A stretch of DNA of 35,617 nt from a virus, in IMG/VR virus record IMGVR_UViG_3300028025_002875, positions 1 to 35,617 of that record. The stretch is one strand, 5' to 3'. The position numbers and the translations under genes were made by a program. Positions 1 through 35,617 of this stretch are shown here, one piece after another. The notes under the pieces are model-generated. The model saw only the letters and a program-made list of their open reading frames with translations, was not told the DNA's origin and did not search any database. Numbering within the stretch: the first letter of the stretch is position 1; every line of letters starts with the position of its first letter.

Positions 1-25
1 GTCAGTAAATTGGGAGGGGCAAGAG

Positions 26-253
26 ATGCGTCACAAGCGTTTCCCGCTATGCCCTATGTGTAAGGCAAAAACCGGATCTTTAAAAACTAAAACCGTAGAC
101 CGTCCTAGTAAGGGCAGATGGTCTACCATGAAAATTGTTGAATGCGAAAACTGTAACTTCAGTTGGCAGAGCCGTACCAGTGCAAACGCTATTGAGGCGT
201 TTCACTCTCTGGAGGCTCGGAAGGATAAGCAGACTGGTAGTAGCCAAGATTAG
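26..253 (+). CDS. small zinc-ribbon protein
   Basis: A 75-residue basic protein with two CxxC pairs (C9/C12 and C40/C43), the usual four-cysteine layout of a zinc ribbon. This suggests nucleic-acid or protein binding; no catalytic motif is visible. The ATG at 26 follows a purine-rich Shine-Dalgarno-like stretch (gggagggg) at a good distance. The frame is open to the left edge, so a longer N-terminus outside the window cannot be excluded. It is convergent with the glycosyltransferase and the two 3' ends overlap by about 65 bp. The exact role is unknown. Confidence 0.7.
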   Translation: MRHKRFPLCPMCKAKTGSLKTKTVDRPSKGRWSTMKIVECENCNFSWQSRTSANAIEAFHSLEARKDKQTGSSQD

Positions 254-1286
254 CTACTAGTCTCTGATCCGTAGGGTTTAGCTCTACGGCCTTAGTTCCA
301 TAAGTAAGAGCTTCTGAGAACAGCCCAATATTGTATGCGCCTAAAGCGGCTAAGTCCCATGGGGTGTGGTCCCAGGCAAATTCTTCACACATGTAATCTA
401 GGGGCTTGGTCTCAATTGCTAAGGCTTCTACAGACCACTTATAGCAGTTAGTCCAGTCCTTCTTTTTATAGAATTCTTGCGCTAGAGCTACCTTAGGCTC
501 TCGACGCGTTGGGTCTGTTTCTACTGCTTTCAGCAGATGCGTCTCCGCGTTATCTGGCTCACAGATTGATAGGTACCTCAAAGAAGCGGCCCTCTCTGGC
601 TTCCAAACGGCCGTAGGAAGCTCTAGGTGGCGCTTAAATTCCTTAGCCGCCTCCTTGTATAGTCCGTAGAAATAAAGCTCTCTAGCGTAGTAGAAGGCGT
701 TTCTGTCGCTATACGGGTTCTCTTGAGTCGCCATTTTAAGCATAGCCATATACTGCCCACGGGACTTAGTGGCATCCGCTAAATGGTGAATGCCGAATCC
801 GACCCAACCCCGGATTTCTTGGTAGTCCCCGTATGTTCCAATAATCTCGTGAGCAGGCTGACGCCATATCGTTCCCCATCGAGAGTGCACACGATCCGCG
901 CCGTACTGTAGACCAGGGGTGCCATCTTCTTTAAAGTTCCAGGTAAGAGTGCTTCTTAGAATAGCTGATTGGTTTGGCTCTACGAGCGCGAGAGTTTCAA
1001 TATCTTTACGCCATCCTTCGGTAAGGACCTCATCCATATCAAGTGAGATGCAGTAGTCAATATCTGCGGGAATAGCTGCTAGAGCAGCGTTACGACTAGT
1101 GTCAAATCGGAAAGGTTTGATAAGAACGTTTACTACATTGATTCCAAGCTTCTTCGCAATCTTTACAGTTTTATCAGTAGATCCTGTATCTGCAATAAGG
1201 ATGTAGTCTGCGTCTTTTACAGAGTTGTACCAACGCTCCACGTGCTTTTCTTCGTTAAGCGCAATTGTGTAAACTGCAACTTTCAC
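189..1286 (-). CDS. family 2 glycosyltransferase with TPR-like C-terminus
   Basis: This is a 365-residue GT-A fold glycosyltransferase. The N-terminus (VAVYTIALNEE) and the segment DTGSTDKT (about residues 33-40) are the nucleotide-sugar binding pattern of GT2 enzymes. D83-M-D85 in the sequence SLDMDEVL is the DxD metal/nucleotide site. Residues from about 190 to 345 are helical and look like degenerate tetratricopeptide repeats (for example AYNIGLFSEALTYGTKAVELNP). The start is a GTG supported by an AAGGG Shine-Dalgarno, one base after the stop of the metallophosphoesterase gene. In phages such enzymes glycosylate DNA, virion proteins or host surface glycans; the target here is unknown. The threonine-rich collagen-like fibres are attractive candidates, because Thr in the Y position of GXY repeats is glycosylated in Bacillus BclA. 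The family call is firm, the substrate is inference. Confidence 0.88.
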   Translation of the reverse strand: MKVAVYTIALNEEKHVERWYNSVKDADYILIADTGSTDKTVKIAKKLGINVVNVLIKPFRFDTSRNAALAAIPADIDYCISLDMDEVLTEGWRKDIETLALVEPNQSAILRSTLTWNFKEDGTPGLQYGADRVHSRWGTIWRQPAHEIIGTYGDYQEIRGWVGFGIHHLADATKSRGQYMAMLKMATQENPYSDRNAFYYARELYFYGLYKEAAKEFKRHLELPTAVWKPERAASLRYLSICEPDNAETHLLKAVETDPTRREPKVALAQEFYKKKDWTNCYKWSVEALAIETKPLDYMCEEFAWDHTPWDLAALGAYNIGLFSEALTYGTKAVELNPTDQRLVANLGYYQSAYPSEPPESETPQ

Positions 1287-1287
1287 G

Positions 1288-2490
1288 TTAGCCCTTCATA
1301 GATAAGACGCTTAGGTTCTCGCGTGCGTCATAGCTTCCACCAAAAACCATTGTAAGTAGTCCCGCGCGCGACTGAGCGCCAGCACGATCGCGGAACCAAT
1401 CTGATCCCGGGTCTGTGGTCGGGCACTGGCACCATAGACGCTCGCCGATATCCATCGTGCGGAAGTTGTGGAAGTGACCTGATACCCAAATGTCTGCACC
1501 ACCTAGTGCGGTCTGACCTAAAGTCTGGTTTGCAAGATATTTTTCTATAGTGTTCTGATTAGCTTGATGCCCATGGAACATTCCTAGGTGTACGCCACAG
1601 ATTTCTGTCACAAGAGTCTGGTGACCAGAAGAAGGGTAACGGAATTCGATGTGCTGCAGTGCAGGGTTCTCTGCACAAGCATCTTGAACTGATGATGCAA
1701 TCTCGACGTTCCAACCATCAGCTGGGTCTGTTGCAACATAACGACCAGCTTCGTCGTGGTTACCATTGATAACTGGGACAACCATGTTCTCGGCTAGAGG
1801 AGCCAATGCTTTAATCTGCGCCATAAGCAAACGACGAGCTACTCGCACCTGCTCTGTAATTCCTAAATCAGAAGAAGCTAAACCCTGAAGGCGCCCACCT
1901 TGAGATACGTTTCCTTCGACGTGATCACCTGGGAGACCTAAGGTAATTGTTCCAAGATTCATGCCCATTTTCTGGTAGCCCTTGAAACGATGGACCGCTG
2001 ATTCGGTTAGTGCAAGAATGCGATCGATTGACTGCTGGGTACCGCCACCGCCAGCTTTTTTACCAATCTGCTGGTCAGCTGGAAACAATGCAAAAGAACC
2101 TTCGCCAGTTGCTTTCTTTGCGCCAGCTGCTGGACGCCACTTTTTAATTTCGTCAATAAGTTTTTCTGCGTCTAGTTGTTCAAGTCTATTGACTGATGCA
2201 GGAACAATATTTACACGAAGGGATTCTAAAAACTCGCCGTCATACTTCTGCCACTTACCTCGACGAACCGAGGTTACGGTCCAATCTGACGGGTTCATCT
2301 CGAACTGCTCTAGGATTGCATCCGCATCTGGAAGCCCTCCGACTTCAGCGGGGTGTGATATCACATAACCACCGTTGACACTGTCTACGTCCACCTTTGG
2401 ACGCCAGTTCTCTGGTGTGTTCAAAACTTTAAAATCTGATCCGTTTTTCCCTGGAGAAGCCAATGCTTCTAGACGCTCAGAAAGACCCAT
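1288..2490 (-). CDS. calcineurin-like metallophosphoesterase (Mre11/SbcD-like)
   Basis: A 400-residue protein with the metallophosphoesterase motif series in order: D139-Q-Q-I-G (the position usually DxH has Gln at 141), GDHVEG (D189), GNHDE (N244, H245, D246), FHGH (H306, H308 region) and GHFHNF (H339, H341). These residues hold two metal ions for phosphodiester hydrolysis, and relatives act as DNA exo/endonucleases in repair or replication. The first 120 residues are a separate phage-specific domain without a recognised motif. The Gln in the first motif is a family variant or a change in one metal site. The ATG overlaps the stop of the upstream gene as TAATG, so translation is probably coupled in a leftward operon with the helix-turn-helix and glycosyltransferase genes. 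Confidence 0.88.
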   Translation of the reverse strand: MGLSERLEALASPGKNGSDFKVLNTPENWRPKVDVDSVNGGYVISHPAEVGGLPDADAILEQFEMNPSDWTVTSVRRGKWQKYDGEFLESLRVNIVPASVNRLEQLDAEKLIDEIKKWRPAAGAKKATGEGSFALFPADQQIGKKAGGGGTQQSIDRILALTESAVHRFKGYQKMGMNLGTITLGLPGDHVEGNVSQGGRLQGLASSDLGITEQVRVARRLLMAQIKALAPLAENMVVPVINGNHDEAGRYVATDPADGWNVEIASSVQDACAENPALQHIEFRYPSSGHQTLVTEICGVHLGMFHGHQANQNTIEKYLANQTLGQTALGGADIWVSGHFHNFRTMDIGERLWCQCPTTDPGSDWFRDRAGAQSRAGLLTMVFGGSYDARENLSVLSMKG

Positions 2491-2768
2491 TATTTTTTAC
2501 CTGCTGTCCGCTTACATGCGCAAGTCTTTGGATTACGACGGTGACGATCTACAGCGCTATCGCTAAGATCAAAACCTTCTTCTCGAAGAATTTGCCCGAT
2601 GGTTGAACTAGGAACGCGAGCGGGGTTTCGCTCATCCACTTCAAGGATAGCTACAAGGTTTTTCTTTTCGTCTTCAGTAAGCTCTGAGCCAGCTAGCAGG
2701 GTTGCTAGTTTACAGAGCTTTACGGCAGATTCTTCAGCTGCAACCTTAAGCTTGTCGTTGAGGGACAT
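2490..2768 (-). CDS. small helix-turn-helix-like DNA-binding protein
   Basis: This 92-residue protein has a helical N-terminal half (LKVAAEESAVKLCKLATLLAG...LTEDEKKNLVAIL). Its C-terminal part (STIGQILREEGFDLSDSAVDRHRR) reads as a turn and recognition helix, followed by a cysteine/lysine-rich tail with a CAC pair. Similar short proteins next to a metallophosphoesterase are a familiar arrangement in actinobacterial phages and are usually labelled HTH DNA-binding. A good Shine-Dalgarno (AGGAG) precedes the ATG and lies beside an inverted repeat, see 2775-2797. It may be a regulator or a DNA-end handling partner of the nuclease; the function is not proven by sequence. Confidence 0.72.
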   Translation of the reverse strand: MSLNDKLKVAAEESAVKLCKLATLLAGSELTEDEKKNLVAILEVDERNPARVPSSTIGQILREEGFDLSDSAVDRHRRNPKTCACKRTAGKK

Positions 2769-2774
2769 GTTTCT

Positions 2775-2797
2775 CCTAGTGGTTATAGTTCACTAGG
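2775..2797 (-). promoter_or_regulatory. inverted repeat touching the Shine-Dalgarno of the HTH gene
   Basis: CCTAGTG and CACTAGG form a perfect 7-bp inverted repeat with a 9-nt spacer just upstream of the ATG at 2768. On the minus strand the 3' arm runs into AGGAG, so folding would partly hide the ribosome binding site. It has no U-tract and so is not a typical terminator. It could be an RNA hairpin controlling translation or a DNA operator, perhaps for the HTH protein itself. Confidence 0.4.
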
Positions 2798-2822
2798 AAA
2801 ATCCTACTACATGGTTTAGATG

Positions 2823-3152
2823 CTAGCTAGCTTTTTTCTGGCGTGTCTTTACAACTTTTATTGGAGCAGTTTTTCCGCTAGTTACTAAATCTTTAATTAG
2901 CTCTGTCTCGGCAGAAAGCTTTACAACATGATCCCCGATTACGTTTACTCGATCGGCCAAAGAACTGCCACCGTTTTCCCAGAGCTGGTGCTCGACGCGG
3001 TCTAGGCGGTCTGATATAGTTCTACCAGAAGAGTCAACACCAATTGCTTGGCTGATGCGGTTTACGATACGAAAAGTAGCATAGACACCACCGAAGATTA
3101 CTCCAAGGGCTGTAATTACTGCTGCTATAGTAAAAATGATTTCAGTGGGCAT
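2823..3152 (-). CDS. single-span membrane protein, DUF2746-like
   Basis: The protein has 109 residues. Residues about 4-27 (EIIFTIAAVITALGVIFGGVYATF) form one hydrophobic transmembrane helix at the N-terminus. A predicted helical/coiled segment (DRLDRVEHQLW...LADRVNVIGDHVVKLSAETELIKDLV) and a basic tail ending KTRQKKAS follow. The layout matches the short DUF2746 proteins of actinobacterial phages, whose role is not settled (a lysis-related membrane protein or accessory has been suggested). It is the first gene of the leftward unit ending at 189; a GGTAAAATA element lies 48 bp upstream and could drive it. No clear Shine-Dalgarno is visible before the ATG. Confidence 0.7.
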   Translation of the reverse strand: MPTEIIFTIAAVITALGVIFGGVYATFRIVNRISQAIGVDSSGRTISDRLDRVEHQLWENGGSSLADRVNVIGDHVVKLSAETELIKDLVTSGKTAPIKVVKTRQKKAS

Positions 3153-3199
3153 GGCCTATAATAGATTCTCTAGAGGGAAACAATTAAATTTGTTCTTCC

Positions 3200-3209
3200 T
3201 ATTTTACCC
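3200..3209 (-). promoter_or_regulatory. GGTAAAATA promoter-like element, copy D
   Basis: The minus strand reads GGGTAAAATA here, 48 bp before the ATG at 3152. The same nonamer occurs before three other leftward transcription units (positions 9877-9887, 11498-11508 and 17555-17565). TAAAAT could act as a -10 box; no conserved -35 box is seen. The downstream sequence of this copy (GGAAG) differs from the others, so it is the weakest of the four. Confidence 0.4.
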
Positions 3210-3261
3210 TATTAGGGTCGTCCTTATTTGACGCGCTGTTAAATCAGACCGCCAATAAGTT

Positions 3262-3321
3262 AGGTATTTTTACCTCAATTTAGCGTTTTGACTTGCAGCA
3301 TACCTCCCGCATGTGTATGCT
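3262..3321 (+). promoter_or_regulatory. divergent control region before the primase gene
   Basis: The gap 3153-3344 separates leftward and rightward genes. It holds a small perfect inverted repeat AGGTA-TTTT-TACCT (3262-3275). A TTGACT/TTGCAG pair at 3288-3299 could be a -35 box, and TATGCT at 3316-3321 could be a -10 box 16 bp after TTGCAG. GCATAC (3298-3303) and GTATGC (3315-3320) form an inverted repeat across that spacer, a position suited to a repressor operator. This is a motif reading by eye and is only moderately supported. Confidence 0.35.
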
Positions 3322-3344
3322 GATATTTATCAACTGGAGAGCAT

Positions 3345-3380
3345 ATGTATATCTTTAACGACGACAAGGTGGTTTTTTAA
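3345..3380 (+). CDS. possible 11-residue leader peptide upstream of primase
   Basis: An ATG at 3345 opens a tiny frame, MYIFNDDKVVF, whose TAA stop shares its last base with the ATG of the primase gene (TAATG). A GGAGA Shine-Dalgarno (3336-3340) stands just before the ATG. The primase also has its own AAGGTGG (about 3366-3372) inside this frame. The arrangement fits translational coupling, in which ribosomes finishing the leader restart on the primase. No amino-acid run typical of attenuators is seen. Translation of so short a frame cannot be proven from sequence. Confidence 0.4.
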   Translation: MYIFNDDKVVF

Positions 3381-6004
3381 TGGGGACATGGGAGTCAGCC
3401 ACCGGACGCTTAGCTACTGGCGCAGAATGGTATGCAAAAAAAGGTTGGCACGTTCTCCCCGTTCACGGAATCACGCTTGATGGGCGTTGTACTTGCGGTA
3501 AGCCTCACGCGGAATCAAAAGATATTGGTAAGCACCCTGCTAGCGGTGCAGGTCAAAAAGATGCAACTACTGATGTAATTCAAGTACAAGCATGGTGGAT
3601 TGAAAACCCAGATTACAACGTTGGTGTTTTCTGTAAAGACTCTGGATTTTTTGCAATCGATATCGATCCGCGATCTGGTGGAGATGACTCTTTTGACATC
3701 CTTGAAGCGCGTGCCGAAGGCGCAATTATCCCAACCGTTGAGGCTCAGACTGGTGAGTATTCTGTAAAAGGAAAGACTGTTCGCGGTCGCCACTTAATCT
3801 ACAAGTGCAACCCAAACGAAAAATTTATCGGTAACCTTGAAAAAGCTGGCCTTAAAGGTATCGACATCAAGCACAACGGATACATTCTTTTATCCCCTTC
3901 GCGCCACTTTTCTGGTATTACATATGACTGGAAGCCTGGGCACGAGCCTTGGAATATGGAAGTTGCTGAAGCTCCAGAAGAACTTCTAGCAGTCCTTCGC
4001 GCTAAGGCAGCTCGTCAAGGTAGCGGCTCTAGCTACAAAGAGGGCTCGTGGGATTGGATGGAAGACCTTGAGTTTGCTGGCGAAAAAGTTGATGTTGACA
4101 AGATTCTTTCCGAGGGAATTGAAGAAGGCCACCGTGCTGTAGAAATTTATCGACTATCTTGTGCTCTTGCAAACAAGTACGGAACTAAAGAATCAGATCG
4201 TCTTGCAATTGAGTCAATGATGATTCGCTTTAACCACGAGATGGTACACCCTCCAATGGAACTCGAGGGACAAAACTCTCTTCTAATGCACGTGCACCGC
4301 GCAATTGACTTTGTAGCTGCCAACCCTAAACTGGATCGCGGTTGGGACGGCTTGTCTGAGTGGGTCGAAACTCAGGGGCGAGACTTAGCAGAAAAGCTAT
4401 CGCCTGGTGGAGAGCTTGCTTCTAATCCAGAAGTTGCTTCTAGTGGTGTTGTTGGTGCTGCCGTATCTCAGCTTGTGAGCCAAGGTATGTCAGTAGTTGA
4501 AGCAACTGGCAATGATAACCTATCTCTTCCAGAAGACGTTGATGCTGTGTTGCAAAAAGATGGTGGACGTCCAGGCTTCCGTACACTAACGGATACTGGT
4601 AATGGTCGTCGTCTAGTTGACACCTATGGGTCTGCTATTCGCTATACCCCTGGACTTGGTTGGTTCCACTGGAGCGGTGAGTACTGGCGTCCAGATGCAG
4701 AGGACCTAGAAATCCAAGAACTTGCAAAGCGCCTCGCACCAGTTATTGCTAGTGAGACCGCCAACTACGACGCTAACGATGACACTAAGCGTCAAGAACT
4801 TGTAAACTGGGCTAAGCAAGCGAAGTCAAACACTCGCATTGCTGGGACCATTAAGAGCGCAAACTCTGATCCGCGCGTCGTAACTGCAGTTGAACAGTGG
4901 GACGGTGACGTACATCTTCTTGGTGTAACAAACGGTGTTGTTGATTTACGTACAGGAAAACTTCTTAAAGGTCAGCCTGATCTTTACATCACAAAGCGTG
5001 CTCCTGTTTCCTACACGCCCGGACTTAAGAACACTCGCTGGGAGCAGTTTATTGATTACGCAACTGGTGGTGACAAAGAACTTCAAGAATGGATTCAGCG
5101 CGCAGCTGGTTACACCTTGACTGGTCTTAGTGACCAAGATGTTTTGTTCCTTGTTTACGGTCCTCCGGGTTCTGGTAAAAACACCTTTGTTGAAACAATC
5201 GTGAACGCGCTTGGAACTGAGCAGTACGCAGGTAAATTGCCATCAGAAATTATGGCAGCTGGTAAGGGTGGAAACGACTCTTCTGCTCAGTACTACATGG
5301 CCGAGCTACGCGGTAAGCGTATGATCTGGATTGACGAGTTGCCAGAGTCTGAACGTCTGAACGAAAACCAGATTAAGCAGATGACTGGTTCATCTACTAT
5401 TCAGGGTCGCTCACCTGGCGAGAAGCCATTTACATTTAAGGCTCAGGGGAAGATGTGGGTCACTACTAACCACCGCCCGATTATTAATGATGATGCTATG
5501 TGGCGTCGTCTACGTCCAATTCCCTGGTCGCACGTTCCCGATCCAGAACGCTCCAATCCAGATCTAAAAGCCTACCTTTCTGACCCAGACGGTGGATTAC
5601 CTGCTGTACTATCCTGGGCAGTCGAGGGTGCGATTCGCTACCTAAACTCAAGTGCGCGTGATCCTCTTGGCTGGTGCTCGGCTGTACGTGATGCCTCTGA
5701 CATCTACCGCAAGAACGAGGACCGCATCGGGCTATTCCTAGATGAAGAAACTGTAGAGCGTGATGACGCTTCTGTCCAGGTTAAGGAAGTTTATCGAATT
5801 TACCGTACATGGTCAGATGAGCGCGGTGAACGTGCTATGACTCAGATTGCTTTCCAGCGCAAGCTTCAGGACCGCGGTCTAGATGTTAACGGCCAAGGTA
5901 TTAAGGCAACCATCTCTAACCGTGTTCTTAAACCACGCGTAGTCCCGACTGGCGTTGGCGAAGTTGATTGGAACACTACACTGCGCGTAGCTGAGAGTTA
6001 CTAA
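3380..6004 (+). CDS. bifunctional primase-polymerase / SF3-type helicase
   Basis: An 874-residue replication protein. The N-terminal prim-pol (archaeo-eukaryotic primase) domain covers about residues 15-215: metal-binding D94-I-D96 in AIDIDPRSGG, RGRH with H138, and GIDIKHNGYILLSPSR. An insert with GRCTCGKPH may bind zinc. A linker and D5_N-like region (about 390-580) precede the helicase: Walker A GPPGSGKN at 594-601 (K600), Walker B MIWIDELPE with D652/E653, then WVTTNHRPII and WRRLRPIPW, the sensor and arginine-finger pattern of D5/P4-type superfamily 3 helicases. It would both prime and unwind DNA at the phage origin. It is the only large rightward gene in the window and ends in a bidirectional terminator. 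AAGGTGG at 7-nt spacing supports the ATG at 3380, coupled to a leader frame. Confidence 0.93.
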   Translation: MGTWESATGRLATGAEWYAKKGWHVLPVHGITLDGRCTCGKPHAESKDIGKHPASGAGQKDATTDVIQVQAWWIENPDYNVGVFCKDSGFFAIDIDPRSGGDDSFDILEARAEGAIIPTVEAQTGEYSVKGKTVRGRHLIYKCNPNEKFIGNLEKAGLKGIDIKHNGYILLSPSRHFSGITYDWKPGHEPWNMEVAEAPEELLAVLRAKAARQGSGSSYKEGSWDWMEDLEFAGEKVDVDKILSEGIEEGHRAVEIYRLSCALANKYGTKESDRLAIESMMIRFNHEMVHPPMELEGQNSLLMHVHRAIDFVAANPKLDRGWDGLSEWVETQGRDLAEKLSPGGELASNPEVASSGVVGAAVSQLVSQGMSVVEATGNDNLSLPEDVDAVLQKDGGRPGFRTLTDTGNGRRLVDTYGSAIRYTPGLGWFHWSGEYWRPDAEDLEIQELAKRLAPVIASETANYDANDDTKRQELVNWAKQAKSNTRIAGTIKSANSDPRVVTAVEQWDGDVHLLGVTNGVVDLRTGKLLKGQPDLYITKRAPVSYTPGLKNTRWEQFIDYATGGDKELQEWIQRAAGYTLTGLSDQDVLFLVYGPPGSGKNTFVETIVNALGTEQYAGKLPSEIMAAGKGGNDSSAQYYMAELRGKRMIWIDELPESERLNENQIKQMTGSSTIQGRSPGEKPFTFKAQGKMWVTTNHRPIINDDAMWRRLRPIPWSHVPDPERSNPDLKAYLSDPDGGLPAVLSWAVEGAIRYLNSSARDPLGWCSAVRDASDIYRKNEDRIGLFLDEETVERDDASVQVKEVYRIYRTWSDERGERAMTQIAFQRKLQDRGLDVNGQGIKATISNRVLKPRVVPTGVGEVDWNTTLRVAESY

Positions 6005-6010
6005 TTAAGC

Positions 6011-6044
6011 AAAAAAAGCTAGCTGATTAGGCTAGCTCTTTTTT
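6011..6044. terminator. bidirectional rho-independent terminator
   Basis: AGCTAGC (6017-6023) and GCTAGCT (6031-6037) form a 7-bp stem with a 7-nt loop. It is flanked by seven A residues on the left and six T residues on the right, so either strand yields a hairpin plus U-tract. It lies between the 3' ends of the convergent primase gene and the small leftward gene at 6051. Confidence 0.85.
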
Positions 6045-6050
6045 ATTATT

Positions 6051-6353
6051 CTACGCTTGTGCTTGTAGTACGGTCAGAATTGCTTCAGCTTTACGCTTCT
6101 CTACATAGTTAGCGCGAATTGCAGCCTGAGCATCGTCATGTGCCCAAAGGTCTGACACTAGCTCTACATCGGATAGATCCGCAATCGTAGCGATGGCAGT
6201 GTGCTTATCGGCAATTCCTTTTAGGTGGACTAGGCGATCTGGCCACTCGCTAGGTAGCGAGCCAGCAATCGCTGTGTAAAGAGCAATATTATTCTCATAC
6301 TCGACTACTTCAGCCTGTCGTAGCTCTAATGCAGTTGGTTGGCTATCTGTCAT
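6051..6353 (-). CDS. hypothetical small helical acidic protein
   Basis: A 100-residue protein, largely alpha-helical and acidic (ELRQAEVVEYENNIALYTAI...DLSDVELVSDLWAHDDAQAAIRANYVEKRKAEAILTVLQ). There is no signal peptide, membrane segment or catalytic motif. An AGGAAAG Shine-Dalgarno precedes the ATG and a TATAAT box lies just upstream, so it may be its own transcription unit at the end of the fibre locus. Small helical proteins in such positions are often fibre assembly chaperones; here that is only a guess from place. Confidence 0.7.
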   Translation of the reverse strand: MTDSQPTALELRQAEVVEYENNIALYTAIAGSLPSEWPDRLVHLKGIADKHTAIATIADLSDVELVSDLWAHDDAQAAIRANYVEKRKAEAILTVLQAQA

Positions 6354-6381
6354 TTTCTTTCCTATGTTTATTGGTTGATTA

Positions 6382-6389
6382 ATTATACA
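6382..6389 (-). promoter_or_regulatory. extended -10 promoter before the 6051-6353 gene
   Basis: The minus strand reads TGTATAAT, a perfect -10 hexamer with the TG of an extended -10 element. It lies about 29 bp before the ATG at 6353 and touches the 3' end of the propeller gene. The -35 position (TAGTCT at 17 bp) is poor, which extended -10 promoters tolerate. Confidence 0.45.
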
Positions 6390-6390
6390 G

Positions 6391-7419
6391 CTAGCTGGTA
6401 CTAAAGACTACTTTTCTAGGTAGTCCAAATGGTACTGCATTAGCTGGATTTGTATATTTTGAGCCAAAGCCAGAAGACCATGTCCAAGTAGTGACGTATG
6501 GTGATAGAGAGTGGACTGCTGACAGTGCATCTCCAGCTTTATTAAATGCCACGGACATCGCCGTGTCCTGAGGCATAACAGCCGGATTTGCATACTTTGT
6601 TCCAAAACCAGCCGACCAAGGGTAAGCGGATATATACGGTGAATTTGTGTGAGCCACTGCAATGCTAGTTCCAGTAGAGTTAAACGTAACTCCTTGCCCG
6701 TTACCAGTTGGCGTAGTAGCTGGATCCGCATATTTTGCCCCGAAGCCAGAGGACCAGGCGTATACAGACACGTATGGTGATTGCTGACTTGTCATTGCTA
6801 TAGCCGCTCCATCTGGGCTATAGGCTACTGAAGATGCCCCAAAGCCAGGTAATGCGGGGGATAAGTCTGTATATTTTGTACCAAAACCGCTTGATGACCA
6901 AGCGTATGCTGACACATATGGAGACGGGGATTGCCCCACTACAACGCTTGTTCCGCTAGGGTTGAAAGCAACACCGCGCCCATCCGATGAATAGCTAGCT
7001 GGGAAAGAGTACTTTGTACCAAAACCGCTAGATGACCACCTCCAAGCACCTACCTGAGGAAGAGAGTTTACTGAAGCCACTATTGCAGTTTCCGATGGGT
7101 TAAATGTAACGTCTATGACATCAAAGTCATTGCCATCTGATGCGGGGTTTGCATATTTTGTTCCAAAGCCAGATGACCAAGGCCATGCAGATAAATAATT
7201 AAATCCAGAGGTTGCGTGACCTAAAACAACTGCGTTTCCAGAATTAGTAAAAGCTAAGCTAGATCCGCCCGAAGTTGGGATGCCAGAAGATGGGTTAGCG
7301 TACTGAGTACCGTACCCCGAAGACCAAGGATATGCTAATATTCTTGGAGAAGCGCCGTGGGCTATAGCAAGTACTGTTTTTGCTATACGAATCCCTATAA
7401 ATCCAAGATTGGTTAGCAC
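6391..7419 (-). CDS. seven-bladed beta-propeller virion/adhesin protein
   Basis: A 342-residue protein made almost entirely of seven repeats of 46-49 residues. Each begins with W-S-(S)-G-F-G-T-K-Y, with tryptophans at about 32, 81, 128, 174, 222, 268 and 314, followed by a NPSG-T-(A/S)-(I/V)-type turn (for example VAFNPSGTSVVVG) and SPY-(V/I)-x-x-Y. The first strand (GFIGIRIAKTVLAIAHG) can pair with the last half-repeat, closing the ring as in WD40-like propellers. There is no enzyme motif. Last in a unit of collagen-like proteins, it is best read as a receptor-binding or glycan-binding tip. The start is a GTG with an AGGA Shine-Dalgarno at 7-8 nt. Propeller fold is well supported; the binding role is inferred. 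Confidence 0.85.
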   Translation of the reverse strand: MLTNLGFIGIRIAKTVLAIAHGASPRILAYPWSSGYGTQYANPSSGIPTSGGSSLAFTNSGNAVVLGHATSGFNYLSAWPWSSGFGTKYANPASDGNDFDVIDVTFNPSETAIVASVNSLPQVGAWRWSSSGFGTKYSFPASYSSDGRGVAFNPSGTSVVVGQSPSPYVSAYAWSSSGFGTKYTDLSPALPGFGASSVAYSPDGAAIAMTSQQSPYVSVYAWSSGFGAKYADPATTPTGNGQGVTFNSTGTSIAVAHTNSPYISAYPWSAGFGTKYANPAVMPQDTAMSVAFNKAGDALSAVHSLSPYVTTWTWSSGFGSKYTNPANAVPFGLPRKVVFSTS

Positions 7420-7423
7420 TTTG

Positions 7424-7894
7424 CTATCCTAGGCTTCCGACTAGATAGTATGCTCCGCCAGATTTAACAATGGTGGCACCAGCATACTGCTTTGCTGTTT
7501 TTAGCGCAGCATCGGCTGAAAATATTGTTATCCCCGACCCAGCGAAGGTAATTTGACCAGAACCTGCTTGAATAAAATTTACGCTATCTCCGTTGGACAA
7601 TACGTCGGGAACAGTGATTGTAATTGCAGATCCGGTTGACCTAATGTAAGTATTTTTATCATTAGATGTCAGAGTGTAGTTGGCAGATTTATCTGTACTA
7701 ACGCTTGTCATAACAGAAGAGCTCATGGTAGTGACTGCCGGGCCTGTTGCACCCGTTGCGCCAGTAGGTCCTGCAACTGTGCTGTTTGCACCAGTCGCTC
7801 CTGTTGCACCAGTTGCTCCAGTCGGTCCGGTAGCACCAACAATCGCTGGCTCCCACTGAGAAGTGTTGGTGTTATAAAACTTTAGCTGACTCAT
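7424..7894 (-). CDS. short collagen-like protein with beta C-terminal knob
   Basis: The protein has 156 residues: a short N-terminal segment (SQLKFYNTNTSQWEPAIV), about 11 GXY triplets of GAT/GPT type broken by NSTVA (residues about 19-53), and a beta-rich domain of about 100 residues ending YYLVGSLG. The C-terminal domain resembles the ends of the products of 13236-15272 and 26456-27313, with a conserved course (sodium-poor, Val/Ile-rich strands, then a final x-L-V-x-G-x-L-x). Such knobs usually drive trimerisation and register of collagen-like triple helices. It sits 10 bp after the large collagen-like gene and 4 bp before the propeller gene, in one likely operon. Confidence 0.82.
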   Translation of the reverse strand: MSQLKFYNTNTSQWEPAIVGATGPTGATGATGATGANSTVAGPTGATGATGPAVTTMSSSVMTSVSTDKSANYTLTSNDKNTYIRSTGSAITITVPDVLSNGDSVNFIQAGSGQITFAGSGITIFSADAALKTAKQYAGATIVKSGGAYYLVGSLG

Positions 7895-7904
7895 TATTTA
7901 ATCC

Positions 7905-9836
7905 TTATCCTACCGGGAATATTACACTTGAAAGCCAACCAGATGTTGAATTTGGAACTACCACACCATCTGTACCAACAGTGACATACGTGATATTTCC
8001 AGTTCCATACTGCTGAACTGGGATGACAGTAGAAAGCGCTGGGCGATAGCCTGATGGCAAAGTAAATGCTCCTGTGCCTGCTGTACCGCCTGTCAGGTTT
8101 CCACGCAAGTAGACAACGTTATTTAATCTGCGATAAGCAACTGCTGCCACTGCTGAGAAGCCGTTGGCCAAAGATGAGACTGAAATCCAACCACTATCTC
8201 CAAGATTTGAAGACGTTACTACACCCGAATCTGTTACCGAGAAAATAGTTTGAGTGTACGCATCGTTTACAATCTCCAGACCGCCAGTAGCATTCATGCG
8301 GATGTGCTTGGCAGGATTTGTTACGCCAGACTTACTGTTAATTAGTTTTAGGATGTCTGACCAACCAGTACCGCCGCCCTGCTCGTTTGCAGATGAAATG
8401 GTTACTGGGTAGTTAGCGCTGTTTGCTGTCTGTGTTGCAGCAAGACCGCCATTTATCACGAGCTTTGCATTATCAAACTCACCATAAATAAGTGGCGTAT
8501 CTGTACCTGAGTTTGCAATATATAGCTTATTAGATCCGGTCTCAGACCCTCCTGCGTTGTATCCTATAGCTACGTTTTTCGAACCTAGATTGGTTTGTAG
8601 CGCATATGTGCCTATGGCTACGTTTCCTTGACCAGAATTATTATTTAGTAGCGTCTGCGATCCGATTGCTACGTTTTCGTCTGCGTTTGCTATTCCAGAA
8701 GCAGCGCTAGTTCCAATTGCAGTATTATTAGTCCCTCCGACTACACTCCCGAGTGCATGCGTACCTACTCCAACGTTGTTAGATCCTGTAGACAATGCGT
8801 CTAAGACTGCATACCCTATCGCAGTATTATTTCCTCCAGAGGTTACAGACTGAAGTGCGGTACGACCGTACGATACACTAGTTCCACTTGCGGGGGTTTT
8901 TCCATAGACTACACCTGTAGTAGTTGCTGATGCATCTACTGTAGGACCTGTTGCGCCTGTTGCACCAGTTGCTCCTGTTGCACCATCCGCACCCGTAGCT
9001 CCATTAGCACCGGTAGGGCCTGCAGCTCCTTCAGGGCCTGTTGGACCTGTTGGCCCCTCACCTACAATTCCGTCTGCATCAGTATCTAGCCACAGAACGT
9101 TAGTGTCGGTAGGGACGTTTGCCTGAGCAATAAAGCCTTCAGCACCAGTAGCTCCAATAGGACCAATATCCCCTTGAGGTCCAGTTGCACCTGTCTCTCC
9201 TGTTGCCCCAGTCGGGCCAGTCGGGCCAGTCGGGCCAGCTACTGTGCTGTCTGCACCAGTAGCACCAGTTGCACCTGTAGCACCCGTAGCACCCGTTGCT
9301 CCAGTAGGACCAACAATCTGACCTGCATCATTCCAGTTTGTGCCATCCCAGACCCACAGGTTGCCGTCTGACTCTACGATGTAAGCATCATTGACAGCCT
9401 GACCAGTGATTGCATCCAGCTCGGTATAGTCTGCGACAGTTCCGAGAAAATTTATAGAAGCACCTTGTGCACCAGTTGGTCCGATATCTCCTTGAATACC
9501 TCCAGGTCCTGCATCACCCTGAGGACCAGTTGCACCAGTAGGTCCTGTCGATCCAGTAGCTCCTGTTGGTCCAGCGGCCCCGGTGGCTCCGGTTGCACCA
9601 GTGGCTCCAGCACCAGTAGCACCAGTTGCACCTGTAGCTCCTGTTGTACCCGTTGCACCAGTGGTTCCAGCACCGGTAGCACCCGTAGCACCCGTAGCAC
9701 CAGTCGGACCAGTTGCACCAACAGCAACACCCTCTACCGCACTCCAAGCGGACCCATCCCACTCCCAGGTGCGGTCATTAGACGTAAACTGTTGGTTTAG
9801 CGTTGGGTTGTCTGGAAAATTGATAGCAGTGGTCAT
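7905..9836 (-). CDS. collagen-like tail fibre with YadA-like head repeats
   Basis: A 643-residue modular fibre. Residues 1-35 are the MAINFP-type head shared with three other proteins here (ending TWEWDGSAW). GXY blocks follow, mostly GAT and GPT, around residues 40-130, 186-245 and 262-305. They are broken by the small module [12 protein letters not shown]...[18 protein letters not shown]. Residues about 310-440 carry [11 protein letters not shown] / NVAIGxxAL repeats like the left-handed beta-roll head repeats of YadA/Hep-Hag adhesins. The C-terminus (about 540-643, [14 protein letters not shown]...LRGNLTGG...FTLPSGYRP) matches the tip pattern common in phage tail fibres. It lies in a unit with the short collagen-like protein and propeller, with a GGTAAAATA element 40 bp upstream. 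A receptor-binding adhesin is the best interpretation. Confidence 0.88.
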
Positions 9837-9876
9837 TATCTGTCCTGAGCGTGGGCGGAGATTACTAAGATCTAGC

Positions 9877-9887
9877 TATATTTTACC
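9877..9887 (-). promoter_or_regulatory. GGTAAAATATA promoter-like element, copy A
   Basis: The minus strand carries GGTAAAATATA, 40 bp before the ATG at 9836 in a 79-bp intergenic gap. A 20-bp block around it (plus-strand 9870-9889) is identical to plus-strand 11491-11510 before another fibre gene. The surrounding noncoding sequence differs more, suggesting selection on this element. TAAAAT is a plausible -10 box. Confidence 0.55.
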
Positions 9888-9915
9888 ATAGGACAGCCTT
9901 GGCCAACCTAGGACT

Positions 9916-10725
9916 TTACGCTATATCTACCCAATCGGTGCCATCAAAGCGCTTCCTAGTCTGAATATCTACCCAAGTGGTGCCGTCCAAACGCTTGGCT
10001 ACGGTGTGTTTTACAGCTGCACCGGTTTCGTCTATACGGCTTCCTGGTTCTACGTAGTTGTAGCCCTCGACTGTGACTGTAGTTCCTACAACTTGAGTAC
10101 CAGTCGGGCTATATGAAGAAGCTTTGCCTATATTAGAGTAAATTATTGTGTTTGCTGGGGAGGATCCTAGAGCGTAGGTAAAACCAAGTGACTCGATATT
10201 GCTTTGGGCCGTAGAAAGTGCCTGACCAACCACGTTCGGAACTTCAGCGGTTGGTGGGAAATATGGAGGGAAGTAAGGTGGGAAGTAAGGTGGGAAGTAA
10301 GGTGGGAAGTAAGGGAAAAACGGTGGGAAGTAAGGAGAAGCGAATCCAGAGGAAATTACAATAGTTGCAGAAGCAGATCCAATTAGTGAGCCCATGGATG
10401 CCTCCAGTGTAAACGTGTAGTCTCCACTACCAGCTGGAGCTGTTCTAGTTCCGCCAGAAAAAGTATAAGTTCTGTTTTGGTTTGGTGACCTATAGTCGTA
10501 GCTAAAAGACTGAGCGTTGTTGCTAGTACCACCAATAAATGTAGTTCCAGGCGTTGAGCTGTTGTTATAGCTACCATCGCTACCAAAAGGCTGAAACGTA
10601 TTGCCAGACGTAGTAATAGTGAACGACCAAGTAAATGTTGTAGTATCCCCCGAAGTCGACGCATTAACCGTGTAGTTAAGTTTGTGTTGAGACCTCGGGC
10701 TAAAGGATGACGTGGTACTGGCCAT
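9916..10725 (-). CDS. virion protein with Ig-like, YFPP-repeat and PASTA regions
   Basis: A 269-residue protein. Residues about 12-126 are a beta-sandwich, Ig/PKD-like, rich in Ser/Thr. Residues 130-158 are an aromatic polyproline stalk of (Y/F)FPP tetrads. Residues about 160-222 (VPNVVGQALSTAQSNIESLGF...GTQVVGTTVTV) fit a PASTA domain: the VPNVVG start, the helix, then P-G-x-V-x-x-G-x-x-V strands. The last 26 residues are an imperfect duplication, KRLDGTTWVDI and KRFDGTDWVDI. PASTA domains bind peptidoglycan fragments in Ser/Thr kinases and penicillin-binding proteins of Gram-positive bacteria, so this virion protein may bind the host cell wall. There is no signal peptide or membrane segment. 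It starts 5 bp after the collagen-like gene at 10731. Confidence 0.83.
   Translation of the reverse strand: MASTTSSFSPRSQHKLNYTVNASTSGDTTTFTWSFTITTSGNTFQPFGSDGSYNNSSTPGTTFIGGTSNNAQSFSYDYRSPNQNRTYTFSGGTRTAPAGSGDYTFTLEASMGSLIGSASATIVISSGFASPYFPPFFPYFPPYFPPYFPPYFPPYFPPTAEVPNVVGQALSTAQSNIESLGFTYALGSSPANTIIYSNIGKASSYSPTGTQVVGTTVTVEGYNYVEPGSRIDETGAAVKHTVAKRLDGTTWVDIQTRKRFDGTDWVDIA
10257..10337 (-). repeat. 12-bp tandem repeat encoding YFPP stalk
   Basis: The plus strand carries tandem copies of ggtgggaagtaa with a few variants (gggaaaaac). On the coding strand they give Tyr-Phe-Pro-Pro. The same DNA unit appears in the gene at 25129-26430, about 15 kb away, suggesting a shared origin and copy-number change by slippage. 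Confidence 0.85.
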
Positions 10726-10730
10726 TTAAA

Positions 10731-11483
<753 letters not shown>

Positions 11484-11497
11484 TTACTGAATCTAGC

Positions 11498-11508
11498 TAT
11501 ATTTTACC
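11498..11508 (-). promoter_or_regulatory. GGTAAAATATA promoter-like element, copy B
   Basis: The minus strand reads GGTAAAATATA, 42 bp before the ATG at 11456. It shares a 20-bp identical block with copy A and lies in the 98-bp gap after the stop of the gene at 11555. Position and conservation support a promoter for the two-gene unit 11456-9916. Confidence 0.55.
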
Positions 11509-11554
11509 ATGATTAGCAATCAAGAGACGAGAGCGGCCTCACGGGGATTGTTAC

Positions 11555-11890
11555 TTAGAAGGCTCTTAAACCTCTAGTCAAAACGTCTATTTCTGCAGTT
11601 GTAAGGCCTAGGGACTGCAATTTAGTTATTAAAGTCTGAGGGGCGTCTCTTCTTTCAATTTCTAATTCAGTTAAGTCTCTGACTGCCCAGACTTGACGCC
11701 AAGTCCCGTCTATCTGCTGAGGTGCGGCTTCATAGACAATCTGATCTTCCCCTGCTTCTAGGCTCATAGGGGTCTCGGTAACCTGGTTCCAACCTTCAGG
11801 AAGCTGATCTCCTAGGGCCCAAGTAGGTTGTACTATTTGAACGTCTCCAATGTGCCTAGGGTATTCACCTAGTGGTCCTATAAATAACAT
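11555..11890 (-). CDS. putative tail-fibre assembly protein
   Basis: A 111-residue protein beginning MLFIGPLGEYPRHIGDVQ. Its course, a short beta-rich N-terminus, then WRQVWAVRDLTELEIERRDAP and a helical end, recalls small tail-fibre assembly or chaperone proteins encoded after phage fibres, which often carry a W-x-V-R-D-L-T/E-x-x-x-R pattern. I chose the ATG at 11890 because AAGGA lies 7 nt upstream; a GTG two codons earlier (11896) would put that site too close. It follows the propeller gene at 11901 and closes the transcription unit that begins at 17526. The function is inferred from place and pattern only. Confidence 0.7.
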   Translation of the reverse strand: MLFIGPLGEYPRHIGDVQIVQPTWALGDQLPEGWNQVTETPMSLEAGEDQIVYEAAPQQIDGTWRQVWAVRDLTELEIERRDAPQTLITKLQSLGLTTAEIDVLTRGLRAF

Positions 11891-11900
11891 ATTCACTTCC

Positions 11901-13235
11901 TTACTGTAGGTTTACGTTGTATTTCGCTGCGATATTAAAAGGTTCTGATGTCATAGTTGCGTCTGAAACGGTGTGCGGAGTCGAGTCAAAAGATCTTCCA
12001 GTTGCGCTGTGCGCATAGGAGGTTGTGTGGGATGTCATATCCGAGGCTCTATAGGTTATTTGGCCTCCAGATAGTGGATAAGTACCTGTCAGACTTCCAT
12101 CCGTAGGAAGCACTGCAATGATTCCAGCTGTCGATCCTCCCATTCCATAGCCATTTATGTATATTTTATCTGCAACTACTTCTATTTTTAGGCTGTATGT
12201 GTAACCAGGAGATCCTATAGTTCTTTGCCAGATAACAGTGCCACTTGAATCATATTTTACTATAAAAGTTTCCTGCGAGTTTGCGGTGTACTCGTCTGTA
12301 GCTCCTAAAACGTAGAGATTATCAGAACTATCAAAAGCAACATCTCTGGTTTCGTTTGCCGTTATCCCTCTTTGCCAGAGTAAAGAACCTGAAGAGTTGT
12401 ATTTAGCTACTACCCCCACTCGGCCATAAGTTTGGTCGTAGGTGTACCCCGTCATGTAAAAATTTCCTGAAGAGTCAGTGCTAAGGCCATACACGTTAAC
12501 ATACCCAGCATAAGCATTGTATAGCCCTCTTTGCCAAATAATATTTCCAGAAGGGTCGCACTTCACTATTAAAGCTTGACTGACCCCGCCGCCGCCGCCT
12601 GGTACAGCGGTCTCCCCTGACAGAGCTATATTCCCCTGATAGTCGACTAAAGCTCTAGCATAGGAAGATCTGCCAAACTCTTCAAAAGTTCCTGCAACAT
12701 TTCTAATCCCTCTTTGCCACTGAAGTACTCCAGACGAGTTAAATTTAAAAACAATAGGACCTCCGGTATCTCCAAAGTCATTGCCAGAGAGATAGGAGTT
12801 CCCAGACGAGTCCGAGGCCATTTTGCCAAAAAATAGACCTATAGATGTAGAGGCGTTTTTAATTACCATTTTTTGCCATAGGACGTTACCGTTTGTGTCG
12901 TACTTTACTGCTCCACCTCTATATGATGGGATGTTACCATTTACTGTAAATCCTAGATATCCGTTTCCAGAGCTGTCATATGCTCCTTGCAGAAATGCAG
13001 TATATATTGTGCTATCTGCAGAATAAGTAAGTTTTTTAGCCCAAGGAGTGGTGCTATTTGACTCCGAGTACTTTACCAAAACCCCTAGGTCAAAAGGGGC
13101 AATATAGTGACTACCTGATAGCAGTCTATTGCTGGAGCTATCTTGATTTGAAAACGTAAAACTATTTATAGAAAACTGTTTTATATAGTACTTGTTAGTG
13201 CTATCCAAAAAAGACGTAAGTCCTAGACCTAACAT
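11901..13235 (-). CDS. SBBP/PQQ-like beta-propeller virion protein
   Basis: A 444-residue protein with at least six blades. Each has a D-S-S-G-N-x-Y strand (for example DSSGNSYLSGN, DSSGNFYMTGY, DSSDNLYVLGA) and a KY(D/N)SSGxxxWQR strand (VKYDSSGTVIWQRT, AKYNSSGSLLWQRG). This is the pattern of SBBP and PQQ-like propellers, which form 6-8 bladed rings and bind sugars or proteins. The last 70 residues (TYRASDMTSHTTSYAHS) leave the pattern and may be a tip. It is unrelated in repeat sequence to the WSSGFGTKY propeller at 6391. Its ATG abuts the TAA of the collagen-like gene with no gap, so the two are probably made together. Role in host binding is inferred. Confidence 0.83.
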   Translation of the reverse strand: MLGLGLTSFLDSTNKYYIKQFSINSFTFSNQDSSSNRLLSGSHYIAPFDLGVLVKYSESNSTTPWAKKLTYSADSTIYTAFLQGAYDSSGNGYLGFTVNGNIPSYRGGAVKYDTNGNVLWQKMVIKNASTSIGLFFGKMASDSSGNSYLSGNDFGDTGGPIVFKFNSSGVLQWQRGIRNVAGTFEEFGRSSYARALVDYQGNIALSGETAVPGGGGGVSQALIVKCDPSGNIIWQRGLYNAYAGYVNVYGLSTDSSGNFYMTGYTYDQTYGRVGVVAKYNSSGSLLWQRGITANETRDVAFDSSDNLYVLGATDEYTANSQETFIVKYDSSGTVIWQRTIGSPGYTYSLKIEVVADKIYINGYGMGGSTAGIIAVLPTDGSLTGTYPLSGGQITYRASDMTSHTTSYAHSATGRSFDSTPHTVSDATMTSEPFNIAAKYNVNLQ

Positions 13236-15271
13236 TTAGTACCCTAGATCGCCGATAAGCACGTATGTATTCGTAGCTACACACTTGACTGTTGCAGCTG
13301 AGTACAAGGTTGCAGTCTTTAGTCTTCCCTCTTTAGAGTTTAAAGTATTTCCAGCTCCCGCAGTGAACGTAATCTGAGCGGCATTTAACTGTAGGAAGTC
13401 CATCTGCTGACCAACAAGCAAGTTGCTTACTGTCACGGCTAGGGCTCCCGAGTTTGTCACGAGCTTACCTGCATCTGCCAAAAGAGTTGTGTAGGTTGTT
13501 GTTGGAGTAATTATTGTTTGAGTTGACGAGAACCCGCCATCCGCTCCGGTCGCGCCAGTAGCTCCAGTTGCACCTGTTGGGCCAGCTACTGTGCTGTCTG
13601 CACCAGTTGCGCCCGTTGCACCTGTAGCACCAGTTGCACCAGTTGCACCTGTTGCACCTGTTGGGCCAGCTACTGTGCTGTCTGCACCAGTTGCGCCCGT
13701 TGCACCTGTAGCACCAGTAGCTCCAGTCGGACCAGTAGGGCCAATATCTCCCTGAATACCGCCAGGGCCGTCAGAGCCTGTAGCGCCAGTCGCTCCTGTT
13801 GGACCAACAATCTGACCTGCATCATTCCAGTTTGTGCCATCCCAGACCCACAAATTACCGTCTGACTCAACGATGTAGGCATCGTTCACGGCCTGACCAG
13901 TAATTGCGTCAAGTGCGTTGTAGTCAGCAACCGATCCCGCGAAGTTGATTGATACACCCTGAGCACCAGTAGCACCTGTTGCGCCCGTAGGACCAGTCAC
14001 ACCAGTTGCACCAGTAGGTCCAATAGCACCTGTTACCTCAACCCAAAAGCCGTCGTAGTAAATATAAATTGCACCATCGTCGGTATTAAACCAAATGTCG
14101 CCAGCAACTGGGCTACTTGGAGGGGTAGATCCTAATTTATAGACACCGTCTGCTCCAGTTGGTCCAGTGGCTCCAGTTGGACCTGTTGGTCCTGGAACAG
14201 TTGAGTCAGCGCCTGTCGCTCCAGTCGCTCCTGTTGCACCTTCATTTCCTTGCTGACCTTGAATACCCTCGGGACCAGTTGGACCAATTTCACCTTGAAT
14301 ACCTTGCTCGCCCTGGATACCCTGGATACCCTGAATGCCTTGATCGCCTTGAATACCTTGCTCTCCCGTTGAGCCTGTCGCGCCAGTCGCTCCAGTTGCC
14401 CCCGTAGGACCAACGTCACCTTGAGCACCTTGTGATCCAGTTGCTCCAACTTCACCCTGAAGTCCAGTTGCACCCGTTGCTCCCTTAGGGATCCAAATCT
14501 CCCACTGCCCGTTGGTTAAATAGTCAATCGGGTCACCAAGCTGCCCGCTTGCCTTAGCAAGATAGAGCTGCCCGTCAGAGCCTCGCGCTACTGCAATATC
14601 AGGTTGATATCCAGAGTTTGGGTTATAGTTTCCTAAGTAGTAAATTCCAAATGAGTCACCCTGAGATCCAGTAGATCCAGTTGCACCAGTTGGACCAGTC
14701 TCTCCTGTAGTCCCTTGAACACCTTCAGCTGCAATCAGAGTCCAGAATGTTCCTTCTGCAGGAGTATCTCCAACGTTACCCCCATTAGAGTTAAGCCGAT
14801 ACCAGGTTTGGCCTTCGTATGTAGCCACATCGCCAGTAGCGTAGGCTGTCCCCCCGCCATAAGCTCCAGTAAAGTTCCACAAAGCATCTGCACCAGTAGC
14901 GCCGGTTGGGCCTGTTGCTCCAGTAGCTCCGGTCGCTCCTGTTGGACCAACAATCTGGCCTACGTTATCCCACGCAGAACCGTCCCAGACATATAGATCA
15001 CCGTCAGCATCGACAATATATGCATCATTAACTTCTTGTCCGGTTGATGGAAGACTTGCAACATTAGCTACTGTTCCGTGTAGAACAATTGAGGCACCCT
15101 GAGCACCTGTTGCACCAGTTGGACCAACTGATCCAGTTGCTCCCGTAGCGCCAGTTGGGCCAACTACGCCTGCACGAACAACGGTCCAAGTCTCTCCGTC
15201 CCACTTCCATTTAGTGGAGCCAACTACATACTCGTCATCTACTGATGGATTGTCTGGAAAATTAATAGCCA

Positions 15272-15272
<1 letters not shown>
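13236..15272 (-). CDS. large collagen-like fibre with chitin-binding-like inserts
   Basis: A 678-residue mosaic. The MAINFP head (residues 1-34, KWKWDGETW) is followed by many GXY blocks of GAT/GPT and GIQGEQG type. Between them are recurring small modules. Two are of the type [23 protein letters not shown]. One, about residues 140-192, is [19 protein letters not shown]...FWTLIA, like carbohydrate-binding module 5/12 (chitin-binding). One is [22 protein letters not shown]. The C-terminal 90 residues ([17 protein letters not shown]...[13 protein letters not shown]) resemble the knobs of the products at 7424 and 26456. The start overlaps the upstream stop as TAATG. Near position 13567-13718 the gene holds a perfect 68-bp direct repeat. 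It is best read as a long trimeric adhesin with sugar-binding beads. Confidence 0.87.
13567..13718. repeat. perfect 68-bp direct repeat inside a collagen-like gene
   Basis: Positions 13567-13634 and 13651-13718 read as identical, offset by 84 bp (28 codons), so a change of copy number keeps the frame and the GXY phase. It includes the GPTVA-type break (STVAGPTG). This looks like a recent unit duplication. Confidence 0.85.
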
Positions 15273-17163
<1,891 letters not shown>

Positions 17164-17164
<1 letters not shown>

Positions 17165-17526
17165 TATTTAGTTACCTCGGCTCTAACAGTTAGGTTACCT
17201 TGAATTATTTTTGTGACCGTTCCTGTTGATGTCTCTGTAAGTTCTAGATCGTGAACATATTTGCCAGGCTCTAAAGCTGCAGTCTGGGTGGGGCTGGCTA
17301 TAACTAACACGGTGCCAGCTAAAGCGTTAATCTCTAGGCCACCATTAGAAGTTGTCAGGGTTAATACAATGCTTGTGGAGTCTGTTTTCTCTCGAATATG
17401 CATTACTCCGGTATACCCAGTAAGCGTTACTGGTGCTTTAGCAGAGCTTTTAAGCCCGATTGAGCGCAAAAGGGTAGCGCCTTGATCGACAATAATGTCA
17501 TAAACGTTTGTGGTAGCGCAATACAC
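17164..17526 (-). CDS. baseplate/fibre-base beta-sandwich protein
   Basis: A 120-residue protein: [18 protein letters not shown], then G-x-x-x-x-M-x-I-R-E at about residues 40-46, and a C-terminal [31 protein letters not shown]. This order (QG-x-x-F/L, G-x-x-x-R-M-x-I-R, YDLEL...V-x-x-L-x-G-x-V-x-V) is a recurrent small structural protein of tailed phages, often before tail-fibre genes, with an N-terminal BppU-like fold. I recognise the pattern but not a named family. The start is GTG with AGGGA 5 nt upstream. It is the first gene of the long leftward fibre unit, 29 bp after a GGTAAAATATA element, and probably anchors the fibres encoded next. Confidence 0.75.
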
Positions 17527-17554
17527 GGGAGTCCCTAAATTATAGGCGGTCTCT

Positions 17555-17565
17555 TATATTTTACC
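17555..17565 (-). promoter_or_regulatory. GGTAAAATATA promoter-like element, copy C
   Basis: The minus strand reads GGTAAAATATA, 28-29 bp before the GTG at 17526, in the 64-bp gap separating the fibre unit from the oxygenase cluster. A second AT box, TATAAT, follows on the same strand (plus-strand 17538-17543). Either could be the -10 box of the promoter for the 17526-11555 unit. Confidence 0.5.
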
Positions 17566-17590
17566 CGATATAGGGCATAATGATTGTTTC

Positions 17591-18298
17591 TTAATAACTT
17601 GGCATATTGGTAGAAGGCTGATATCCTTCACGTTCGCCTACACCGTACCCGTCGGGGAGTAGGGCAATTTCTGCTTGGGTACGGTTACGCTTCCACCCGG
17701 TTCCGATGTGGTATTTCTCCCCCTGCCTGATTTCAGTCGAAGAGTGGTAAAAAGGTTTTACACAAGGGAATATGACTAAACTGCCAGGAACTGCCTTAAT
17801 GAGCAAGTCTTGCTCTGGAAACCAGAGGTCACCGCCAACCTTATTGTTATTTAGGTATATCAGTCCAGTGCAAATAGGGTCCACTACTCGGTCATAATCA
17901 TCGTCTACGTGCGGCCCCATCATCTCACCAGTTTTGTAGTGAAAAGACGCTATGTCGGTCATTAATTCCGTGCTTTGATGGTTAATCCCCAGTTGATCAA
18001 AGTAGTATTTACCAGCTTCGTCAAATATGGTTCTGACTTTTAAATAAAACTCACGAACCTCTTGATTTTTTGTATTTGATAGGTTATCGAAGGTGGACAT
18101 TCGCTTTGTACCGTAGACGTGTGGGGTAGCATCAGATGTCTGCCACGGTCCTAGTTTATGGAACACATCCTGATTCTCGGTCTCTAGAAGCTCGTCCATG
18201 TTTTTGTGCATATAAATTGCATACTCTGGATCGTCTAAAATACCTTCAAAATAGAAGATGCGCTCGGCGTAAACAGTTACTTTTGATGGGTCAATCAT
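17591..18298 (-). CDS. 2-oxoglutarate/Fe(II) oxygenase, divergent member
   Basis: A 235-residue double-stranded beta-helix oxygenase of the prolyl-4-hydroxylase type. Metal ligands are H130-V-D132 (GPHVDDDY) and H185 (FYHSS); K195 in GEKYHIGTGW would bind 2-oxoglutarate. The conserved strand after the HxD is IYLNNNKVGGDLWFP, a degenerate form of the YLNDDYEGGEL seen in the seven relatives. I start at ATG 18298, where GGGAGAG precedes it and the residues before it (in the longer open frame to 18520) overlap the neighbour and look non-native. It is the last of the array, 16 bp after the previous gene. The substrate is unknown; these enzymes hydroxylate proline, lysine, aspartate or small molecules, releasing succinate and CO2. 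Confidence 0.86.
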   Translation of the reverse strand: MIDPSKVTVYAERIFYFEGILDDPEYAIYMHKNMDELLETENQDVFHKLGPWQTSDATPHVYGTKRMSTFDNLSNTKNQEVREFYLKVRTIFDEAGKYYFDQLGINHQSTELMTDIASFHYKTGEMMGPHVDDDYDRVVDPICTGLIYLNNNKVGGDLWFPEQDLLIKAVPGSLVIFPCVKPFYHSSTEIRQGEKYHIGTGWKRNRTQAEIALLPDGYGVGEREGYQPSTNMPSY

Positions 18299-18314
18299 CG
18301 CTCTCCCAAGCTGC

Positions 18315-19004
18315 TTAAGCGTTTTTATTTCCAGCGGCCCACTGGCGCTTCTGCTCGTCTTGACGAGTGCGCTCGTAGGCAATCTCTTCTTCCATCTGCT
18401 GCAACTCTTCTTCGGTATACACCGAGTCAATGTAGTCCCAGAAGCCGACAATTGTAAATCTAGTTCCAGCCATGATTTCGTTGATGCGGTGAATATTTTC
18501 AATTCCGCCAGGGAAGGCAATCAAACTGCCCTGAGGAAGCTTTACGGTCAAATCGTAGTCACGAAACTCCAGCTCCCCACCCTCGTAGTCGTCATTCAAG
18601 TAGAGAACACTGGCAAATTTATTATTACGCCAAGCTGTTGGATTTCCTTCAATGTCAGAGCTGTCTGAGTGCCAACGTGCAAAAGCACCTACTGGCCACT
18701 TCTGAGCGTGCGCGCTGTTTAGTTTAACTCCACGGTTGTACGCAGCTTCGATAGCTGCCCGGATATGTTCTGGAAGCCAGCGAAAATAGTCCTTGTGTAG
18801 ATCTTCTAGACCAGAGCGATTTAAAGCGTCCTGCTCAATCATCAAAGCCATACCTAGGGAGTCATAAAAACAAGTCTGCATCCAGTGACCAGAATTTGTT
18901 CCTTGATCCTCAAAAAAGTCGATGATCTTATTGCACTCTTCTGGGCTAAGGAACCCTGGGTACGTGACAACGTCATCTTTAAGCCATACTGGTTCTGGAA
19001 ACAT
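18315..19004 (-). CDS. 2-oxoglutarate/Fe(II) oxygenase (type A, copy 2)
   Basis: A 229-residue prolyl-4-hydroxylase-like enzyme. H112-S-D114 (WHSDSSD), H172 (ENIHRI) and R182 (TRFTIVGFW) are the iron ligands and 2-oxoglutarate anchor. The strand YLNDDYEGGELEF follows the HxD. It is a close relative of the product of 19849-20580: both have NSAHAQKW/NTSHAQKW, HSD(S/N)SD...GNPTA and a charged helical tail ending AAGNKNA/KNGNKYA. The ATG has AGTAGG 6 nt upstream. The 39-bp gap before it holds a palindromic AGTATACT (19034-19041) and AT-rich sequence, so a secondary promoter is possible. Confidence 0.9.
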   Translation of the reverse strand: MFPEPVWLKDDVVTYPGFLSPEECNKIIDFFEDQGTNSGHWMQTCFYDSLGMALMIEQDALNRSGLEDLHKDYFRWLPEHIRAAIEAAYNRGVKLNSAHAQKWPVGAFARWHSDSSDIEGNPTAWRNNKFASVLYLNDDYEGGELEFRDYDLTVKLPQGSLIAFPGGIENIHRINEIMAGTRFTIVGFWDYIDSVYTEEELQQMEEEIAYERTRQDEQKRQWAAGNKNA

Positions 19005-19043
19005 CTTTAACCTACTTTACTCTCTAAACTATAAGTATACTAT

Positions 19044-19856
19044 CTAATCGTTGTATATGTCCGTTGACTGACTGTGCCTAAAGGCGCTTTCTCGCTTTTT
19101 TTCCATCTCGGCCCAGAGTTCTTCCCCGTATTGGGCCTGACCAGCCAGCCACTCGGGGGTTCCTTCAAATTCATAAACCCAAAAAGTTCTAATAAAGTAG
19201 CGATCCCCCGAGGTAATCTGCTTAACTCCATGAAAATATGGCTCTGTAGAAGGAAACACTACAACGTCGCCCGCGCGAGGCTTGTAATCAATTGCGTCAT
19301 AGCCGCCACTATCATTTGCTATCTTGAACGAAAGCTCCCCGCCCTCGTAATCATCATTGAGATACATGGTGCAAGTTAGGGCATACTTAAGGCCAGGGGC
19401 ATCTGCCTTCTCGCGCTGAAAGTCCGTGTGATAGTGCATTGAGTAACGGTCATCGTCTACTCCACCTAGGGCTACATACTTTGCAATAGATGGTTTTTGG
19501 TGGGACCAATTAGGCAGCTCTACGGGGTATTTGCTCATGTAGTCTTCGGTAATCCGATAAAACAGCTTATCTACGTAGATAGACAAGTCCACCCCTGGTT
19601 TGCCCGCTTGCTGAGTTGCAGTATTTTCTAGAAAAGCGTTCCACTCTTCTAGCGTTGGCTTTGTTTCAAATCTTACGTGATTTAGTCCTGGCAAACTTAC
19701 CATTTCGCCAAAGGTCCACCACGCCTCCCAGCTGGGTAGCAATTTAACTTTTTCTATAAAGCCGTACGGATCATCAAATATGCCTCGATACACGTGGATT
19801 CGAGGGTAGATTTCTTCAGGGTTTAATTCTGTCATATCGCTATTATACTCAGGCAT
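19044..19856 (-). CDS. 2-oxoglutarate/Fe(II) oxygenase (type B, copy 2)
   Basis: A 270-residue oxygenase with H143-T-D145 (MHYHTDFQ), H209 (YFHGV) and R219 (GDRYFIRTFW). YLNDDYEGGELSF follows the HxD. It is a close relative of 20573-21343, sharing the IYPRIHVYRG/LYPRVSVYSG start, WTFG, MHYHTDFQ(R/Q)EK and a long basic-acidic tail with GTPEW/GTEEW and WAEME. I chose ATG 19856, whose overlap with the preceding TGA (ATGCCTGA) mirrors the ATGCTTGA junction at 20573-20580; ATG 19835 is an alternative matching the relative's length. Substrate unknown. Confidence 0.88.
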   Translation of the reverse strand: MPEYNSDMTELNPEEIYPRIHVYRGIFDDPYGFIEKVKLLPSWEAWWTFGEMVSLPGLNHVRFETKPTLEEWNAFLENTATQQAGKPGVDLSIYVDKLFYRITEDYMSKYPVELPNWSHQKPSIAKYVALGGVDDDRYSMHYHTDFQREKADAPGLKYALTCTMYLNDDYEGGELSFKIANDSGGYDAIDYKPRAGDVVVFPSTEPYFHGVKQITSGDRYFIRTFWVYEFEGTPEWLAGQAQYGEELWAEMEKKRESAFRHSQSTDIYND

Positions 19857-20580
19857 ATTTGTTACCATTTTTCCACTCAACGCGCTGTTCAGCCTGAGAG
19901 TCCCTGACTTCCTTGAGTTCCCTGTCCCATTCGGAGAGGCGCTCCTCCGAGTATTTAATGTCGGCAAAGTCCCAGAAAGATAGAGTTGTGTGACGCTCGC
20001 CCGAGATAATTTCTTTTACACCGTGAATATTCTCGACTCCGCCTGGAAATATGTAACATGAGTACTTATTTGGCTTTATCTCTAGCTCTGGCTCGTGGTC
20101 TGGAAAATAGAGTTCCCCGCCCTCGTAATCATCATTTAGGTATAAAATTGCTACATACTTGTTAATCTCGAAAGCTGTTGGGTTCCCATCAAAGTCCGAG
20201 TTATCTGAGTGCGGGTATGCGAAAGCGCCTTCAGTCCACTTCTGAGCATGTGACGTATTGGGTTTTACTGCACGCTCAAATACTAGCTCTACTGCTTGTT
20301 TTGTTTTGTTGTTTATTTTACTAAAGATATCGCTAGGAAGTTTGAATTTTGCTAACTCGGTTGGATCTGGATTGAGACCCATTCCGTAGGATCCATAAAA
20401 AGCAATAAAATCCCAAGTTTCTGGCCCCCTCTCAAAATACTGAACTAGGTTCTTTGCTGTATCAGCGTCTACAAAATTAGGAATTTCTACTATTTTGTTG
20501 TGAGTTACTCCTATTTTTGACTGAGTGTTTACTTCGTCTTTATAGTAGATAAAAGTAGAGGTGTCTATCGAATCAAGCAT
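19849..20580 (-). CDS. 2-oxoglutarate/Fe(II) oxygenase (type A, copy 1)
   Basis: A 243-residue enzyme with H124-S-D126 (YPHSDNSD), H186 (NIHGV) and R196 (GERHTTLSFW), and YLNDDYEGGELYFP after the HxD. It pairs with 18315-19004. The N-terminal domain is helical (about 1-100), as in P4H-like enzymes that bind peptides. The charged C-terminal helix (EERLSEWDRELKEVRDSQ) is a type A hallmark. Its ATG overlaps the stop of 20573-21343 by 8 bp (ATGCTTGA), so the pair is translationally coupled. Confidence 0.9.
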   Translation of the reverse strand: MLDSIDTSTFIYYKDEVNTQSKIGVTHNKIVEIPNFVDADTAKNLVQYFERGPETWDFIAFYGSYGMGLNPDPTELAKFKLPSDIFSKINNKTKQAVELVFERAVKPNTSHAQKWTEGAFAYPHSDNSDFDGNPTAFEINKYVAILYLNDDYEGGELYFPDHEPELEIKPNKYSCYIFPGGVENIHGVKEIISGERHTTLSFWDFADIKYSEERLSEWDRELKEVRDSQAEQRVEWKNGNKYA

Positions 20581-21343
20581 TATTTTCTCTATTCATTAGG
20601 TTGTAGCGTCCAGTTTGACGCTCCAGTTTCTCTCGTTGGTGTTCCATTTCGGCCCATTTGTCTGGTCCGTACTTCTTTTGATTAGCGTGCCATTCTTCTG
20701 TACCAGGGAAATAGTAGTCCCAGAAAGAACGAACAAAGTATTTCTGACCTTTTGTAGTCAGTCGTACCCCGTGATAATAAGGCTGATCAGAAGGAAAAAC
20801 TAGTATATCTCCCGCTTTAGGTTTATACACAATTCCATCAAAAACACCGTCTTCTTTCAGTATTTTAAATTCAATCTCTCCGCCTTCATAGTCGTCATTT
20901 AGATACATGGTGCAAGTTATGTACGGCTTGAATCCCGGCTCTTCTCGTTTTTCTTGCTGAAAGTCCGTGTGGTAGTGCATTGCTATATCTTCAGAGGCTC
21001 CCCCGTTAGTGTCATACATACACACGGCTGGAGAGTTAAAATTCCAAGCTACAGGACTGATTTTATTGTTATCTACATAATGCTTGGTTGCTTCATAGAA
21101 TGATTTTAAAATTGCTTTGGACGCTGAGTTGGGATTCTCTACAGACTCCTCGATTTGAACCCACTCTTGGGGGGAGGGGAAGGAGTCGAAGGTTCTACGA
21201 TCTAGTTGAAGGACCGTTTGATTTCCAAAAGTGTACCAACCCTCCCAGGTGTAGTCAGCTCTAAGAGTTGAAATAATGCTTGCTGTGTCTCCTAGCAAGC
21301 CACTGTATACACTTACTCGAGGGTATAGCTGCTTAACTTCCAT
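20573..21343 (-). CDS. 2-oxoglutarate/Fe(II) oxygenase (type B, copy 1)
   Basis: A 256-residue oxygenase with H125-T-D127 (MHYHTDFQ), H191 (YYHGV) and K201 (GQKYFVRSFW); the relative at 19044 has Arg there. The strand YLNDDYEGGEIEF and the tail WHANQKKYGPDKWAEME are shared with it. I place the start at ATG 21343, overlapping the upstream stop by 11 bp; a TTG at 21355 with GGAC before it is possible. It forms, with 19849-20580, one unit of a duplicated two-gene block. Confidence 0.88.
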   Translation of the reverse strand: MEVKQLYPRVSVYSGLLGDTASIISTLRADYTWEGWYTFGNQTVLQLDRRTFDSFPSPQEWVQIEESVENPNSASKAILKSFYEATKHYVDNNKISPVAWNFNSPAVCMYDTNGGASEDIAMHYHTDFQQEKREEPGFKPYITCTMYLNDDYEGGEIEFKILKEDGVFDGIVYKPKAGDILVFPSDQPYYHGVRLTTKGQKYFVRSFWDYYFPGTEEWHANQKKYGPDKWAEMEHQREKLERQTGRYNLMNRENNA

Positions 21344-22007
21344 GATGCTTGACAATTGTCCAAAAGAACGGGCAAGTGTATCGAATACCAGACTCGATTT
21401 TGGTGACGCCGTGAATGTAGTTTAGATCTCCAGGGAAGAAATAAGCAGCTCCACGCTTTGGCTTAAACTGAATCCCCTGGTTAGGAAAGTACAACTCCCC
21501 GCCTTCGTAGTCGTCATTGATATAGAAAAGGCCCGCTAGGTCATAGTAAGGAAAGTCATTTGGCTTACCTTTATCGTCTCCAATGTGCAACTCCTTGTCA
21601 GCGTGAGGCTGTTGAAGCATCCCGGGTAACCAGCGGACCAGTGCTGGACTAGTCGGCATTGCGTCTACCTTAAAAAACTTGTCTACCTCGCCCTTAAGAC
21701 GCTCGACCATGCCCTCGATTATGCGAGGAATTTCAGGATTAACCTTGTCAATAGTTGAGTACGTAGCTACTCGGTCTTTCCAGTAATCAGAGTCATAAAT
21801 TACTGTACCTTCTTCGTTGTAGTGAGTCTCGGTAACATCCCACTCGGTGTTGCTTCTGATAAAGGTATCTAGTGCAACAATTTCTTCCTCAGTCATAAAG
21901 TTCTCAAGCGAGACAATATTGTCGGCAGAGTCTCCAAAATACCCTGAAGGGGTGATTGAAACTCTAGGCGCACCTCGGTGGCTGTTTGCTAGCTCTTGTT
22001 CAGTCAT
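21333..22007 (-). CDS. 2-oxoglutarate/Fe(II) oxygenase, singleton
   Basis: A 224-residue oxygenase. H135-A-D137 (PHADKEL), H199 (YIHGV) and R209 (GIRYTCPFFW) give the iron site and 2-oxoglutarate anchor; FYINDDYEGGELYFP follows the HxD. It lacks the charged C-terminal tail of types A and B and ends soon after the fold (TIVKHHGS), so it is the most compact member. AGGAT lies 7 nt before the ATG. It follows the two DUF6065-like genes after a 13-bp gap. Confidence 0.9.
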   Translation of the reverse strand: MTEQELANSHRGAPRVSITPSGYFGDSADNIVSLENFMTEEEIVALDTFIRSNTEWDVTETHYNEEGTVIYDSDYWKDRVATYSTIDKVNPEIPRIIEGMVERLKGEVDKFFKVDAMPTSPALVRWLPGMLQQPHADKELHIGDDKGKPNDFPYYDLAGLFYINDDYEGGELYFPNQGIQFKPKRGAAYFFPGDLNYIHGVTKIESGIRYTCPFFWTIVKHHGS

Positions 22008-22020
22008 ATTACTATCCTAC

Positions 22021-22770
22021 TTACTCATATACTCGGCGAGTCCACACTTCTTTTTGATAGACTCCGCCATTTGGTACTCGATATTTTTGAGCATTTTCCA
22101 TGTTGCTGTTGATCATTTGGTTGTGGGTGACATCGGTTTGCAGCTCCGATGTCCAGTTTTCTCTTTTAAAAGGAAGAATCTGAGCATACGGGGTTCCTGC
22201 TGGGATTATCCCGGTAAAACCTTTAACTATAAAGAAAGGCATTGTGCCAGGTAAGTGCACCTTATCGTTGTCAATGATTCCGCTAGTTGTTAGGAATGGC
22301 AGCTCAAATCGGTTAAACGGCTGAGAATAGAGCGCACTATATCCTTCAGGGAGAACAACGGCCCAATCGGCCCACCATGCAAAATGCTTTTCGTGGTAGC
22401 CCTGCGGAGGCACGAACTGAGGCATTGGCGCGCGATCTCCAACAAAATCTTTGTTGTATTGGTCTGCTACTTTAATTTGGATTTCTCCATTTTCTTCATA
22501 GACTTCTACGTCGCAAGGGGTTTTATAGACATATCCTGTTCCCATAATGTCGAATATTGCTGGACACGCTTTCCAAGTAGGAACCTTTCCGCCATCTTGC
22601 GGATTAATCCAAGGCTCATTTGTGTGAGGATTAACTGCAAATCGATCAGCCTTACGATACCACTCTGGAATAGTTTTAATTGTCGGGCTAGGCGCGGAGG
22701 CGCTGTTTTTGTTTAGCCAAGGACGATTGATTACAAACTTTATCTTATTTACTTTGCTCAACTGAGTCAT
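22021..22770 (-). CDS. DUF6065-like protein, copy 2
   Basis: A 249-residue protein with no known enzyme motif. It has the course INRPWL...IPEWYRKAD...TWKACPAIFDIM, then a central WWADWAVVLPEGYSALYSQPFNR and FTGIIPAGTPYAQILPFKRENW. The last phrase matches the IPAGTPVAALLPISL of its neighbour. From memory this is the DUF6065 type, common in phages and aquatic bacteria and found next to oxygenase genes; it reads as a beta-sandwich like a cupin. Some family members could supply or bind a substrate. Its start overlaps the previous gene's end by 26 bp. Function unknown. Confidence 0.72.
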   Translation of the reverse strand: MTQLSKVNKIKFVINRPWLNKNSASAPSPTIKTIPEWYRKADRFAVNPHTNEPWINPQDGGKVPTWKACPAIFDIMGTGYVYKTPCDVEVYEENGEIQIKVADQYNKDFVGDRAPMPQFVPPQGYHEKHFAWWADWAVVLPEGYSALYSQPFNRFELPFLTTSGIIDNDKVHLPGTMPFFIVKGFTGIIPAGTPYAQILPFKRENWTSELQTDVTHNQMINSNMENAQKYRVPNGGVYQKEVWTRRVYE

Positions 22771-23500
22771 CCTCTACTTCGTAGGTTTGACCAGTAAACG
22801 GGCATGTTACAGTCTTGAGCTTAATTGATTTAGTTTCGTGGGCTCCCACTTTTTCTCCTGTGTAATCTACGGCATCTCGATACATTTTAGACCAATCTCC
22901 TACAGCATTTTTCTCTTGAGCAGCGTCTCCATATTTTTTTAGTTCTTCCCAGTAGGTATTGTCTAAGATGTTTTCATCTATTTCCATAACAAAATCATTT
23001 TCTAATGATCCTAAAGAGATAGGTAGTAAAGCAGCCACTGGTGTCCCAGCGGGAATAGTGATTTCTTTATTTGCCTCGGTTAGCTTCCAAGCAACAGGAA
23101 GCGGTGGCATATAAAAAGACGTACTAATCAAAGTTGTAAAACACTGAGTACCAGCAATGAACTGGTTAGGCACAGGCATGGTGAGAAGCGTTATATCTGG
23201 GTCTGTTTTAAAAATAAGCCCTGTATCAAAACTTAGTGTTGCATTTCCGCGCTGTGGGTTTGCCCACTCTTGACCTTTTAAAACCTTAACGTGATCTGGA
23301 GTAGTGTCATCTACGCCGTCCCATATAAACACGATGTCTTCTGGGAACGAGATGCCCCAGCCGAGCCTATTTGTAAGGGTCAATGGAAAGCACATGTATG
23401 CATGCTTCTCGATTGAGCTATCCATCCAATCTCTAGCTGCTGGTAGTGGCTCTACTTTTGCTGTGTTTGGGGATCCTCGACGGACTTCAATTTTGCGCAT
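22745..23500 (-). CDS. DUF6065-like protein, copy 1
   Basis: A 251-residue relative of the previous entry. It carries CFPLTLTNRLGWGISFPEDIVFIWDG at about 36-62, NATLSFDTGLIF, and IPAGTPVAALLPISL near 160, then a helical acidic end (DNTYWEELKKYGDAAQEKN) and CPFTGQTYEVEDD. The two copies differ clearly, so the duplication is old. ATG overlaps the upstream stop as TAATG. No catalytic site is recognised; the CPFTG motif might be a metal or partner site. Confidence 0.72.
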   Translation of the reverse strand: MRKIEVRRGSPNTAKVEPLPAARDWMDSSIEKHAYMCFPLTLTNRLGWGISFPEDIVFIWDGVDDTTPDHVKVLKGQEWANPQRGNATLSFDTGLIFKTDPDITLLTMPVPNQFIAGTQCFTTLISTSFYMPPLPVAWKLTEANKEITIPAGTPVAALLPISLGSLENDFVMEIDENILDNTYWEELKKYGDAAQEKNAVGDWSKMYRDAVDYTGEKVGAHETKSIKLKTVTCPFTGQTYEVEDDSVEQSK

Positions 23501-24249
23501 TAGTTGCCCGTCTCTTCGTAAAATCCAGGCTTGTGGTATTTATCAGAGTAATCGAGCATAGTAACCATTGAATATTTAGTACCAGACTTCACTGGCATAG
23601 CACGGTGCGGATACATAAAGTTTGATGGGAATAGATACACGTCGCCTGCTTTAGGTTTGATTGTCACGTTGTGAAGCCTGAAGTAAAGTTCCCCACCCTC
23701 GTAGTCATCGTTAGGGAACGCAACTATTGAAACTACGCAGTTGTACGAGAACCCGTGATCGTGATGTTCTTGGAAGTGTTGCCCTGGGCCATACTTAATG
23801 TAGTTAGTTGCCTCCCAGTAACGTAGCTCCCCGATATTGTAGTGCTGCGTATAATGCTTAACGGCCTGAAGTTGTCTTGAATATGTATCATCCGCGAGCG
23901 ACTGAAGGGCTAGTCCGGCTTCACTTTGATCCTGAGTGATGTCGGTTTTTTTATATTTAAAATCAAAGCAGTCTCTATACTCTGGCATTTTCATCCCGTA
24001 GCCAACCATAGCCTCTGAATAGTTGTATGGATTCTTGTCATCGCTTAACACGCTTTCGAGGCGTTCTATGATATTTAAGCTTTTTGGCAGTACATCATGG
24101 TACACCCATATGCCAGTCCCAGGGGATACCTCCTCCGCTGAACTCCAAGGTTGTTCATCTAGGTGATACCACGCTTTGAGACGGGTGTTGTGGTCTTCCA
24201 TCTCTTTTTTCATGATTTCGTCTGGTTCGGTGACGTGTTCAGCTGTCAT
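23500..24249 (-). CDS. 2-oxoglutarate/Fe(II) oxygenase (type C, copy 2)
   Basis: A 249-residue oxygenase. H162-x-D164 (EHHDHG), H215 (YPHRA) and K225 (GTKYSMVTMLDY) are in order; PNDDYEGGELYF follows. Shares with 24262-25008 the segments NYIKYGPGQHF / NFVKYDGPGTHF, DHG(F/P)(S/T)Y and a Lys rather than Arg anchor. The N-terminal 100 residues contain WVYHDVLPKSLN. AGAGGAAG precedes the ATG. Substrate unknown. Confidence 0.9.
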   Translation of the reverse strand: MTAEHVTEPDEIMKKEMEDHNTRLKAWYHLDEQPWSSAEEVSPGTGIWVYHDVLPKSLNIIERLESVLSDDKNPYNYSEAMVGYGMKMPEYRDCFDFKYKKTDITQDQSEAGLALQSLADDTYSRQLQAVKHYTQHYNIGELRYWEATNYIKYGPGQHFQEHHDHGFSYNCVVSIVAFPNDDYEGGELYFRLHNVTIKPKAGDVYLFPSNFMYPHRAMPVKSGTKYSMVTMLDYSDKYHKPGFYEETGN

Positions 24250-24261
24250 TTCTTCCTCTTG

Positions 24262-25008
24262 TCAGTACTTAAGTTCGTAAGCTTGAATGGTCGGGGAAAC
24301 CCTGTGGTTTACACCATCTCGATCATTATAGTCTGTCATAACCACAACAGCATACTTAATACCGCTAATCATGTCCTGAGAGGCATGCTCGTAGATGTAT
24401 GTTGACGGGAATACAACAATGTCTCCGGCTTTAGGTTTAATAGTTAATTTATCAAATCTAGGGAAGTGTATCTCCCCCCCCTCGTAGTCATCATTTAAAT
24501 AGACACACACGGAGATTGTACATACATATGTTGGACCATGGTCAGCATGAACCTTAAAGTGTGTCCCAGGGCCGTCATATTTTACAAAATTAAATGACTC
24601 GTATGATGCTATGCCTACGCCCCACTGGCGTCCATAGTCGTCAACACATTGGCGGATTGCCTGAAAAATTCGCTCGTGCATGTCGTAAAGTTCGGAGTTT
24701 TCTTCGTCCCTAGCGCCAAGATTGTTCGAGCTAATTTTAAAATCTAAAGCATTGCGGGCATATAGAGCCACTTCATCCGAAGATGTTACGCGTGCGCCCT
24801 GCCATTCGTACCGAGTCTGTCCGTTCAATTTTGACTCTAAGACATCTATATAAGCCTTACCCTGCTGTTCGGTAATTGCTCCGCTGTATAGGTTAATCCC
24901 CAACGCTGGGTTTGACACCTTTATACTACCTAGCTGCCTATCGGCTAATCGATTACTAGATGTCTCTGATCTATCTTTTGTGAACCAATCATTTTCATTT
25001 TGATGCAT
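24262..25008 (-). CDS. 2-oxoglutarate/Fe(II) oxygenase (type C, copy 1)
   Basis: A 248-residue enzyme, first of the ten-gene array. H154-A-D156 (VHADHG), H208 (YEHAS) and K218 (GIKYAVVVMTDY) match the 2-oxoglutarate/iron pattern; VYLNDDYEGGEIHFP follows the HxD. I use ATG 25008, preceded by GAAGG; an upstream GTG at 25026 lacks a ribosome site. The 120-bp gap upstream holds the terminator of the Hint gene, a palindrome AGCTAA-T-TTAGCT (25039-25051) and AGTAAAAAAG, a loose match to the phage promoter element. Confidence 0.9.
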   Translation of the reverse strand: MHQNENDWFTKDRSETSSNRLADRQLGSIKVSNPALGINLYSGAITEQQGKAYIDVLESKLNGQTRYEWQGARVTSSDEVALYARNALDFKISSNNLGARDEENSELYDMHERIFQAIRQCVDDYGRQWGVGIASYESFNFVKYDGPGTHFKVHADHGPTYVCTISVCVYLNDDYEGGEIHFPRFDKLTIKPKAGDIVVFPSTYIYEHASQDMISGIKYAVVVMTDYNDRDGVNHRVSPTIQAYELKY

Positions 25009-25038
25009 TATGACCAAAACCTTCACTAGACAATTGTT

Positions 25039-25051
25039 AGCTAATTTAGCT
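25039..25051. promoter_or_regulatory. 13-bp palindrome before the oxygenase array
   Basis: AGCTAA-T-TTAGCT is a perfect odd palindrome about 31 bp before the first oxygenase start codon, downstream of the terminator. Place and symmetry suggest a regulator binding site for the array, but no promoter consensus is clear nearby. Confidence 0.35.
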
Positions 25052-25085
25052 TACAGACTTATCTTAGTGCTTTTTTACTTCAAAA

Positions 25086-25113
25086 TAGCAAAAAGCCACC
25101 CCAAGGGGTGGCT
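25086..25113 (-). terminator. rho-independent terminator after the Hint-domain gene
   Basis: AGCCACCCC (25094-25102) and GGGGTGGCT (25105-25113) form a strong GC stem with a tiny AA loop. On the minus strand it is followed by a U-tract (complement of AAAAA at 25090-25094). It ends the unit read from 26430 and separates it from the oxygenase array, which therefore likely has its own promoter. Confidence 0.85.
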
Positions 25114-25128
25114 AATTGCTTATTACTA

Positions 25129-26430
25129 CTACTTGTTGTGGACTAGATATCCTCCAGCTACGAACCAGTGGTACTCGTCGCATGAGAACTGGTATACGGT
25201 TGCAGGCTCTTCTAGAACTGTAATCTCTAGAATCTCTTCTTCGGTGTATGTTCCGTCTTCTAGCACGGATACAAGCTTGTCACCGATAGTTAGATTACCT
25301 ACCATGCGAACTTGGAAAGTGTCTCCTGATCGCACGAACACAGGTTGCTCGCTTGAGTACTTAGCCAAGTCATTACCGTTGAAGTAGGTAATGCCAGTCT
25401 TAACACTCTCTACGATATTGGTGATTGTGGTCTCAACCAATCCGCTTGAGGTTACTGTCAACGAGGTTCCAATCTCAAACTCTACTGGAGTGTTTTCCAT
25501 AGAGGCCAGCTCTCCAATAGCTACAGATAGGACAATGTCTCCTACTGAAAGATCTTTCGCTGCTACCAAACCACGAGGAGTGTTGATCAAAGTATTACCT
25601 TCGATACACCTTGGGCTGAAGTATGGCGGGAAGAACGGGAAGAACGGGAAGAACGGTGGGAAGAACGGGAAGAACGGTGGGAAATAAGGGAAGAACGGTG
25701 GGAAATAAGGGAAAAACGGTGGGAAGTAAGGTGGGAAGTAAGGTGGGAAGTAAGGTGGGAAGTAAGGTGGGAAGTAAGGAGGAGTAGTTACTGCTCCTGA
25801 GTACTCTGACCACTGAGAAGCTCCGTTAGCGTTAGAAACTCTTACTCTATAAGACTGAGTAGTGTTTCCTTCTTGAGACACAGAAAACTCGCCTGGCGAT
25901 TCTCGGAAGCCGCTTTTGCTGTCATTGCTTTCCCAGTAGTAGGGGTTGGATGCAAGGATGGCTAAACCGCCATTAGCTGAAGGAGCGGTAATAGTTACAA
26001 AGTCAGTCTGATTGTTGGTTTCAGATCTAACTGTTGGAGCACTAGGAGCAGCTGGTGTTGTAGTTACGGTTACTGACTCAGATGTTGTTGGGTTGGAGTC
26101 ACCTGAGTTGTTTTTGGCTACTACTGTAAAAGTGTATGCGGTGTTAGAAGCTAGACCTTCAAATATAAAAGGGCTACCAACGCTTGGCGCTGAGGTAGTG
26201 TTTTTTGTTACGGTTGTTGGGGTGCTAGTAATGTCATAGCTAGTAGCTGGAGGTGAATCATTTGGTAGAGTCCAGACCAGTGCCACAGCGCCGCCCTGGC
26301 CGTCAGTTCCTGTTGCTGAAAGCAGGTAAGGACGGTCGGTTCCTACGTTATTGGCACTGTTTATGGTTACAGGACTCGGCTGCAGAAAGTCATTCTGTTG
26401 GGCGGAGCGTCTACCGGTTCTTTTACTCAT
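25129..26430 (-). CDS. FN3-YFPP stalk-Hint (intein-like) virion protein
   Basis: A 433-residue protein in three parts. Residues about 18-126 and 128-217 are two fibronectin type III-like domains (NTAYTFTVVAKNNSG, TQSYRVRVSNANG). Residues about 217-273 are PPYF/PPFF repeats, an aromatic polyproline stalk. C275 to the end is a Hint domain: CIEGNTLINTPRGLVAAKDL and VGDIVLS, the second GDKLVS at 383, and the C-terminal YHWFVAGGYLVHN-K, ending in the canonical HN. The usual block-B histidine (TxxHP) is replaced here by Gln in SSEQPVF (359-365). Just one residue follows HN, so no C-extein remains and classical splicing is unlikely. Autocatalytic cleavage at C275 or attachment to a partner is possible. 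A terminator follows. Confidence 0.87.
   Translation of the reverse strand: MSKRTGRRSAQQNDFLQPSPVTINSANNVGTDRPYLLSATGTDGQGGAVALVWTLPNDSPPATSYDITSTPTTVTKNTTSAPSVGSPFIFEGLASNTAYTFTVVAKNNSGDSNPTTSESVTVTTTPAAPSAPTVRSETNNQTDFVTITAPSANGGLAILASNPYYWESNDSKSGFRESPGEFSVSQEGNTTQSYRVRVSNANGASQWSEYSGAVTTPPYFPPYFPPYFPPYFPPYFPPFFPYFPPFFPYFPPFFPFFPPFFPFFPFFPPYFSPRCIEGNTLINTPRGLVAAKDLSVGDIVLSVAIGELASMENTPVEFEIGTSLTVTSSGLVETTITNIVESVKTGITYFNGNDLAKYSSEQPVFVRSGDTFQVRMVGNLTIGDKLVSVLEDGTYTEEEILEITVLEEPATVYQFSCDEYHWFVAGGYLVHNK
25616..25781 (-). repeat. 12-bp/9-bp tandem repeats encoding the YFPP/FFP stalk
   Basis: Tandem units of ggtgggaagtaa and shorter ggaagaac(g) variants encode (Y/F)FPP and FFP on the minus strand. 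The right half is nearly pure 12-mer, the left half more decayed. The pure unit is identical to that in the gene at 9916-10725. Confidence 0.85.
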
Positions 26431-26455
26431 AGTATGTCATTCTACCTTAGAAATT

Positions 26456-27313
26456 TTAAGCTGATAGGTCGCCGTATACTAGCCAAGTATTGGCAGCTAC
26501 CTTAGTAATCGTAGCAGATGAAAAAGTAGTACGGAACTTCAACCCGGGGGTTTTTTGTAGTGTTACGCCAGCTCCTTGGACAAACTCAGCGCCTGTCCCG
26601 CTGCTTTGGTAGAAGTCAATTGAGGTTCCTACTGGGAAGGTAATCGAGTTAGTTGTATCCGCGTCAATTGTGACAGTATAGGCACCTGCAATCGGGACTA
26701 GGGAGTCTCGGTAAGTAAGCGGATTGGTTAGCGTTGAGGTAGTTGCGTTTGCCGTAATTGCAGCTTTGATTGTGGTCAAAGATGGGACGCCCTGCTTAGT
26801 CTGCGTACCGTCCGCAAACTCGATTCCATCTGTATCTACGGTAACTACACCAGTGAATGTAGGCGCGTCTATAGGGGCAAGGCTGGTATCGCTCGGGTGA
26901 ACGTGGTCTGCACGAGCATATTTTAACGATGTGCCTGGTGCCGCGGTGCCATTACTTGCTGGATTTGCTGAAGACGCTTGTCCTACTACAAAAGCAGTTG
27001 TTGCAATCTGGGTATCATTCTGATCAGCAGATGCAGTGGGGGCTGTTGGCTCTCCTGTTAACGCTGGACTCGCTAGCGGGGCTTTATCCTCAAGCTGATC
27101 TTGGATAGATGAAGTAACTCCAGCCACGTAACCAATTTCGGTTGATGTGGTGGTTGCAGCTACTAAATATCCATCCACATCCGAGACGATGTCTCGGTTT
27201 GCAGTATATTGAGCACGGTTTGGTGTCCAGACCTCGCCCGACCATGTCCAGGTTCGGTTATTGTAGGTGTATTCCTCACCGACTGTAGGTTCTGCAGGAA
27301 AATTGATAGCCAT
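26456..27313 (-). CDS. tail-fibre protein with MAINFP head and beta knob
   Basis: A 285-residue protein. The head MAINFPAEPTVGEEYTYNN, then TWTWSGEVW, is the same module as in the three collagen-like fibres, but no GXY block follows. The middle (ELxYVAGVTSSIQDQL, DADHVHPSDTS, PTFTGVVTV, EFADGTQT) is typical of phage fibre shafts. The last 85 residues resemble the knobs of 7424 and 13236. I start at M8 (ATG 27313), which overlaps the upstream stop as TAATG and fits the shared head; the open frame continues 7 codons further to an ATG at 27334. It probably uses the same virion socket. Confidence 0.83.
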   Translation of the reverse strand: MAINFPAEPTVGEEYTYNNRTWTWSGEVWTPNRAQYTANRDIVSDVDGYLVAATTTSTEIGYVAGVTSSIQDQLEDKAPLASPALTGEPTAPTASADQNDTQIATTAFVVGQASSANPASNGTAAPGTSLKYARADHVHPSDTSLAPIDAPTFTGVVTVDTDGIEFADGTQTKQGVPSLTTIKAAITANATTSTLTNPLTYRDSLVPIAGAYTVTIDADTTNSITFPVGTSIDFYQSSGTGAEFVQGAGVTLQKTPGLKFRTTFSSATITKVAANTWLVYGDLSA

Positions 27314-30300
27314 TATGCCTGTGCCTCTGTCCATGCTAGACGACCGCTGAATGACGCGGTTGATGACGATAGGTTAGTTACAACGATGGTTAGGGTGTCT
27401 GGACCGTCTGGGTAGATTCCAGAGTTAGAGGTTGTACCTCCACCACCAAGAACACAGTTTCCAAGGTCACGAAGGCGGCTCAACTCAATCGAGTCAGTGC
27501 CTTGAGACAAGAAACCACCTGTGATTTCACCGCCAGATACAGTCACGTTACCGTTTGAGCGGTAGTCTGCAATCTGAGCTAGAGACGAGTTCGCCGTTCC
27601 GGTCTCAGAGAAGTTTGGGGTATTCCAACTAACTGAAGCCGAAGGGACCGCATTCAAATAAGCACGCACTAGGTAGTTCGTACTTGCTGATGTTGTAGTC
27701 ACACCTAAGCTGTTCATCTTCAATTGCATACGGTTGATAATCTCACGCTGACCAAAGTTAGCGCTAATACCGTTATCTACAGATGGAGCTAGACGAATCG
27801 AGAACAGCGCTTTTGAAGCGTTAGCTGGAATCGAAACAGTTCCGGTCTGACCGTAGGTAAAGATAAGAGACGCGTCATCGTCGAAACGGCCATCCATGAT
27901 TACCGAGGTACCCCAGTGGGAGATAGACGGTGCAAATGAAGGGTACGCCAACTCCACTGAAGTAGGAGCTGTATCTACGTGAGTGTATGTTTGAGCAGTT
28001 GCACCCATTGGTGCAAAGATCAAAGTTGGGTTAGATGAAGTGATTGCGGTATTTAGGGTGATTACAGTACCAGCAATGTCTGTAATAAACGCACCGTCTG
28101 GAGCTGGGCTAGGCGATGTGCTTGAGAATACTCGCTGACCAACCTGAAGACCGGTTGCACTTGACACAATTCCTGAGTTGGAACCAGATGTCCAGGTAGT
28201 AGAAACACCAGTTGCACCAGCGCCACCTCGGGTCAGGCCAGTAAAGGTAGTTGCTGTCTTGCCGGTGTAGTTGACATACTCGTGTAGCAAGTCAGCCTGA
28301 TTATCTACGGTACTAGGGCGAATAACAAGAGTTCCTGATGAAGGGAACGCAGAAGTATCAAGCACTGTCATTGTGGTGTCAGTGTCTGACAAGCTTGCAT
28401 CTACACGAGTGGTTGGTGGCAATGTAGAAGACTCGTAGCGAGCTGGAAGGTTTCCAGAGCGCATGTACGCTTCATTGTTGACGTTGTTGTTCTTCATCTT
28501 GTGAACGTAGAACACGTTACCGTCTTCACCGCGGAGTCCCCAGCGGATAAAGCCAGCACCGTACCAAGAGTAGTCAATGTAGAACATCTGCATCTTGGTC
28601 AAATCAACGGTGTAGCCTGAAGGCCCAGTTCCGTCGCACTTGTCTAGGTTGAACTCCGACTGAGGAACACGGACATCAATAGTTTTTGAAATACTCACGT
28701 GAGACGCGCTAGCAGCACGATAAGAAGGTGAGATTGTGAAGTTAGGGGTGGCTGAGATATCATCGACTGCGATTACTCGGTATGACTGTCCGCGGATTAC
28801 TACATAGTCACCAGGAATTAGCTGACTAGAGTATGCGGTCGGGAACGAAGCACTAGTGCGAGTAACTACGTTAGAGCCATTGGTCACAGTTGAACGTCCA
28901 GAAAGCTGCTGAGTAGATGAGCGCTTTACAGCATATAGACCTTGACCATCAAACTCCCAGAACACGCCGTTCTGAGCGTCAAACTGACCTAGTCGGTTAG
29001 CTGATCCGTACCAAGAGTTTACGTTTAGGTTTACGATACCCGTAGCTGGTCCAGCAGCAGATGTTTCCATCTCGTATGTAAACGTATTGAAACCAGTAAT
29101 CTCAGCTACGCTAAATGTTCCATTGTAAGGGGCTTCGTTTGCGCCTGCAACTAGGATAGATGTGCCTGGTTGAATGTTGTGCTGTTCCTTGGTGGTAACA
29201 GTAGCAGTGGTTCCAGACGAGGTAATGCCATCGATGGTTGCATATGGCTTAAAGATGGTTCCAGATGAAATCTGAAGGCCCTTACCAGACTGATAACGGA
29301 AGTAACGACGAGTCTGACGAATTGCAGCCTCATAGTTTGAGCTTGCGTTAGCAGAGAACAAAACACCACCGTCAAATGCACGGTGCAAGAACTGAGCTTG
29401 CGGACGTACATAAACAGATGCATTTGTTGCAGTCAAGCTAGAAGGAGTACCTTCAGTTGGATCAGCGTAGTATACAAAAGTGGTTGGGGTAGAAACTGTT
29501 GCCACGCGGTATGAGCCATTTGGTGGGTTGGTTCCAGTGATACCAGTGATAGCAATTGTGTTACCGATTGATAGACCGTGAGGGACTGTAGTAGTTACAG
29601 TAACCTTTAGGTCTGAACCTGAAACGCTAATCGTAGGTGCCGCACCAATTTTTGCGTTTGTGTATAGGTTAGCAACATAAATTGCGGTTTTGTTTGGGTC
29701 AAGAATATCGGTAACAGTTGTTTTGTTCTGGGCACGACCTAGGTAGGTAAATGTTCCAGTACCACCACCCGACTCAATCAGGAAGTTGCCATTTGCTGCT
29801 GCAAGGAATGTGTCCTGCACGTTTACTGCAGTTCCGGTTGCAGGTGCAACACCAGCAATTGCCTGACCTGATGACCAAGTTTCGGTTCCTGTTGTTGAGT
29901 TAGCAACTGCAAAGGTTGTGCTGGTTGGAGTCGAGTAGATCAAGTATGTGCCGTTGTAGCCAGAAACTGACGAGCCAGAGATGGTTACGTATTGCCCAGT
30001 CGAGAAACCGTGAGCTGATGAGGTTGTGTACTGAACGTATCCAGACACTGGAGTAGATGGGGTGGCTTCTGTAACCGTTGCTGTGGTTGTAGAAAGAGTC
30101 ACGGTAACTACGCGCGCGTTTGTAGACATGCTGATTGCAGAAACGTTAGGAATTGCAGTTGCTGAAGGCGCTGCAAAAGGGCGGTTGTTAGTTACGGCTA
30201 GGTTCTCCCACTTCGACTGCTGAGTACCGTATTCGAAGTCGGTATCAATCAGCGCCTGGGCGGTTGAGGTGCGTAGTTTATTTACCGGATCGGTAAGAAC

Positions 30301-30351
30301 TTCTGTTGGGTTAAAACGGCCATCTGATGCCGGAAACTGTTGAATACTCAT
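27313..30351 (-). CDS. large baseplate/tail structural protein
   Basis: A 1012-residue beta-rich protein. The N-terminus (PVNKLRTSTAQALIDTDFEYGTQQSKWE, about 23-49) is a signature I know from structural proteins of T4-like aquatic phages. Three repeats of about 45 residues share HGxSxGxxVxIxG...NGxYxV...TTFxY (near 112-152, 262-305 and 392-432). A long middle with beta and linker segments precedes the conserved end: REIINRMQLKMNSLGV (about 875-890), then GGFLSQGTDSIELSRLRDLGNCVLGGGG. No enzyme motif is seen. It probably sits in or near the baseplate; ATG overlaps the stop of the 30351-30665 gene. Confidence 0.85.
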   Translation of the reverse strand: MSIQQFPASDGRFNPTEVLTDPVNKLRTSTAQALIDTDFEYGTQQSKWENLAVTNNRPFAAPSATAIPNVSAISMSTNARVVTVTLSTTTATVTEATPSTPVSGYVQYTTSSAHGFSTGQYVTISGSSVSGYNGTYLIYSTPTSTTFAVANSTTGTETWSSGQAIAGVAPATGTAVNVQDTFLAAANGNFLIESGGGTGTFTYLGRAQNKTTVTDILDPNKTAIYVANLYTNAKIGAAPTISVSGSDLKVTVTTTVPHGLSIGNTIAITGITGTNPPNGSYRVATVSTPTTFVYYADPTEGTPSSLTATNASVYVRPQAQFLHRAFDGGVLFSANASSNYEAAIRQTRRYFRYQSGKGLQISSGTIFKPYATIDGITSSGTTATVTTKEQHNIQPGTSILVAGANEAPYNGTFSVAEITGFNTFTYEMETSAAGPATGIVNLNVNSWYGSANRLGQFDAQNGVFWEFDGQGLYAVKRSSTQQLSGRSTVTNGSNVVTRTSASFPTAYSSQLIPGDYVVIRGQSYRVIAVDDISATPNFTISPSYRAASASHVSISKTIDVRVPQSEFNLDKCDGTGPSGYTVDLTKMQMFYIDYSWYGAGFIRWGLRGEDGNVFYVHKMKNNNVNNEAYMRSGNLPARYESSTLPPTTRVDASLSDTDTTMTVLDTSAFPSSGTLVIRPSTVDNQADLLHEYVNYTGKTATTFTGLTRGGAGATGVSTTWTSGSNSGIVSSATGLQVGQRVFSSTSPSPAPDGAFITDIAGTVITLNTAITSSNPTLIFAPMGATAQTYTHVDTAPTSVELAYPSFAPSISHWGTSVIMDGRFDDDASLIFTYGQTGTVSIPANASKALFSIRLAPSVDNGISANFGQREIINRMQLKMNSLGVTTTSASTNYLVRAYLNAVPSASVSWNTPNFSETGTANSSLAQIADYRSNGNVTVSGGEITGGFLSQGTDSIELSRLRDLGNCVLGGGGTTSNSGIYPDGPDTLTIVVTNLSSSTASFSGRLAWTEAQA

Positions 30352-30665
30352 TATACTATCTCTACTCCGCTAATGTGAACTTTTACAGACGTTGCTGATG
30401 CAAAGCCTCGAATTTTCTTTGGTGTAGCATTTGCGCCTAAAACCTGCTTCATGTCTACAGATATAGTACCGTGACCTGCAACTGGAGTTTCGTCAAAAAG
30501 CTCAACGCCATCCAAGAGGATGTTAAAGGTTTGAGCTGATGCACTGGTATTTACTACAACAATGTTGGTTACAACAGTTGTGGTTCCAGTGGTCGGAACT
30601 GTGTACAGATCGCCTACGGTTGTGGCGAATGATGCTCTAGCGAGAGCTTTTGTTACTGTAGCCAT
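30351..30665 (-). CDS. small beta-sandwich virion protein
   Basis: The protein has 104 residues, all beta-strand pattern: LYTVPTTGTTTVVTNIVVVNTSASAQTFNILLDGVELFDETPV and VKVHISGVEIV. This is a common small virion component in tailed phages, with a strand order like a jelly-roll decoration or fibre-base protein. The following gene starts at its stop (TAATG), and it precedes the large baseplate protein in transcription. The fold is suggested by pattern only. Confidence 0.75.
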   Translation of the reverse strand: MATVTKALARASFATTVGDLYTVPTTGTTTVVTNIVVVNTSASAQTFNILLDGVELFDETPVAGHGTISVDMKQVLGANATPKKIRGFASATSVKVHISGVEIV

Positions 30666-30699
30666 TAGTTACTACTTTCTTGTTGTGTTATTTGCGTTG

Positions 30700-33600
30700 T
30701 TAGTACGCACCCATGATGACCATTATAGCAGTTGAGTCATCCACTACAGGGGTTACCCAGTCTGCGTCGCCATCGGTGCTTGATGCTTTAGTTAGTACTT
30801 GTCCTGTAGATCCGCCTAGAGGAAGCGCTTCACCAGCAGGTCCTGTAGGGCCAGCAGGTCCTTGAGGGCCAGCTTCACCAGAAGTTAGAACCCAGAAGCC
30901 GTCATAGAAGGCATAGATTCCAGCTGCTTCGCTGTTAAACCATAGGTCACCCTCAGTTGCTCCAGTTGGAGGAGTTGCAGAAACTGCAAGACTTGCACCG
31001 CCACCTTCACCGTTAGAAGCAACGGTGATACGGCCCTTTGCGTCAACTGTGATGTTTGCGTTGGTGTATGAACCAGCGGTCACGCCTGAGGTTGCCAAAG
31101 TCGGGTTTGGGTAAGTTCCAGTAAGATCGCCACCAGCGTTACCGCTAGGAGTACGAGAGTTGCTTAGGCGAGAATCTGTAGTGATAACTGCAGTACCAGC
31201 AACGTCAGCTGGTTGAATGTTTCCAGAAGATAGAAGACCACCAGCTGATGACTTAACTACACCAGCGGTTAGAGGTACATATACCTCGCCAGTGAAGGTC
31301 GGACTATTTGATGGAGCCTTATCATCCAACTGATCTTGAATTGCTGAAGTAACTCCGTTTACGTACGCAAGCTCGACGTTAGAGACGTCTCCGATTGAGG
31401 TAGTTGCTGGAAGTACAACAGTTCCGGTAAAAGTAGGGTCAGCAAGAGTTGCTACTACAGCAGCATCGATTGAGATCTCTGAACCATCTTTGACAATTCC
31501 AGTTCCAGCAGTGATGTTCTGAGCTGCGCTGAACTGCTCGTAGCTGATGTCATCGGTTCCAATTGCTACAGTTCCTACGTTAGTAACTACGAATCCAGCA
31601 TTGGTGTATGTAGAACCGCTAGTTACTAGACAGAATGATCCACCGGTTAGTTCGGCGGATGGGCTGTTGTCAGCATCAGTAGCACGAGTAATCACCCATG
31701 GGTTGGATCCGTCACCTAGATCCGTAATGGTGTAAATACCATTTTCAATAGGGTCGGTCTGAGCACGAACAAGGATGCGGGCACCAACAGTTACTGTTGC
31801 ACCGTCAATTGTTCCGATAGCGCCGTTGGTGGCTTTAGTTAGTGTTGCACCTAGTCCAGAAGTACCGTTGTCGTAGGTTCCAGCAAGGTTCGCGACGGTG
31901 GCCGCAACTACTGGAGATTTAACTTTAATACCAGTTGCCAAGTTGTCGACGTAAGCTTTAGTTGCTGCTTGCAAATCGGCACTAGGAGCACCAGAAAGAG
32001 TGAGTGCTCCAGTTAAGGTGCCACCGCTTAGCGATAGCTTGCCGTCAAGAGCGGTCTGAGTTGCGGTAGACACTGGCTTGTTAGCATCGGCGGTGTTGTC
32101 TACGTTACCCAGGCCAACCATGCTCTTCGAGATACCAGCAACTGTGCCTGTAAACGTCGCACCAGAAAGAGATGCCTTGGCATCGATCTGAGTCTGAACT
32201 GCAGAGGTCACGCCATCTAGATAGTTCAACTCTGTAGTATCTAGAGTTGCGCCATCAAGAATGTTTAGCTCAGCGGCTGAAGCAGTAACGTCGCTAATGT
32301 CTGCGGCTACAACGGTGATTGAATTGTCTGCGGTGTCAATGGTCTTGTTGGTTAGGACCTGAGTGCCAGACAAAGTAGCAACTGTTGAATCGATCTCAAT
32401 CGCACCTAGCCCGTCAATCTGAAGACCAGCTCCAGTGTCTACAGAGATAGCTGCAGATGCGTCATCGTACACAAGACCGTCGCCTACATTGTTGCCGACT
32501 GCATCTTGAGCGCGCTCATTGGTGTAGTAAAGGTTTGTGCCTTCTTCAATGTCCGAAGTGCTTAGTGCGTTGATTGCAGTGTCGGTGTAGCTGTTAGCTG
32601 CGGTCTCGGCTGCATCCGCTTTATCCTGAGCACCAGAGGTAGTCTCGAGTAGAGAGGTATCAGCAATACCGTGAACACTTGTAGTGTCAGATGCGTGGGT
32701 TGATAGGTCAGTTGATGAAGCCTTAGCGTCAAGTGCAGTTTGGGTGGCACTAGAGATTGGCTTGTTGGCATCTGAAGTATTGTCAACGTTTCCAAGGCCA
32801 ACCATTGACTTAGTGATACCTGCAACAGTTCCGGTAAAAGTAGGGCTGTTTAGCGCGGCCTTCTGATTGATAAGAACCTGAGTAGCGGTTGATACAGGCT
32901 TATTTACGTCAGAGGTGTTGTCAACGTTTCCAAGTCCAACCATTGTCTTGGTAATGCCTGTGACGGTGCCTGTAAAGTCAGCACCAGTTAGCGATGCCTT
33001 ACCGTCCAACTGAGTCTGAATAGAATCAGTAACTCCTGACACATAGCCAAGCTCGGTGTGGGATGTAGCTAGTCCAGCAAGTTTATTGATGTCGGTAGTG
33101 GTGGCTAGAACTCCGTCAAGTACATTTATCTCTGTTGCAGTAGCAGTTACCCCATCAAGAATGTTTAGTTCAGCGGTAGATGCTGTAATTCCATCTAGGG
33201 TGTTTATTTCTGTTGCAGTGGCAGTTATCTCACTTAGGGTTGTGAACTGATTTGGCCCTACCTCGAGCACTCCGCCTTGTGTCGCAACTGTTGTGGTAGC
33301 GGGCAGAGATACGTTTCCAGTAAATGTAGGGTCTTCTGTCAAAGCTAGAAGACTAGTATCTACAATTCCGTGGATGTTTGTAGTGTCTTGTCTGTGTACG
33401 TCCATAGCGTCTACTAGGTCTACTTCATAGACTAGATCGCGTGTGTCGGAGATACCGTGTACGTTAGTGATAGCCTGGACGTGAGAACTTACTTCGGTAG
33501 TAAGATTGTCTACCGCAGCTTGAATAGTAGCTACCGCTTGAAAGAACCCTGGGTCATCATCAATAGCTGCAGCAAGCTCATTTAGAGTGTCTAGGGCTGC

Positions 33601-34122
33601 GGGGGCTGCTCCAATAAGATTTGTTATGGCGGTATCTATTCGAGCCTTAACTGTGTTACCAGTTGTACCATTTACGCTAGGGTCTCCTAGTAGTAAATCA
33701 GTATACGCTTTAGCGTCGGTCTCCGCTGTGTCTGCTTTCGACTGAGCACCGGCTGTGGTCTCAAGCAATGAGGTGTCAGCGATGCCGTGAATGTTTGTAG
33801 TGTCAGAGGCGTGATTTGAAAGATTAGTTGCAACAGTGCTGAAGAAGCTGGGGTCATCGTTGATTGCAGCAGCTAGTTCGTTGAGTGTGTCTAGAGTGCT
33901 TGGTGACAAATCAATAACGCCACCGATAGCAGCTGTAATAGCGGCTGACACTTCGGTAGGGGTCATACCTACATAAGGCAGGGCAGTCCAGACCGCTGAC
34001 CCGGTGCCAACCTTCATCTTGCCGGTATCGGTCTCGTATGCCAGCTCACCCACTGAGAGGGTAGGGTTGGTCGAGGTCCAGTTAGCCGCTGTTCCGCGAC
34101 GTACTTGAATTTTAATTGCCAT
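30700..34122 (-). CDS. long tail-fibre shaft protein
   Basis: An 1140-residue repetitive fibre. The head [39 protein letters not shown] is a standard phage tail-fibre base. The shaft consists of repeated units: [11 protein letters not shown](N/D)DDP(S/G)FF, (N/S)(I/V)HGI(A/S/V)DT (five copies), TATEINxLDGV (a ladder of about six) and FTGTV(A/T)GI(T/S)[12 protein letters not shown] (four copies). A beta domain (about 770-890, [20 protein letters not shown]) recurs in the gene at the right edge. Near the end are a [20 protein letters not shown] module and a short GXY piece ([13 protein letters not shown]). It is a trimeric proximal fibre by analogy with T4-like phages. ATG overlaps the stop of the gene at 34122. 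Confidence 0.87.
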
Positions 34123-34814
34123 TAGAAGCTACCTTCATTTCCACCGTCTACTATTGAAGTAAATAGCGTGGTGTTATAGAACCCACCATCTATTGTACCA
34201 GTAAATTCGGTTGTATTGTATACGCCGCCGTCTCCGGTAATTAAACCAAAGTCAGCAAGAATTTCAGTAAAACTGACGTTTATCCACTTACTAGTAGCTT
34301 CGCTATAAAGAAGTGTGTGACCATCAATCGGGTTAGTTATTGTTGTATCTGTCAATTCAGACAGCGCTGAAGCACCACCGCCTTCGTTGTCTACCCACTC
34401 GGTGTTGTAGTCGTCGCCATCAACTTTTGCAAGAATTTGACCGCTTGTTCCGCCTACAGGAACCCCTGCGCCAGTTGGGCCAGTTGCTCCTGTAGGACCA
34501 GTTGCCCCTGTTGGCCCAGCGGGACCGGTTGGTCCGACACTTCCGACCGAGATATCAATCCAAGCATTGTCATAGTAGACATAGCTCTTGGCGTTAGTGG
34601 TGTTAAACCAGGTATCACCCTCGGTAGGGTCTGTTGGTGCAGTTGCTGAAACAGTTGTGCTACCACCGCTGCCCTGAGCAACTACCCAGCTGGTGCCGTT
34701 GTGGACATAGATTTTTTGTTCATCTAATTTGTAAAACAGATCGCCAGCAGAGCCTGCCGACGGGAGTGTGTTACCCGACGGTAGGCCAACTGGGGTTAAA
34801 AACCTTCTAGACAA
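34122..34814 (-). CDS. short collagen-containing fibre protein (TTG start)
   Basis: A 230-residue protein. It holds [19 protein letters not shown], then a [22 protein letters not shown] module (the WFN module of four fibres), 8 GXY triplets ([10 protein letters not shown]...) and a shaft ending in two similar repeats, [16 protein letters not shown] and [16 protein letters not shown]. The start codon is TTG, supported by AAGGA six bases upstream; no ATG is available nearby. It overlaps the following gene's start (TAATG). Confidence 0.82.
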
Positions 34815-34838
34815 GATCGATCCTTATTTAGTCTGAAC

Positions 34839-35617
34839 TTAGCCGACGATTACTACTTGATACTTACCTGCATCTACAGTTGCTGATGCTGGCCACTGAA
34901 GGGTGACAGTGTTGGTGTTAGTGCGTTCTACGTCAACTTCCACTGAGTCAAATCCTACAGTGTCGTAGACCTGAACAACTACAGTACGAATACCTAAGTT
35001 GTGAGTTACAGTCCAAGTAACTTCACCGCTTGAAACGGTTAGCTCTGGGTTAGCTTCAGTGTATTTGGTGGTTGCACCAAGGTTTGCACGAGCGCCAGCT
35101 GCTGTAGAGGATCCAGTACCACCGTCTGCTACTGCAATGTCAGTACCGTTCCATACACCAGTGGTGATGGTTCCTAGGGTGGTAATTGAAGACTGACCAA
35201 CGTAGGTAGAAGCAATGTCAATGCTGTCAGCGTTTGCGGTAATGCGGTTTGAAGTACCAACTACAGCAATAGTGTTGCCAGTCTTAGTAAGACCGTCGCC
35301 TGCTGTAATCTGAGCTGCACCCGAGAACTGTACCCAGTCTTGGTCAGCAAAGCTGGTTAGGTAGGTGTTGCCTTGGGTCCAAGCAGACTGACCGTAAGTG
35401 GTGCCTTCTTGAACGAATACGGTTGCACCTTTTAGCTCAGTGTAGGCATCTGCATCTGCTGCACGTGTGAGGGTGTATGTGTTACCGTCGTCCTCATATA
35501 AGTAGATACCATTTTCTGCGTCAGTAGACTGAGCGGTAAGCAAGATGCGGTACCCGCTGTGTGTGTCAGTTAGAGCGGTGTGACCATCGATTACTAGGTC
35601 ACCAGAGTCACCTGTAA
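34839..35617 (-). CDS. tail-fibre protein, partial at right edge
   Basis: The reading frame stays open to the window edge, so the N-terminus is missing. The visible part (about 259 residues) begins TGDLVIDGHTALTDTHSGYRILL. It has the domain also found in 30700-34122 (LTRAADADAYTELKGATVFVQEG / [23 protein letters not shown]), then WVQFSGAAQITAGDGL, TTGVWNGTDIAVADGGTGSS (a fibre shaft motif) and a beta tip ending DAGKYQVVIVG. An internal TTG at 35543 should not be taken as the start. It is the first visible gene of the fibre cluster in transcription order. Confidence 0.85.
   Translation of the reverse strand, partial: TGDSGDLVIDGHTALTDTHSGYRILLTAQSTDAENGIYLYEDDGNTYTLTRAADADAYTELKGATVFVQEGTTYGQSAWTQGNTYLTSFADQDWVQFSGAAQITAGDGLTKTGNTIAVVGTSNRITANADSIDIASTYVGQSSITTLGTITTGVWNGTDIAVADGGTGSSTAAGARANLGATTKYTEANPELTVSSGEVTWTVTHNLGIRTVVVQVYDTVGFDSVEVDVERTNTNTVTLQWPASATVDAGKYQVVIVG

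Follow-up and report, generated by a model that had tools for sequence, protein, structure and literature searches.

A phage block of eight 2-oxoglutarate/Fe(II) oxygenase genes linked to a proline- and phenylalanine-rich repeat protein as candidate substrate

Results

Layout of the Oxygenase Block

The window, by which we mean the whole 35,617-nucleotide stretch of viral DNA analyzed here (IMG/VR record IMGVR_UViG_3300028025_002875), contains a block of 2OG-Fe(II) oxygenase genes located in its fibre region. The features are as follows, starting with the first gene of the block.

25129..26430, minus strand: FFP gene, which opens the block and encodes the proposed substrate; fn3 31.1 bits (cut-off 25)
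24262..25026, minus strand: O8, 2OG-Fe(II) oxygenase, core class; PF13640 E 3.3e-11
23500..24249, minus strand: O7, 2OG-Fe(II) oxygenase, core class, predicted prolyl-hydroxylase fold; PF13640 E 3.1e-13
22745..23500, minus strand: D2 (= E), DUF6065 protein, homologous to D1; PF19541 102.5 bits
22021..22770, minus strand: D1, phrog_7084 protein, predicted dUTPase-like fold; phrog_7084 E 1.8e-34
21333..22007, minus strand: O6, 2OG-Fe(II) oxygenase, core class; PF13640 E 2.4e-6
20573..21355, minus strand: O5, 2OG-Fe(II) oxygenase, paralogue of O3; PF13640 E 5e-10
19849..20580, minus strand: O4, 2OG-Fe(II) oxygenase, paralogue of O2; PF13640 E 2.6e-8
19044..19868, minus strand: O3, 2OG-Fe(II) oxygenase; PF13640 E 1e-12
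18315..19004, minus strand: O2, 2OG-Fe(II) oxygenase; PF13640 E 2e-9
17591..18298, minus strand: O1, 2OG-Fe(II) oxygenase, the most divergent (NNNKVGGD); PF13640 E 2.3e-6
9916..10725, minus strand: second FFP protein, with a PASTA-like domain after its PPFF/PPYF repeat; PASTA 20.3 bits (cut-off 23.2)

An earlier note on this DNA described eight distinct, consecutive oxygenase genes. All eight are present, although the run is interrupted by the non-oxygenase genes D1 and D2 between O6 and O7, and the set includes three paralogue pairs (O2/O4 and O3/O5, each 42% identical, and O7/O8, 33%), which show local duplication. The flanks are as described there, with collagen-like genes (7424-17164) on one side and the FN3-polyproline-Hint-like gene (25129-26430) on the other. 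The start of O1 is an ATG at 18298 and not at 18520; O3 starts at 19868 or 19856, and O8 at a GTG at 25026 or an ATG at 25008. The second FFP gene sits within the collagen-like fibre module, and its product is a possible second substrate of the oxygenases. The window also contains a glycosyltransferase gene.

The Oxygenases Retain Intact Active-Site Motifs

All eight oxygenases score above the Pfam cut-off for PF13640 (2OG-FeII_Oxy_3; 28.9-50.9 bits versus 27), and in all eight the sequence motifs of the facial triad, HxD...H, and of the basic 2OG anchor (Arg/Lys) are intact. The HxD motif reads HVD in O1, HSD in O2 and O4, HTD in O3 and O5, HAD in O6 and O8, and HHD in O7, in each case with the distal His and with K or R 10 residues beyond it. 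The strand NDDYEGGE, said to be shared by seven of the proteins, is exact in O2 to O8, with NNNKVGGD in its place in O1; its longer form YLNDDYEGGE is exact in O2, O3, O4, O5, and O8, and thus indeed in most. Relatives carry the distal His at 802/805 aligned positions and Lys/Arg at 804/804. A search keyed to the GG and distal-His motifs, from which 62/801 sequences lacking an anchor motif were excluded, recovered HxD, His, and Lys/Arg in 726/739 related oxygenases, the HxD background in shuffled upstream sequence being 248/739.

These genes are maintained as several different enzymes. In a tree, O6 (clade support 0.62), O7, and O8 form orthologous groups present in 32/32 selected contigs, and an O2 orthologue is present in 26/32, which indicates that several distinct enzymes have been kept. 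Orthologues in four relatives lie in identical order, with Ka of 0.04-0.34 and Ks of at least 1.35, mostly saturated. Purifying selection thus acts on these intact genes, in agreement with the selection proposed in the earlier note.

By sequence profile, the closest proteins to the array are Bacillus anthracis P4H, P3H1, PiuC, LH3, PBCV-1 P4H, and PHD2. The AF2 model of O7, the only oxygenase modelled (pLDDT 89), has the P4H-type double-stranded β-helix fold. It aligns with Trichoplax PHD (VIA Z 19.6 over 198 residues, 3.4 Å, 14% identity), with an algal P4H bound to (Ser-Pro)5 (Z 18.9), and with PBCV-1 P4H (Z 16.8); its neighbours by fold and sequence are mostly peptidyl-prolyl hydroxylases. 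The best Foldseek match of O7 is the Pseudomonas putida P4H in complex with EF-Tu, which favors a reading in which the phage enzymes hydroxylate host EF-Tu or ribosomal proteins in a takeover of translation. We consider this improbable, as it leaves unexplained both the 4-12 enzymes found per array and the two-way link to the FFP gene described below.

The D1 Model Resembles dUTPases in Fold, and D2 Is Homologous to D1

The AF2 model of D1 (pLDDT 85.8) matches, among the Foldseek/VIA matches listed, only dUTPases or dCTP deaminases, the best with Z 9.5 (126 residues, 3.1 Å), and profile comparison relates D to E (E 7.5e-9). A local profile alignment of D1 to dUTPase is confined to the stretch around motifs 3 and 4 (GIIDND, GTPYAQ; E 5e-4); motifs 1, 2, and 5 were not found in this alignment, and a Pfam search of D1 returned no dUTPase match. 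We therefore reject D1 as a working dUTPase, most of the five catalytic motifs being absent. D1 thus shares a predicted fold and local sequence similarity near motifs 3 and 4 with the dUTPase/dCTP deaminase superfamily, but differs from it in these missing motifs and in that D1 and D2 are paired genes within an oxygenase array. DUF6065 and phrog_7084, both families of unknown function, would thereby gain a place in a putative process as well as in a fold superfamily.

The dUTPase-like fold of D1, together with a Tet_JBP (PF12851) match found for O6 alone, could suggest that the enzymes act on nucleic acids in the manner of TET/JBP or AlkB, or that they draw down 2-oxoglutarate; DNA repair and 2OG modulation are the roles proposed by the authors who described such oxygenases in cyanophages (PMC3037559). 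At 17.4 bits, the O6 match falls short of the 34.9-bit cut-off, and we rejected DNA modification as a reading of it. Moreover, a relative (G004) carries a canonical dUTPase of its own, and the array is linked to a repeat protein and lies in the fibre region. We regard a nucleic-acid or 2-oxoglutarate role as very improbable.

The Array Is Linked in Both Directions to a PPFF-Repeat Gene

The FFP protein comprises an FN3 domain, a 57-residue PPYF/PPFF/PYF repeat, and a Hint-like C-terminal domain ending in VHNK. The repeat (26 P, 22 F, and 8 Y) is ∼46% proline, arranged as PP and single-P steps, and Phe precedes nearly every proline. P4H-type enzymes accept proline-rich repeats of this kind. The Hint-like part scores under the curated cut-offs of Intein_splicing (21.4 versus 35.8) and PT-HINT (20.2 versus 27.7). 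A search of 50,697 cultured-phage records with the FFP protein gave no match; it covered the FN3 and Hint-like parts, the repeat being masked as low complexity. Eleven PPFF-repeat stretches occur in 84,980 cellular genomes; in four of these, genes of the array (O, D, or E) are also present, and these four resemble phage contigs in MAGs.

The earlier note had suggested a search for arrays of at least four oxygenases beside GXY or YFPP proteins. We find arrays of this size, with up to 12 oxygenases, in 118/141 non-redundant loci, mostly from IMG/VR, and nearly all 118 include both the DUF6065 and phrog_7084 genes. An FN3-(PPFF/PPYF)n gene lies upstream on the same strand, within 3.5 kb, in 74 of the 78 testable arrays; FFP ORFs are scarce overall in the array loci (117/4195). 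The reverse test gives a consistent result: contigs picked by PPFF-repeat DNA alone contain PF13640 in 43/50 cases (median 6, up to 11), compared with 3/50 random IMG/VR control contigs, with one copy at most. The link between oxygenase arrays and a proline-rich repeat protein is therefore strong in both directions. Because the array contigs share ancestry, these counts are not independent events, and gene order may be partly inherited. At least two PPFF contigs (G043 and G047), neither ending at the repeat, lack any PF13640 match, so the repeat can occur without the enzymes. We see no correlation of oxygenase number with the length of the repeat (rho -0.08, p 0.58) or with the diversity of its units (rho -0.22, p 0.11).

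Given this two-way linkage, the target is most likely a protein of the virion or one encoded with the array, and to that extent the linkage agrees with the suggestion that the enzymes modify virion proteins. It also bears on whether the enzymes instead act on glycans of the host surface or virion, on lipids, or on a small molecule, with the FFP protein a mere neighbour within a module for host interaction. PF13640 enzymes have a broad substrate range, the block is situated in the fibre region, and the window encodes a glycosyltransferase, all of which fit such a role; the linkage in both directions and the mostly peptidyl-prolyl hydroxylase neighbours of O7 argue against it, and we judge it unlikely.

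Collagen-like Fibres Are a Poor Candidate for the Main Substrate

The collagen-like fibres fared less well as the main partner. Collagen prolyl 4-hydroxylases act on the Y position of Gly-X-Y. Proline occupies this position in 1/342 triplets in the window and 47/4571 across all loci, and of the 44 arrays with sufficient flank only 10 have a collagen-like gene within 5 kb downstream, compared with the 74/78 that have an upstream FFP gene. On these two grounds we reject collagen as the main substrate. That the oxygenases chiefly hydroxylate the adjacent Gly-X-Y tail fibres, stabilizing triple helices as in animal collagen, is accordingly unlikely, even though collagen-like genes adjoin the array in the window and in several relatives, the collagen hydroxylases P3H1 and LH3 are among its sequence relatives, and proline at the X position (71/342 window triplets) could remain a target.

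Host Lineage

A WhiB gene is present in 12/12 large relatives and in 8/20 PPFF-selected contigs (the relatives were searched, the window being a fragment), and the lineage carries a Microbacterium-phage-like primase. On this sequence evidence the hosts are probably aquatic Actinobacteria. No psbA was found in 19 relatives, and with WhiB and the primase pointing to Actinobacteria we reject a cyanophage origin, although one structural protein is similar to proteins of cyanomyoviruses. Oxygenases and repeat are also absent together, in support of their link: neither PF13640 nor the repeats occur in Actinomycetia phage DSL-LC01 or in two Microbacterium phages, all of which share the primase family and WhiB.

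Discussion

Considered together, the sequence and model data favor, at somewhat better than even odds, a reading in which the block makes and hydroxylates its own co-encoded PPFF-repeat protein. The first gene would supply a protein anchored by FN3 and bearing a long (P)P-x-F repeat, x being mostly Phe or Tyr, and 4 to 12 diverged peptidyl-prolyl hydroxylase relatives would hydroxylate this repeat using Fe(II), O2, and 2-oxoglutarate, most likely on proline and possibly also on neighbouring aromatic residues. Separate enzymes may act on separate positions or on the products of preceding enzymes. D1 and D2 would contribute to this process, most likely not as dUTPases but as binding proteins or scaffolds. 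The Hint-like domain, where present, would cleave itself off, and the mature protein would probably reside on the virion or the host envelope, with a role in attachment. By analogy, these phages probably hydroxylate a repeat protein of their own much as animals hydroxylate collagen and plants their cell-wall proteins.

A more elaborate version, which we hold only tentatively and think rather less probable than the general reading, is a position-by-position assembly line on the (P)P-x-F repeat, in which hydroxyproline, and perhaps hydroxylated Phe/Tyr, would yield a glue- or extensin-like adhesin, with the Hint-like domain releasing the mature chain and the dUTPase-fold proteins as scaffold. 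If correct, it would be the first system of several enzymes dedicated to protein hydroxylation in a prokaryotic virus.

How viruses use prolyl 4-hydroxylase still "remains cryptic" in the words of one paper (PMC9301287). For the 2OG oxygenases so widespread in aquatic phages, the two-way linkage names a specific candidate substrate and so makes the question of what they act on directly testable. Hydroxylation of the co-encoded repeat, if true, would constitute a dedicated protein-hydroxylation pathway in bacterial viruses, here probably those infecting aquatic Actinobacteria. It would also offer many prolyl hydroxylases with sequence selectivity and add a new type of modified surface protein to those of phages.

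Several known systems resemble the array in part. The earlier note had phages often carrying one or a few such enzymes; multiple copies are not rare, however, and PF13640 matches number 3 to 13 in each of five cultured phages (7-13 in the four cyanophages tested and 3 in a methylophage). The cyanophage enzymes (phrog_61) belong to the same PHROG and to PF13640 but are mostly dispersed, their clusters in the regions seen being no larger than ∼3-5, and PPFF repeats are absent from all five phages. Bacillus anthracis P4H, which among solved structures lies nearest to the array in profile comparison (E 5e-11), is a single bacterial gene rather than a multi-gene array, and we know of no PPFF partner for it. 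Chlamydomonas P4H-1 shares the P4H fold with O7 (Z 18.9), and in this system, as with the hydroxyproline-rich extensins of plants, proline-rich repeat proteins at the cell surface are the substrates; the repeats there are Ser-Pro/Ser-Hyp, whereas here the repeat is (P)P-x-F and the phage genes are clustered. The P4H of the chlorovirus PBCV-1 is likewise virus-encoded, has the P4H fold, and hydroxylates proline-containing peptides sequence-specifically (PMC7019647). It is, however, a single enzyme of unknown role in replication in a virus of eukaryotic algae, compared with 4-12 enzymes and a linked repeat protein here; attempts to detect virion hydroxyproline in chloroviruses, which encode an active P4H, failed (PMC7019647), and this counts against our reading. 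We found no report of oxygenase arrays with PPFF repeats in the open-licence literature searched. Multi-copy phage oxygenases are thus already known, and what is new here is a compact array bound to a PPFF-repeat gene and to the DUF6065/phrog_7084 pair.

Gene order in the window

The gene block lies on the minus strand throughout, from the gene for a PPFF/PPYF-repeat protein (the FFP gene) to the collagen-like fibre genes, in the following order of transcription:

25129-26430, minus: FN3-polyproline-Hint-like gene (FFP gene), first in transcription order
Minus, next: oxygenases O8 and O7
22745-23500, minus: D2 (DUF6065), between O7 and O6
22021-22770, minus: D1 (phrog_7084), following D2
Minus, after D1: six oxygenases, O6 to O1
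17164-17526, minus: small gene after O1, which matches a tail-fibre-assembly family more weakly
Minus, last: collagen-like fibre genes

All eight oxygenases pass the PF13640 cut-off, have phrog_61 as their best match and carry the HxD, distal His and Lys/Arg residues, while seven contain NDDYEGGE. The eight-oxygenase array and its motifs stand as described in the earlier note, but the run is not unbroken, being interrupted by D2 and D1, which had been overlooked. O7 and O8 are 33% identical; O2/O4 and O3/O5 are each 42% identical, so that O2-O3-O4-O5 reads as a putative A-B-A-B duplication of a gene pair. A glycosyltransferase gene (phrog_13126; 189-1286), ∼16 kb away from the array, is a possible candidate partner that might glycosylate hydroxylated residues.

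Association of the array with the PPFF-repeat gene

The array is far more widespread than the window alone shows. Among 141 non-redundant loci, including the window, obtained by profile searches of loci retrieved via related proteins, runs of four or more oxygenases occur in 118; the count is eight or more in 33 and reaches twelve at most. The genes follow a highly conserved order (FFP gene, O, O, E, D, O, O, O..., where O is an oxygenase, E DUF6065 and D phrog_7084), with FFP, O, D, O, E, O... as an alternative. Of the 118 arrays, 114 carry D or E genes and 112 carry both (72 ED, 33 DE, the remainder with an extra copy or a single kind). Of the 78 arrays whose upstream sequence extends 2.5 kb or more, 74 have a same-strand FFP gene within 3.5 kb upstream, the background frequency being 117 FFP ORFs among 4195 ORFs. 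A stricter regular expression finds the upstream gene in 50/74 arrays, and most of those it misses, read individually, have variants such as PPSFFA, PPHF or CPAF repeats. The inter-proline unit is mostly Phe-terminated (FF 1290, YF 218, HF 48, SF 36).

Since the 141 loci were in part ascertained through the oxygenases, D and E themselves, a second, independent ascertainment used contigs for which the sole criterion was a DNA pattern matching three PP-[aromatic]-F units. PF13640 occurs in 43 of these 50 whole records (median 6), with at least four copies in 30, and in 3/50 control contigs chosen by an unrelated 14-mer, as a single copy each. The association has a Fisher p of about 5e-17, which overstates independence because the records share ancestry. 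Several of the seven PF13640-negative contigs end at or near the repeat; two of the contigs, G043 and G047, are true exceptions. This two-way association of the array with the FN3-(PPFF)n gene and the DUF6065/phrog_7084 pair is the strongest new fact, and we found no paper describing PPFF-repeat phage proteins with hydroxylase arrays.

The C terminus of the FFP protein varies in the window and its relatives (Hint-like domain, short acidic tail or Cys-rich tail), with >80 residues beyond the repeat in 38/113 proteins. Amid the collagen-like fibre genes, 9916-10725 encodes a second protein with PPFF/PPYF repeats, which also has a PASTA-like domain; several relatives have similar proteins on the downstream side of their arrays. 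In relative G004 (L208, G004:1-20000), a second oxygenase cluster, smaller and lacking D/E and FFP genes, lies near 8.6-14.8 kb.

Oxygenase fold, phylogeny and candidate substrate

The solved structures nearest to the oxygenases in sequence-profile comparison are B. anthracis P4H (5e-11), P3H1, PiuC, LH3, PBCV-1 P4H and PHD2. The prolyl hydroxylases matched by the AlphaFold2 model of O7 (pLDDT 89) are Trichoplax PHD (Z 19.6, 198 residues, 3.4 Å), algal P4H with (Ser-Pro)5 (Z 18.9, 177 residues, 2.6 Å), P. putida P4H (Z 18.6) and PBCV-1 P4H (Z 16.8). Among aligned relatives, the distal His is kept in 802/805 and Lys/Arg in 804/804. In a tree of 277 oxygenase sequences from 32 contigs, O7 and O8 form separate one-per-contig clades, each covering 32/32 contigs; the O6 clade has 34 members, nearly one per contig, and also covers 32/32 (support only 0.62). 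The O2 clade covers 26 contigs, O1 8, and O3, O4 and O5 5 each. The oxygenases thus comprise a fixed core beside D/E and a variable set of further members. For the ten block genes against four close relatives, Ka is 0.04-0.34 and Ks at least 1.35, mostly saturated. The array is real, intact and under selection, and the sequence comparisons support the maintenance of several different activities, which these data do not name.

The earlier note linked the array to the collagen-like fibres. Collagen-type hydroxylation at the Y position is not supported, because Pro is nearly absent there (1/342 Gly-X-Y triplets in the window, with 71/342 at X; 47/4571 across all loci), Y being mostly Thr or Gln, and because a collagen-like gene lies within 5 kb downstream of just 10/44 arrays. 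The best explanation, to which we give slightly better than even chances, is that the array hydroxylates the FN3-(PPFF)n repeat protein as its candidate substrate.

D1 and D2

The D1 model (pLDDT 85.8) has a dUTPase-like fold; among the matches listed (Foldseek, VIA), all are dUTPases or dCTP deaminases, the best with Z 9.5 (126 residues, 3.1 Å). The D1 and D2 families are homologous (profile comparison, E 7.5e-9), and oxygenase controls gave no alignment in the D1/D2/dUTPase comparison. Against a profile of nine dUTPases (E. coli, seven phages and G004), D1 aligns solely around motifs 3 and 4 (E 5e-4). G004 encodes a separate canonical dUTPase, and a distant D1 homologue in haloviruses lies close to tail-fibre and adhesin genes (one record: L498, Haloarcula virus HCTV-8), with no oxygenase annotated in the 10 kb covered. 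For these reasons, D1/D2 would fit better as structural or binding proteins near the fibres than as enzymes of nucleotide metabolism.

Hosts and known viral oxygenases

The window primase (3380-6004, primase/helicase) shares ∼50% identity (over 96-98%) with its counterparts in large Microbacterium phages, and 59% (over two thirds) with that of the lake Actinomycetia phage DSL-LC01. WhiB, an actinobacterial marker (PMC6802176), is present in 12/12 large relatives and in three phages (DSL-LC01 and two Microbacterium phages); these three lack both PF13640 and PPFF repeats. Because WhiB is found in just 8/20 PPFF-selected contigs, the system may reach beyond actinophages. psbA is absent from 19/19 relatives searched. 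Unlike the other markers, which indicate actinobacterial hosts, a virion structural protein (27313-30351) is 40-45% identical to cyanomyovirus proteins, possibly through gene exchange in the fibre region. PPFF repeats and array genes also occur on contigs binned into bacterial MAGs (L467, L470, L474 and L475; Verrucomicrobiales, Gammaproteobacteria, Chitinophagaceae), which are probably phage contigs.

PBCV-1 P4H acts on peptides, but no hydroxyproline was detected in the virions (PMC7019647); a recent survey describes marine phage enzymes similar to human EGLN3 (PMC12774648). For cyanophage oxygenases, DNA repair and 2OG signalling were proposed (PMC3037559). PPFF repeats are absent from cyanophages S-RSM4, P-SSM2, S-H9-1 and S-SCSM1, with 9, 9, 7 and 13 PF13640 genes, respectively, and from methylophage Melnitz-3, with 3. 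In the cyanophages these genes are numerous and mostly dispersed.
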